Shown piece after piece: positions 1-58,193 of a stretch of 58,193 nucleotides of DNA (position 1 is its first letter; every line of letters begins with the position of its first letter). Source of the DNA: an uncultured SAR86 cluster bacterium (GTDB lineage: Bacteria > Pseudomonadota > Gammaproteobacteria > Magnimaribacterales > Magnimaribacteraceae); contig CALJGK010000035.1 in assembly GCA_938075195.1 (NCBI GenBank), positions 1-58,193 on the forward strand. The letters run 5' to 3'. A model generated the notes under the pieces. It saw only the letters and a list, made by a program, of their open reading frames with translations. It was not told where the DNA came from and searched no databases. The translations under genes and the position numbers were made by a program.

Positions 1-653
1 AAGTCCTCTTTAAAGGTTATTTTTATATTGTTAGCTGAGCTTTGAAATAAAAATATATCATCTTCTAATGTATCAAAAAGAGAGGATTCGTCTGTTAACT
101 TATTCATTTCTATTTTATTCATTTCGTAAGCCTGCATTAAATTTGCATGCCTAAAAACCTGAGGTGTCTGAGCCTGCCAAAGTTCTGATCTATCAACTGT
201 TTGATTGATTCGTCTTCCGTCTGACGAAGCCTTCAAAGTATCTGAGCATGGGATTGCAAAGATAGCACCAGAATTTTCTGACGAACAAAATTGAGTGAGA
301 AATTCTTCAACCTCTTCATTCAACACACAAGGCCTAGCAGCATCATGAATTAAAACGTCTTCAATGTGTCCCTTTTCTGTTAAATAATCAAAACCTATCT
401 TGACGGATTCAGCTCTATTCAAGCCTCCCTCAACAAGATTTACTCTGTCGTCTTGGATCAACTTGTGACAAAAAGGGTCTTCCTTAGAGACCATAATGAC
501 CACTTTCTTACATTGATCAAAACTCAAGAATAATTCTATTGAATAATCCAAGATAAATTGTCCATTAATTTTATGATATTGCTTAGGTTTATCGTCCTCA
601 AAGCGCGAACCTAAACCTGCGCTGGGTAAAATCACTACAAATGGATCAATCAA
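1..653 (-). CDS. ispD: IspD, 2-C-methyl-D-erythritol 4-phosphate cytidylyltransferase (3' end cut by window)
   Basis: Transfers CMP from CTP to methylerythritol phosphate in the non-mevalonate isoprenoid pathway, in the cytosol. The reading frame is open to the window edge, so the last residues are missing; about 217 codons are visible against a usual length near 230. The N-terminus carries the nucleotide-binding loop LPSAGLGSRF followed by DKPKQY, and the middle has IHDAARPC and DRSELWQAQTPQ, all typical of IspD. No in-frame ATG fits; the start is taken as TTG at 653, which overlaps the ftsB stop by four bases and suggests translational coupling. It follows ftsB, as in many gammaproteobacteria. 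Identity is sure; the exact start is less so. Confidence 0.93.
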   Translation of the reverse strand, partial: MIDPFVVILPSAGLGSRFEDDKPKQYHKINGQFILDYSIELFLSFDQCKKVVIMVSKEDPFCHKLIQDDRVNLVEGGLNRAESVKIGFDYLTEKGHIEDVLIHDAARPCVLNEEVEEFLTQFCSSENSGAIFAIPCSDTLKASSDGRRINQTVDRSELWQAQTPQVFRHANLMQAYEMNKIEMNKLTDESSLFDTLEDDIFLFQSSANNIKITFKED

Positions 654-1003
654 TTTTTATCTTCTATATTTTGTTCGTCAACTTCGTTTTTAAAGACATA
701 AAACTTTTCACCTGGCTTAATCATTCCTAACTCATACCTGGCAGCACCTTCTAAGGCCTCTCTTCCAGAACTTAGCTTGTCTCTCTCTTCAGCTAAAATT
801 TGATTATTATTTTTTAATTCAACCATTTCATCTTCTATCGCTGAGATACTCTCATTTAACTCAAATAAATCATGATTGCTATGTTCACCAAACCAATATT
901 GGTTTTGGGTTAAAGCAATTACTAGAAATAAAAAAATAAGGCTAAAGCTGTAAATGGGTTGAATTTTAAAAATTAAAAAAACTCTTTTTATTATCCCAAA
1001 CAT
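650..1003 (-). CDS. ftsB: FtsB, cell division protein
   Basis: Small bitopic divisome protein that joins FtsL and FtsQ to activate septal peptidoglycan synthesis. 117 residues, slightly longer than E. coli FtsB (about 103). A membrane segment lies at about residues 19-33, a heptad-like acidic/basic coiled coil at about 46-85, and the conserved C-terminal ARYELGMIKPGE block at about 88-99. The start overlaps the end of eno by 13 bases, and the stop overlaps the ispD TTG start. The place between eno and ispD is the standard one for ftsB. Confidence 0.93.
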   Translation of the reverse strand: MFGIIKRVFLIFKIQPIYSFSLIFLFLVIALTQNQYWFGEHSNHDLFELNESISAIEDEMVELKNNNQILAEERDKLSSGREALEGAARYELGMIKPGEKFYVFKNEVDEQNIEDKN

Positions 1004-2262
1004 AAGTCAGTTTCAGCTTCTATCATTAAAAGACGGTTATATTTTGCAACTCTATCGGATCTCGAAGGGGCTCCGGTTTTAATTTGTCCCGAACCTACGC
1101 CGACTGCTAGATCCGCTATAAAAGTGTCCTCAGTCTCACCCGATCTATGTGAGATGACAGTTTGAAATTCATTTTTAGTTGAAGTCTTGATGGCATCAAA
1201 AGTCTCCAGGAGAGTTCCTATTTGGTTTACTTTAACCAAAACAGCGTTAGCAGCATGTGTCTCAATACCTTTGGTGATTCTTTCAGGGTTTGTTACAAAT
1301 AAATCATCTCCTACTAACTGAACATCGGTTCCGATAGATTCGGTTAGTTGTTCCCAACCTTCCCAGTCATCCTCATCCAATCCATCCTCAACAGAAGTAA
1401 TAGGATATTTTGAACAAAGTTCCTTTATATAATTAATCATGTCAATTGTTGTGAACGACTTTTTCATACCTTCTAAATGATAAGAGGAATTGGAATAAAA
1501 CTCAGTTGCTGCTATATCAAGACATAAAGAAATCTGATCGCCAGGCTTGTAACCTGATTTCTCTATAGCAATCATGATCAAATCTAAAGCTTCTTCAGGT
1601 GACTTCAGATTAGGAGCAAACCCCCCTTCATCACCAACCGAAGTACTTAATCCTTTTGATTTTAAAATACCTTTTAGGGTATGGAAGACCTCAATTCCTG
1701 CCCTTAAAGATTCAGCAAACGAACTAAATCCTCTTGGTTGAATCATAAACTCTTGAAAATCTATAGGATTGTCCGCGTGTGCTCCGCCATTGAGAATATT
1801 CATCATTGGAAGCGGTAGATTCTTAATGACCTCCTCATTACTAAATTCTGAGTATTTTTCATTTAAAAAACTATATAACGGTATCTTTCTTGAATTAGCA
1901 GCAGCTTTAGCAGATGCCATCGATACAGCTAGTATAGAGTTTGCTCCTAGATTACTTTTATTGGCAGTATCATCAAAATCGATCATTAACTGATCATTAG
2001 CAATCAGATCGTCTGGATTTTTTCCCTTTAACAAGGAATCTAATTCAGTCTGAATGGAACCTAAAGCGTCAAGAACACCCTTTCCGGAATATCTTGTCTT
2101 ATCTCCATCTCTTTTCTCAATTGCTTCATGTTGACCCGTCGAAGCTCCCGATGGAACAAAAGCTGTCCCAGAAGAACCATCTTCAAGGCTGACTGTTGCA
2201 GCTACAGTAGGGTTACCTCTAGAATCTATGATCTCAAATCCCTTTATTGATTTTATTTCCAT
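991..2262 (-). CDS. eno: Enolase
   Basis: Interconverts 2-phosphoglycerate and phosphoenolpyruvate in glycolysis; also a usual part of the RNA degradosome in this class. 423 residues, near the family norm of about 430. Visible signatures are the N-terminal IIDSRGNPT and ASTG loop, SVGDEGGFAPN near residue 210, and the catalytic SHRSGETEDT loop at 371-380. The start at 2262 (MEIKSIKGFEI) has the expected N-terminal spacing. It lies between kdsA and ftsB in the pyrG-kdsA-eno order common in gammaproteobacteria, 13 bases downstream of kdsA. Confidence 0.98.
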   Translation of the reverse strand: MEIKSIKGFEIIDSRGNPTVAATVSLEDGSSGTAFVPSGASTGQHEAIEKRDGDKTRYSGKGVLDALGSIQTELDSLLKGKNPDDLIANDQLMIDFDDTANKSNLGANSILAVSMASAKAAANSRKIPLYSFLNEKYSEFSNEEVIKNLPLPMMNILNGGAHADNPIDFQEFMIQPRGFSSFAESLRAGIEVFHTLKGILKSKGLSTSVGDEGGFAPNLKSPEEALDLIMIAIEKSGYKPGDQISLCLDIAATEFYSNSSYHLEGMKKSFTTIDMINYIKELCSKYPITSVEDGLDEDDWEGWEQLTESIGTDVQLVGDDLFVTNPERITKGIETHAANAVLVKVNQIGTLLETFDAIKTSTKNEFQTVISHRSGETEDTFIADLAVGVGSGQIKTGAPSRSDRVAKYNRLLMIEAETDLCLG

Positions 2263-2275
2263 AAATTTAATAAGA

Positions 2276-4781
<2,506 letters not shown>

Positions 4782-4803
4782 CACGATGGGATTACAGGTT
4801 AAC

Positions 4804-4828
4804 AAAAACCAGTCAAAGGAACAACTGA
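4804..4828 (-). terminator. Weak intrinsic terminator candidate after the di-iron gene
   Basis: On the minus strand, ten bases downstream of the stop at 4838, TCAGT and ACTGG can pair (five pairs, one G-U) around a ten-base loop, followed directly by TTTTT. The stem is short, so termination would be weak. It is one of very few terminator-like structures seen by eye in the window. Confidence 0.3.
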
Positions 4829-4837
4829 ATTAAAAAA

Positions 4838-5911
4838 TTAAGCAGAAAGATCTATAGGTTTTTCCAGCTCTGCCCATGAAATATCATCAGACGTATGTGA
4901 CTCAAACTCCAAAACTCCTAATTGATCATAGAGGGGTCTTACTTTATCAGTAAGTAGTCCAATTCTGGAAAGGTTAGGCACTACTCTAGAGAAAAGTAAT
5001 CTTTGGAATTCTAAAGAAAATCCAGCATCATTTGAAAACTCTCTTGCCTCATCTTCATTCCATCCAAACCTCCTAAAAACATCAGTAGGAAATAATCTTT
5101 CTTTGCTTATCACACAAGCTTCATAAGCAAACATAGCCCTATCCTCTCTTTCTTCTTCCGTTAGGTTTTCTATAAAGTCTTCAAGGTAATTAACACCAAA
5201 AGTTACATGCCTTGCTTCATCCCTAATAATTAAATGAAGAATATCCCTTAAAACAGGATCTGGTGTGACGGCTTTTGCAGTATTAAAAGCTGCCAGAGCC
5301 AAGCCTTCAATAATAATTTGCATGCCTATTAACTTTAAATCCCATCTTTCATCAGTCAAAATTTTATCTAAGAGACTCTTTAAACCTGAGCCTACCGGAT
5401 ACATAAGCTTTGATCTATTTTGTATGTATTTAGTAAAAGCTTCAACATGTCTAGCCTCATCAAAAGCTTGAGAAGCTGCGTAAAGTTTTGCTTGATAAGT
5501 TGGTGCACAAGAAACCAATTGAGAAGCAACAAGAAGTGCTCCTTGTTCTCCATGAAGAAATTGACTAAATTGACTAGCGCCTCTATGTCTTAAAAACTCT
5601 CTTTTCTTGTCATCGCTTAGCTTCTTATAGGGAGGGTACTCATCCCAGAACATTACAGGTATTTCTTCTGAAACAACTAAAGGCCTATCCCAATCGATAT
5701 CCATAGAGACGTTCCAATTAAGTTTCTTTCCAAGCTCATAAAGCTTTGAGATCCTATTATCTTGCACTGAATAATCCCAGTTAAAAGTTCCTGTAAGAGG
5801 TGTTTTAAAAATCTCTGCTATATCTTCGACTTCTTTTGAACTTAATTCTGGCTCTACCTCCGCATAATCTCTTATTTTCCTTGGTGTTTCTTCGGTATAT
5901 TGAATCTTCAT
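4838..5911 (-). CDS. Ferritin-like di-iron protein, putative oxygenase
   Basis: 357 residues, no signal peptide. I recognise the fold class but not the exact family. Six carboxylate/histidine ligands for a two-iron centre are in the right pattern: Glu122 (HGEQGALL), Glu152 and His155 (DEARHVEAF), Glu202 (IIIEGLAL), and Glu232 and His235 (DEARHVTFG). Two ExxH motifs about 80 residues apart, each preceded by a lone Glu helix, are typical of ribonucleotide reductase R2, AurF-type N-oxygenases and related di-iron oxygenases. Nothing resembling the R2 radical tyrosine or the R2 C-terminal tail was noticed, so an oxygenase or desaturase-like role is more likely than a reductase subunit. It has its own promoter and a palindromic operator candidate, unlike its housekeeping neighbours pyrG and dnaB. 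Substrate unknown. Confidence 0.8.
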   Translation of the reverse strand: MKIQYTEETPRKIRDYAEVEPELSSKEVEDIAEIFKTPLTGTFNWDYSVQDNRISKLYELGKKLNWNVSMDIDWDRPLVVSEEIPVMFWDEYPPYKKLSDDKKREFLRHRGASQFSQFLHGEQGALLVASQLVSCAPTYQAKLYAASQAFDEARHVEAFTKYIQNRSKLMYPVGSGLKSLLDKILTDERWDLKLIGMQIIIEGLALAAFNTAKAVTPDPVLRDILHLIIRDEARHVTFGVNYLEDFIENLTEEEREDRAMFAYEACVISKERLFPTDVFRRFGWNEDEAREFSNDAGFSLEFQRLLFSRVVPNLSRIGLLTDKVRPLYDQLGVLEFESHTSDDISWAELEKPIDLSA

Positions 5912-5949
5912 ATTTTTTATCAGTTTATTTAAAGAACAGAGAGTAATTT

Positions 5950-5963
5950 AACAATTAATTGTT
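5950..5963. promoter_or_regulatory. Perfect 14-bp palindrome, operator candidate of the di-iron gene
   Basis: AACAATTAATTGTT is its own reverse complement. It sits between the predicted -10 element (5972-5977) and the start codon at 5911, close to the expected transcription start, a classic place for a repressor dimer. AT-rich composition makes chance palindromes more likely, so this stays tentative. Confidence 0.4.
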
Positions 5964-5971
5964 TGTAAGAG

Positions 5972-6000
5972 AAGATAAGAATATGTCGGGGTTATGACAA
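5972..6000 (-). promoter_or_regulatory. Sigma-70-type promoter of the di-iron gene
   Basis: Reading on the minus strand, TTGTCA (6000-5995) and TATCTT (5977-5972) are separated by 17 bases, matching nine of twelve consensus positions. The -35 box begins ten bases after the dnaB stop codon, so the di-iron gene is probably transcribed independently of dnaB. Confidence 0.5.
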
Positions 6001-6009
6001 AAAAATATT

Positions 6010-7407
6010 TTAAGTATCTTCATTTTCATCAAAATATTGAGGAGGATATCTATCACTCTTGGCAAGATTTTGAAAAGTTGCTGTATTTTCTATGAAAGCT
6101 ACAGGAACGGCTTTTGTGGGACCATTCCTCTGTTTGGCAATATTAACTTCCGCCTTTCCCTTACTTTCTAAGTCCGTAGGGTCATAGTAAGAATGCCTAT
6201 ATAAGAAAGCAATTACATCCGCATCTTGCTCAATAGCCCCTGAATCTCTCAAATCAGCTAAGATAGGCCTTTTATTTGGTCTAGTTTCAACAGCCCTATT
6301 AAGCTGAGATAAAGCTATCACAGGAACATTAAGCTCTTTGGCGAGTGCTTTCAAAGACCTACTAATTTCACTTATCTCAGAAACTCTATTATCTCCTCTT
6401 CCAGGTATTTGCATTAACTGAAGATAATCTATAACTATCATTGCTAAATCTTTATTTTCCCGTTTTACCCTTCTTGCCCTCGCTCTAATTTCTGAAGGTG
6501 ATAATGCAGGAGTATCATCTAGTAAAATATGCTTTTGACTAAGTACGGATAAAGCCTTGTCTATTCCTGCCCAGTCATGCTCTTCTAGTTGTCCTCTCAT
6601 CAACCTTTGAAGATCAATACTAGAGATACTAGAAATAAATCTTCTTACTACTTGCTCAGATGACATTTCCATACTGAATAGCAACACAGTTTGATCGGTT
6701 TGGCGTGCAACATTTTCGGCAATATTGAAAGCAAATGCAGTTTTACCCATTGATGGTCTACCTGCGATAATAATTAAGTCTGATTTTTGAAAGCCTAATG
6801 TAACCTCATCGATTTCGGTAAAGCCTGTACTTACACCGACAAGAGAGCTGCCGCTTTCGGATGATTCTTGAATGTCAGCATACACAGGTCCAAGCAATTC
6901 TTTTACTTCTCTTGGTCCTACAGATCGGTTGAGATCATCTCTCAAGCTAAGAATTTTTTCTTCAGCTTCATCGATAATTCTATCACTGCCTGAAGCATCT
7001 GATTCTTTGGCAACTTTTGAAATATTATCTGCTGCTATTATTAGCCTTCTTAGATTAGATCTTTGCTTGATAATATCAGCATAACTTTGGATATTAGCTA
7101 CACTTGGAGTCTCTTTAGCTAGTAAAGCCAAATAATCCTTTCCACCTGAATTAATGAGTTTTGGAAGATCTCCATTACCTTCGATTGCTTCTTGAACAGT
7201 AATTACATCTACGGGCTTTCCTGCATCTTGAAGAGCATTGATAGTTCTATAGATTAACCGATGTTCTTCTTTATGAAAGTCATCTTCTTTGACAAGATCT
7301 GAAACAATATCCCATGTTTCGTTTTTGAGCATGATCCCACCAAGCACAGCTTTCTCAGCTTCAGTTGAGTAGGGTAATTCTCGATTTGATAAAGTATCTA
7401 ATGCCAT
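6010..7407 (-). CDS. dnaB: Replicative DNA helicase DnaB
   Basis: Hexameric 5'-3' helicase of the replication fork. 465 residues, the normal length. The N-terminal domain (about 12-115, LPYSTEAEKAVLGGIM) is joined by a linker helix to the RecA-like domain with Walker A GRPSMGKT at 216-223 and the Walker B-like MIVIDYLQLM further on. No intein is present at the P-loop, a common insertion site. It follows rplI in the rpsF-rpsR-rplI-dnaB order. In the 61-base gap before it, GGGAGA and TTTCCC (7439-7434 and 7428-7423) can form a short stem that ends 15 bases before the start codon. Confidence 0.98.
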   Translation of the reverse strand: MALDTLSNRELPYSTEAEKAVLGGIMLKNETWDIVSDLVKEDDFHKEEHRLIYRTINALQDAGKPVDVITVQEAIEGNGDLPKLINSGGKDYLALLAKETPSVANIQSYADIIKQRSNLRRLIIAADNISKVAKESDASGSDRIIDEAEEKILSLRDDLNRSVGPREVKELLGPVYADIQESSESGSSLVGVSTGFTEIDEVTLGFQKSDLIIIAGRPSMGKTAFAFNIAENVARQTDQTVLLFSMEMSSEQVVRRFISSISSIDLQRLMRGQLEEHDWAGIDKALSVLSQKHILLDDTPALSPSEIRARARRVKRENKDLAMIVIDYLQLMQIPGRGDNRVSEISEISRSLKALAKELNVPVIALSQLNRAVETRPNKRPILADLRDSGAIEQDADVIAFLYRHSYYDPTDLESKGKAEVNIAKQRNGPTKAVPVAFIENTATFQNLAKSDRYPPQYFDENEDT

Positions 7408-7468
7408 AGCCTGTTTCGTAGGGGGAAATCAATTCTCCCATTTGGACATGTTTATGACAAGTTACTTT

Positions 7469-7924
7469 TTAATTATCTTCTAGTGCCGTAATCTGAACTA
7501 AGACAGACTGTATAACCTCTGGATGTAATTCAATATCCAGGCTATATTCGCCTAATTCTTTTAAAGCTCCCTCTGGCAATCTGACGGCACTCTTTTCAAT
7601 TTCAAATCCTTTTTCAGTAAGAGCATCAGCAATTTCTCTGGTGCCGATTGATCCGTATAGCGTGCCTTCCTCAGAAACAGAAGCTGAGATTTCAATTGAT
7701 AGACCTTCCATTGCTTCCGATTGTTTTTTGGCAGCACCTTTCCTGTCTGCCTCAGCCGTCATGAGAGCTTCTTTTCTCTTCTCATACTCGGCTTTATTTT
7801 CTTCATCAGCCCTAACAGCCTTGCCTGTAGGTATAAGGAAATTCCTACCGTAACCTGATTTAACATTCACTAGATCACCGGGATCTCCTAATTGCGCAAC
7901 CTTTTCTAAAAGTATTAATTCCAT
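7469..7924 (-). CDS. rplI: 50S ribosomal protein L9
   Basis: Binds 23S rRNA at the base of the L1 stalk. 151 residues, as in E. coli. The N-terminal domain shows the L9 signature (LLEKVAQLGDPGD, then GYGRNFLIP), a long connecting helix rich in Glu/Lys/Ala follows at about 40-75, and the C-terminal domain ends near residue 147. Three bases separate it from rpsR. Confidence 0.97.
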   Translation of the reverse strand: MELILLEKVAQLGDPGDLVNVKSGYGRNFLIPTGKAVRADEENKAEYEKRKEALMTAEADRKGAAKKQSEAMEGLSIEISASVSEEGTLYGSIGTREIADALTEKGFEIEKSAVRLPEGALKELGEYSLDIELHPEVIQSVLVQITALEDN

Positions 7925-7927
7925 AGC

Positions 7928-8191
7928 TTAATTATAGTGTGAGTCTGTATAAGGTATAAGTGCAAGATGTCTTGCTCTCTTTACAGCTTTGTTGAGTTGT
8001 CTTTGATATTTTGCTGAAGTTCCAGTCATTCTTGCAGGGATTATTTTTCCTGTCTCAGTAATATACTCTTTAAGTAATTTTATATCTTTAAAGTCTACTT
8101 CTTCTATGCCTAGAGAAGAGAATTTACAATACTTGGGACGGTTGTCGTAATCACCCTTCCTTTTGAAATTCTTTTTTTGTTTTTTAGCCAT
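7928..8191 (-). CDS. rpsR: 30S ribosomal protein S18
   Basis: Forms a dimer with S6 on the central domain of 16S rRNA. 87 residues, slightly longer than usual because of a lysine-rich start ([13 protein letters not shown]). The signature runs from [12 protein letters not shown] through [19 protein letters not shown] to [11 protein letters not shown]. Its ATG shares one base with the rpsF stop (TAATG), so the S6 and S18 partners are coupled at translation. Confidence 0.97.
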
Positions 8192-8664
8192 TATTCACTC
8201 TCCTTTTTTTCTTCACTAGAAGCAACTTCAGGTTTTTCTTCGGGTTTTTCTATTTTGTCAGATGAGGCAGCTTGTGCACCTCTATCAACATTTTTACTGA
8301 CTTGCTCTCTAGCTTCTTGATAAGAATCTTTATCGTTATCCTCTTTTGTTTGTAACAGAAGAGCTGAAGTATCAGTATGTGCCTTTTTAGCAATTAAGAT
8401 TAAATTACGAATTATAGAATCATTAAATTTAAAAGAATTCTTAATTTCGTCTATGGTTTCTTGATTACATTCAATGTTAAGAAGTCCATAACTAGCCTTG
8501 AACTGATCTTGGATAGGATATGCTAGTTTCCTGTTACCGATATTCTCTGAGCGGTGAACATTTCCACCGGACTCTTTGACTAGCTTATCTAATCTTGAAA
8601 TTATGGGTGAAGTTTGATCGGATTGATCGGGGTGTACTAAAAATACTATTTCGTAGTTTCTCAT
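8191..8664 (-). CDS. rpsF: 30S ribosomal protein S6
   Basis: Partner of S18 in the 30S platform. 157 residues: a normal S6 domain (about 1-98, starting [15 protein letters not shown]) plus an acidic, low-complexity tail (about 100-157) rich in Glu, Lys and Ser. Such tails are substrates for RimK glutamate ligation in E. coli; that activity is not shown here. It is first in the rpsF-rpsR-rplI-dnaB run and 75 bases downstream of ddl, a gap that holds a possible S6:S18 leader. Confidence 0.96.
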
Positions 8665-8670
8665 TATTTG

Positions 8671-8712
8671 CCTCGTGGTTTAAAGCTCTCATGTTAATCA
8701 TGTAGAGCAAGG
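8671..8712 (-). promoter_or_regulatory. Possible S6:S18-binding leader of rpsF
   Basis: On the minus strand, directly upstream of rpsF, a distal stem (GCTCT-CATG with CATG-AGAGC) is enclosed by a short basal stem (CCTTG with CGAGG, one G-U pair). They are separated on one side by an unpaired stretch containing ACC. This layout resembles the known rpsF leader bound by S6 and S18. The conserved CCG bulge is not exact here (CCA), so the call is tentative. Confidence 0.33.
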
Positions 8713-8739
8713 TGTTGGGCATTTTATTTTTATCTAGAG

Positions 8740-9693
8740 CTATTTGCAAGACAAAAGAAGGACTTTAATCACAACATCACTGAAGCTTAGGCCTGCATAA
8801 GAGGCTGCCTTAGGCAATAAACTAGTTTCCGTTAAGCCCGGAATAGTATTTACCTCGATTATCTGAAAATTTTCTTCTTTATCTTCAATAAAATCTACCC
8901 TTCCCCAGTGACTGCAACCCAATGAAGAGAAAGCGTGCCAAGCGTAATCTTTTATTTCTTGTAATTTTTGAACAGATAAGTCTGCTTTTGCATATGCTGT
9001 TCCTGAACCAGCATATTTTGAATTGAAATCATAAAATTCTCCGGCTGGCTGAATATGAATAGGATGAAAGATTTCATTACCTAAGATCGCAACCGTCAAT
9101 TCTCTGCCTTCTACAAAAGCCTCAACAAGAATAGAAGAATCATACTTGACTGCTTCTTTCATAGCCTCTTCTAGGCTACCTTGTCCAGGTCTAACGATTG
9201 TAATGCCAAAACTTGATCCTTCGTTAGCTGGCTTAACAACAAAAGTCTTATCAAGAGCCGTTATGTCTTCTTCCCCAGATAAATGAGGGGTTAGTTTCAT
9301 TTTGGAATTACCAGCATTTACTATTTCTACGAAATCAGGAGTAGGTAAAAGTAACTCTCTCCAAATTTTTTTTGCTTCAGTTTTATTCAAGGATATTTGA
9401 CAAGACAATGCATCACTTCCGGTAAATTTTATGCCCTTTGACTGAAGAACATCTTGAATAAATCCATCTTCTCCACCTCTTCCATGAAGCGCTATGAAGG
9501 CTATATCATATTCTTCAGAAATATTATTTGCATCTTCCTCTGAGGTTAAATCTACATGTGTGTGGAAAATATCATTTTCTTGCAATGCCTTTGAGACAGC
9601 AATACCAGATTTTAGAGATATGTCTCTTTCTGCAGACCATCCTCCAGAGAGGACTAATATTTTTTTTTGTTTTAAAGTTGCAATTGAATCCAT
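8740..9693 (-). CDS. ddl: D-alanine--D-alanine ligase
   Basis: ATP-grasp enzyme making the D-Ala-D-Ala dipeptide for peptidoglycan. 317 residues, like DdlB (about 306). It shows LVLSGGWSAERDIS near residue 13, FIALHGRGGEDG near 66, the ATP-grasp block VVKPANEGSSFGI near 152 and the metal site QIIEVNTIPGLTETSLLP near 275. It is last in the dcw cluster here, starting one base after the murC stop. In most gammaproteobacteria ftsQ would follow; instead rpsF follows. Confidence 0.96.
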   Translation of the reverse strand: MDSIATLKQKKILVLSGGWSAERDISLKSGIAVSKALQENDIFHTHVDLTSEEDANNISEEYDIAFIALHGRGGEDGFIQDVLQSKGIKFTGSDALSCQISLNKTEAKKIWRELLLPTPDFVEIVNAGNSKMKLTPHLSGEEDITALDKTFVVKPANEGSSFGITIVRPGQGSLEEAMKEAVKYDSSILVEAFVEGRELTVAILGNEIFHPIHIQPAGEFYDFNSKYAGSGTAYAKADLSVQKLQEIKDYAWHAFSSLGCSHWGRVDFIEDKEENFQIIEVNTIPGLTETSLLPKAASYAGLSFSDVVIKVLLLSCK

Positions 9694-11085
9694 TTAAAAA
9701 TGCCCCCTTTCAAATTGCTTGCTGATAGAAGATATGTCTCCCGCTCCCTGAAAAATAAAGACTGTATTTATGTCAGGTGAATCAGTGATTCTCTTTAAAA
9801 CAAGATCTTTATCCTCAACTAGCTCAATATTCAAAAAACCTGAATCTTCTAAAGATCTCTTGATATTTAAACTATCTATTCCTTTTATGGGCTTTTCTCC
9901 AGCAGGATAAACATCCAAAAGTATCAAATTATCGACACCCTTTAAAACCTGGATAAACTCACTAAATAAATCCTTTGTTCTGGTATATCTATGTGGCTGA
10001 AAAACCATAGTTAAATTATGGTCGGGATAAGAATTTTTTATTGCTTCGATTGTTTTTTGTATCTCTGTAGGATGATGTCCATAATCATCTATATAGACTT
10101 TAGAAGATTTTTCATCAACCTGCACTCCTAATATTTGCATGCGTCTATCAATGCCCATAAAGCCCTCAAGAGACTCCTTTATCACTTTGACAGGAATATT
10201 CTCTAGTAGGCATAAAACTATTGCTGCCGCTGCGTTAAGAGCATTATGTTGACCTAACATGTTGAGGGTGATGTCTATTGAATTAAGATTAGAAGTAATC
10301 TTAAAAGTAGATTTCATGCCATCAGACTCGTAATCGGAGAGCACATAATCGTTCTTTGGATCAAAACCATAACTTATGTGCGACCTTTGGAAGCTTGTTT
10401 TGAGTTCACTTATAACGGGATCATCTCCGCACACTATAGAAATTCCATTAAAAGGGAGTTTTTTTATAAAATCTAAAAAAGCATTTTTTAGATTATCAAA
10501 ATTATCTTCATAATTGATTAAGTGATCAGGTTCGATGTTTGTAATTACAGAAATTGATGGTTGAAGCAGAAGAAAAGATTTATCACTTTCATCAGCTTCA
10601 GCGATTAAGTACTCTCCTTTACCCAGTTGTGCATTGGAGTTGAAACTATTAATGATACCTCCATTTATAAATGTTGGATCCAATTGGGCATGGCTCATGA
10701 TAGAAGCTATTAAGCTAGTTGTGGTTGTCTTGCCATGCGTACCTGCGACAGCAATACCTCTTTTGTTGTTCATTAAACTAGAGAGCATTTCTGCTCTAGC
10801 CAAAACAGGTATCAATCTTCTTTTGGCTTCAAGAATCTCTGGATTATCATCGAGTATAGCTGTAGATCTTACGACCATCTCAACTCCATCTAGATTTTCT
10901 GACTTATGATCGTAATAGATATTAATACCTAGGCTCTCAAGGCGAGTGGTATTAGATGAATTTGAATTATCAGAACCAGAAACTAGATAACCTAAATTAT
11001 TCAACACCTCAGCAATGCCGCTCATACCACTGCCACCAATACCAATGAAATGGATATTTTTTAATTTAAAACTTGAGGGATTCAT
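9694..11085 (-). CDS. murC: UDP-N-acetylmuramate--L-alanine ligase
   Basis: Adds the first amino acid of the peptidoglycan stem. 463 residues, usual length. Rossmann-type GIGGSGMSG at about 15-23, Mur ligase P-loop GTHGKTTTT at 115-123, and the conserved EADESD and YGHHPTEI motifs later. The start at 11085 overlaps the end of murG by 20 bases. It works in series with MurD, MurE and MurF from the same cluster. Confidence 0.97.
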   Translation of the reverse strand: MNPSSFKLKNIHFIGIGGSGMSGIAEVLNNLGYLVSGSDNSNSSNTTRLESLGINIYYDHKSENLDGVEMVVRSTAILDDNPEILEAKRRLIPVLARAEMLSSLMNNKRGIAVAGTHGKTTTTSLIASIMSHAQLDPTFINGGIINSFNSNAQLGKGEYLIAEADESDKSFLLLQPSISVITNIEPDHLINYEDNFDNLKNAFLDFIKKLPFNGISIVCGDDPVISELKTSFQRSHISYGFDPKNDYVLSDYESDGMKSTFKITSNLNSIDITLNMLGQHNALNAAAAIVLCLLENIPVKVIKESLEGFMGIDRRMQILGVQVDEKSSKVYIDDYGHHPTEIQKTIEAIKNSYPDHNLTMVFQPHRYTRTKDLFSEFIQVLKGVDNLILLDVYPAGEKPIKGIDSLNIKRSLEDSGFLNIELVEDKDLVLKRITDSPDINTVFIFQGAGDISSISKQFERGHF

Positions 11086-12130
11086 TAATACAATTAAATA
11101 TTCTTTTTGAAGCGAAGCTTGGGAAAACCTTTCCCGCTGCTCGTTTCATTGCGTTTCTTTTATTATCATCTTTTTCTAGATCAATTAGAAGTTCGTATAG
11201 GATTTCAGCATTAGTAATATCAGATTCGACCATCTGAGCAGCGCCTCTATCAGCAAGAAACTTTGCATTAAAAATCTGATGATTATCGGCAGACCAGGGA
11301 AGCGGAAGTAAAATACATGCCTTTTGTGCTGCACAGATCTCCGTAACACTCATCGCCCCAGAACGAGAAATAACAATATCGGACTCTCTATATGCTGTAG
11401 CAATATCTTCAATAAATTCTTTGATGACAAACTTAACTCCAGATTTTATATAAGCTTCTTTGAGTTTGAATGTATTAAGTTGCCCCACTTGATGTGTAAT
11501 AACCCAGTGTGAGAGATTTTTTTTATCTTGTATGGCTTGTATTAAAATATCATTAATTTGCTGTGAACCTTGACTACCACCAAGTATTAAGACTCTAAAC
11601 CTACCGTCTTCAGTCTTATCTAAATCAGCGATTCTAGAAATTTCATCTCTTATAGGATTGCCTACATTAATAACCTTTTGGATAGATTTTTTAAAAGTCC
11701 CCGGAAAAGCTTCGAAAGTTCTTTTTGATATCCTGTGCAATATTCTATTAGAAAGACCCGGTATGCTATTTTGTTCATGAATATATAAAGGACATAAAAA
11801 AATAGTTGCCAGACCTGGAGCCAGAGACAGATATCCTCCAGTTGATATTGCTAAATCAGGTTTTATTCTGATAATTAAGACAATACTCTTTAGAATTGAG
11901 ATTGATAAAGTAAAAATCGCTCCTATCTTTCCGATAAAATTTTTTCCCAAGAATCCCTTTGCTTGAATGGGAAAAAAGTGAAAACCTTCCTCTGAGGCTA
12001 TTCTCTCCTCTAGACTATCTAATTTTCCAATCCAAAAAATATCATTTCCATGTTCTTCAAATTTCTTAGCGATAGTGAGTGCTGGAAAGACATGTCCTCC
12101 TGTACCTCCTGCAATCATGAGTATTTTCAT
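11066..12130 (-). CDS. murG: UDP-GlcNAc:lipid I GlcNAc transferase MurG
   Basis: Peripheral inner-membrane glycosyltransferase (GT28) that converts lipid I to lipid II. 354 residues. The N-terminal glycine-rich motif is IAGGTGGHVFPAL at 7-19, with LAISTGGYLS near 93, the second loop LILGGSQGSQ near 181 and the donor-binding block SRSGAMSVTEICA near 255. Its ATG shares one base with the ftsW stop (TAATG). Confidence 0.97.
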   Translation of the reverse strand: MKILMIAGGTGGHVFPALTIAKKFEEHGNDIFWIGKLDSLEERIASEEGFHFFPIQAKGFLGKNFIGKIGAIFTLSISILKSIVLIIRIKPDLAISTGGYLSLAPGLATIFLCPLYIHEQNSIPGLSNRILHRISKRTFEAFPGTFKKSIQKVINVGNPIRDEISRIADLDKTEDGRFRVLILGGSQGSQQINDILIQAIQDKKNLSHWVITHQVGQLNTFKLKEAYIKSGVKFVIKEFIEDIATAYRESDIVISRSGAMSVTEICAAQKACILLPLPWSADNHQIFNAKFLADRGAAQMVESDITNAEILYELLIDLEKDDNKRNAMKRAAGKVFPSFASKRIFNCINESLKF

Positions 12131-13299
12131 TAGAATTCTGCTCTATGTTTTATTATCGTTATAGGCATAGAATTTTTATTTTCATAGTCTACCCTTAAAA
12201 TTAATCCGATCATTAAACAAATCATTATTAAGTTTGTTCCTCCATAACTTATTAATGGCAAGGTTAACCCTTTAGTTGGAAGTAGGCCACAAGCCACTCC
12301 AACGTTGATAAAGGTGTGTAATCCAAGAAGTAGTGCAACTCCATATGAAAAATAAAAACCAAAAAAATTCTTTCTAAGTAGAGACTCTCTTCCGATGTAA
12401 AATATTCTAAATGATAAAGCAAAAAGCAAAGCAACTATCATTAGACCACCTAAAATTCCTGTCTCTTCAACAATGACTGAAAAGATAAAGTCAGTATGTG
12501 CATCGGGTAAATAACCCATTTTCATAAGACCTTGACCTAGGCCAACACCAAACCAGTCTCCTCTTCCAATAGACATTAAGGATAGAGTCAATTGATATCC
12601 ACTGCTCCAAGGATTACTCCAAGGGTCCATAAATGAAACAATCCTCTCCCATCGCCAGGGTACAAGAGCAATCATTAGGAATATCCCTATACATCCAAGA
12701 AGAGCGACCACCATAAATTGTTTTAACTTTACTCCAGCAACAAATAAAACCCCAAGGACAGCCATAAATATCACAGCAGATGAGCCTAAATCAGGTTGTA
12801 TCAAAATAACTGAAATTACACTGATAATAATTAATGCAGGTCTAAAAAAACCCATCCAATGTGATTGAATTTGTTTGATACGCCTTACAGAATAACAGGA
12901 CACATAAAGCACACTTAGAAACTTCATTACTTCTGAAGGCTGCAAGCCGAAGCCAGCAATTCTTACCCATCTATTAGCCCCATTGACCTCTACACCTATT
13001 CCTGGAACAAAAACTAAAAGTAGTAACAAGAATCCTAGTGTTAAAAGTAATCTATCGTAAGTTAACCAAAAGTTTAATGGGATTAAAAAAAATATTAATA
13101 ATCCGATAATACCCAAAATAAAATGAATTAATTGTCTGTTAAATAATGCCGAAGGATTTCCATATATTAAATCTGAGAAATGCACAGCCGCAGAAGCTAA
13201 AATTAAAAGACCACAAAAGCTTAGCGTTAAGAATAAAAAAATTAATACGAAATCTAGTTTGAGATAGTCAAAATTGTGAAAAAAATTTAATCTGTCCAT
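12130..13299 (-). CDS. ftsW: FtsW, septal SEDS peptidoglycan glycosyltransferase
   Basis: Polytopic membrane protein (389 residues, about ten membrane segments) that polymerises lipid II at the septum with FtsI. SEDS-family motifs include GANRWVRIAGFGLQPSEVMK near residue 107, the QPDLGSS loop near 168 that carries the catalytic-type Asp, and LPLISYGGTNL near the end. FtsW rather than RodA follows from its place between murD and murG and the presence of ftsI in the same cluster. The start follows the murD stop directly. Confidence 0.95.
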   Translation of the reverse strand: MDRLNFFHNFDYLKLDFVLIFLFLTLSFCGLLILASAAVHFSDLIYGNPSALFNRQLIHFILGIIGLLIFFLIPLNFWLTYDRLLLTLGFLLLLLVFVPGIGVEVNGANRWVRIAGFGLQPSEVMKFLSVLYVSCYSVRRIKQIQSHWMGFFRPALIIISVISVILIQPDLGSSAVIFMAVLGVLFVAGVKLKQFMVVALLGCIGIFLMIALVPWRWERIVSFMDPWSNPWSSGYQLTLSLMSIGRGDWFGVGLGQGLMKMGYLPDAHTDFIFSVIVEETGILGGLMIVALLFALSFRIFYIGRESLLRKNFFGFYFSYGVALLLGLHTFINVGVACGLLPTKGLTLPLISYGGTNLIMICLMIGLILRVDYENKNSMPITIIKHRAEF

Positions 13300-14592
13300 C
13301 TAGAGATCGTTCACAAGTCGCTTAAACCTGTCTCCTCTTTCTCGATAATCACTGAACATATCTAAACTTGAGCATGCAGGTGAGAGCAAAACATAATCAC
13401 CTTCTTTTGCCATTGATACTATGTTTTTAAATGCAGACTCTAAGTCTGGTACACTCAAGCACTCTGAGTATTTATTCATTGCATTAAAAATAGTTTCTTT
13501 GTCCTGTCCGTAAATAAGTATATTTTTTACATTACTTAACTCCGATAAATCTGCAGAAAGAATATCCTGCCCTTTAAGGTCTCCTCCACAAATCAGATAG
13601 ATATTGCCGTCTTGACTATATTGATTGGCTGAACTGACTGCTTTTATCATTGCATCAATATTTGTAGCTTTTGAGTCATTAATAAAGCTAACGCCTTCAA
13701 ATTGATTAACAAACTCAAATCTATGCGGTAATTTTTTAAAGCTCTTAAGGCTCTTAAGGATATCTTCATAGAGATTTTTGTTATTTTCAATGCTCTTATA
13801 GTGCTTTGAATATGTATTTAAAACCTCAATGCCAGCTCTTAAATTCTGTTTATCATGTAGAGTCCAGTTTGATAGAGTAGAAGACTCGAAAAAACCTTTT
13901 GGTAACTCATGATTATGATAATTCTTGTAATCTTTACCTAAAAAATTTCTATTATTAAAAGAAATATTAAAAGCGGAATGCTTCAAGACCTTTTCTTTTA
14001 TTGCCTTGTAATCTTCAAAGGTTCCATGCCTATCTAAATGATCTTGTTCCATATTTAAGAGTAAGCCTATTTCAAATTCAATTTGATTTAATAATTCGAG
14101 CTGAAAACTCGAAACTTCAATAATAGAGACATCAACCTCTTTTTCTAAATAATCAAGTACAGGTTCTCCTATATTTCCTAAAGCAGCTATTTTTAAATTG
14201 GGATAAAAAAACTCAAATAAGTGCTTAATTAATAGGCAGGTAGAGGTCTTACCATTTGTTCCTGTAACTAATATCTTTGTACTTTTATGAGTTTCAAGAA
14301 ATTCTTGTATATCTGATGAAACTTGTACTTTATTTTTTTTTGCATGACCGAAAATTACGTGGTCACTTGGCACTCCTGGGCTTGGATAAATCTTTGAGAC
14401 CTGTGAAAATAGATCTTGATCTAGTTTCGGATTAATAACGACTTTAGGAATCTCTTGGATAATTCTTTTTAGATTAGGATTATCTTGCCAGTCCTCTATC
14501 AAAAATATTTTTTCGTAAGAATTAGATAGATAGTCTATTAATGAAGAGCCTGTTGCACCGAAGCCAATGACTAATGGAAATTTCTCTTCCAC
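13300..14592 (-). CDS. murD: UDP-N-acetylmuramoylalanine--D-glutamate ligase
   Basis: Adds D-Glu to UDP-MurNAc-L-Ala. 430 residues. N-terminal VIGFGATGSS, P-loop TGTNGKTST at 110-118, IIEVSSFQLE near 158, INDSKATN near 300 and LLSPACSSLDMF near the C-terminus are all MurD signatures. It sits between mraY and ftsW as in other bacteria. Five bases separate it from mraY. Confidence 0.96.
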   Translation of the reverse strand: MEEKFPLVIGFGATGSSLIDYLSNSYEKIFLIEDWQDNPNLKRIIQEIPKVVINPKLDQDLFSQVSKIYPSPGVPSDHVIFGHAKKNKVQVSSDIQEFLETHKSTKILVTGTNGKTSTCLLIKHLFEFFYPNLKIAALGNIGEPVLDYLEKEVDVSIIEVSSFQLELLNQIEFEIGLLLNMEQDHLDRHGTFEDYKAIKEKVLKHSAFNISFNNRNFLGKDYKNYHNHELPKGFFESSTLSNWTLHDKQNLRAGIEVLNTYSKHYKSIENNKNLYEDILKSLKSFKKLPHRFEFVNQFEGVSFINDSKATNIDAMIKAVSSANQYSQDGNIYLICGGDLKGQDILSADLSELSNVKNILIYGQDKETIFNAMNKYSECLSVPDLESAFKNIVSMAKEGDYVLLSPACSSLDMFSDYRERGDRFKRLVNDL

Positions 14593-14597
14593 CCTTT

Positions 14598-15680
14598 CTA
14601 TCTAAGCCTAAGAAGAGCTAATCCAAGCAGAACTAACATGAATGTAATAATCCAAAACCTGACAATTACTCTTGGTTCGGGCCAGCCTTTTAACTCATAA
14701 TGATGATGCAAAGGAGCCATATTAAATACTCTTTTACCTGTCATCTTAAATGAAGCTACTTGAACAATAACTGATAATGCTTCGATTACAAATAACCCGC
14801 CCATTACCAGAAGTACATATTCGTGTCTTATAATCACAGTCACAATACCTAAAGCAGCTCCTAGAGACAGAGAACCTACATCACCCATAAAAACTTGGGC
14901 AGGATATGTATTGAACCAAAGAAAACCTATTCCTGCTCCTACCAAAGCACCACAAAATACTATCATCTCACCTGTACCGGGCAAATAAGGTATATTTAGA
15001 AAATCTGAATAAATAATATTTCCTGCTAGATAACCTATTATTCCTAGTCCTGCAGCTACCATTACACAAGGTAAGATTGCAAGTCCATCCAATCCATCGG
15101 TTAAATTAACAGCATTACTAGTTCCTATGACTACAAAGTAAGAAAGAACTATGAAACCTAATCCCAAAGGAATAGAGACATCTTTAAAAAACGGAACTAT
15201 CAAACTAGTTTCAGATATATTTTCTTGGCTTATGTACAAGTAGGAGCATGCAATGAGAGCAATAATAGACTGCCAAAAAATTTTATTAGAAGCGGATAGT
15301 CCATCACTAGATTTATATTTTATCTTTAAACGATCATCTACCCAGCCCAGAATACCGAAGAACATTGCCGTTAGAAATGCTACCCATAAATATCTATTTT
15401 CTAAGTCTCCCCATAAAATTACGCTTAGGAATATAGAACTAAGTATTAGTGTTCCCCCCATAGTTGGAGTTCCTTGTTTAGAAAGATGAGTTTCAGGGCC
15501 CTCTTCTCTTATAACCTGCCCAACCTGTATATCTTTCATTTTATTTATAAACCTTGGACCCAAGATTAATGAAAAAATTAACGATGTTAATGTTGCTAAT
15601 ATTGCTCTAGTAGAAAGAAACTCAACGACACGAAAAGGGCCAAAAAACTCGGAAAGGTATTCAAATAATGGTAGTAGCAT
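14598..15680 (-). CDS. mraY: Phospho-MurNAc-pentapeptide translocase MraY
   Basis: Integral membrane enzyme that loads phospho-MurNAc-pentapeptide onto undecaprenyl phosphate, giving lipid I. 360 residues with about ten membrane segments. Conserved pieces are GTPTMGG near residue 70, the DDRLK motif near 115, [10 protein letters not shown] near 190, FMGDVGSL near 265 and the [12 protein letters not shown] histidine block near 321. The start directly follows the murF stop. Confidence 0.98.
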
Positions 15681-17015
15681 TTAATTTTTTAGTTTATCGG
15701 CAATAAGGTCCATTCTTGTTGATCTTGAACCTTTCACTAATAATATAGTGTTCTGGTCTAATACTGAAACTAAGTAATCATATATCTCGTCATGATTATC
15801 AAAAATTATTAAAGAATCTGTTTCATCTAAATCAATGGAAGACCATATATCACCCAAGAGAAGGATTTTGTCTGTTTTATCTTTAGCATAATGATAAATT
15901 TCTTTATGAATCTCAGCAGACTGTTCTCCTAATTCTTTCATTTCTCCAAGAACACAAATTTTCTTTCCTTTCTTTTCTTCTAATAAGTCTAGAGCGTTCT
16001 TTAACGAGGCAGGATTAGAATTGTAAGAATCATCTATTAAAATTGAATCAGATTTTAATTTAAACACCGACAACCTTCTTTGAGGAAGATCTACAGCTTT
16101 AAGGTTCTCTTTGATTTGAGATAATCCAATACCACAATGAAAAGCTACTCCAAAAGATAAGGCGGCATTCAGCGTGTTATGAAATCCAATGCCATTTATA
16201 AGCAGCTCTTCTTTTGAGCCATCAAAATATAAATTAAAACTAGTAAGATTATTCTCTAAATCTGACTTTATTCCCGATATCCTAAAATCAGATTCTTTGT
16301 CAAAACCAAATGACAAAACTTCTTTTGCGTTAGTCTTGTGTTTCCAGGATTGATAAAAATTTGAGTCTTTTGGTAAAAAAGCAATTCCATTATTTGTTTG
16401 GAAATCTAAAATATTTCCTTTTTCTAGAGCAATAGAATTTGTATCCATAAGACCTTCTAAATGTCCCATTGATACATTAGTTATAGCAGCAATATCTGGA
16501 TTTACTTGCCTGGTTAATATTTCTATTTCACCCGGTTCGCTAGTTCCCATTTCAATCACAGAATATTGATAATTATTTTGTAAGCTGAGCAAAGAAAAAG
16601 GGACACCTATCTGGTTATTCATGTTCCCCAATGTTCTATGGCAGTTGTCATCTTTATTCAGAAGACTAAAGATGATTTGTTTAGTGCTTGTTTTGCCATT
16701 TGTTCCAGTGATTCCAATCACCTTACCTTTAAATTGATTTCTGTTGTAGGCAGCAACACTCCTCATAAAATTAAAGGTATCATCGACAAGAATTTGCGGC
16801 AAATCTATATGGGTTGATTGACTTACAACAGCTGCTGAAGCACCCTTGTGTTTTGCTTCCGCTAAGAATTCATGGCCATCAAAATTTTTACCTAATAAAG
16901 AAATATATAATTCACCTGGACCGATGGTTCTGGAATCTATACTAAATCCTTCAAAGTTAACAGATTTACCAATGAGCCTACCTTTAGAGATTTGAGCTAG
17001 CTGGTTTAAATCCAT
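15681..17015 (-). CDS. murF: UDP-MurNAc-tripeptide--D-Ala-D-Ala ligase
   Basis: Adds the D-Ala-D-Ala made by Ddl, finishing the cytoplasmic pentapeptide. 444 residues. N-terminal substrate-binding FSIDSRTIGPGELYISL near 24-40, P-loop GTNGKTSTK at 104-112, VIEMGTS near 155, and DDSYNSNPASL near 329. Three bases separate it from murE. One of four Mur ligases in this cluster, all with intact P-loops. Confidence 0.97.
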   Translation of the reverse strand: MDLNQLAQISKGRLIGKSVNFEGFSIDSRTIGPGELYISLLGKNFDGHEFLAEAKHKGASAAVVSQSTHIDLPQILVDDTFNFMRSVAAYNRNQFKGKVIGITGTNGKTSTKQIIFSLLNKDDNCHRTLGNMNNQIGVPFSLLSLQNNYQYSVIEMGTSEPGEIEILTRQVNPDIAAITNVSMGHLEGLMDTNSIALEKGNILDFQTNNGIAFLPKDSNFYQSWKHKTNAKEVLSFGFDKESDFRISGIKSDLENNLTSFNLYFDGSKEELLINGIGFHNTLNAALSFGVAFHCGIGLSQIKENLKAVDLPQRRLSVFKLKSDSILIDDSYNSNPASLKNALDLLEEKKGKKICVLGEMKELGEQSAEIHKEIYHYAKDKTDKILLLGDIWSSIDLDETDSLIIFDNHDEIYDYLVSVLDQNTILLVKGSRSTRMDLIADKLKN

Positions 17016-17018
17016 GAT

Positions 17019-18473
17019 TTATTTCGTTTTCAAGAATTCAGTTACTATATCTTTATCATTAAACTCTAGGAGTTCGTTTCCGATATTTTGATGAGATTCG
17101 TGCCCCTTTCCTGCAATTAATAATACATCTTTATTTGAACTTTTCTTAAATTCAGTAAGAATCTTTTCTATTGCCTCTCTTCTGTCAGGAAATATTAAAA
17201 TATCTTCTGAGGATTCTGTCCCTGAAAGAATATCGCTAATGATCGCTTTTTCATCTTCCCTTCTTGGATTATCATTAGTCAATATAACTACATCGGCATA
17301 TTGTTCAGCCACAGAACCCATTAAGGGTCTTTTTTGTTTATCACGATCCCCACCACATCCAAATAAACACCAAATCAAACCTTCATGATTGCTTCGGATT
17401 TCTTTTAATGCACATTCCAGCGCGTCAGGAGTATGAGCATAGTCAATATAGATTGGGTTCTTTTCATGAAAGATTCTCTCTAATCTGCCCTTGGGTAGTT
17501 GTATGTCTTGAGTGATGCTTGAAATTTCTTTAAGAGTTCTTCCTTCCAAGACAAGAACGGCAATAGAGCAAATAATATTTGAAGCAAGATATTTAGAAAT
17601 TGTACCTAGTTCGAAATTAGTGCTTTCTTCAAAAGCTTTCAGATTTACATTGAGACCTCCATCACTTTTCTCAAATGTGGCATAGAAATCTGCCTCTTTC
17701 TCAATAGAAATACTATAAGTGTTTTGATTGAATTTCTTGAGTTCTTGGTACAGGTTTGCACCAAATTCGCTATCTATACAAATGATGTTGTTGTTTGGTG
17801 ATAAGTCATAAAATAGTTTCTTTTTTGAATTTTGATAGTTTTGTAAACTTCCGTGATAGTCTAAATGATCGTGAGAAAAACTGGTTAAAATAGCATAATC
17901 TATTTCTAGCCCAGCCAACCTATTCTGCTCTAAGCCATGAGAAGACGCTTCCATGGCAATATATGAGACTTTGTTATTTAGAGCATCTCGCAAGAAACTA
18001 TTGATCTGGATTGGATGCTCTGTTGTCAAAACTGATTCTCTAAGCTCATAACCATCAATAGAAGAATTGATCGTGCTCATGAAACCACATTTACTTTGCA
18101 ATAGATTACTCATGCTAGAGAAACTCTCAACAGAGGTTGTTTTTCCATTCGTGCCAGTAACACATACTATTTTCAGTTTAGTGCTTGGAAGACCGAAAAA
18201 TCTTGAAGCAAATAAACCTAAGTATTCCCTTAAATCGGGAAAGTAAATAATATTTTTACTCTTTGCACTGATCTTGTTGTCAGATATGACTAAAGCAGCT
18301 CCTTTTTCTAATGCTGAATCTACAAAATCAATGCCATCTTTCTCCTGCCCTTTAAGCGCAAAAAAAAGACCGCCAGGAGATAAAGATCGACTATCAATAT
18401 GAAGACTCGAAATTTCTACGTCCTGAAAACCCTTTAGATCAGATAGTTCAAATAAAAAATCAGAAGCTTGCAT
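17019..18473 (-). CDS. murE: UDP-MurNAc-L-Ala-D-Glu--meso-diaminopimelate ligase
   Basis: Adds the third stem residue. 484 residues. P-loop TGTNGKTTS at about 106-114, EASSHGLEQNR near 174, and the specificity motif DNPR at 401-404. DNPR indicates meso-diaminopimelate rather than lysine, consistent with a Gram-negative wall. Starts directly after the ftsI stop. Confidence 0.97.
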   Translation of the reverse strand: MQASDFLFELSDLKGFQDVEISSLHIDSRSLSPGGLFFALKGQEKDGIDFVDSALEKGAALVISDNKISAKSKNIIYFPDLREYLGLFASRFFGLPSTKLKIVCVTGTNGKTTSVESFSSMSNLLQSKCGFMSTINSSIDGYELRESVLTTEHPIQINSFLRDALNNKVSYIAMEASSHGLEQNRLAGLEIDYAILTSFSHDHLDYHGSLQNYQNSKKKLFYDLSPNNNIICIDSEFGANLYQELKKFNQNTYSISIEKEADFYATFEKSDGGLNVNLKAFEESTNFELGTISKYLASNIICSIAVLVLEGRTLKEISSITQDIQLPKGRLERIFHEKNPIYIDYAHTPDALECALKEIRSNHEGLIWCLFGCGGDRDKQKRPLMGSVAEQYADVVILTNDNPRREDEKAIISDILSGTESSEDILIFPDRREAIEKILTEFKKSSNKDVLLIAGKGHESHQNIGNELLEFNDKDIVTEFLKTK

Positions 18474-20123
18474 CTATATCTTAAGGTCCCTTAATAAAAA
18501 TATTTGCTCCATAATACTGGAAAATAAAGGGGCGGATACTTTACCGCCAGAGTAATCATCACCAGCAAGTCCATGCAATACAACGACTGCCAAAAATTCT
18601 GGGCTATCATGTGGTACAAAACCTGCAAATGTTGCCGTGTAAGTAGTCTCAGTTTCCATAGTTTCTTTGGCAGTACCAGTTTTACCTGCGACTACCCATT
18701 TTGCTAGTTTAGCTTTAGAGGCAGTTCCTTCTTGTGAGTTAACAGTACTAACAAGCATATCCACTATTTTTTGATTTGTATCTACATTGATAACTCTTTC
18801 ATTTAAAGGTTCAGCAAAAGAATTTTCTTTAAATAAATTTAACTCTACAAAATTTCCTTGATTGGCAAAAACCGAATAGGCCTGTGCAATCTGAAGGGCC
18901 GATAAAGTCATTCCGTAACCATAACAAGAACTCACTTTATCTCTTAAAGTAAATTGAGTTTCGTGAGGTAAAAAGCCTTCTCTTGCTGGCAGCATAATAG
19001 ACGTAGGATATCTACCAATGCCAAATTTTTTATAGTAATTTACTAGATGTTTTATATCCTGATCTTCACATAATTTGATCATTCCAACATTACTTGAATA
19101 AGAGATAATTTCTGAGAGCTTGAGCTGACCATAATCTCGAAAATCACTTGTTTTGTAACCTTCAAACTCAATCCACCCTGGAGAGGTGTTGACTATTAAA
19201 TCTTCATGTATTTTTCCTGATTCTAGAATTGCAGACATGGCCAAAGGTTTGAGAACAGAACCTGGTTCGAAAACGTCTATTGTTGCTCTATTTCTAAGTA
19301 TAGACATATCATGAAAGTTTTTTCTATTAGAGGGATCGAAAGAAGGATGATTTACTAAAGCAAGTATATCGCCCGATTTAGGCTCAATGACAACTACTGA
19401 TCCTGCCTTGGCATTATATTTTTTAATTACCTTATCTAGTTCATGATAAGCAATTGATTGGATATTTATATCGATAGTTAATTGAATATCATTTCCTGAA
19501 ACAGCTTCTATTCTTTTACCTTCAAGTTTACTATTTCTTGAACCTTTAATTCCTTGAAAGCTGCCTTCTTTTCCTAAAAGCTCGTTATGAAATACGAGCT
19601 CTGTACCTTGAATGCCTCTTCTGTCGATATCTGTAAGACCAACAACATGAGAAGTGATATTTTTCTCCGGATAGCTTCTTCTTAAATTCTCTCTAAAATA
19701 AATTCCTGGAATCTTCTGACTCTTAATACTTGTTCTTATTTGATTATTGACATTTCTGCTAATTTCTTTGAATCCAGAAGATTGCTTTTTTAACCCCTCA
19801 AGTAAGATAAGGGGATCTTGATTTAAAGTGCTGGAAAGAAAAATAATATTTTCTTTATCATATGTAAATTGAGAGAAATCTAAACCAACGCTATAACCTT
19901 TTACATCCAACGCAAGAACTTTATTATTTCTATCTAAAATCTTACCTCTAGGTGCTAACAGAGAATAATTAGAATCTAGCCTACTAAAGACCTGATCATC
20001 AAGAAAAATATCCTGATAAACTTGAAGGTAGATCAATCTAGCAATTAGAGAACAAAACCCTAAAAGAATTATCAATTGGATAAATACTATCCTTCCCGAA
20101 GAATAGAGAATCCTAGTAGACAT
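18474..20123 (-). CDS. ftsI: FtsI (PBP3), septal peptidoglycan transpeptidase
   Basis: Class B penicillin-binding protein acting with FtsW. 549 residues, a little shorter than E. coli (588). One N-terminal membrane anchor (about 12-34), a dimerisation domain starting near LAPRGKILDRN (56-66), and the transpeptidase domain with SVLK (Ser289, Lys292), SSN (343-345) and KTG (481-483). The usual neighbours ftsL and murE are both in the cluster, but here ftsQ-ftsA-ftsZ separates ftsL from ftsI; ftsZ lies ten bases upstream. Confidence 0.96.
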   Translation of the reverse strand: MSTRILYSSGRIVFIQLIILLGFCSLIARLIYLQVYQDIFLDDQVFSRLDSNYSLLAPRGKILDRNNKVLALDVKGYSVGLDFSQFTYDKENIIFLSSTLNQDPLILLEGLKKQSSGFKEISRNVNNQIRTSIKSQKIPGIYFRENLRRSYPEKNITSHVVGLTDIDRRGIQGTELVFHNELLGKEGSFQGIKGSRNSKLEGKRIEAVSGNDIQLTIDINIQSIAYHELDKVIKKYNAKAGSVVVIEPKSGDILALVNHPSFDPSNRKNFHDMSILRNRATIDVFEPGSVLKPLAMSAILESGKIHEDLIVNTSPGWIEFEGYKTSDFRDYGQLKLSEIISYSSNVGMIKLCEDQDIKHLVNYYKKFGIGRYPTSIMLPAREGFLPHETQFTLRDKVSSCYGYGMTLSALQIAQAYSVFANQGNFVELNLFKENSFAEPLNERVINVDTNQKIVDMLVSTVNSQEGTASKAKLAKWVVAGKTGTAKETMETETTYTATFAGFVPHDSPEFLAVVVLHGLAGDDYSGGKVSAPLFSSIMEQIFLLRDLKI

Positions 20124-20133
20124 AGTCTCCTAA

Positions 20134-21282
20134 TTAATCTAGTTGAGTTCTTACAAAGGAAGGAATATCGAGATATTCGTCATTATCTGTTTCTTTTTTC
20201 AAAGCCTTTTCTACAAGTGGTGGATTTTCTAGAAGTTGTTTAGCTGCGTCACTCAAAGGTAAAGGTTTCCTTTCATTTACAGAATTTAAGCTGTGGGGTT
20301 TATTTGTAGCTGTCTGTAGAGAAGAATTTAACCCTGTAGCAATAACAGTTACTGTTAAATCATTTGAAGATGATTCATCCAAGACTGTTCCAGTTACTAT
20401 GATCGCTTCTGGAGAAGCAAATTCATTAATACAATCTCCAACTGCTTTTATTTCTCCTAAAGAAAGTTCAGGTCCTGCAGTTATATTCACCAAAACTCCT
20501 TTTGCGTCTTTAAGACTTATATCTTCTAGAAGTTTACTAGCTACAGCTTGTTCAGCTGCTATTCTTGCACGATCAGGTCCGCTTGATGTTCCTGTACCCA
20601 TCATGGCAGTTCCTTTTTCGGACATAACAGTTTTTACATCAGCGAAATCTACGTTTATTAATCCAGGTCTGATTATAATATCCGAAATACCCCGAACAGC
20701 TCCTCCAAGTACATCATTTGCTTGTTTGAATGCTTCAAGCATACTGCAATCCTCTCCTAGAACTTCTAAAAGTTTCTGATTGGGTATTGTTATTAATGAA
20801 TCAACCTCTTCAACTAATTCTTTGATGCCTTCTTGAGCAATCTTCATTCTCTTTGCTCCTTCTAATTCAAAAGGTTTAGTAACAACAGCTACTGTAAGTA
20901 TTCCAAGCTCTTTAGCTACTTGAGCCACGATTGGGGCCGCCCCTGTACCGGTACCCCCACCCATTCCAGCTGTTATAAAAACCATATCTGTGCCTTTGAG
21001 CATATCTCTAAGCTTATCCCTGTCCTCAAGAGCAGCCTCTCTTCCAATCGCAGGGTTTGCTCCTGCTCCTAGTCCATCGGTTATCTCCATCCCTAGAATA
21101 AGTTTAGTGCTCGCATCATTTTTATCTAGAGCTTGTTTATCAGTATTGATGGAAATAAACTCAGCGCCTTCAATGCCACATTCGACCATATGCTGCACAG
21201 CATTTCCGCCACCCCCTCCAACACCTATAACTCTTATTGAAGCATTGCCTTTAACTTCCTCTATAATTTCCCACTCACTCAT
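20134..21282 (-). CDS. ftsZ: FtsZ, tubulin-like division GTPase
   Basis: Forms the cytokinetic ring. 382 residues. GTP-binding GVGGGGGNAV at 20-29, tubulin signature GGGTGTG at 108-114, and the C-terminal peptide DIPSFVRTQL that binds FtsA. A strong Shine-Dalgarno (AGAGAGG, about six bases before the ATG) stands out in a cluster where most starts overlap the previous stop, consistent with the high FtsZ level cells need. Followed by ftsI rather than lpxC, which is the usual neighbour. Confidence 0.98.
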   Translation of the reverse strand: MSEWEIIEEVKGNASIRVIGVGGGGGNAVQHMVECGIEGAEFISINTDKQALDKNDASTKLILGMEITDGLGAGANPAIGREAALEDRDKLRDMLKGTDMVFITAGMGGGTGTGAAPIVAQVAKELGILTVAVVTKPFELEGAKRMKIAQEGIKELVEEVDSLITIPNQKLLEVLGEDCSMLEAFKQANDVLGGAVRGISDIIIRPGLINVDFADVKTVMSEKGTAMMGTGTSSGPDRARIAAEQAVASKLLEDISLKDAKGVLVNITAGPELSLGEIKAVGDCINEFASPEAIIVTGTVLDESSSNDLTVTVIATGLNSSLQTATNKPHSLNSVNERKPLPLSDAAKQLLENPPLVEKALKKETDNDEYLDIPSFVRTQLD

Positions 21283-21307
21283 ATCTAACCTCTCTTTTGA
21301 TTAATTG

Positions 21308-22534
21308 TTAAAGATTTCCGCCAAACCATCTAGAAATCCTATTTAAAATATTCTTGTCTCTGTGTATGTAATTTAAATGATCCTCTTGCATTTGCTTCTT
21401 TCCGTATAGCAAGAGGCCAACCGATGTGGCATAAATTGGGTTATTAATAATCTCAGAAAATCCTTCAACTGAATGAGGCGAGCCCATTCTCACTGGCGAA
21501 TGAAAAATCTCTTCTGCTAATTCTGTAGCCCCTTCAATTTTTGATGCTCCACCAGTCAATACTATGCCTGCAGGAATTAATTCATCAAAGCCACTTAGAC
21601 TTAACTTTTGTTGAGCCATGCTAAATATCTCCACGTATCTTCTTTCTAAAACATCGGCCAATGCTTGTCTTGATAACTCTCTTTCCGGTCTTCCTCCCAT
21701 GCCAGGAACCATCATAATCTCTTCAGGTCTTGTCATTGAACTTACGGCACAACCATATCTTTGTTTAATTGTTTCTGCTTGTGTAGGTGGAGTTCTTAAA
21801 GCTTGAGCGATATCATTTGTTACGTGGTCACCGGCTATTGGAATCACATCGGTAAAACAAATAGATCCGTCGACAAAAACTGCGATGTCTGTAGTTCCTC
21901 CACCTATATCAATTAAACAAACTCCCAGATTCCTCTCGTCTTCAGTTAACACTGAGTAGCTCGACGCAAGTTGCTCTAAAACAAATGCTTCAACATCTAA
22001 ACCAGCTGCACTTATGCATTTATGGATATTTTGAGACGAATTTTCACTGCATGTTACTAAATGTACTTTAGCTTCTAATCTTGAACCTGCCATACCTAGT
22101 GGCTCCTTGATACCGTCTTGTTTATCTATTATGTAATCTCTAGGTAATACATGCAGCAGTCTTTGATCTGCAGGTATTGCCATGGCCTGTGCTGTTTCAA
22201 TCACTCTATCTACATCAGTGAACTTGACTTCACCGTCACGTATTGGAACAACTCCTTCAGAATTAAGACCTCTTATATGACTCCCAGAGATACCAACATA
22301 ACATGATCCTATATGACAACCCGCCATACTTTCTGCTTCTTCAATAGATTTTTTTATAGCTGTAGTTGTTGATTCAATATCAACGACAACTCCATTCTTA
22401 AGACCCTTCGAGGTGTGAGTACCTAGACCAGTTATTTCAATTTGCGACCCTCTTGCTTCTGCAACAATTGCTACTACTTTTGATGTTCCTATATCAACAC
22501 CAACAAGCATTTCGTTCCTGCTTACATTACTCAT
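21308..22534 (-). CDS. ftsA: FtsA, actin-like membrane tether of FtsZ
   Basis: Actin-family ATPase that anchors FtsZ to the membrane. 408 residues. Phosphate-1 loop VGVDIGTSKV near 12, the central IDIGGGTTDIAV near 209, VLTGGASKIEG near 327, and a C-terminal amphipathic helix (NRISRWFGGNL) for membrane binding. ATGA overlap with ftsQ upstream and 25 bases to ftsZ downstream keep the usual ftsQ-ftsA-ftsZ micro-order. Confidence 0.97.
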   Translation of the reverse strand: MSNVSRNEMLVGVDIGTSKVVAIVAEARGSQIEITGLGTHTSKGLKNGVVVDIESTTTAIKKSIEEAESMAGCHIGSCYVGISGSHIRGLNSEGVVPIRDGEVKFTDVDRVIETAQAMAIPADQRLLHVLPRDYIIDKQDGIKEPLGMAGSRLEAKVHLVTCSENSSQNIHKCISAAGLDVEAFVLEQLASSYSVLTEDERNLGVCLIDIGGGTTDIAVFVDGSICFTDVIPIAGDHVTNDIAQALRTPPTQAETIKQRYGCAVSSMTRPEEIMMVPGMGGRPERELSRQALADVLERRYVEIFSMAQQKLSLSGFDELIPAGIVLTGGASKIEGATELAEEIFHSPVRMGSPHSVEGFSEIINNPIYATSVGLLLYGKKQMQEDHLNYIHRDKNILNRISRWFGGNL

Positions 22535-23193
22535 ATTGCCTTCTCCATTTTTTCAGTACTTACAGCAATAGCATTCCTATATCTTAGGTCTATATATTTG
22601 CTATAGTCTTTATTTCCTGAGCTCAGCTCGAACAGTATAAATTGCTCGAGACGTTCGAGCTGAACCCGGAAATCCCCTTTATTGAATAAATAATTTGTTC
22701 CGTAATTATCTTCTGCTTTTATGAAATCAGTTCCTTCGTGACCCAAGTGCTTTAATTGATTTCCCTTAAGATTAAGAACATTTTGCATAAGTCTTGCATA
22801 TTTTAATAATATTTCTACCTGATCATCTGCACCAGAGATTGAAATCAGACTTAGGTTTTTTGCCATATCATCAGGAGATATAATCTTTCCTTCTTGTGTA
22901 AGAAATCTATCATTTTCTAAAATAGCTATAGGCTGATGTTCTTCGATTTCAATCAATGTTTTTTCATTGAAATTTTGAGTTGCCTTGATTATTGACACCC
23001 AAGAATTTGAAAATATTTCATCTTTATTATTTGTTTGAAGATTACGTACGTGATTAAAAATTTTTGGTTCTAAGATAGCCATATTCGAAATGATTTCTTT
23101 TGAAAACTTTATAACGATTTTTTGATCCGCAGAATGATTTTGAACAGAACAAGCCGTCATCATTAACAAAAAAATGATCAGAAAGGACCTCAT
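22531..23193 (-). CDS. ftsQ: FtsQ/DivIB, divergent and with almost no cytoplasmic tail
   Basis: 220 residues. Assigned to FtsQ from context (between ftsL and ftsA, ATGA overlaps on both sides) and from faint family features. These are a hydrophobic N-terminus, a POTRA-like stretch (about 25-80), NSWVSIIKATQNF then LIEIEEHQPIA followed by FLTQEGKIISP (about 63-105), and a C-terminal KYIDLRYRNAIAV (about 200-212). Those match the FtsQ pattern of Trp-Val, xxExxPxA, xxxxxGxxF and YxDLRYxxxxAV. Unusual: only two residues precede the hydrophobic segment, and it ends in MTAC, close to a lipobox, so it may be cleaved or lipidated instead of staying as a plain anchor. E. coli FtsQ is longer (276), with a cytoplasmic tail. 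Confidence 0.82.
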   Translation of the reverse strand: MRSFLIIFLLMMTACSVQNHSADQKIVIKFSKEIISNMAILEPKIFNHVRNLQTNNKDEIFSNSWVSIIKATQNFNEKTLIEIEEHQPIAILENDRFLTQEGKIISPDDMAKNLSLISISGADDQVEILLKYARLMQNVLNLKGNQLKHLGHEGTDFIKAEDNYGTNYLFNKGDFRVQLERLEQFILFELSSGNKDYSKYIDLRYRNAIAVSTEKMEKAI

Positions 23194-23480
23194 CTAACCA
23201 AACTCCTGTCTAAATAAATATTTTTATCAGAATCAGGAATGGTCATTCCTAGACTTTCAGAAGCAAATTTTCTTAAAGATATATGATTCTTAAAATACTT
23301 TACCTCCTCTAAGAGAAGGTTGGATTGAAAAGAAAGATCTTCTTTTTCCAATTTTAAATTTTCTAATACAGAAAATGATTTTCTGTATTCATATGTCTGC
23401 AATATCAATGCATAAGAGCTTATAAAAGAAGTGATTATCAATAGAGATATAAATATGGTTTTGTAATTATCTTGCGTCAT
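23190..23480 (-). CDS. ftsL: FtsL, cell division protein
   Basis: Bitopic divisome protein that pairs with FtsB. 96 residues, compared with about 120 in E. coli. One membrane segment at about 8-26, then a coiled-coil region (about 35-65) and a conserved-looking C-terminal ASESLGMTIPD. ATGA overlaps with rsmH and ftsQ. Sequence conservation in this family is weak; position right after rsmH is the main evidence. Confidence 0.88.
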   Translation of the reverse strand: MTQDNYKTIFISLLIITSFISSYALILQTYEYRKSFSVLENLKLEKEDLSFQSNLLLEEVKYFKNHISLRKFASESLGMTIPDSDKNIYLDRSLVR

Positions 23481-24358
23481 ATCTTTTCTGCCACTCTAAG
23501 GATTGCACTTCTACTTCTTGGGTTTGTAGACATTTCATTTTTGGTAGGTTTTAAATATTTTTCTTTAAAATATTTAAATTTTATATTTGAACCTATCCTG
23601 TCTTTTCCCTGAAAAAATCTCTTAACAATCCTATCTTCCATAGAATGAAAACTTATAACAGCCAATCTGCCTCCACAACATAGAATATAGCTGGCAGCTT
23701 CAAGAGCACATTGCAGCTCATATATCTCTTGATTTATAAACATTCTAATAGCTCTAAATGAATTTGTTGCAGGATGCTTTTTCGATCTTTTATAGACACA
23801 AGAAATAATAAGATCAGATAATTCCTTTGTAGATTCAATAGGTTTTTTTTCTCTTGAATCACAGATTTTAGAAGCTATTTTTCTAGATGCTCTTTCTTCT
23901 CCTAGGGTCCAAAGTACATCTTCAATTTCTTTTTTTGTAGCTGAATTAAGCCATTCAGCTGCTGTTTGACCCTGAGATGTATCTATCCTCATATCTAGGG
24001 GTCCATTAGATTGAAAACTAAATCCTCTCTCGGGATCATCAAGTTGTGTTGAGGAAATACCTAAATCTATTAAAATTCCATCTATCTCTCCGTCTTTAAA
24101 GAGTTTATTTAAATTAGAAAATGAATCATTAATTAAATTAAATCTTTTATCATCTGTAAATTCTGTAGATAGAGTCAAAGTAGCCAACTTATCTTTCTCT
24201 AGTGCAATCAAAGTTCCATCCTGATTTAGTTTTTTAAGAATTTTTAGTGAATGTCCTCCTGCTCCGAAAGTACAATCTATATATTTACCATTTTGCTTAG
24301 AGACAAGATTCTCTAGTACTTCGTCTACCATTACCGCTTCATGAGTGGTATTGATCAA
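23477..24358 (-). CDS. rsmH: 16S rRNA (cytosine-1402-N4)-methyltransferase
   Basis: SAM-dependent enzyme that modifies C1402 in the ribosomal decoding centre (formerly MraW). 293 residues. N-terminal HEAVMVDEVL, SAM-binding DCTFGAGGHS at about 28-37, DLGISSTQLDDPERGFSF near 98, and ISFHSMEDRIVKRFF near 238. ATGA overlaps on both sides place it in a coupled unit with mraZ and ftsL. Confidence 0.97.
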   Translation of the reverse strand: MINTTHEAVMVDEVLENLVSKQNGKYIDCTFGAGGHSLKILKKLNQDGTLIALEKDKLATLTLSTEFTDDKRFNLINDSFSNLNKLFKDGEIDGILIDLGISSTQLDDPERGFSFQSNGPLDMRIDTSQGQTAAEWLNSATKKEIEDVLWTLGEERASRKIASKICDSREKKPIESTKELSDLIISCVYKRSKKHPATNSFRAIRMFINQEIYELQCALEAASYILCCGGRLAVISFHSMEDRIVKRFFQGKDRIGSNIKFKYFKEKYLKPTKNEMSTNPRSRSAILRVAEKI

Positions 24359-24834
24359 AACGGTATCTCCTCCAAGCTCATTGGAAGATCCTCTATTAAA
24401 TCTTCTCCTTTAATTTGGAGTCCAGATTGCTTTTTCTCCCAGTTATCCAGGTTCCACAGTTCAAATTTTGAGCCCATGCCTACAAGAGCGACATTTTCTT
24501 TCAAAGTTAAATCAGCAAATTCTCTTAAAATTTGAGGAATGAGAAGTGTCATTCTCTCACCAACCTCAAAATCGGTTACAGAGGCATTACCTAATATTTT
24601 CCACTGAATAGACCTTACTTTCTGATTAAGGCCTCCAAGTGCCTCAAATTTCTGCGAAATCTCTTTCCATAGCTTACCTGGATAGATTATTAATGCAGGA
24701 TATTGGGGATCTTTTGTAATAATCATTTCTCCCTCACAACTTGCTCTTAGAAGCTCTCTATATCTTGCAGGTATGATAATTCTGCCCTTTAAATCAAGGG
24801 TTAAATTACTAGATCCATATATGCCTATACTCAT
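24355..24834 (-). CDS. mraZ: MraZ, transcriptional regulator of the dcw cluster
   Basis: Ring-forming AbrB-fold DNA-binding protein that represses its own operon. 159 residues with two related halves: the DLKGRIIIPARYRELL motif at about 14-27, and a second copy around FEVGERMTLLIPQILREFA (about 90-108). First gene of the cluster; ATGA overlap with rsmH. The leader carries three AAAGTG boxes at 10-bp spacing, the expected form of a MraZ operator. No clear Shine-Dalgarno precedes the ATG. Confidence 0.97.
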   Translation of the reverse strand: MSIGIYGSSNLTLDLKGRIIIPARYRELLRASCEGEMIITKDPQYPALIIYPGKLWKEISQKFEALGGLNQKVRSIQWKILGNASVTDFEVGERMTLLIPQILREFADLTLKENVALVGMGSKFELWNLDNWEKKQSGLQIKGEDLIEDLPMSLEEIPF

Positions 24835-24872
24835 TTTATGTACTTATTAGCAAGTAATATTACATTATCTTG

Positions 24873-24898
24873 CACTTTGGCACACTTTTACACACTTT
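24873..24898 (-). promoter_or_regulatory. MraZ operator: three AAAGTG boxes
   Basis: On the minus strand AAAGTG occurs at 24898-24893, 24888-24883 and 24878-24873, exactly ten bases apart, so all three face the same side of the helix. Published MraZ sites are short repeats at this spacing (TGGG-type in E. coli, AAAGTG-type in mycoplasmas). The boxes lie just downstream of the proposed mraZ -10 element, fitting autorepression. Confidence 0.78.
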
Positions 24899-24899
24899 A

Positions 24900-24928
24900 A
24901 TTAAAATTACTAGTTAAAATTAAAACAA
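24900..24928 (-). promoter_or_regulatory. Candidate promoter of the mraZ-ddl cluster
   Basis: On the minus strand TTGTTT (24928-24923) and TTTAAT (24905-24900) are 17 bases apart. The -10 box matches five of six positions and the -35 box only three. Transcription from here would begin at the first MraZ box. Other AT-rich hexamers nearby could serve instead. Confidence 0.4.
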
Positions 24929-24992
24929 AAGTACACTCAATAAAACTCAAAATTTACTGAATATGAAAAGGTTTAAATAAATATTTTTTTTG

Positions 24993-25331
24993 GAGAGTGA
25001 GTCAGCCTATAAGCCGGGTTCTGTCGTGGATAATCATTCATCTAGATTTTGCGTCACCACAAAATTCAAGCAACCTACCCTGGTCCAGTCAGGACTGACT
25101 TAAGGACCTCTATTTGGTCTTGCTCCAGACGGGGTTTACCATGCCATATACAGTTACCTGATATGCGGTGCGCTTTTACCGCACCTTTTCACCCTTACCT
25201 TAGAATCTAAGGCGGTTTATTTTCTGTTGCACTATCCGTAGATTTGCACCTCCCAGGAGTTACCTGGCGTCTTGCCCAATGGAGCCCGGACTTTCCTCTC
25301 AAAAATTTTGAGCGATTATCCAGCTGACTCC
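24993..25331 (-). ncRNA. rnpB: RNase P RNA (bacterial class A)
   Basis: Catalytic RNA that trims tRNA 5' ends. The ends pair: GAGTCAGC near 25329 with GGCTGACTC near 25007-24999 form P1. Near the 5' end is the conserved GAGGAAAGTCCGGGCTCC. Further along are the ACAGAAAATAAACCGCC stretch, an AGGGTGAAAAGGTGCGGTAAAAGCGCACCGC element, GGTAAACCCCGTCTGG, and the 3' GACAGAACCCGGCTTATAGG. Length is about 339 bases. Location between rsmI and mraZ is shared with Pseudomonas. No strong U-tract terminator follows the 3' end. A TACAAT hexamer at 25344-25339 may be its -10 box. Confidence 0.95.
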
Positions 25332-25367
25332 AACTAATTGTATAGCTAAAAACAAAGTTAAAGAAGA

Positions 25368-26207
25368 TCAGTCTTTAATCTTAATTTTATAAATATCATT
25401 TCGTTTTTTATTTAAAATTTCTGATCCTAATTCAAAGGCTAATTTTTGATCTAATTTATCCATTAGAATCCCTAATACTCTTCTGTCTTCTTCAGAAATA
25501 TCATTTTCTATAGTTTCATAAATGCCTTCAATAACAATTACAAACTCTCCTTTTGATCCAAACTCAGATTGGCTGATAAGATCTTTTACTGTTTTGATAT
25601 CGCCTCTATAGAAAGTTTCATGAAGTTTCGTTATTTCTCTTGCAACCATAACTCTAGTCTCTGGGGAAAGTTCTTCAGATAAAGTATCGAATAGCTTATT
25701 TATTCGTCTGCCGGACTCAAAAAAAATAGAAACCGATGAAGTAGAAGATATTTTTTTTAAGAGTATTTTTTTTTCTTTTTCTTTACGCGGAAAAAACCCA
25801 TAAAAACTTAAATTTTCTAGATTAAAGCCTGAAACACTAGCAGCAGCTATCACAGAGGTTACACCTGGTATGGGAATAACCGTAATTCCAATTTCTATGG
25901 CTGCTTGAAGCAAATAATGACCAGGATCTGAAATTAAAGGAGTTCCTGCATCGCTAATCAAAGCAATATTTTTCCCTGATTTGAGTTCATTGATTAAAAA
26001 AGTAGTTTTAGTTTTTTCAGAAAACTTATGATAAGAAGTAAGTTTAGTATCTATGTTGTATCTACTTAAAAGCTTTCTAGACACTCTTGTATCCTCAGCA
26101 GCACAAAGATGAACTTTATTGAGCACTTCAATCGCCCTTAATGTAATATCATCTAAATTACCAATTGGCGTTGAAACTACAAAAAGAGACCCGTAATCTT
26201 TACTCAT
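25368..26207 (-). CDS. rsmI: 16S rRNA (cytidine-1402-2'-O)-methyltransferase
   Basis: Methylates the ribose of C1402, the same nucleotide that RsmH modifies on the base. 279 residues. Tetrapyrrole-methylase fold with TPIGNLDDITLRAI near 14-27, AAEDTRVSRKLL near 36, SDAGTPLISDPG near 84 and PIPGVTSVIAA near 112. Its start codon lies six bases from the start of the divergent lpoA-like gene, so the promoters must overlap the opposite coding regions. The two enzymes acting on C1402 flank rnpB and mraZ here. Confidence 0.96.
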   Translation of the reverse strand: MSKDYGSLFVVSTPIGNLDDITLRAIEVLNKVHLCAAEDTRVSRKLLSRYNIDTKLTSYHKFSEKTKTTFLINELKSGKNIALISDAGTPLISDPGHYLLQAAIEIGITVIPIPGVTSVIAAASVSGFNLENLSFYGFFPRKEKEKKILLKKISSTSSVSIFFESGRRINKLFDTLSEELSPETRVMVAREITKLHETFYRGDIKTVKDLISQSEFGSKGEFVIVIEGIYETIENDISEEDRRVLGILMDKLDQKLAFELGSEILNKKRNDIYKIKIKD

Positions 26208-26213
26208 GAATTT

Positions 26214-27341
26214 ATGAAAAATAAAATTTTAATTTTGCTCATCGCCTTAATCAGCGGATGTTCTAGCATTCCAAAGAGTGATCAGGGGGAATCAATTGAT
26301 ACATTGTTTGAGAAACCAGAAATTAACTATAAAACAAACTCTCTGCCAAAAGTAATAAAATTATATTACCTAGAAAATAATGATAATTATAGATTGCCCG
26401 ATGAGATCAAAGGGTTTTTTGAAAACTTATATTTTTATAACTCAAAAATTAATTATCAACCTAAAATAATTTTATCTTCTCTTAATTCAAAATTATGTGA
26501 AAGTAATGAAAATATTGATTTAAGCATAATTTTTGAGATTGATCCCACCAATAAAATAGGACAAGACTATAGCTGTTTAGGTGGTCTCTCGAATACAAAA
26601 ACATTATTAATATCTAATAATATTTATAGTCAGTTAAAGTTTGACAATAATTTCGTAATTTCTCGTGAACAGGAAAAGGAAAGATTGGTTAATCTCATCT
26701 CTTCAACCAAAGGTCTTGTAATTATTGATAGTAATAAAACATTAGATAAATTTAATATTGCAAAATCTATCTTAGAAAAAAATCACCGGGTTGTTGAGCA
26801 AAAAACTTATGGCAGTAAGATAAGTAGCCAAGATCTTTTTGAAGACCTCTTGATGGCAAATAGAAGCAAAGAAAGATTAAGAAAATTATCTAGGAGATTA
26901 TCTAGACAAATTAAAGGTGACGCGAGGACGAGAGAAGATATAGATGCTGTTTTTCTGTCCGTAGGGCTTAATGAAGCAAGAAATTTGAAACCAGCTCTGG
27001 ATTACATAGCAGAGAATGAGTTACCAACTTTCATATTAAGTAGTTGGAAAAATAATATTTCTTATAAGCTCAAGGATGATGATTTGATCAGTTCAATTAA
27101 CTCAGACATACCTTTCATGATGCCGATTAAGGTGCCCTTACATCTTAAGAGATCTAAAAAGACAAGAGAGTTTGCTATAGGTTATGACGCATTTGAAATC
27201 ATCATGTTGAAATATGGCACGAACAACAATCAAAATTATATTTATAAAGGTTTGACTGGAAAAATAAATCCCAACAACAACAAAATAACGAGAGAGGCTT
27301 ATGTTTTCAGAATATCTAAAGAAGGTATTGAGATTCTTTAA
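26214..27341 (+). CDS. lpoA: LpoA-like outer-membrane lipoprotein lacking the N-terminal TPR domain
   Basis: 375 residues against about 680 for E. coli LpoA, the outer-membrane activator of PBP1A. A lipoprotein signal is clear: hydrophobic stretch then ALISGCSS, with Cys at residue 16. The C-terminal half resembles the periplasmic-binding-protein-like domain of LpoA (IDAVFLSVGLNEARNLKPALDYI followed by LPTFILSSW, about 241-280; GLTGKINPNN and a final AYVFRISKEGI). The N-terminal TPR repeat domain is absent; a shorter stretch (about 45-150) of alpha/beta look replaces it. Position next to divergent rsmI is the standard yraL-yraM arrangement, but yraN and diaA are missing; sspA follows convergently. 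Confidence 0.75.
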   Translation: MKNKILILLIALISGCSSIPKSDQGESIDTLFEKPEINYKTNSLPKVIKLYYLENNDNYRLPDEIKGFFENLYFYNSKINYQPKIILSSLNSKLCESNENIDLSIIFEIDPTNKIGQDYSCLGGLSNTKTLLISNNIYSQLKFDNNFVISREQEKERLVNLISSTKGLVIIDSNKTLDKFNIAKSILEKNHRVVEQKTYGSKISSQDLFEDLLMANRSKERLRKLSRRLSRQIKGDARTREDIDAVFLSVGLNEARNLKPALDYIAENELPTFILSSWKNNISYKLKDDDLISSINSDIPFMMPIKVPLHLKRSKKTREFAIGYDAFEIIMLKYGTNNNQNYIYKGLTGKINPNNNKITREAYVFRISKEGIEIL

Positions 27342-27344
27342 TCT

Positions 27345-27983
27345 TTAATCTGATCTGATATCTCTCTCTAGCTCCGAAAGACTGTTAATGAAACAAGGCT
27401 TAGTAAACACCCTTTGCATGTAGGCATAAATTGGCTTAGTTTTAGTATCTTTTTGAAGTTCAATATCTATAAGAGGCAATCTCCAAAGAATAGGTGCTAT
27501 GCAACAATCCACCAAACTAAATTCATCCGACATAAAATAAGGCTTTTCTTTGAGAATTAAAGACATTCCAAGGATCTGTGATTTTAAATCTGCACGCAGT
27601 TTTTTTGCTTTTGCCTCGGTTTGATTACCACTTATTAATTCATCAAAAATTCCGCACCAATCTTTTTCTATTCGTTGTATAAATAATCTTATATGGGCCC
27701 TTGAGACGGGATAAACAGGAAGAAGAGGTGGATGAGGAAAACGTTCATCCAAATATTCCATCAAAATAAGAGAGTCGTATAAACATACATCTCTATCAAC
27801 TAAGACAGGTAGTTCTGCATAAGGACTTACTTCCAAAATCTCATTACTCAAGTCATTTGTGTCTGAATCAATAATTTCGCTAGTTACGCCCTTTTCCTCC
27901 ATTACTATCCTTACTCTATGACTATAGTGATCCATTGGATCTGAAAAAAGTGCCATTGACGTTCTATTACTAAGCGATACCAT
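27345..27983 (-). CDS. sspA: SspA, stringent starvation protein A
   Basis: GST-fold protein that binds RNA polymerase and helps gene control in starvation. 212 residues from ATG 27983 (MVSLSNRTSMALFSDPMDHYSHRV). A longer frame runs back to 28088, but it overlaps petC by 86 bases and adds residues foreign to the family. A GGAG box six bases before 27983 supports the shorter start. Thioredoxin-like N-domain with LPVLVDRDVCLYDSLILMEYLDERFP near 64-90, helical C-domain after. It closes the rplM-rpsI-petABC-sspA run. The usual partner gene sspB is absent; a convergent gene ends four bases away. Confidence 0.93.
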   Translation of the reverse strand: MVSLSNRTSMALFSDPMDHYSHRVRIVMEEKGVTSEIIDSDTNDLSNEILEVSPYAELPVLVDRDVCLYDSLILMEYLDERFPHPPLLPVYPVSRAHIRLFIQRIEKDWCGIFDELISGNQTEAKAKKLRADLKSQILGMSLILKEKPYFMSDEFSLVDCCIAPILWRLPLIDIELQKDTKTKPIYAYMQRVFTKPCFINSLSELERDIRSD

Positions 27984-28002
27984 AAAAACTCCGATTGGGA
28001 AA

Positions 28003-28833
28003 TTAGTGAAGATCTTTCTTAAATTCTCTATAGAGAAGATAACTAAGCATTGTGAAAATAAATAAGTACAACAGAGTATAAGTTCCAATTGATTCTCTTT
28101 CTGTTTTCATAGGGTCTGTCATGTAAGCCAAGAAGTTTGTTAAATCCAGCATAGCCTCATCAAACTCTTCAGGGTTTAACTCTCCAGTTCCAGCTTCAAC
28201 CTCAAGAAAACCACATTGTTCTTGGGTAAGTCTCTCTCCGGTGAGAGGATCTTGTCTAATACCTCCATTGTCTGCAACAAATGGTACCTGTCTACATACT
28301 GATTGAGGGGTTCCTTGAAGATCGACCAGAACGTGAGGCATTCCAACATTTTCATAAACCTTATTATTTACTCCTAAAGGTCTTGATTCATCAATATAGA
28401 AACTCTTCAAATAAGTGTAAACCCAATCAGGACCTCTGAGACCAGCCTCTAAAGTTAAATCAGGAGGAGTATTTCCAAACCACTCTTTTGCTTCCTTTGG
28501 ATCCATACCTACTTGAATTAAATCACCCATTTTTTGATCACCAAAAATAAGATTATCTTCAAACATATCTAGAGGTATCTCTAAATCTTCAGAAACCTTT
28601 TTATATCTGGCATATTTTAGAGAGTGACATCCCAAACAGTAATTCATATAAATTTGAGCACCTCTTTGAAGAGAAGACTTATCGGTTGCATCAACATAAG
28701 CTTTATCGCATTCACCTTTGGTAAGGCCATCTTCGGATAAATAGTTTCCACAGGCCGCACCGCCCGCCGCACTCATGTTACTTGCTATTAGACTAACTGC
28801 AAATATACCTATAATTAACGAAATATTTCTCAT
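28003..28833 (-). CDS. petC: Cytochrome c1 of the bc1 complex
   Basis: Haem-c subunit that takes electrons from the Rieske protein and passes them to soluble cytochrome c. 276 residues. Cleavable signal at about 1-22, haem-binding CLGCH near residue 66 with the following SLKYARYK, the likely Met ligand in VGMPHVL near 164, and a C-terminal membrane anchor at about 250-268. ATGA overlap with petB. The insertion containing VCRQVPFVADNG (with Cys residues) resembles other gammaproteobacterial c1 proteins. Confidence 0.96.
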   Translation of the reverse strand: MRNISLIIGIFAVSLIASNMSAAGGAACGNYLSEDGLTKGECDKAYVDATDKSSLQRGAQIYMNYCLGCHSLKYARYKKVSEDLEIPLDMFEDNLIFGDQKMGDLIQVGMDPKEAKEWFGNTPPDLTLEAGLRGPDWVYTYLKSFYIDESRPLGVNNKVYENVGMPHVLVDLQGTPQSVCRQVPFVADNGGIRQDPLTGERLTQEQCGFLEVEAGTGELNPEEFDEAMLDLTNFLAYMTDPMKTERESIGTYTLLYLFIFTMLSYLLYREFKKDLH

Positions 28834-30068
28834 GAAAGTTGAATTCTGTCTGGGACAGGCTTGCAGGTTTCATATTTGGTATAAATAGGCATCAAAAGGA
28901 AATAAGAAAAATACGTAACTGTAAAAAACTGCGCCAGTAAAGTTCCAAGTGGAGTGGATGCAACTGAACCTAGATATCCTAAAACGAAGAAGCTGATTAC
29001 AAATAGCGTCAAAAAGAATTTGCTGTAGATACCTTTGTATTTAATTGATTTGACAGGACTCCTATCTAACCAAGGGAGGGCGACGAATATAGCTATACCT
29101 GCAGCCATAACCACAAAACCAAGAAATTTAGCTGAGAGACCAAGAACCGGGAAGGTAATGGCTCTTAACATTGCATAATAAGGTGTGTAGTACCATGAAG
29201 GAACGATATGCTCTGGGGTCTTTAAATTATCAGCTGCTTCATAATTTACGTATTCGATTACATACCCTCCTCCATCAGGATAAAAGAACATTATTGCAAC
29301 AAAAAATATTAAGAAAACACCTATGGCATAGAGGTCATGAGTTATGTCATAAGGGAAGAAAGGTTTAGTGTCCAGGGGAACGCCATCCTCATCTTTAAAT
29401 TTTTTGACGTCTACTCCATCAGGATTATTTGATCCAACTTCATGAAGTGCAAGAATGTGAACGAAAACAACTGCTATTAGTGCCAATGGCAAAAGGACAA
29501 CATGGAAAGCAAAAAGTCTATTTAATGTGATACCCGAGATTAAATAATCTCCCCTGATCCAAGTAAGTAAGTCTTCTCCAATATAAGGAATAGATCCGAA
29601 TAGAGACATTATTACCTGAGCTGCCCAAAAGGACATTTGTCCCCATGGAAGAACATATCCAGTAAAACCTAACATGCAGAGTAAGAGATAAGTTATCCAT
29701 CCAAGAACCCATAACAGCTCTCGCGGTTTCTGATAAGAACCGTACATCATCCCCCTAAACATGTGCAGGAATATCAACGCAAAGAATGCAGAAGCACCAG
29801 TGGTGTGCATATAACGTATGATATAACCATACTGAACATCCCTCATGATGTATTGTATTGAAGCAAATGCTCCCTCAGCAGTAGGTTCATAGTTCATTAA
29901 AAGCCATATACCCGAAGCCAATTGAATTACCAATACAACAACAAGTAAAACACCTGCAAGATACCAAATATTCATATTGATAGGAGCAGGATATTTTGTA
30001 AGATGTCTCTCGATAGTTGCTGTTAAAGGCAATCTATCATCAAACCAATTCATTAATTTTGTGACCAT
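28830..30068 (-). CDS. petB: Cytochrome b of the bc1 complex
   Basis: Integral membrane subunit with two haem b groups and both quinone sites. 412 residues, eight or nine membrane segments. Haem ligands are the pairs H (YMHTTGAS) with H (FLHMFRG), and H (LFAFHVV) with H (VFVHILALHEVG). The Qo-site motif usually written PEWY reads PSWY here (HIVPSWYYTPYYAMLRAI), with no glutamate; beta- and gammaproteobacteria often have other residues at that place. Its start shares a base with the petA stop. Confidence 0.97.
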   Translation of the reverse strand: MVTKLMNWFDDRLPLTATIERHLTKYPAPINMNIWYLAGVLLVVVLVIQLASGIWLLMNYEPTAEGAFASIQYIMRDVQYGYIIRYMHTTGASAFFALIFLHMFRGMMYGSYQKPRELLWVLGWITYLLLCMLGFTGYVLPWGQMSFWAAQVIMSLFGSIPYIGEDLLTWIRGDYLISGITLNRLFAFHVVLLPLALIAVVFVHILALHEVGSNNPDGVDVKKFKDEDGVPLDTKPFFPYDITHDLYAIGVFLIFFVAIMFFYPDGGGYVIEYVNYEAADNLKTPEHIVPSWYYTPYYAMLRAITFPVLGLSAKFLGFVVMAAGIAIFVALPWLDRSPVKSIKYKGIYSKFFLTLFVISFFVLGYLGSVASTPLGTLLAQFFTVTYFSYFLLMPIYTKYETCKPVPDRIQLS

Positions 30069-30664
30069 TAGACTAAATCTCCATCTTCTCCAATAACTAA
30101 AATGTTATCAGATTTAAAATAGTGGGGGGGCACAGTCAAATTATCAGGTGCAGGTACTCCTGCATAAACTCTTCCGGCTAGATCAAACTTAGAGCCATGA
30201 CATGGGCAGAAAAAACCTCCCTGCCATTCTTGGTCAAAATCTACAACGCCTAATTGAGGATAGTATTTTGGCGCACATCCAAGATGAGTGCAAACTGCTG
30301 ACAGAACAGATATCCCCACTTTTCTTGATCTATACTTATTTTTTGCATAGATCGGTTGAGCTTCAATTTCTGAGTCTGGATCAGCTAGTCTTTCTAAATT
30401 CATATCTATTTTATCTATAGATTCTTCAGAGTGTTTTACCACATAGATCGGGGTTCCTCTCCATTCAACGATTATCATTTCTCCTGGAGACAACCGACTG
30501 ATATCGGCTACTGCTGGCGCTCCTGCTGCTTCAGCTGCTGCGCTGGGGTTGAATGCGCTAATAAAAGGAACTGCCGCACCAGCAATACCAACTGCTCCTA
30601 CTGCTGAAGTAGCACCTATAAGAAATTTTCTTCTTCCCGGATTAGGAGGAGATTTTGGTTGCAT
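30068..30664 (-). CDS. petA: Rieske iron-sulfur protein of the bc1 complex
   Basis: Carries the 2Fe-2S cluster that moves electrons from quinol to cytochrome c1. 198 residues. Tat-type signal and anchor at the N-terminus (GRRKFLIGATSAVG, about 11-24). Cluster-binding boxes CTHLGC and CPCHGS near 131 and 153. Ala/Pro-rich hinge at about 38-52. One base after the rpsI stop, so ribosomal and respiratory genes are co-transcribed, as in many relatives. Confidence 0.97.
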   Translation of the reverse strand: MQPKSPPNPGRRKFLIGATSAVGAVGIAGAAVPFISAFNPSAAAEAAGAPAVADISRLSPGEMIIVEWRGTPIYVVKHSEESIDKIDMNLERLADPDSEIEAQPIYAKNKYRSRKVGISVLSAVCTHLGCAPKYYPQLGVVDFDQEWQGGFFCPCHGSKFDLAGRVYAGVPAPDNLTVPPHYFKSDNILVIGEDGDLV

Positions 30665-30665
30665 A

Positions 30666-31052
30666 TTACCTTTTTGAGTATTGAGGTCTTTTTCTTGCCT
30701 TCCTTAGACCAACTTTTTTCCTTTCAACTTTTCTTGAATCTCGCGTTAAAAACCCTTCTGCTTTCAATATAGGCTTTAATGTTTCATCGTATTCCACTAA
30801 TGCGCGAGCAATTCCTAATCTAATTGCACCTGCTTGTCCAAAACTTCCACCGCCAGCAACTGTTGCTTTGATGTCAATGCCCTTAACAAGTTCTGTTGTG
30901 ACTAGAGGTTGTTTTACTACCATCTGCGCAACTTCTCTTCCAAAATAAGTCTCTAATTTTTTCTTATTGACTATAATTTCACCAGTTCCTTTTTGAAGGA
31001 AGACTCTTGCTGTTGAGGTTTTTCTTCTACCTACTGTTATGATTTGATCCAA
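30666..31052 (-). CDS. rpsI: 30S ribosomal protein S9
   Basis: Its basic C-terminal tail reaches the P-site tRNA. 128 residues. N-terminal [13 protein letters not shown], central [19 protein letters not shown] near 67, and the C-terminal [18 protein letters not shown]. Ten bases after rplM; both are transcribed together as in nearly all bacteria. Confidence 0.98.
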
Positions 31053-31062
31053 TTTATTTTTC

Positions 31063-31491
31063 CTATATATCTAAAGTGACTGGTTTTTGAGCAGCATGTG
31101 GATGGTTGTCGTCATTGTACACCTTTAGTTTAGTGAACATTTGTCTGCCTAATTTACTTTTTGGTAGCATGCCTTTAACGGCACTTTTTATTGCGTCGCT
31201 GGCTGAGTTTTCCATAATATCCCTTAACGGTTTAGACTTTATTCCACCAGGATATCCTGAGTGTCTATAATAAATTTTTTGGTCTAATTTCTTTCCTGTT
31301 ACATGTATTTCATTAGCATTGACTACTACAACAAAATCGCCAAGATCTGCATTAGGAGTATATTCAGGTTTATTCTTACCTGATAATATGCTCGCAACTT
31401 CAGAGGCCAGCCTTCCAAGGGTTTTGCCCTTAGCATCTATTAGTAACCAGGACTCTTCTATATCGGTTCTTTTGTAGCTTTGTGTTCTCAT
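31063..31491 (-). CDS. rplM: 50S ribosomal protein L13
   Basis: Early-assembly protein of the large subunit. 142 residues, the same as E. coli. Signature pieces are [16 protein letters not shown] near 15, [10 protein letters not shown] near 38, the GDFVVVVNA block, [10 protein letters not shown] near 74, and [14 protein letters not shown] near 105. First gene of the rplM-rpsI-petABC-sspA unit, with a good promoter and a GC-rich start region upstream. Confidence 0.98.
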
Positions 31492-31530
31492 TAAGATAAT
31501 TTATTGTTGAAATTCTGCGTGGGCGCGCGC

Positions 31531-31559
31531 ATTTTAATGCTTACAACTATCTTATTCAA
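31531..31559 (-). promoter_or_regulatory. rplM promoter with GC-rich discriminator
   Basis: On the minus strand TTGAAT (31559-31554), 17 bases, TAAAAT (31536-31531), then GCGCGCGCCCACGC. The GC-rich run at 31517-31530 directly follows the -10 box in otherwise AT-rich DNA. GC-rich discriminators are typical of ribosomal promoters repressed by ppGpp and DksA; that control is inferred, not shown. Confidence 0.68.
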
Positions 31560-31610
31560 CTATAACTTTACAAAATTATGCAATCAAGTCAGTAATAATG
31601 TATCTTTTCC

Positions 31611-32699
31611 ATGAATCAAACGTTAAAAAAAGACATGTTTAATATCAAAAAAATTTATTTTTATTTAATTTTCTTAATATTAGGAGGTATTTTAGGCTTT
31701 CTTATTTCTTATATATACATAGCCAATGAAGACGATGTATCTAATAAAGACAAAATATTAATCGGTTACTCCTACAATCAAGCAATTGCAAGGGCCTCTC
31801 CTGCTGTAGTGAATATCTATAGTGATCAGATAGTTGGAGAGAAAGATCGACGAAAAACAAGAAGCTTTAACTCAATTTTTGATGACAAAAGCAACAGTAT
31901 TAAAACCAGCCTGGGATCTGGAGTTATCTTAAGTTCAGATGGATATATTTTAACAAATCAGCATGTAATTGGAGATCTGACTGTAAGAATAACGGTTGAG
32001 TTGTTCGATGGAAAAAAATACAAGGCACGGCTAATTGGTATCGATAGAGGTACGGATCTAGCTGTGCTTAAAATAAACAATAGTGAAGCAACTTTTCCAT
32101 CAATAGAAATAGATGATTCTGACAAAGTTAAAATAGGAGATATTGTTTTAGCTATAGGCAATCCTTATGGACTAGGTCAATCAGTTAGTATGGGTATTAT
32201 TAGTGCAACCGGAAGAGAGTTTGAAAATCCTTACTCTAATTATATTCAGACTGATGCTTCAATAAATAAGGGTAATTCTGGTGGCGCTCTCATAGACACT
32301 CAAGGAAGATTAATAGGCATCAATACTTTGATCAGATCTTCAAGTGGAGGTTCAGAAGGTATTGGATTAGCTATTCCGTCAACAAATGCCTTAGAAATAA
32401 TAAGCGATCTCATTCAATATGGGGAGGTAAGGCGAGGTTGGCTTGGCTTCAGCATAGACAAACAGAGTTTAATAACTCTAGGTAAGCTAGTTATTTCATC
32501 AGTTGTTACTAATGGCCCTGCCGATATAGGAGGTCTTCAAAAAAAAGATATTTTGATTTCTATAAATGACAGCGATCCTTCTTACAACAACTTATATAAG
32601 ACCTTTGCAAGGTCTAAACCAGGCGATGTCATTAAGTTGAATATCCAAAGAAAGCAAGAGTTCTTAGAATTAGTTTTTACAGCCAAGATGGCAGATTAA
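31611..32699 (+). CDS. degS: DegS/DegQ-type periplasmic serine protease
   Basis: Membrane-anchored HtrA-family protease; in E. coli DegS senses misfolded porins and starts sigma-E release by cutting RseA. 362 residues, like DegS (355). One N-terminal membrane anchor (about 16-36) that is not obviously cleaved, trypsin-like domain with catalytic His118 (NQHVIG), Asp149 (TDLAVL) and Ser223 (GNSGG), and a single PDZ domain (about 260-355). One PDZ plus an anchor favours DegS over DegP/DegQ. Its place beside divergent rplM matches the degQ-degS locus of E. coli. The stop codon overlaps that of convergent hisD. Confidence 0.9.
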   Translation: MNQTLKKDMFNIKKIYFYLIFLILGGILGFLISYIYIANEDDVSNKDKILIGYSYNQAIARASPAVVNIYSDQIVGEKDRRKTRSFNSIFDDKSNSIKTSLGSGVILSSDGYILTNQHVIGDLTVRITVELFDGKKYKARLIGIDRGTDLAVLKINNSEATFPSIEIDDSDKVKIGDIVLAIGNPYGLGQSVSMGIISATGREFENPYSNYIQTDASINKGNSGGALIDTQGRLIGINTLIRSSSGGSEGIGLAIPSTNALEIISDLIQYGEVRRGWLGFSIDKQSLITLGKLVISSVVTNGPADIGGLQKKDILISINDSDPSYNNLYKTFARSKPGDVIKLNIQRKQEFLELVFTAKMAD

Positions 32700-33994
32700 A
32701 TTTTTAGTCTTTTCTCAGCAGCAATTGCATGTGCCGTTAACCCCTCAGCTCTTGCAATCTTAGATGTATGATCTACATATTTTTTAAATTGATTAATATC
32801 CTTATTTTTATTGAGAGATACGTAACTGTAACTAATCAAAAAATCTTCAACGGATAAAGGAGAACTAAATCTTGATGATGAATTTGTGGGGAGAATATGA
32901 CTAGGACCCAATACATAATCAGATAAGGAAATTGCCGAATCTCTGCCTTTCATTATTAAGCCTGCAACTAAGCTGCCTTCCTCTTCGTAATGATTATGGT
33001 CAAAGGCGATGTGGAGGTGCTCCGGTGCAATCCTATTGATAATCTCTTTTGCCTGCCCCAAATCATTAATTGAAATAAATAAACCATTGGACTGGATGGC
33101 ATCTTTAATAATTTGATGTCTTTGAAGAGACACAATCTCTTCATTTATTATTTTTTTTACTTCATCTATTAATTTATCTGAAGATGAAATCAGAACTGCA
33201 GATGCATCTGAATCATGCTCTGATTGTGCCATTAGATCCCACGCTATTGTTTCAGGATCAGAAGTATCATCAGCAAGAATAACAATCTCAGAAGGTCCTG
33301 CGATGGAATCTATACCGACCTCACCAAAAAGTTGTTTTTTTGCTTCTGCAACAAATGCATTTCCAGGTCCTATGATTTTATCTACTTTAGATACTTGATC
33401 TGTTCCCAATGCGAGTGCAGCTATAGCTTGAGCGCCACCTATTTTGTAAATTTTATTCACACCTGCTACTTTTGCCGCGGCTATTGTTAAAGAATTCAAC
33501 AATCCATTTTGAGCGGGTGTTGTAAGTGAAATATCTCTTACACCGCAAGCCAAAGCCGGAGCCGCTGCCATTAAAACAGTTGATGGATAAGAAGCTTGCC
33601 CACCAGGTATGTACATTCCAACTGAATCTATAACCCTAAATTTTCTTTTTACATCATCAGTAAATGGCTCTAAATTTAAACTTTCGTAGCATTTAAACTG
33701 ATAATTCGAAATATTTTCAAAAGCATATTCCAATGATTCTATTAGCTCATGATCTAAGTTATCTGAGGCTTGATCAAATTCTTGTTGAGAAATTAAGAAG
33801 TTATCACAATCAAAATTATCAAAGTCTTTAGTGAAAGATCTCAGAGCACTATCTCCGTTAGTCCTTACTTCTAAAATAATTTTCGCTACAGTGGCTGCAA
33901 CCTCATTTGAGATTTGGTTTTTTCGATCGATGTAAGAATTAAATCTTTCATGGAAAGAATCATCTTCATATTTTAGAGCACTGAAAGTTAACAT
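32696..33994 (-). CDS. hisD: Histidinol dehydrogenase
   Basis: Last two oxidation steps of histidine synthesis, zinc-dependent. 432 residues. VGMYIPGGQASYPSTVLM near 125, the IIGPGNAFVAEAKK block near 222, AGPSEIVILAD near 245, SEHDSDASAVL near 271 and PEHLHI near 337 with metal and catalytic histidines. The start overlaps the end of hisG by seven bases. Only hisG and hisD of the pathway lie here, as in other gammaproteobacteria with murA-hisG-hisD. Confidence 0.97.
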   Translation of the reverse strand: MLTFSALKYEDDSFHERFNSYIDRKNQISNEVAATVAKIILEVRTNGDSALRSFTKDFDNFDCDNFLISQQEFDQASDNLDHELIESLEYAFENISNYQFKCYESLNLEPFTDDVKRKFRVIDSVGMYIPGGQASYPSTVLMAAAPALACGVRDISLTTPAQNGLLNSLTIAAAKVAGVNKIYKIGGAQAIAALALGTDQVSKVDKIIGPGNAFVAEAKKQLFGEVGIDSIAGPSEIVILADDTSDPETIAWDLMAQSEHDSDASAVLISSSDKLIDEVKKIINEEIVSLQRHQIIKDAIQSNGLFISINDLGQAKEIINRIAPEHLHIAFDHNHYEEEGSLVAGLIMKGRDSAISLSDYVLGPSHILPTNSSSRFSSPLSVEDFLISYSYVSLNKNKDINQFKKYVDHTSKIARAEGLTAHAIAAEKRLKI

Positions 33995-34623
33995 GTATCA
34001 AGCGAATCTTTTATTTCATTGATGAGATCAGATCTTGTTTTTAGTGAGGCTTTGTTTGCTATTAACCTTGTAGAGATTTCGGAAATAGTCTGAATTTCTT
34101 TTAAGCCATTCTCTTTGAGTGTTGCACCTGAATCAACTAAGTCAATAATTGCATCTGAGAGACCTAATATTGGTGCAATTTCTTGGGCTCCATTTAGATA
34201 AATTATTTCTGCTTGTATACCGATTGAGTTCATAAATTTAGTTGCACTTTTAGGATATTTTGTCGCTATTCTTAATTTACTAGAGCCTGAAAGAATATTC
34301 TTAGTCCCAGCTAAGGATAGTCTGCAATTTCCTAGGCCTAAGTCTGACAGTTCAACAAATTCTTCTTCTTCTTTTTCCATGAGAATGTCTTTACCTACCA
34401 CACCTAAATGGGCAGACCCCGAAGTTATATAAGTTGGAACATCCCAACCTCTTATTACAAGAACCTTTACCTTGGGATGCTTGGTATCCAATAGCATTTT
34501 CCTAGATTTCTTCGGATCATCTTTGAGTGCAAATTGTGTTTCTTGCAGAGAAGGAATAAAGTCATCGTAGACTCTGCCCTTAGGTAAAGCTAATATAAAT
34601 GAATCATTTTCTTTCATATTCAA
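33988..34623 (-). CDS. hisG: ATP phosphoribosyltransferase, short form
   Basis: First, feedback-controlled step of histidine synthesis. 211 residues. Starts with LALPKGRVYDD and carries DLVDSGATLKENGL near 170. The length marks the short form, which lacks the C-terminal regulatory domain and in known species needs HisZ for activity; hisZ is not in this window. Two bases after murA. Confidence 0.96.
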   Translation of the reverse strand: MNMKENDSFILALPKGRVYDDFIPSLQETQFALKDDPKKSRKMLLDTKHPKVKVLVIRGWDVPTYITSGSAHLGVVGKDILMEKEEEEFVELSDLGLGNCRLSLAGTKNILSGSSKLRIATKYPKSATKFMNSIGIQAEIIYLNGAQEIAPILGLSDAIIDLVDSGATLKENGLKEIQTISEISTRLIANKASLKTRSDLINEIKDSLDTC

Positions 34624-34625
34624 GC

Positions 34626-35885
<1,260 letters not shown>

Positions 35886-36494
35886 CTAGACAGACGCCAC
35901 CCATTTTTTGATTACAAGATCAATATCGCCTTGGTTCTTTTCCATGAGTGAATAAAACTGATTTCTAAAGATTTTTCCGAGATTCATTCCATTGATTTCT
36001 ATATTGATTATTTTCCAACGACCTTCCGAATCTAAATACATGCTGTACCTTCCTGGATAGGTATTAGATGATGTCACTATCTCAATATAGACTCTCGCTT
36101 TAGTTTTAGACTGTTGAGGTTTCGTTGGAGGAAGGACATTGATTTTCTCATCTTTAAATTCTACAAGAGTACTTGAATAAGTCTCCAGCAGACTGTTCTC
36201 AAAAGCTAATGAAAAAGCTTGCATCTGATCTACTGAAGCCGTCTTTGAGTGTTTTCCCATAACATTCTTGGCTATTCTATTGAAGTCAACTATTGGCTTG
36301 AAGGCATCACTAATTAGTTTTGTGAAACTATCTGGATCTTCTTCGAATAATTCATTTTGCGTTTGGATAATCTCGATAATATTATTATGAGTCATCTCAG
36401 CATACTGATGGGCTAAAAGGCCATCATCACTGGCATACAAGCTTGAAGTAAAGGCCAAAATCAAGACAAATATTTTTAATTGGAGAATTTTCAT
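35886..36494 (-). CDS. mlaC: MlaC, periplasmic phospholipid-binding protein
   Basis: Shuttles phospholipids between MlaA at the outer membrane and the MlaFEDB transporter. 202 residues. Signal peptide at about 1-22 (ends SLYASDD), then the MlaC/Ttg2D core, with FKPIVDFNRIAKNVMGKHSK near 66-85 and a C-terminal GMNLGKIFRNQFYSLM near 168. Unusual: the rest of the mla operon (mlaF, mlaE, mlaD, mlaB) is missing on both sides, leaving mlaC alone before murA. The family is clear; function here depends on Mla genes elsewhere. Confidence 0.92.
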   Translation of the reverse strand: MKILQLKIFVLILAFTSSLYASDDGLLAHQYAEMTHNNIIEIIQTQNELFEEDPDSFTKLISDAFKPIVDFNRIAKNVMGKHSKTASVDQMQAFSLAFENSLLETYSSTLVEFKDEKINVLPPTKPQQSKTKARVYIEIVTSSNTYPGRYSMYLDSEGRWKIINIEINGMNLGKIFRNQFYSLMEKNQGDIDLVIKKWVASV

Positions 36495-36574
36495 TAGAGA
36501 TTAATATGATTTGGTAAATTAAAACACTATTATATCATCTGGAAAACTCGTTCTTAGAACAAAAAGAAATAATT

Positions 36575-37528
36575 ATGATAATTGCAATATCCGCAATAGC
36601 TTCTGGGGTCGCCCTAATATGGATTAGTGCTGAACGACTGGAGAAATATTCTGTTCTGACTGCAAAAAATTATGGGTTATCCCCATTTTTTATTGGCTCT
36701 ACGATTATTGCGTTTGGGACCTCGGCGCCAGAAATGCTTACTACCTTCTTTGTATCTCTTGATAATAAAGGATCAATGGTTATTGGGAATGTGATTGGTT
36801 CAAATGTGGCCAACCTGTCATTAGTTTTTGGATCAATGCTGTTAATTGTTTCTTTAAAGAAGCTTACTATCCAACAAAATCTTGATATATATCAAAATCT
36901 ATTAATACTTTTAGCTTCTACTGTGCTTGTTTGGGTAATTATTGCCACCGATCCGTTTAGTATCATTGCTTCCTCAATCTTATTGATTGCTCTTTTTTTA
37001 GTGATTATGTTTTGGTACAAAAATAGTTCTATAGAAATTGATTCTGATGAAGAAAATGAAGAACAACCAAAGAAAGTAACCTTCAAACTTGCACTATCTC
37101 TAGTATTTCTTGTATTGGCAGCATGGCTGATCACTTTTGGAGCCAATCAAATTCTAGAGGAATATAATTTAGGTCAACTTTTTATTGGCTACACTGTTCT
37201 TGCCATAGGAACTAGCTTGCCAGAGATTGCGGCTTCAGTTTCTCTTGCATTAAAAGGAAGGTATGAAACGGTTTCAGGAACTCTCATTGGGTCTAATATA
37301 TTTAATGGCCTATGTGTTCTAGCTATCCCAGGACTCTTCTCTAATCCCGAAATGTATGCCGGCTGGAATTATGCCAGCTGGTCGCCCCTTCTGCTTGTCC
37401 TGTTTATAGTTACCTTTTTATTCGCTAGCTTTATCTTTTCCGTATCAAAGAAAGAAAGAAAGGCTAGTTTTTTTATAAGTATTTTCTTTTTAAGTTCTTA
37501 CTTTATTTCACTTTACTTTGCTTATTAG
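36575..37528 (+). CDS. yrbG: CaCA-family Na+/Ca2+ antiporter, YrbG-like
   Basis: Inner-membrane cation exchanger, 317 residues, about ten membrane segments. Two internal repeats carry the alpha motifs: AFGTSAPEMLTTFF near 48-61 with GNVIGSNVANL after it, and AIGTSLPEIAASV near 211-223 with GTLIGSNIFNGL. An acidic loop (DSDEENEEQPKK, about 155-166) separates the halves. Stands divergent from mlaC and upstream of kdsD, the same place as yrbG in E. coli. Ion specificity cannot be read from sequence. Confidence 0.93.
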   Translation: MIIAISAIASGVALIWISAERLEKYSVLTAKNYGLSPFFIGSTIIAFGTSAPEMLTTFFVSLDNKGSMVIGNVIGSNVANLSLVFGSMLLIVSLKKLTIQQNLDIYQNLLILLASTVLVWVIIATDPFSIIASSILLIALFLVIMFWYKNSSIEIDSDEENEEQPKKVTFKLALSLVFLVLAAWLITFGANQILEEYNLGQLFIGYTVLAIGTSLPEIAASVSLALKGRYETVSGTLIGSNIFNGLCVLAIPGLFSNPEMYAGWNYASWSPLLLVLFIVTFLFASFIFSVSKKERKASFFISIFFLSSYFISLYFAY

Positions 37529-37541
37529 ATAAATTTAACTC

Positions 37542-38510
37542 ATGAAAAAAATCAACCACCTTAAATCCGCAAGAAAGACCTTAAAAATTGAAGCTAAAGG
37601 CTTGGAAGAACTAGCTAAATTACTTTCCAATGATTTTAATGATGTTTGTAATAAACTCCTTAAGACTAAAGGAAAAATTATTACTTTAGGTATAGGAAAA
37701 TCTGGTCATATAGCAAAGAAAATCTCAGCTACTCTTTCAAGTACCGGCTCTCCATCAAGTTTTATCAATGCCGGAGAAGCACTGCATGGGGATGTTGGAG
37801 GTATCAATAAAAATGATAAAGTTTTGATTTTTTCACACTCCGGTCAAAGTGAAGAAATAATAAACCTTTTGCCCTACTTAAAATCAGTTGGCTGTGATTA
37901 CTTCTCAATTACTGGCTCCAAAACATCCGTTATAGCTAGAAATGTTCTCATTAACATAGATACAGGAATATCTGAGGAAGCCTGCCCTCTGGATCTTACA
38001 CCGACAACAAGCACTACAGCAGCCTTGGCGCTTGGTGATGCTATAGCTGTAGCGCTATTAGAGGCTAAAGATTTTAAAAGTGACGACTTTGCCAAGTCTC
38101 ATCCAGGAGGAAAACTAGGAAAAAGATTAATAACAAAAGTAGATGACCTAATGACTCAAGGAAAAAATCTACCTAAGGTAAATCCGAAAACGACACTATC
38201 TAAAACTCTTATAGAGATAAGCTCTAAAGGCCTTGGAGTAGCTCTTGTGATAGACAATAAATCCCTAAAAGGTATTTTTACAGATGGTGACTTAAGGAGA
38301 ACACTCAATAATGAGAACGAACCTTTGAACGAAGCCATATCAAAGTTCATGACAAAAAAAACAAAATCTATTTCAAAAGATAGCCTGGCCATTGATGCAC
38401 TTGAGGTTATGCAAAACAATAAGATCTACTCTCTTGTTGTGTTAGATAAGACAAAAAATCCGGTTGGAATAATTAGGATGCATGATTTGATTGAAGCAGG
38501 ATTGGTTTAA
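37542..38510 (+). CDS. kdsD: KdsD, arabinose-5-phosphate isomerase
   Basis: Makes arabinose 5-phosphate from ribulose 5-phosphate, the substrate of KdsA. 322 residues. SIS domain (about 40-175) with GIGKSGHIAKK and HGDVGGI, then two CBS domains (about 205-322). The stop shares a base with the next start (TAATG). In E. coli kdsC lies between kdsD and lptC; here there is no room for it. Confidence 0.95.
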   Translation: MKKINHLKSARKTLKIEAKGLEELAKLLSNDFNDVCNKLLKTKGKIITLGIGKSGHIAKKISATLSSTGSPSSFINAGEALHGDVGGINKNDKVLIFSHSGQSEEIINLLPYLKSVGCDYFSITGSKTSVIARNVLINIDTGISEEACPLDLTPTTSTTAALALGDAIAVALLEAKDFKSDDFAKSHPGGKLGKRLITKVDDLMTQGKNLPKVNPKTTLSKTLIEISSKGLGVALVIDNKSLKGIFTDGDLRRTLNNENEPLNEAISKFMTKKTKSISKDSLAIDALEVMQNNKIYSLVVLDKTKNPVGIIRMHDLIEAGLV

Positions 38511-39214
38511 TGAAAAACACTTTCCTATTTCCTTTCTTATTTATTATTCACTCGACGTTATCTTATGACTTGAGTGGTGAAATTATTGATAACAAATATC
38601 AGTACAGCTCATATATAGAAAAACCTAATTTTTATATTTTTAATACAAATCAGTCTGTGGAACTTAAGGGGGATCATGCTCGCGTAAAAGGAGATTCACA
38701 ATATTTTATACAAAATGTTGATGTATCCCTGGAAAGTGTGTTTTCTAAAAACAATATCACTTCAGAAAAGGCTATTTATGATGAAAATCTAGAGACAATA
38801 AAATTTGAGCAATCAGTAAACTTTTTATATAGCGGAAAACAAGATATTTTTACTATCAATACTGAGTTTCTTGGATTCAATTTAGCTAATTCAAAGATTT
38901 CCACCGATCAAAGAACTGAGGTCAACTTTAATACAATAAGAATTAATTCTGACGGGATGATTTTAGAAACTCAGTCAGAAACCGTTAATGCAGAGTTTAA
39001 GAATGGTAATTTAGAGATTCAAAATGTAGATTCTATTTACAGAGGATCTGCAGATAAAATAATCATTCTCTCAGAAGACAATACCTTAATTTTGGAAGGA
39101 CAGGCTACATTTGATCAACTGGGTTTAATCTTAAAAGCAGATTTAATACATTACGACTATCAAGAAAATAAAATCTTAAAATCTATAAATTCTGAAATTA
39201 AAAATCAAATATGA
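38510..39214 (+). CDS. LptC/LptA-like periplasmic LPS transport protein (possible merged protein)
   Basis: 234 residues at the place where relatives have two genes, lptC and lptA, between kdsD/kdsC and lptB. It begins with a signal peptide or short anchor (about 1-18). Residues about 38-160 have the beta-strand pattern of LptC (KPNFYIFNTNQSVELKG, then a long series of short strands). Residues about 165-230 look like the end of an OstA/LptA beta-jellyroll (GSADKIIILSEDNTLILEGQA, then LKADLIHYDYQENKIL). Both proteins share one fold, so the gene may be an LptC-LptA fusion, an enlarged LptA, or an LptC with an extra half domain. Overlaps both neighbours, ATGA with lptB. Confidence 0.7.
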   Translation: MKNTFLFPFLFIIHSTLSYDLSGEIIDNKYQYSSYIEKPNFYIFNTNQSVELKGDHARVKGDSQYFIQNVDVSLESVFSKNNITSEKAIYDENLETIKFEQSVNFLYSGKQDIFTINTEFLGFNLANSKISTDQRTEVNFNTIRINSDGMILETQSETVNAEFKNGNLEIQNVDSIYRGSADKIIILSEDNTLILEGQATFDQLGLILKADLIHYDYQENKILKSINSEIKNQI

Positions 39215-39933
39215 AACTTGGCATTGAAAATCTTCACAAACAATACGCGAATAAGATTGTAATCGAAGGAATTACTTTTGAAGTAAGTCAGGGTGAAACT
39301 TTAGGTATTCTGGGGCCTAATGGAGCCGGTAAGACAACTTTATTTTATATGATTGCAGGACTGATCAATCCTGATTCAGGAAATATTTACCTAGGTAATG
39401 AGGTAATCAACAAAGAATCTATATCCAAGAGAACTTCTTTGGGCCTATCCTATCTTCCTCAGGAATCTTCTATTTTTAGGGGACTAACTGTAGAGGAGAA
39501 TATATTTTCATCGCTGGAACAAAGGAAGGATTTAAGTCCACAAGATAGAAAAGAATTACTGGAATCTTTATTGGATGAATTTAATCTATCAGAATTTTCT
39601 AAAACTCAAGGGATAAAGTTATCAGGTGGCGAAAGAAGACGAACAGAAATTGCTAGGTCGCTTGCATCCGATCCCAAATTTATACTATTAGATGAGCCCT
39701 TTGCTGGCATTGATCCTCTGGCAGTCTCAGATTTAAAACAAACTATTCAGAAGCTCAATCAAAAGGATATAGGTGTATTGATTAGTGATCATAATGTTAG
39801 AGATACTATGAATATTTGTACTAAAGTTATAGTGGTTAACAAAGGTAAAATAATAGCCAATGGCAATCCTGATGATATTGCTCAAGATCCTACGGTCAAG
39901 GAAGTTTATCTCGGACACAACTTCCAGTCTTAA
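39211..39933 (+). CDS. lptB: LptB, ATPase of the LPS exporter
   Basis: Powers LPS extraction from the inner membrane with LptF and LptG, which are not in this window. 240 residues, the family norm. Walker A GPNGAGKTT at 35-43, Q-loop LPQESSIFRGLTVEEN near 86-101, ABC signature LSGGERRR near 138, Walker B FILLDEPFAGIDP near 157, and H-loop SDHNVRDT near 192. Start overlaps the preceding gene by four bases; rpoN starts three bases after. Confidence 0.97.
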   Translation: MKLGIENLHKQYANKIVIEGITFEVSQGETLGILGPNGAGKTTLFYMIAGLINPDSGNIYLGNEVINKESISKRTSLGLSYLPQESSIFRGLTVEENIFSSLEQRKDLSPQDRKELLESLLDEFNLSEFSKTQGIKLSGGERRRTEIARSLASDPKFILLDEPFAGIDPLAVSDLKQTIQKLNQKDIGVLISDHNVRDTMNICTKVIVVNKGKIIANGNPDDIAQDPTVKEVYLGHNFQS

Positions 39934-39936
39934 GAC

Positions 39937-41220
39937 GTGAAACAAAGTTTAAAGCAGAAACAGAAACTTTCTCTGAATATTACCGCAAACCTTGGTAATC
40001 AAATTAAATTATTATCTCTAAGTGGCTTTGAGATCAGTTCGAAACTTAATGAACTCATAGAAAATTATTTAATAGAAGATGACAAACAAATAAAATATTT
40101 TAAAGATGAATTTTTAGTAGATAGGTATAAAAATACCTTATATGCAAATGATGGATTTGAAAATCGATTCTCTCTAGATATCGATCAAACAGAATTAAAA
40201 CAAAAATTATTTGATCAACTTGCAATTGAGTCTTTAAATCAGATTGAGAATCTAATTGGTGAATTTTTAATAGATTCGATTGAGGAAAATGGAAGATTAG
40301 ATCCAGAGTTAGATTATGAAGATATTAAAAGAATAGTCTTAGAGGATTTTCATACTGATATTGAAGATCATGAGATTGATGCAGTGCTCTCAATTATTCA
40401 AAACCTTGACCCACCGGGATGCGCATTTAGATCAATCGATGAATCTCTAAATATTCAAATTGATAACTTAAATTTAGAAGCCCAAGAAAAGCTAGAATTA
40501 AAAGAAAAAATACAAGATTTGGTATCAAATAAAACTTCTTTAAAGGACTTACCTGATCATTTTAAAGAAGTATTACTTAAGCTGTCTTTAAATCTAGGAG
40601 GCAGTTTTGGTAAATCTTCTGAAAATTATATAAGACCTGACCTCATAGCTATAAGAGATAAAAATCTTTGGCATGTATCGCTAAATGATGACTTCATGTC
40701 TCAAGATCTTCTAGAAAAAATAAAAGTTAAAGTAGAATCCTCTGATAAGGACGATGGTAGCTCTTTATCATTTCTAATAGGTCTAGAAAGAAGACAACAG
40801 ACCCTTTTCATGGTTGCTAAATTCTTAGTTGAAACTCAAGAAAATTTTTTAAACAACAAAGCCAAAAAGAGAGCGCTATCGAACAAACAAGTGGCTAATT
40901 ATTTAAAGATCAGCGAATCAACAATTTCAAGGATAGTAAGAAATAAATATATTCAATTTCCAGATAAGATAATTCCACTAAAAGATCTTCTTGAAAAAAG
41001 GCTAAACAAGCCAGAAAAAGGAAAGGATGTCACGCTGAGTGATTTAAAATTTCTTATTGAAAAATTAGTATCAATGGAAGATAAATTAAACCCGCTAAGC
41101 GACGAAAGCCTTAAATTTCAGCTAACAAATGAATTCGAGATCCATTTATCCCGAAGAACTATTGCCAAATACAGGCAAGAACTGAAGATTCCTCCTTCAA
41201 GACTTAGAATCAAAAATTAA
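39937..41220 (+). CDS. rpoN: RNA polymerase sigma-54 factor, compact
   Basis: Sigma factor for promoters with -24/-12 elements, needing enhancer-binding ATPases. 427 residues against about 477 in E. coli; starts with GTG. Region I is recognisable but divergent (SLKQKQKLSLNITANLGNQIKLLSLSGFEI lies within the first 35 residues), and the acidic region II is short. A helix-turn-helix sits near SNKQVANYLKISESTISRIV (about 315-335), and the RpoN box RRTIAKYR at 406-413 is intact. The stop is one base from the end of convergent yhdP. No hpf or ptsN gene follows, unlike E. coli. Confidence 0.95.
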   Translation: MKQSLKQKQKLSLNITANLGNQIKLLSLSGFEISSKLNELIENYLIEDDKQIKYFKDEFLVDRYKNTLYANDGFENRFSLDIDQTELKQKLFDQLAIESLNQIENLIGEFLIDSIEENGRLDPELDYEDIKRIVLEDFHTDIEDHEIDAVLSIIQNLDPPGCAFRSIDESLNIQIDNLNLEAQEKLELKEKIQDLVSNKTSLKDLPDHFKEVLLKLSLNLGGSFGKSSENYIRPDLIAIRDKNLWHVSLNDDFMSQDLLEKIKVKVESSDKDDGSSLSFLIGLERRQQTLFMVAKFLVETQENFLNNKAKKRALSNKQVANYLKISESTISRIVRNKYIQFPDKIIPLKDLLEKRLNKPEKGKDVTLSDLKFLIEKLVSMEDKLNPLSDESLKFQLTNEFEIHLSRRTIAKYRQELKIPPSRLRIKN

Positions 41221-41221
41221 T

Positions 41222-44200
41222 TTATTCTTTCGATGTCTCAAACCAGCCCGAAAAATCAGTTTTAGGGTCTGACAAGGTACCCTGTACAGTCCAAGAGCCT
41301 GAGCTAAGTTGATCTAGATTTCTTTCAAAAGCCTTACCAGCTATATATACAATTCCTGCTGTTACAGGACCTCCTAATAAGAATGCATAAGCTGGAAGAT
41401 ATTCTCTAAGAGGCAATGTCATCAAAACCACTAGATTAAGATTAGTAAAGGATCCAGTGTCATCTTTATCAATTTTTCCTTCCCATCTAAATTCGCTTGA
41501 ACCGCTTCTGAATATTAAAGGCTTTGAAATTGAAATTGAAGTTTTAGCTATCTTAAAATTGCCACGAACTGAATCTGAGCTGAATCCTGATTGATATAAC
41601 TTTCTAAAATCTAAATTAGTAACTTTCTCAAAAGAATCAGTGATGTTAAAAATGTTAATGAGCCTCAATAGATTATTAGGTGTGGGCATGTCCTCTCTAT
41701 CTTGAATTAATAAACCATTAATATTTAGTGATACTTCTCCAAGAATATTTTTGTAACTCACCTGCCAAGGCAGAGAGTCCCAATAAATATCTACTTCGGT
41801 TGAAATTGTATCCATTTCAAAGTTTGGATTTATTCCAAATTGCTTAAACCCTTTTTCTGGCGAACCTGAGTATATTTGTGATTTAAGTGAAGTTTGCCAA
41901 CCTAAACTTTCTTTTACAATTTCAAGCCTTGAAATGCCATCACTAGTGCTTGTTAATCCCCACTTACCGTAAATACCCTCGAGATTATTAAGTTTTAATA
42001 AACCACCTAAAGGCTCCACATCAAATTTCCATTTACCGTAATCATTTGAATTAAGAATGAGTAAATCAGTTTCAAAAGAAAAACTGGTATTTAAATTATT
42101 ATAAATATTTAAAAATGTAGAATCTCCGGGCGAGTCATTTAAATCAATCTTTAAAAAATCTAAGTTTATAAGCGGACGAAGACCTTTCACTTTAGGAAGG
42201 TATATCTTGCCCGCAAAATCATCACTTGAAATTTTAAATGCGTAGTTTTCTTGTGATTTTTCAGAGTATATTCTTGTCTTAGGAATGATGAAGTCTGAAT
42301 ACTTAACCTCTTTTATTACTAAATTTTTAATGTTGAAGTTGATTGATTGATCATCGAATGTTTGGCTTTCTAAATTTAGTAAACCCAAATCAAATTTCTT
42401 AAAGGTACCAATTAATGAAATGATGCCTGGTTCTGTAGTTATACTTTGCTTCTCAGCACCCGCTATAAGGTAGCCCTGCTTTTTGTCTGATGAAAGATCA
42501 AGTTTACCTCTTAATACATCTCCATACTTAAATCTTAGTTGAGAGTAATCTTTTGTATGAGCAGGATAGTATTGAAAATTAAAATTAATCTCATCATCTT
42601 TAGCTTTATAAAATGGATCTAAGAGGGAAATCTTTGTACCAATTAAATCTGAAGAAAATTCGATAAAACTTTTTTTAATTTTTGCTCCTTTCTTAAAAGA
42701 AGGTACATTGATATCAATAAAAACCTGAGAAGCTCCTGTAATTTTATCTTCTAGAGATTTAGGAATGAATTTTCTTAGCTGAATTATCTCTTTTGCACTG
42801 AAAACTGAATAATCAGGTGAGCTTAAATTATTGGCAATCTCGAATGAAAAAGGAATTGAGTTAAGCTTTAGTGAGAGAAAGGCTTCTTTTAGACCATCTG
42901 CACTATCATATTGAATTGAAGAAAATATATTTTTTATATTAAAATCTAGAGGACTGATATTAAAACCTCCTTTTTTAATTTCAGTAGAAATCTTCAAATT
43001 TGAAGATGAGGACAATAACTCAATCTTTCTTGTTAAGGGTGAATCATAAATGTAATTAGTAAGATGGAGACCTTCAACATCTGTTAATTGAGATTCCTCG
43101 CCTTCAAATAAATCTATAATTGAAGAAAATGGTCCACTCGCATTTCCTTCTATCTGGAAAAAGTAATTTTCTTTATTTTTATATGTTTGAATTTTTGCAT
43201 CGATATTAGAACCAAGAAAATTGCCTCTTTTTAAATCCCCTAAAAAATTGAAGTCATTTACCCTGAAGTCGCCATTAACATCTCTTATTTTGTAACTATT
43301 GATGTTAATGCACAGATTTTCAGCCGAACCAATAAGGCCTAAAGTAGCAGAGTTATCTTTGTAAATTCTATCAACAGGGCCTCTATAAATTAAATCCGCG
43401 CCTTCTACCGAACCACAACCTATAAGACTCTTTAAAGTTTGCTTTGTTCCAGAAAGATATGAGGTATTAGGAAATAATAAGAAAGCCGAATTATGATTTA
43501 TTTTTTCTGCCCTTATTCTAAGGTTAAGATCACCTAAGCTTGCTGCAGGGACTGGTTTTAAGTCAAAAAGTCCGTTTAACCTCTCTTCATTAAAAACACC
43601 AGAAAAGACCGATGGGAAAACCTCTAGTCCTAAAGATGAAATATTGAAATTAATATGAGAATTAAACTCATCAAAACTAAGCCTTTCATCTAAGAAATTC
43701 TTTGCAGCAACAGAGACTCGAGGTGAGGATATTTTAATTATAGATTTACCATCATCTAATTTAATTTGGCCTGCTAAGCCTTGAACATTGACTGCTTCTG
43801 AGAGTATTTCTATATCTTTAAATGAAGATCTAAACAAGTCTGAGTTAAGGTTTATAAATGAATCAATCAACTCTCCTTTGACATTTATGTCTAAGCCATA
43901 ATTTTGAATCAGTAGATTTATAATTTTAGTTTTTGATAAGTCAATCTTGGGGAAAATAAATATGGGATTATTGAAATTTAAATCAACAAAAAAATCGGGC
44001 ACTCTTAGGGTATTGTCATAGTTTAAAAAGGAGCTTACTTGCAATAAGTAAGAGTCTGAGTCTTTGAGATTGAAACTCGATGATAAAGCATTTATGCCCA
44101 ATAAACTTTTACTCAAAGAGGCATCAAAATTCCCCCTAAGATTTAAAAGTTCATTTTGAAGAAATGAAAAGTTAATAAATGAGTTAATCTCACCATCAAA

Positions 44201-44833
44201 ATCGCAATTTTTGCAGAATTGGGAGATTAATTTTTGACTTACTAAAAAATTAGAAGCGCTAAGATGACCCCTTAAAAGAGCTCCACTTGTATTCTCTTCA
44301 CTAAGCACTTTTAGTAACATACTATTAGATTTTTTATCCAGCAAATTAATCGCTAAACTAGGGCCATCTTTATCTCGCACAAAAGATAGCCTGCCTTTCA
44401 ATAAAATTTCATTACCATCAGTAATATTAATATTCCTCAGATTGAGCTCTTTAATTTTAGTGAGAAAATTTAAAGACTCTGCGAGATTGAGTGTTTCCTC
44501 TTCGTTTCCTTGGAAATAATTAGCCTCTATTTCAGAGATATTGATTTTTGAAATCAGATTACCTCTCAATAAATTCATCAAGGAATACTCTAACCAAAGA
44601 TCTTGGACAAAAAGACTCTGTTCTTTATTTATAAGATTAATATCTTTCAAATAAATTGAGGGCTTAAGAGGGTGCCAGTTTGACTCTACAATAGTGAAGT
44701 TTGAATTTGCGTCAAAATTAGAAAGAATTAGATATTTATAAAACGTGTTTTGTAAAACGATACTTGAAACAATTAGTATGATCCCTAAATAAATAGATAG
44801 GATCCAGGCCGCTATAGAGGTAATTTTTTTCAT
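41222..44833 (-). CDS. yhdP: YhdP-family AsmA-like protein
   Basis: Very large bridge-like envelope protein (1203 residues), one N-terminal membrane anchor (about 8-28) and a long beta-rich periplasmic part ending in an AsmA-like C-terminal region (MTLPLREYLPAYAFLLGGPVTAG, near 1145). In E. coli YhdP and its relatives TamB and YdbH move phospholipids to the outer membrane. Position downstream of mreBCD is shared, although the usual rng and maf genes in between are missing. Similar in length to E. coli YhdP (about 1266). No second anchor. Confidence 0.9.
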   Translation of the reverse strand: MKKITSIAAWILSIYLGIILIVSSIVLQNTFYKYLILSNFDANSNFTIVESNWHPLKPSIYLKDINLINKEQSLFVQDLWLEYSLMNLLRGNLISKINISEIEANYFQGNEEETLNLAESLNFLTKIKELNLRNINITDGNEILLKGRLSFVRDKDGPSLAINLLDKKSNSMLLKVLSEENTSGALLRGHLSASNFLVSQKLISQFCKNCDFDGEINSFINFSFLQNELLNLRGNFDASLSKSLLGINALSSSFNLKDSDSYLLQVSSFLNYDNTLRVPDFFVDLNFNNPIFIFPKIDLSKTKIINLLIQNYGLDINVKGELIDSFINLNSDLFRSSFKDIEILSEAVNVQGLAGQIKLDDGKSIIKISSPRVSVAAKNFLDERLSFDEFNSHINFNISSLGLEVFPSVFSGVFNEERLNGLFDLKPVPAASLGDLNLRIRAEKINHNSAFLLFPNTSYLSGTKQTLKSLIGCGSVEGADLIYRGPVDRIYKDNSATLGLIGSAENLCININSYKIRDVNGDFRVNDFNFLGDLKRGNFLGSNIDAKIQTYKNKENYFFQIEGNASGPFSSIIDLFEGEESQLTDVEGLHLTNYIYDSPLTRKIELLSSSSNLKISTEIKKGGFNISPLDFNIKNIFSSIQYDSADGLKEAFLSLKLNSIPFSFEIANNLSSPDYSVFSAKEIIQLRKFIPKSLEDKITGASQVFIDINVPSFKKGAKIKKSFIEFSSDLIGTKISLLDPFYKAKDDEINFNFQYYPAHTKDYSQLRFKYGDVLRGKLDLSSDKKQGYLIAGAEKQSITTEPGIISLIGTFKKFDLGLLNLESQTFDDQSINFNIKNLVIKEVKYSDFIIPKTRIYSEKSQENYAFKISSDDFAGKIYLPKVKGLRPLINLDFLKIDLNDSPGDSTFLNIYNNLNTSFSFETDLLILNSNDYGKWKFDVEPLGGLLKLNNLEGIYGKWGLTSTSDGISRLEIVKESLGWQTSLKSQIYSGSPEKGFKQFGINPNFEMDTISTEVDIYWDSLPWQVSYKNILGEVSLNINGLLIQDREDMPTPNNLLRLINIFNITDSFEKVTNLDFRKLYQSGFSSDSVRGNFKIAKTSISISKPLIFRSGSSEFRWEGKIDKDDTGSFTNLNLVVLMTLPLREYLPAYAFLLGGPVTAGIVYIAGKAFERNLDQLSSGSWTVQGTLSDPKTDFSGWFETSKE

Positions 44834-44840
44834 ACCAATA

Positions 44841-45344
44841 TTAAATTCTAATTTTCCTTCGTCTAAATTCTCTCAGGATGAAAAACAAAGGTATCCAAAT
44901 AAGAGACGAGAATAAAGCAAAGAGAAAAGAATCTAAAAGATAATTTCTATCAGAAAGATTAAGACCTGGAGCCCTGTCATTAAAGTCAAAACCAAATGCA
45001 AGCTTGAATATAATAAATAAAAAAAATAGAGTTACCGATTGTTGCCACATTGGAGAGACTCTAAATTGATAAAAAAAACGTTGGCAAATATAAGTTATCA
45101 ATACGAATAAAGCAGCGTGCAAACCTAATATTGTTCCCGTGGATATATCCAAAAGCAGTCCAAAAAGTAAGGCCTCAAAGATCCCCACTCTATCTGGCAA
45201 GGCCATATTCCAATAAATTAGAACTAATAAAGTTAAAACTGGTTTCCAGAGTATTAACACTTCAGGTGTAACATAAATATCAATTACAAAAGCCAAAAAT
45301 AAGGAGCTATAAATCCAGAATTGATTCAATAGAGATCTACTCAT
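44841..45344 (-). CDS. mreD: MreD, rod-shape membrane protein
   Basis: Inner-membrane part of the elongasome. 167 residues with about five membrane segments; ALPDRVGIFEALLFGLLLDISTGTILGLHAALF near 49-81 contains the family's GLLxDxxxGxxxG motif. Overlaps mreC by eight bases. Confidence 0.93.
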   Translation of the reverse strand: MSRSLLNQFWIYSSLFLAFVIDIYVTPEVLILWKPVLTLLVLIYWNMALPDRVGIFEALLFGLLLDISTGTILGLHAALFVLITYICQRFFYQFRVSPMWQQSVTLFFLFIIFKLAFGFDFNDRAPGLNLSDRNYLLDSFLFALFSSLIWIPLFFILREFRRRKIRI

Positions 45345-46191
45345 ACTTATAGATTAAAAAAAAGTCCTGATTAATGGGAGTCTGAGAAAACTCTATTTCT
45401 ATCCTCAAAAATTCACTATCAGCAGGATCCTCTATAGAAATAATTTCTCCAACTAATATATTTTGAGGAAATACACCTCCCAAACCTGATGTAAATATTT
45501 TTTCTCCAATGGAGAATTTAGAAGTTTTCTTAACATAACTCAGTTGTCCTGCTCTTTCTAAGCCAAATCCTTTTAGGGTAGAGTGAATCGAACTGGTCTC
45601 TGAAACAACTGGAATTGATGACCTAATATCTTGAATCAAAAAAACTTCTGCCGTAGTAATGCCTAAGTTACTAATCCTACCAACTAACCCCTCCTCGGAA
45701 ATAACAGGATTATTAATTTTAATATCATGATCCCTCTCTATATCTAAAACTAATAAAGGCTGGAAAATATTTGAAGACAGAAGATTCTTTTGAGAAATTT
45801 TGAATCTTTCTTTATTAAGATTAGATGCTGACCAAAGAGCATTTAATTTTTCTAAATCAATAGCGAGTTTTTTTGTAAGCTGGTTAGCAGCTTTTAACTT
45901 TAAATTTTCTTCTTCGAGGATTTTGACTCTCTTGTCCAAAGTCTCTCTGGCTGAGAAAAAAGAACTTGTTAGATCTGCAACATATCCTGGAAAATTAATT
46001 ATCAAGCTAATGGGTTTAAGGATTTCATGGCTAACCAATCTTAAAGTAGAAGAAGTTTCAAACTTTACATCACTAATCATGAGACAAATACAAAAGATTA
46101 CAGCAAAAACTACTCTCGAGGGTTTCATAGCGGGTATGGCAAATATTGCCTCGCTACTTATATAAGAAACCTTGTGTTCTCTCTTGAGCAT
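45337..46191 (-). CDS. mreC: MreC, rod-shape determining protein
   Basis: Bitopic protein linking MreB to PBP2 and RodA. 284 residues: short cytoplasmic N-terminus, membrane segment at about 26-42, coiled coil at about 78-115, then two beta domains (about 120-280) with GLVGRISNLG near 169 and FSIGEKIFTSGLGGVFPQNILVG near 227-249. Between mreB and mreD, 45 bases after mreB. Confidence 0.95.
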   Translation of the reverse strand: MLKREHKVSYISSEAIFAIPAMKPSRVVFAVIFCICLMISDVKFETSSTLRLVSHEILKPISLIINFPGYVADLTSSFFSARETLDKRVKILEEENLKLKAANQLTKKLAIDLEKLNALWSASNLNKERFKISQKNLLSSNIFQPLLVLDIERDHDIKINNPVISEEGLVGRISNLGITTAEVFLIQDIRSSIPVVSETSSIHSTLKGFGLERAGQLSYVKKTSKFSIGEKIFTSGLGGVFPQNILVGEIISIEDPADSEFLRIEIEFSQTPINQDFFLIYKYE

Positions 46192-46236
46192 AGATAAATG
46201 ATACTCAGAGCGGATTAATAAAGATATCTTAAAGTA

Positions 46237-47274
<1,038 letters not shown>

Positions 47275-47394
47275 TTAGTTTCCCGTTAAGAATTGCTTTG
47301 ATTGTATTTAAATGTAACTCTAGCAATAGCATTGTTTTTGAGCAAGCTACAATATGCTACATTACCCATCTTTTTAAACTATTACATTCAAAAT

Positions 47395-47691
47395 ATGGCT
47401 CTAAGCGACAAAGAATTAAAAGAAATTTCTTACCTTGCAAGGATAAATGTAAAGGAAGAATCGTTTTCTTCATTGAAAAAGGAACTTGAACAGATCTTAA
47501 CTCTTTTTGAAGAACTTAACGAAGCTGACACGTCCTCTATAGATGCTATGTCTCACCCTCTAGATCTATCTCAACCAACAAGAAAAGATGAAGTTACTGA
47601 AGAAAATCAAAGAGATGAGCTGCTAAAAAATGCACCTTCTGTTAAATCGGGACTCTTTATTGTTCCTAAAGTGATAGACGGAGAAGCATAA
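47395..47691 (+). CDS. gatC: GatC, aspartyl/glutamyl-tRNA amidotransferase subunit C
   Basis: Small subunit that holds GatA and GatB together. 98 residues from ATG 47395 ([17 protein letters not shown]). An in-frame ATG upstream at 47302 would add 31 hydrophobic residues not found in the family and is rejected. [15 protein letters not shown] near 35-50 and [15 protein letters not shown] near 58-72 are typical. One base separates it from gatA. Confidence 0.94.
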
Positions 47692-47692
47692 A

Positions 47693-49147
47693 ATGGATCT
47701 GCACAAACTTTCTCTTAAAGAACAACTAGAAGGCTTAAAAAACAGTGAATTTACATCTGTAGAGCTGACTTCGCATTACCTTAAAAGAATTTCTGATCAT
47801 GACGAAAAGTTCAATTCATTTATAACAGTAACTGGAGACAATGCACTGATACAGGCACAAGCAGCTGATGAGCGCTATAAAAAAGACAAATCTCTTCCTC
47901 TTGACGGAGTACCTATCGCTCATAAAGATATTTTTTGCACCAAAGGAGTAAGAACAACTTGTGGGTCAAAAATGCTCTCAAATTTTGAAGCTCCCTACTC
48001 TTCAACAGTCTATACAAAGCTTGATGAACAGGGCATGGTGATGTTAGGAAAAACAAATATGGATGAATTTGCGATGGGTTCATCAAATGAGACAAGTTAC
48101 TTTGGTCCAGTTAGCAACCCGTGGGATACTGAATATGTTCCCGGAGGATCATCTGGAGGCTCTGCATCTTGTGTTTCTGCTGAGTTAGCACCGATAGCAA
48201 CAGCAACTGATACTGGTGGTTCTATTAGACAACCAGCATCTTTATGCGGTCTAACTGGAATAAAACCTACCTATGGAAGAGTTTCAAGATATGGAATGAT
48301 TGCTTTTGCTTCAAGTCTAGATCAAGGTGGTGTAGTGGCAAGGTCGGCTGAAGATGCTGCATTAATTCTTGAAGGAATGTCTGGGCATGACCCAAAAGAT
48401 TCAACTAGCTTAAAACTGCCATCGCCAGATCTTACAAAGAATCTTAAGAATTCTATACAAGGCATGAAAATTGGCCTTCCTAAAGAATTCTTTGAAAAAG
48501 ATATGCCATCTTATGTAGAACAATCAATCCAAGAAGCAATTGAAACTTATAAAAGTCTTGGAGCTGAAATCGTAGAGGTGTCATTAAAAAATATTAATTT
48601 ATCGCTACCAATTTATTACATTATTGCTCCGGCTGAGTGTTCGGCTAATCTATCAAGATATGACGGTGTTAGATATGGTTACAGGTGTGAGGATCCCAAA
48701 GATATAGAAGATCTATACATGAGAACAAGAGAAGAAGGTTTTGGAGCCGAGGTAAAAAGGAGAATACTAATAGGGACTTATGCCCTTTCAGCTGGTTTCT
48801 ATGATGCCTATTATCTTAAAGCTCAGAAATGCAGGCAGCTTGTAGCTAATGATTTTACTAATGCTTTTGAGTCTGTAGATGTTATTTTATCTCCAACCAC
48901 CCCAGGAACAGCATTCAAGGCTGGGGAAAAAAGCGATGATCCGACAGAGATGTATTTACAAGATATATTCACTATTCCTGCTAATTTGGCGGGTTTACCG
49001 GGAATATCTATTCCATGTGGAGAGCATGACGGACTTCCCTTGGGAATGCAGTTAGTTGGAAATTCACTTGAGGAAGACAAACTTCTGCAGTTTGCATATT
49101 CTTATCAATCAAATACAGATTGGCACAAAAAAATGCCAAATATTTAA
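47693..49147 (+). CDS. gatA: GatA, aspartyl/glutamyl-tRNA amidotransferase subunit A
   Basis: Amidase subunit that frees ammonia from glutamine. 484 residues. Amidase-signature Ser-cisSer-Lys triad visible as Lys78 (AHKDIF), Ser153 (GGSSGGSA) and Ser177 ([11 protein letters not shown]). Ends one base before the gatB start. The divergent mreB/gatCAB arrangement is found in Pseudomonas and other gammaproteobacteria. Confidence 0.98.
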
Positions 49148-49148
49148 T

Positions 49149-50594
49149 ATGAACGAAAACTTGAACAACTGGGAAGCAGTTATTGGACTAGAAATACATG
49201 TCCAATTATCCACTAAGTCAAAACTATTTTCTGGGGCTAGCACTAATTTCGGTGCCCTTCCAAATACTCAAGCATGCAATATAGATCTTGCAATGCCAGG
49301 CGTTTTACCAGTTCTGAATGAAGAAGTATTAAAGATGGCTATTAAGCTAGGTACAGCTCTTAGTGCCGACATAAACAGTCCAACTAGTTTTGCTAGAAAA
49401 AACTACTTTTATCCTGACTCACCTAAAGGTTATCAGATTAGTCAGATGGATAAACCAATAGTAGAAGGTGGATATTTAGATATAGAAACTGAAAGTGGCA
49501 CTAAAAGAATAGGAGTCACAAGGGCTCATTTAGAAGAAGATGCAGGAAAATCTCTACATGATGATTTTGAGGGACAATCGGGAATAGATCTAAATAGAGC
49601 TGGAACTCCTCTATTAGAAATCGTCTCTGAACCAGAAATAAGCACACCAGCAGAAGCAGTAGCTTATTTAAAATCTATCCATTCTATTATTAGATATCTA
49701 GATATTTCAGATGGGAATATGGCCGAGGGTTCCATGAGATGCGATGCCAATGTATCTGTTAGAAAAAAAGGAGATTTAGAGCTGGGGACAAGAACCGAGA
49801 CTAAAAATGTTAATTCTTTTAGATTTGTTGAAAAAGCTATTCAGTATGAAATAGAGAGGCAAGTACATGAAATAGAATCAGGGAATGTGATTACACAAGA
49901 AACAAGGCTTTACGATTCTCAAAACAATACAACTCGACCAATGAGATCTAAGGAATATGCTAATGATTATAGATATTTCCCTGAACCAGACTTACTTCCT
50001 ATAACACTAGAAAAGGACTTTGTTGAGAGCGTAATAAACGGTATGCCAGAAATGCCGAATGAAAAAAAAGAAAGATTTGTTTCTAAGTTTTCATTAAGCA
50101 ATTATGACGCTGATCTTTTAGCAGCTGATAAGGGTATTGCCAATTACTTTGAAGAAGTAGTTAAGATTTCAGATTCCCCTAAGTTAAGTGCAAACTGGAT
50201 AATGGGAGAACTCTCTGCTCTGCTAAATAATGAAAATTTGAATATAAGAGACTCAAAAGTTTCTTCAGATAAATTAGGTCAATTAATTCTTAGAATAGAA
50301 GACGGAACTATCTCAGGAAAGATAGCGAAAGACATTTTTGAAAAAATGTGGGTAAGCGGAAAAGAAGTGGACATTATTATTAAGGACGAAGACCTAGAGC
50401 AAGTAACTGATGATGATGAAATAGAATCCATGATTGATGAAGTTATTGCAAACAATCCACAGCAACTTGAACAATATAAATCAGGTAAAGATAGACTGTT
50501 TGGATTCTTTGTAGGGCAAGTTATGCAAGCTTCTCAAGGAAAAGCCAACCCAAAACAAGTTAACGAGATTCTTAAATCTAAACTAAAAGAATAA
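49149..50594 (+). CDS. gatB: GatB, aspartyl/glutamyl-tRNA amidotransferase subunit B
   Basis: Kinase/amidotransferase subunit that turns misacylated Asp-tRNAAsn or Glu-tRNAGln into the amide form. 481 residues from ATG 49149 ([20 protein letters not shown]); an upstream frame extension to 49056 lies inside gatA and is rejected. [17 protein letters not shown] near 13-29, [10 protein letters not shown] near 122, and DFNRAGTPL-like [16 protein letters not shown] near 146-161. The C-terminal YqeY-like tRNA-binding domain is present (about 330-481). The last 12 bases overlap the convergent TetR-like gene. Confidence 0.98.
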
Positions 50595-51167
50595 CCTGTC
50601 TTGTAAGTGCAGATTTATCATATTATTGAAGTCCTTAAGGACCTCTTCTCTTTCTCTTTTATTTGCTTTTACGCAGTAATCAAGAAGACCATATAGAGAA
50701 AGTAAAACTAAATCTGCTTGCCTGTCTAAGACAGAATCTATCTTACCAGGCCACCCTTTCTTTATTAGTAATCTAATTTTTTGTCGATGACTTTTCTTTG
50801 TACGATCTCTTTCTGCAAGGCACTTAGGTAAGTAAAAAATAGCTGAGTAAACTAAATCACTGTACTCAGGCAATAGATCGACCATTTTTAAAACGGAACT
50901 TTCCAAAAGATCTTTGGCATCATTGGCTGTTTTACAATTTTTTAAACCCTTCTCGAGATGAGCTTCTATTTTTCTGGTTACTCTTTTTTGCTCGTTTAAA
51001 AACATATCTTCCACATCAAGAAAAAAATCTGTTAACTCATTGAGGGGCATTTCCATTTCGTAAGCCAATCGAGTAAAAGATATGGTATGAACTGTTTTAT
51101 CCATCTTCCTGATAGAGTCCATGGACTTTTGGATAATCTTTACTTTCTTTTGAACGTCAACATTCAT
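50583..51167 (-). CDS. TetR-like transcriptional regulator (tandem copy 2)
   Basis: 194 residues. N-terminal helix-turn-helix of TetR type (about 8-55, [19 protein letters not shown]) followed by an all-helical domain that would bind a ligand. It is a clear paralogue of the next gene upstream: the two have the same length, the KKGWPGK and RQ-L motif near 150-165, and a nearly identical C-terminus (NLHLQDR-FF). The recognition helix differs between copies, so they may bind different sites or form a heterodimer. Last gene of the run from prfA; one base separates the two copies. Confidence 0.8.
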
Positions 51168-51168
51168 C

Positions 51169-51753
51169 TTAAAAAAACTTTCTATCCTGAAGGTGTAAAT
51201 TGAGCATGTTTCTAAAGTCGTTAAGAATCTTTAATCTTTCATTTTTAGGAATATGCACTACATGATCGATAAAGCCATAAAATAAAACTGTAACTAGTTC
51301 AGATTGCCTTGTTATTACTTTCTCATCCTTACCAGGCCAACCTCTTTTGATGAGTTTGAAAAACTTTTCTTTAACTTTAATCCTATTTTTATCTCTGAAT
51401 TTAACACAAGCCGGTAAGTAGCAAGATAACTCGAAACGCAAATCAGAGTCTTTACTTAGCGTTTCTACAAATCTTTCAAAAAATATTTCAAAGGCTCTCA
51501 TGAAATCTCCAGGGGTTTTAGCTTTCTTAATTTGTTTATCCCAATACCTATGGAGCGATTCCCAATCTTTCTTCTGAGCTTCAAGAAATATGTCTTCAGT
51601 GGTTGTATAAAATGAAGTGAGTTCATCAATACCCACATCTAGCTCTTTAGCAATGGCTGCAAAGCTTAACAGTTCGATTCTTTTCTTCTTCCTGAGAGAA
51701 TTAATTGCACTATTTACTGCCTTTTCCGTAAGGTTACCGGAATTATTTTTCAT
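51169..51753 (-). CDS. TetR-like transcriptional regulator (tandem copy 1)
   Basis: 194 residues with a TetR-type helix-turn-helix (about 10-58, FAAIAKELDVGIDELTSFY). Paralogous to its downstream neighbour. The cotranscribed acyl-CoA synthetase and hydratase make a fatty acid or acyl-CoA ligand plausible, in the way of FadR/PsrA-type TetR proteins; this is inference. No clear Shine-Dalgarno is seen, unlike the two metabolic genes just upstream, which suggests low expression. Six bases after maoC-like gene. Confidence 0.82.
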   Translation of the reverse strand: MKNNSGNLTEKAVNSAINSLRKKKRIELLSFAAIAKELDVGIDELTSFYTTTEDIFLEAQKKDWESLHRYWDKQIKKAKTPGDFMRAFEIFFERFVETLSKDSDLRFELSCYLPACVKFRDKNRIKVKEKFFKLIKRGWPGKDEKVITRQSELVTVLFYGFIDHVVHIPKNERLKILNDFRNMLNLHLQDRKFF

Positions 51754-51759
51754 AAAAGT

Positions 51760-52215
51760 CTAAGTCATAAACATAGATAGTGTTTCAGCTATGTAAGCTG
51801 GTTTTTCAACACCTTCTATTTCCATTGTGACCTCGGTCTTCATTAGATATCGGCCATCGCCTTTATCATCTACAGAAACGCATTTGCTATGAGTCCTGAC
51901 CTTGGCTCCTACATTGACTGGATTAATAAACCTTACTTTATCAAGTCCATAATTAAAAACCATTTTTAAATTCTCAGGAGCTAAAACTGCCTGTGAGGTA
52001 AGATGCGGAAGTAAAGATAAAGATAAAAATCCATGAGCAATCGTTGAGCCGAACAAGGGTGTGGCTTTTTCTGAATCTACATGGATGAACTGATGATCTA
52101 ACGTGGCATCAGCAAATGTATTTATTCTATCCTGATCGACCTCAAACCAATCCGAAGATCCTATTTCTTGTCCTACGTAATCTACTAATTTTTCTGCTGG
52201 GACTAATCCTATCAT
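51760..52215 (-). CDS. MaoC/NodN-type (R)-specific enoyl-CoA hydratase
   Basis: Hot-dog-fold enzyme, 151 residues. The hydratase-2 motif is complete: FADATLDHQFIHVD near 30-43 with the catalytic Asp and His, then FGSTIAHGFLSLSLLP near 54-69. NodN-like proteins of this type hydrate enoyl-CoA or act on related acyl thioesters. A strong AGGAG box precedes the start. Ten bases after the acyl-CoA synthetase gene, so activation and hydration of the same acyl chain is likely. Confidence 0.9.
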   Translation of the reverse strand: MIGLVPAEKLVDYVGQEIGSSDWFEVDQDRINTFADATLDHQFIHVDSEKATPLFGSTIAHGFLSLSLLPHLTSQAVLAPENLKMVFNYGLDKVRFINPVNVGAKVRTHSKCVSVDDKGDGRYLMKTEVTMEIEGVEKPAYIAETLSMFMT

Positions 52216-52225
52216 TTCTTTTCTC

Positions 52226-53848
52226 CTATTTATTAATTAAATAATTCTTATATTCATCTCTTAAATTTGTTTTTAAAAGTTTACCAGTGGCTGTGTGCGG
52301 CAGGTCCTCAACAAATATGACATCATCAGGTAACCACCATTTGGCAACTTTACCATCAAGGAAATTTAAGAGGTCTTCTGCTGAAGGATTTCCATCAGAA
52401 GTTTTCACTACAAGTAGTAATGGCCTTTCATCCCATTTCTCGTGAAGCACGCCTATGACACATGCTTCTGCAACTTCCGGATGACCAACTGCGGCATTCT
52501 CAAGATCAATAGAACTAATCCATTCGCCACCAGACTTGATGACGTCTTTACTTCTATCTACAATCTCCATATAGCCTTCTGGATGGATTTTTGCAACGTC
52601 TCCTGTATCAAACCAGCCATTCTCATCTTTTGCGCTCTCTTCGGCCTTAAAATACCTTTCTACAATTGTTGGACCTTTTACAAGAAGTCTTCCAAAAGCT
52701 ATTCCATCCTTTGGTAATTCATTGCCATCATCATCTGCTATTGTCATATCTACTCCAAAAAAGGCTTTCCCTTGTTTTTGTTGTAGGTCATATCTGTCTT
52801 CTAAATCCATATTATCCATTTCTGCAGTCTTCACAGTTGCTGTTCCTAAAGGGCTCATTTCAGTCATACCCCATCCATGCATGAGAAAAACATTATGTTT
52901 CTCTTCAAACTCTTGAATCATGGCTCTTGGAGCTGCGGCTCCTCCAACCAAAGCTGTATCGACTGAGTCTATAGTTTTATTAGCGCCGCTTAAATACTGA
53001 AGTAGACCAAGCCAAACTGTAGGTACTCCCATCAATAGATCTGGTTTCTCAGATTCAATAAGTTCATGGATCGATTCTCCATCTAACTTCGGACCAGGGA
53101 ATACTAGCTTCGCTCCAAACATAGCAGCTGCATATGGGATTCCCCATGCATTTACGTGAAACATTGGAACTACTGGGAGAATAACTGTAGAGCTAGATAC
53201 TTTAGCAACATTTCCTGAGCTAACTATCCAAGCATGCAGCACTGTTGATCGGTGAGAGTACAAAACTCCCTTTGGATTACCAGTTGTGCCTGAGGTATAA
53301 CATAAACTTGAAGCAGTATTTTCATCGAATTCTGGCCAATCAAAATCTTCGGATTCTTCAGATATTAAATCTTCATAGCAAATAACATTCTTAAGTTTAG
53401 TTTCAGGCATATTATCTTTATCAGTAAGAATGATAAAACCTTTAACATCGCTTAATTCATCTTCTAGTGACTCTACAAGATCTACAAAAGAAAGATCAAT
53501 AAAAAGATACTGATTTTCTGCATGATTGATGATGTAGGTTAGTTGTTCAGGAAAAAGTCTTGGGTTGACTGTATTTACAACACAACCAATTCCAGAAACT
53601 CCAAAATAAAGCTCGAAATGCCTATAACCATTCCAGGCCAACGTCCCTACTGTATCTCCTTTAGTTAAACCGAGTTTAACCAGTGCATTAGCTAACTTCC
53701 TTGATCTTTTAGCAGCCTCAGAAAAAGTATATCTATGAATAGGACCTTCAACTGTTCTAGATACTATCTCAGCATCGCTATGATACTTTTCAGCATGCTC
53801 TATCAAACCTGATATCAATAGCTGGCCACTCATCATGTTTCCTAGCAT
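52226..53848 (-). CDS. AlkK-like fatty acyl-CoA synthetase
   Basis: ANL-superfamily enzyme, 540 residues, activating a medium- or long-chain fatty acid to its CoA ester through an acyl-AMP. P-loop [11 protein letters not shown] near 186-196, [13 protein letters not shown] near 324, [10 protein letters not shown] near 420, and the C-terminal catalytic lysine in [11 protein letters not shown] near 523. The N-terminus [19 protein letters not shown] resembles AlkK of alkane-degrading Pseudomonas. No signal peptide. Strong AGGAG box seven bases before the ATG. Chain length cannot be fixed from sequence. Confidence 0.92.
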
Positions 53849-53857
53849 TTTTTTCTC

Positions 53858-54970
53858 CTACTTTCTTAATATTGTTCTTGTTAAAGGGTCAGAATATCTT
53901 CGCTTCAACCACTCTTCAAGACTAAATTCACTCTGCCCATCATTTATTTTTTTTAACAGAATTAAATCTAAATAAAAATTCCATAAAAATGGAGCCCATT
54001 CAAGTTGCAGTTCACTCTTCCATTCTATGCAAAGCTCATTTTGAGTTGATAACAGCTTATCAATCTTTTTAGCTGTCAGATTTTGATGTTTCTTAAAGGG
54101 ATCTAAAAAATAGGGAAGAATGAATTTGAAATTCTTGGGAATATTGTAAGAATTAATAATCTGTTGATCTGTTTTGGGAGAAACAAACCTTTCTAAGCAG
54201 ATACTATCTGTAATTGGCATTCCTGTGGGGTTTATCCCTATTCCCTCAACTACCTTATCGAGTGAGGCTCTTCCTTTGTATGGCCCAATAAAAAATCTTG
54301 TTGGGCAGTAATCATTTGCGTAAAGATTATCCCAAATGATGATAGGATTTTTAAACAAGCTCTTTAAGTCTTTAAGACTTTTAAGTGAAATAGACTGACT
54401 TACAACCTCATCTCCAGTCCATAAGATGTTTATATTAGGATCTATATTTGCAGCCAATACTTGCAAATACTCATTGTCTTTAATCTCTCCTCGGGCAAAA
54501 CTTTTGCAATAGACTGTCGGACAAATCATCAAAGGATTCTTGTTGATCCCTTTGATAGATGAAACATGTTGAATAATTTTAAGATGAATTTCTGCAAGCT
54601 CTGCATTTCTTGCTTGATCTATATCATCAAAGAGAATTGCAAAATCCTTAAAACCTATTTTTTTAGCCTGAACGATTTTTTTAGTTAAAGAATTTATATA
54701 TTTATTTGAGAATTTTGTAATGTTCATTCCGGGCGATAAAGCAAAAACAGGCGTTACTGAATTCCTTTTGGAATCTTTAATAAAGGACTTTAGAATCTTT
54801 TCTTTCGAAACAGGGTAGGGTTTTTGCCAACTAACCCTATGGAAGGGATCTTCTTTAGGGCCATATAAATAAAAATCCATATTTAATCTACCCATATGAT
54901 TTAAAACCTTGCATCTTTCATGCTCAGAAAAGAATCGACCGTAATAACCCTCTATATAACCTTTTAGCAT
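53858..54970 (-). CDS. GH84 glycosidase resembling eukaryotic O-GlcNAcase, cytosolic
   Basis: About 370 residues from ATG 54970; an in-frame TTG at 54991 would add seven. The enzyme core starts at once (GYIEGYYGRFF) with no signal peptide, lipobox or membrane segment. GH84 residues, numbered from the ATG: catalytic pair Asp115-Asp116 in LFDDID, Tyr154 in CPTVYC, ILWTGDEVVS near 182, Trp213 and Asn215 in WDN, Asp220 in ANDY, GPYKGR near 229, and Asn247. These match, with almost the same spacing, the O-GlcNAc-binding residues of human OGA as I recall them. Expected reaction: retaining hydrolysis of beta-N-acetylglucosamine. Start overlaps prmC; ten bases before the acyl-CoA synthetase. The natural substrate inside a bacterium is unknown. 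Confidence 0.9.
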   Translation of the reverse strand: MLKGYIEGYYGRFFSEHERCKVLNHMGRLNMDFYLYGPKEDPFHRVSWQKPYPVSKEKILKSFIKDSKRNSVTPVFALSPGMNITKFSNKYINSLTKKIVQAKKIGFKDFAILFDDIDQARNAELAEIHLKIIQHVSSIKGINKNPLMICPTVYCKSFARGEIKDNEYLQVLAANIDPNINILWTGDEVVSQSISLKSLKDLKSLFKNPIIIWDNLYANDYCPTRFFIGPYKGRASLDKVVEGIGINPTGMPITDSICLERFVSPKTDQQIINSYNIPKNFKFILPYFLDPFKKHQNLTAKKIDKLLSTQNELCIEWKSELQLEWAPFLWNFYLDLILLKKINDGQSEFSLEEWLKRRYSDPLTRTILRK

Positions 54971-55797
54971 TTCTTTATTTTCCCTGAGCAAACCCTATCA
55001 TCTCCATTTAAATCTTTAAACTTTCTTATATCAGAAAAGTTATATTTTTCTAAAAGCGATTGAACTTGTTGAGATTGATCATAACCATGTTCTAAATAAA
55101 GAGATCCTTTATTGACTAGTCTTTCAGAGCTTTTGCTAATAACTATTTCAATATCATTTAATCCTTTAGATGCAGAGGTAAGAGCACTTATTGGTTCAAA
55201 TTTCAGACCATCAGAATGAACTCGCGGGTCATCAGGATCAATGTATGGAGGATTACAAATAATAATATCAAATGTTTCTGGTGCAAATGCCTCCAACCAA
55301 TCTGAGTGAATAAATGAAACATTTAATGAATTAGATTGCATATTCTTTGACGCAACTTGTAAGGCCTTATAGCTTTTATCAGAGCAATATATTTCCCATC
55401 CGACCCTTTCTTTAGACAAAGAAAGACCTATGGCTCCAGACCCAGTTCCTAAATCTAATACTTTTTTTTCAGAAGCATTAAAATCTTCTAATACTTTCTC
55501 AACTATTATTTCTGTTTCGGGTCTAGGGACTAATACATTTTCATCGACATAAAGATCAAGGCTCCAAAAACCAATCCCCTTTACAAGATAAGCGAGAGGT
55601 TCGCCCTTTTCTCTTCTTTGAACTAGCTCTTTAAGTTCTTTTAATTTTTCTGAACTTAATCTCGGATCATCTCTGTATAAAATATTCTTATCTATACTTA
55701 ATAGATTTAGAATTAGAAGCTCAATATCTAGCTCTGTGCTTAGCTTCGTATTATTTGATATTAATTTGATTTGATTCAATGATGAATATTCATCCAT
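54964..55797 (-). CDS. prmC: PrmC, release factor glutamine methyltransferase
   Basis: Methylates the GGQ glutamine of RF1 and RF2 to speed termination. 277 residues. SAM-binding VLDLGTGSGAIGL near 113-125 and the catalytic NPPY at 182-185 (CNPPYIDPDDP). Start and prfA stop share a base, so enzyme and substrate are coupled. Usually preceded by hemA-prfA; hemA is absent from this end. Confidence 0.96.
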   Translation of the reverse strand: MDEYSSLNQIKLISNNTKLSTELDIELLILNLLSIDKNILYRDDPRLSSEKLKELKELVQRREKGEPLAYLVKGIGFWSLDLYVDENVLVPRPETEIIVEKVLEDFNASEKKVLDLGTGSGAIGLSLSKERVGWEIYCSDKSYKALQVASKNMQSNSLNVSFIHSDWLEAFAPETFDIIICNPPYIDPDDPRVHSDGLKFEPISALTSASKGLNDIEIVISKSSERLVNKGSLYLEHGYDQSQQVQSLLEKYNFSDIRKFKDLNGDDRVCSGKIKKC

Positions 55798-56885
55798 CAG
55801 ACTGAAGATTCTAAATTCGCTAAAGCTCTGGCTTGATTTTCTTCTAGGAGAGTAGAAATCATAACTTCCATATCCCCATCTAAAAAAGCAGGAAGGTTAT
55901 GAACCGAAAATTCTATTCTATGATCTGTAATTCTATTTTGAGGAAAGTTATAGGTCCTTATCTTTTCAGATCTGTCTCCTGAACCAACCATTACTCTCCT
56001 ACTTTCCGCCTGCTCAGACTCAGCTTTTTCTTTTTCTGCATTTTGTAGCTTTGATTGTAGTAATGATAAGGCCTTCTCTTTGTTTTTATGTTGTGACCGT
56101 CCATCCTGACACTCAACTACAAGTCCAGTGGGAATATGTGTTAATCGGACCGCAGAATCAGTCTTATTAACATGCTGCCCTCCAGCACCTGATGCCCTAA
56201 AAGTATCAACTCTCAGATCATTTTTATCTATACTTACTTCTGCAAGATCATCTTGTTCAGCAAGAACGGCTACAGAGCAAGCAGAAGTATGAACTCTTCC
56301 TTGTGACTCTGTGGTCGGAACTCTTTGAACCCGATGAACACCAGCCTCGAACTTCAATTGCATGTAAACATCTGAGCCTTGTATTCTGGTCACTAGTTCC
56401 TTAAATCCCCCGTGGTCCCCTTCTCTTACACTGACAACTTCCATTTTCCAGTTATTTCTTTCTGAGAGTCTGGAATACATTCTAAAAAGATCTCCAGAGA
56501 ACAAAGCAGCTTCATCACCACCTGTACCGGCCCTGATTTCCAAGAAAACATCTTTGGAATCATCAGGATCCTTGGGAAGAAGTAATCGTTTAAGTTCTAT
56601 TTCAAGATCTTCAATAGTCTTTTTTAAGTCATCAAATTCAACCTCGGCCATTTGCTTAATTTCGGGATCAGAATCCTTCATAAGTATTTTTGCTTCTTCA
56701 ATATCCTCTTCCGCTTTTTTGAGGCTAATAAAAGCATTTACCAAAGGAGATAAATCTGAATATTCTTTGGAAAGTTTAATATATTCGACTTGGTTAGAAG
56801 TTATGTCAGGTTGACTTAAAAGTGCTTCGATCTCTTCGTATCTTGAGGAGACTTCACCTAATTTATTTAAAATACTCTCTATCAT
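55797..56885 (-). CDS. prfA: Peptide chain release factor 1
   Basis: Reads UAA and UAG stops and triggers peptide release. 362 residues. The codon-recognition PxT element reads Pro190-Thr-Thr192 (RVPTTESQGR), distinguishing RF1 from RF2, and the catalytic GGQ is at 235-237 (GAGGQHVNKTDSA). First gene of a seven-gene run ending with the TetR-like pair. Divergent from lolB with 21 bases between the start codons. Confidence 0.98.
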   Translation of the reverse strand: MIESILNKLGEVSSRYEEIEALLSQPDITSNQVEYIKLSKEYSDLSPLVNAFISLKKAEEDIEEAKILMKDSDPEIKQMAEVEFDDLKKTIEDLEIELKRLLLPKDPDDSKDVFLEIRAGTGGDEAALFSGDLFRMYSRLSERNNWKMEVVSVREGDHGGFKELVTRIQGSDVYMQLKFEAGVHRVQRVPTTESQGRVHTSACSVAVLAEQDDLAEVSIDKNDLRVDTFRASGAGGQHVNKTDSAVRLTHIPTGLVVECQDGRSQHKNKEKALSLLQSKLQNAEKEKAESEQAESRRVMVGSGDRSEKIRTYNFPQNRITDHRIEFSVHNLPAFLDGDMEVMISTLLEENQARALANLESSV

Positions 56886-56906
56886 TTATTTAAGCGTTTA
56901 CCGATA

Positions 56907-57428
56907 ATGATGTTAATGAAAAAAATATTAAGTTTTATTTCTAATCTACTACTCATTTCAGCATTATATCTTTTTGCAGGGTGCGCATCAGTTTCGATAG
57001 AACCTCAAAAATTAAATGAGAATATTAGTAGTATTAAAGAAAACTTTACAATTAATGGTAAGTTTAAGCTTTCATTCAGGGATAGCAAGGAGACAGGCTA
57101 TTTCACCATAGAGAAATACAGAAGTACTGTTTCAATGACACTTGGAAAAAACTATCTGCTTCCTGAAAAAGATTTTTTTTTGGATCTAAGAGAAAACTTT
57201 CAATTAGTTGATTTTTTAGATACCGAGATGAATCAAATTCGACTTCCCGATGTGCCAGTACAAAGTTTTCTTGAATTATTTTTAGGTATTAATAATTTTA
57301 ATGCCAATAACGAAGAGATTAATATAAATCTAGAATATGAGACAGGCTTCACTTATCCATCTAAGATCTTTATTGCAAATAAAGAATTCGAGCTTATCGT
57401 TTTAGTTAAAAATATATGGAAGAATTGA
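56907..57428 (+). CDS. lolB: LolB, outer-membrane lipoprotein receptor
   Basis: Accepts lipoproteins from LolA and inserts them in the outer membrane; itself a lipoprotein. 173 residues, shorter than E. coli (about 207). Signal peptide with LFAGCAS, Cys near residue 26. The mature part is weakly conserved (NGKFKLSFRDSKETGYFTIEKY near 50-71, the first beta sheet). Three ATG codons (56907, 56910, 56916) could start it. Between divergent prfA and ispE, the usual site of lolB; ispE overlaps its end by 13 bases. The LpoA-like lipoprotein at 26214 would be a client. Confidence 0.82.
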   Translation: MMLMKKILSFISNLLLISALYLFAGCASVSIEPQKLNENISSIKENFTINGKFKLSFRDSKETGYFTIEKYRSTVSMTLGKNYLLPEKDFFLDLRENFQLVDFLDTEMNQIRLPDVPVQSFLELFLGINNFNANNEEININLEYETGFTYPSKIFIANKEFELIVLVKNIWKN

Positions 57429-58193
57429 TAATACAGGCACCCGCAAAGATCAATTTACACCTTCAAGTGCTGAATAAGCGCCAGGACGGTTTTCACGATA
57501 TTTCCTCATTATTTACTATGATAGATTTATGTGACAATTTAAGTTTCAAAAAAAATAAAAAGGAAATAGAACTAATAGAGTCGATACCTTTTGAAAATAA
57601 TATTGTCTTGAAGGCAGCTAATTTAATAAAAGAATATTGCTCAGTTGAAGAAGGGGTAAGAATTGAGTTAAATAAAAATATACCCGATCAAAAAGGTTTG
57701 GGAGGAGGAAGTTCGAATGCAGCATCCACCTTGATAGGCTTAAAAAGGTTTTGGGGGCTAGATATCTCCAAAAAAGAATTACTCGATCTAGCACTCCAAC
57801 TCGGCTCTGATGTTCCTTTCTTTGTGTTTGGAAAGACGGCATGGGCACAAGGTAGAGGTGAAATCTTAAAAGAGTTTGAATATAAAGATAGATTTTTTTT
57901 ATTGGCTCTTCCCGAAATAAAAATAAGCACAAAATTCGCCTTCAATGAGCTATCAAAGTTAAAAAAAGTAACACAAAGCAAGTCAACCTCTCAGACTGTT
58001 CAATACTATAATTCGTTTGAAGGGTGGTTAAGGAAAACAAAACCTGAAATGAATAATATCTTTAAGGAATTAGAATCAGTAGGCGTTCCTAGATTATCTG
58101 GAACGGGATCAGCTATCTTTATGGAATATGAAAACTTAAACGAGGCAAAGCAAGCAAAAAAACGTTTTCCTGAATTAGTTTTAACAAAAAGCT
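57416..58193 (+). CDS. ispE: IspE, 4-diphosphocytidyl-2-C-methyl-D-erythritol kinase (3' end cut by window)
   Basis: Phosphorylates the product of IspD in isoprenoid synthesis. The frame starts at ATG 57416, overlaps lolB by 13 bases, and stays open to the window edge; about 259 codons are visible, so roughly 20 to 30 are missing. N-terminal APAKINLHLQVLNKRQDGFH with Lys11, the GHMP-kinase ATP loop KGLGGGSSNAAS near 93-104, LGSDVPFF near 130, and LSGTGSAIF near 228. IspD at the opposite end of the window acts one step earlier. Confidence 0.95.
   Translation, partial: MEELIIQAPAKINLHLQVLNKRQDGFHDISSLFTMIDLCDNLSFKKNKKEIELIESIPFENNIVLKAANLIKEYCSVEEGVRIELNKNIPDQKGLGGGSSNAASTLIGLKRFWGLDISKKELLDLALQLGSDVPFFVFGKTAWAQGRGEILKEFEYKDRFFLLALPEIKISTKFAFNELSKLKKVTQSKSTSQTVQYYNSFEGWLRKTKPEMNNIFKELESVGVPRLSGTGSAIFMEYENLNEAKQAKKRFPELVLTKS

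Follow-up and report, generated by a model that had tools for sequence, protein, structure and literature searches.

The window analysed here, a 58,193-nucleotide stretch of the genome of an uncultured SAR86 cluster bacterium, encodes a glycoside hydrolase of family GH84 within a compact run of minus-strand genes. The host genome assembly is 1.39 Mb long, in 67 contigs, and 82.6% complete. Mucin and glycan degradation and O-GlcNAc signalling are the roles for which GH84 enzymes are known. The features of the locus are the following (hOGA, human OGA).

55797..56885, minus strand: prfA, peptide chain release factor 1 (NCBIfam NF001859, 512.7 bits, cut-off 400)
54964..55797, minus strand: prmC, release-factor glutamine methyltransferase (NCBIfam TIGR03534, 269.8 bits, cut-off 199.1)
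53858..54970, minus strand: GH84 beta-N-acetylglucosaminidase of 370 aa, short bacterial clade; proposed cytosolic muropeptide glucosaminidase
54623..54628, minus strand: catalytic pair D115-D116 (hOGA D174-D175), invariant in 52/52 SAR86 rows and 38/39 other rows of the alignment, the last having a gap
54311..54334, minus strand: W213-D214-N215 ... N219-D220, GlcNAc contacts (hOGA W278, N280, D285)
53990..54022, minus strand: C-terminal clade signature, residues 317-327, WKSELQLEWAP (A1 consensus WKxPLxREWYP)
52226..53848, minus strand: acyl-CoA ligase (PF00501, 248.9 bits; PRK07008, 808.5 bits, slightly below its cut-off of 822; synteny)
51760..52215, minus strand: MaoC-like dehydratase, same strand as GH84 (PF01575, 82.1 bits; synteny)

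The GH84 gene begins with an ATG at 54970 and stops at 53858, exactly the extent given in the initial annotation. Seven bases at its start also belong to prmC, a single base is common to prmC and prfA, and 9 bases separate the GH84 gene from the acyl-CoA ligase gene; PrmC and PrfA are identified by NCBIfam equivalogs matched above their cut-offs. The overlaps bear out the placement of the gene inside a prfA-prmC operon, and the spacing suggests that prfA, prmC, GH84 and the acyl-CoA ligase gene are cotranscribed as one tight operon. After the MaoC gene lie two tandem 194-aa genes (window 50583-51753, minus strand) with weak TetR_C_22 matches under the cut-off.

This arrangement is characteristic of SAR86. 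Named relatives with 60-92% identity to the window GH84 include SAR86 cluster records. Of the 30 GH84 loci of the window's family, every one has the acyl-CoA ligase as its downstream neighbour, 28 show PrmC and 24 PrfA; the missing PrmC and PrfA are explained by loci or contigs that end there. Nineteen of the 20 loci fetched from the other SAR86 families lie at the same site between prfA-prmC and ligase-MaoC (the exception, G040, is discussed below), although some have a ThiF-like or other gene in between and one (L099) shows the ligase side only. None of the 41 non-SAR86 GH84 loci has PrmC or PrfA in the flanks examined, so the prfA-prmC setting is found in SAR86 loci only. Within the stretches read, recycling genes do not stand beside the SAR86 GH84 itself. 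The prfA-prmC neighbourhood offers little hint of function; more telling is the setting of the gene in other groups.

Profile and alignment evidence agree on the identity of the protein. It matches Pfam PF07555 (NAGidase) with 219.8 bits (cut-off 25) over residues 4-256 of 370. No other Pfam model scores above its cut-off, and in the Pfam and NCBIfam matches together only the GH84 model does so, no GH3 model being among them. The nearest solved protein is human OGA (phmmer E 1.3e-47), followed by OgOGA of Oceanicola granulosus (PDB 2xsa, E 1.1e-34) and TtOGA of Thermobaculum terrenum (PDB 5diy, E 6.5e-34). For the active site we used ten hOGA residues that we take to be those holding the sugar or acting in catalysis. 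All ten have a counterpart: G8, Y10, K39, D115 and D116 align with hOGA G67, Y69, K98, D174 and D175, and Y154, W213, N215, D220 and N247 with hOGA Y219, W278, N280, D285 and N313. Nine of them are invariant in the 52 SAR86 rows (Y10, the exception, is found in 51/52), and W213, N215 and D220 are also invariant in the 39 other rows. The protein therefore has the adjacent catalytic Asp pair and the GlcNAc contacts of a GH84 member, and both the family assignment and the human OGA-like active site of the initial annotation hold.

Residue 4 marks the beginning of the catalytic core, and upstream of the ATG the frame stays open over just 8 codons, one of them TTG. This leaves no room for an export signal from any start, and the enzyme is accordingly predicted to be cytosolic. 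The initial annotation was right in giving the protein an N-terminal core with no export signal, and its cytosolic location stands as a prediction; less so its suggestion that such a location is unusual, since a bacterial GH84 enzyme, TtOGA, was shown to be intracellular (PMC4683255, partial text).

Phylogenetic analysis places the window GH84 apart from human OGA and OgOGA. Our GH84 tree has 75 rows, comprising SAR86 of all four families, relatives, and fragments of hOGA and OgOGA; these two are its only reference OGAs, TtOGA having been left out. One clade, supported at 100/97, unites human OGA and OgOGA with four Verrucomicrobia proteins. The window GH84 groups instead with proteins of SAR86, SAR116, Granulosicoccus and Fibrobacteres and one Desulfobulbaceae protein, in a short group that is split from the hOGA side by a 92/97 branch, under the program's star level. 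Within these 75 rows and two references, then, it does not group with hOGA or OgOGA. The short clade also carries its own residues. G250 and D255 are present in 85/85 of its rows, where hOGA and the Verrucomicrobia rows show Cys or Thr and Asn, respectively; C222 is present in 82/85, where hOGA, OgOGA and Verrucomicrobia have Asp; and E324 (81/85) and W317 (79/85) are replaced by other letters in Verrucomicrobia. Profile matches to solved OGAs stop at position 263-326 of 355. The C-terminal signature at residues 317-327 is missing from the four Verrucomicrobia rows, and the hOGA and OgOGA fragments used stop before it.

The distribution of GH84 in SAR86 is complementary to that of NagZ, the GH3 glucosaminidase. 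GH84 occurs in 30 of the 35 genomes of the window's family and in 101 of the 203 SAR86-order genomes, spanning all four families and 16 of 22 genera. We searched the same 203 genomes with the NagZ model NF003740 (cut-off 207 bits), a search in which three of 14 control genomes scored above the cut-off and 10 of 14 gave any signal at all. NagZ is above the cut-off in 75 genomes. The genomes thus divide into 101 with GH84 only, 75 with NagZ only, none with both and 27 with neither (one-sided Fisher p 5e-33, with genomes taken as independent). Among the 40 genomes that are at least 90% complete, 26 have GH84, 13 have NagZ, none has both and one has neither, so that exactly one of the two genes is present in 39/40. 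The 27 genomes with neither gene have a mean completeness of 74%, and two of them (G151 and G165) contain NagZ fragments below the cut-off. A third (G009) encodes a 593-aa GH3 protein (L116 25-4925; 158.6 bits to NagZ, PF00933 273.6 bits), which is separated from AnmK by two genes and adjoins a shortened tyrS-like ORF; it is possibly a third replacement or else a contig-end artefact.

AnmK, the next enzyme of the recycling pathway, is retained irrespective of which gene is present. It is found in 179/203 genomes (90/101 with GH84, 67/75 with NagZ and 22/27 with neither), including the window's own (C33:3226-4308, E 3.8e-117). That small genomes keep a cytosolic GlcNAcase suggests peptidoglycan recycling. 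We also considered other GH3 proteins as stand-ins for NagZ inside GH84 genomes and rejected them: in family f1 the open frames of GH3 proteins measure 601-844 aa, no GH84 genome of the SAR86 order scores above the NagZ cut-off, and a 380-aa GH3 frame in G080, ended by the contig end, matches NagZ with merely E 2.2e-9.

The AnmK gene provides a frame for the history of these changes. All 60 loci retrieved around AnmK include a peptidase-like gene, and 59 of them an erpA-like gene (names by eye). This shared locus indicates that AnmK looks vertically inherited, which makes its tree a fair stand-in for descent. On that tree (61 rows, with changes counted on the 50 rows having one of GH84 and NagZ) there are at least seven changes between the two genes. 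Two genera hold both types in different genomes, g15 with 19 NagZ and 2 GH84 and g20 with 14 NagZ and 2 GH84. An unconditioned independent-pair test drew 11 pairs, on average 5.1 with opposite change, 0 with the same change and 5.9 with NagZ unchanged (median p 0.0625); taken alone, this phylogenetically corrected test is weak. A six-of-six pair result, obtained after dropping the genomes with neither gene, is circular, and we rejected it.

The displaced GH84 of G040, in genus g8, illustrates such a change. It lies at L084 5738-6781, away from prfA-prmC, and groups with GH84s of family f3 (98/92); seven of eight genomes in the sister genus g10 have NagZ. The displaced site, the f3 grouping and NagZ in the sister genus together suggest that GH84 was re-acquired here. 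G040 also has two gene clusters, c18 and c22, in common with a NagZ locus. We dropped this initial hint: c18 resembles an enoyl-CoA hydratase when read by eye, and c22 encodes a fatty acid hydroxylase.

In proteobacteria outside SAR86, most GH84 loci place the gene among those of cell wall recycling. A pattern-based, non-exhaustive scan for relatives yielded 45 loci, 41 of them from outside SAR86; 24 of the 41 come from SAR116, Granulosicoccus and other alpha/proteobacteria. In 21 of these 24 proteobacterial loci, GH84 has a gene for AmpG, AnmK, an AmpD-like protein or MurQ at a distance of at most five genes. The other three are L041, with NlpC/P60 only, and L039 and L045, which are truncated by contig ends. 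Over all 41 loci, the genes found within this distance are AmpG (17 loci), NlpC/P60 (14), AnmK (11), AmpD-like (8), MurI (8), PIG-L (6), M19 (5) and MurQ (3). AnmK immediately precedes GH84 in 5 loci and is one gene away in 6, and in L017, L031 and L034 the two genes overlap by 4 bases.

The neighbours were named by profile searches on single sample members and by BLAST of the others to those members. Two AmpG members reach subfamily TIGR00901 (362 and 376 bits, cut-off 350) and fall short of the E. coli-type AmpG models. One MurQ member matches NF003915 (276 bits, cut-off 168), short of two narrower MurQ models. AnmK matches NF007141 with 387 bits in L018 (cut-off 352) and, slightly below, with 342 in L024; the MurI sample member matches TIGR00067 (184 bits, cut-off 147). 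The AmpD-like amidase fits Amidase_2, far under the AmpD equivalog. In the loci from Fibrobacteres, Desulfobulbaceae, Verrucomicrobia and Bacteriovoracaceae, BLAST to the proteobacterial members found recycling genes near GH84 in 0/15 (15 of 17 loci were scored, the ORF in L011 and L015 not having been picked). No lead came from nine neighbour proteins (among them NUDIX, UbiD, RidA-type and protein kinase), of which eight belong to loci of Fibrobacteres, Chitinivibrionales and Desulfobulbaceae. One SAR116-type cluster (L027 3036-10207) brings together NlpC/P60, AmpG, MurQ, AnmK, a PIG-L-type deacetylase, GH84 and an M19 dipeptidase; the deacetylase might act on released GlcNAc.

The genomes behind these loci were also searched for NagZ, and again three of 14 control genomes scored above the cut-off and 10 gave any signal. 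Of the 45 loci we set aside four from SAR86, four from Verrucomicrobia and one at a contig end, leaving 36 genomes; NagZ is above the cut-off in 0/36, with weaker GH3 matches in seven. The three strongest of these matches were read by eye. The GH3 protein of G219 was rejected as NagZ, as by eye it looks like an exported lipoprotein. That of G237 is NagZ-like with no evident signal, yet the GH84 of this genome (L044) lies outside the short group, on the hOGA side of the tree and on a very long branch. The third, a 541-aa GH3 protein in G204 (L007; 121 bits, no evident signal), counts against replacement. In the SAR116 order (the order of G218), GH84 is present in 85/136 genomes and NagZ above the cut-off in 0/136, with two sub-cut-off GH3 hits. 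Because NagZ is absent with or without GH84, this order gives no contrast, though it fits replacement. Two of its genomes merit a separate remark: G332 has a 256-aa GH3 frame (144.7 bits), and in G266 the GH84 (C25:5198-5896) is in four pieces, two with internal stops, and represents either a decaying gene or a poor assembly.

Taken together, the sequence evidence indicates that the window GH84 is very probably a cytosolic retaining exo-beta-N-acetylglucosaminidase of peptidoglycan recycling and a non-homologous replacement for NagZ. The initial annotation had offered recycling of wall sugars as one of several guesses; the exclusion of NagZ, the retention of AnmK and the AmpG, AnmK, MurQ and AmpD-like neighbours in relatives now support it strongly. 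We infer the catalytic activity, the substrate and muropeptide import in SAR86. Published work describes NagZ, with AmpD and LdcA, as dismantling imported GlcNAc-anhydroMurNAc-peptides, with AnmK using the leftover anhydroMurNAc, and AmpG, NagZ, AmpD, LdcA and AnmK as conserved in Gram-negative bacteria (PMC5371407, partial text); recycling in Caulobacter is the subject of PMC13046382 (partial text), and YejBEF-YepA is described as another importer besides AmpG (PMC9790009). In the proposed mechanism, muropeptides (GlcNAc-1,6-anhydroMurNAc with or without peptide) would pass from the wall to the cytosol, through AmpG in relatives and by a presumed import in SAR86. The terminal GlcNAc would then be bound in the OGA-type pocket and removed by GH84. 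By analogy with D119 and D120 of TtOGA, whose catalytic roles serve as the template (PMC4683255, partial text), D115 would hold the 2-acetamido group and D116 would be the acid that protonates the leaving anhydroMurNAc; by the rules of GH84, catalysis would be substrate-assisted via an oxazoline. AnmK would phosphorylate the anhydroMurNAc, which would return to wall synthesis or enter catabolism. GH84 would thus fill the role that GH3 NagZ has in most Gram-negative bacteria. The clade-specific C-terminal segment may be the aglycone site, which is a guess.

The same reading can be extended, with good but lesser confidence, to the short cytosolic GH84 clade of SAR86, SAR116, Granulosicoccus and Fibrobacteres, which is likely to represent a second kind of muropeptide glucosaminidase, not homologous to NagZ and repeatedly exchanged with it.

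The initial annotation had also raised reversal of a protein modification, and the enzyme could be a hydrolase of cytosolic protein O-GlcNAc, as proposed for T. terrenum. Human OGA is after all its best solved relative, the sugar-binding residues are common to both, and intracellular TtOGA cuts an O-GlcNAc peptide (PMC4683255, partial text). A search for GT41 O-GlcNAc transferases that gave hits in two control genomes found none in the window's own genome (82.6% complete) or in any of the 35 genomes of its family. Together with the placement of the window GH84 outside the hOGA/OgOGA clade, this leaves O-GlcNAc reversal unsupported. The protein is moreover shorter, at 370 aa, than the OgOGA (447) and TtOGA (474) chains, the matches to OGA profiles end early, and its relatives adjoin AmpG, AnmK and MurQ; we regard this explanation as highly improbable.

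Cytosolic breakdown of chito-oligosaccharides or other dietary GlcNAc glycans taken up by the cell would suit the exo-beta-GlcNAcase chemistry, and SAR86 are thought to use polysaccharides. A dietary role nevertheless leaves unexplained the exclusion of NagZ, the equal retention of AnmK and the recycling clusters of relatives, and GH84 is retained even in small (partly incomplete) family f4 assemblies of 0.7-1.2 Mb, which makes it very unlikely. The exclusion might finally be a phylogenetic accident, the GlcNAc enzymes differing between lineages by chance and serving unrelated roles; the borderline corrected pair test and the lack of contrast in the SAR116 order both leave room for this. Against it stand the repeated changes on the AnmK tree, the exchange inside g15 and g20, the presence of exactly one gene in nearly all near-complete genomes and the independent gene-cluster evidence from relatives, and we give coincidence hardly any weight. 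The preferred reading therefore remains that of a recycling enzyme in the place of NagZ.

As such an enzyme, the window GH84 resembles NagZ in its proposed reaction, compartment, position in the pathway before AnmK and phylogenetic slot. The two differ in sequence family (GH3 versus GH84, which are unrelated) and in chemistry, NagZ forming a covalent enzyme intermediate where GH84 catalysis is substrate-assisted. PUGNAc inhibits both NagZ and human OGA (PMC3920638, partial text). OgOGA shares the GH84 barrel, the sugar-binding residues as far as the fragment reaches, and an alignment with the window GH84 from the first residue of its chain, but it belongs to the hOGA clade and has a 447-aa chain; its gene adjoins an acetyltransferase gene, and its biological function is stated as unknown (PMC3814719, partial text). 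TtOGA, another intracellular bacterial GH84, has the same catalytic pair, but its 474-aa chain includes a helical-bundle domain, its genome encodes a GT41 and its proposed role is protein O-GlcNAc cycling (PMC4683255, partial text). Human OGA is close in its catalytic domain (E 1.3e-47), with contacts conserved, but has helical-bundle and acetyltransferase-like domains (PMC4683255, partial text), and falls in a separate clade; for the window GH84 no GT41 partner was found in its own genome or in the 35 of its family.

The family and its fold are established; what appears to be new is the assignment to this pathway, together with the exchange with NagZ. Among the matches listed, no open-licence paper treats GH84 with NagZ replacement or SAR86 wall recycling, and the available portions of PMC12694420, PMC4704652, PMC3920638 and PMC6415606 do not state a link between GH84 and NagZ replacement. 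If the wall-recycling role is true, it gives this GH84 branch a native substrate, closes a gap that had gone unmarked in how ocean bacteria recycle their walls, and provides an example of non-homologous replacement happening repeatedly in small genomes. If the reading also holds for the short clade, wall recycling, and not protein deglycosylation, would count among the main native roles of GH84 enzymes in the bacterial cytosol, and compounds that inhibit the O-GlcNAcase active site would be expected to block wall recycling. A 2025 estuary study read night-time GH84 transcripts as protein O-GlcNAc removal (PMC12694420, partial text), an interpretation that does not necessarily apply if wall recyclers account for many marine GH84 genes.

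The window's organism itself appears to make peptidoglycan, judging by wall and division ORFs named by eye. MurA-, MurC- to MurG-, MraY-, FtsI- and FtsZ-like ORFs occur in the same window. The division and wall cluster (window 8740-24834, minus strand), with names from reading alone, has by eye an unusual gene order: mraZ, mraW, an ftsQ-like ORF, ftsA and ftsZ precede ftsI, murE, murF, mraY, murD, ftsW, murG, murC and ddl.
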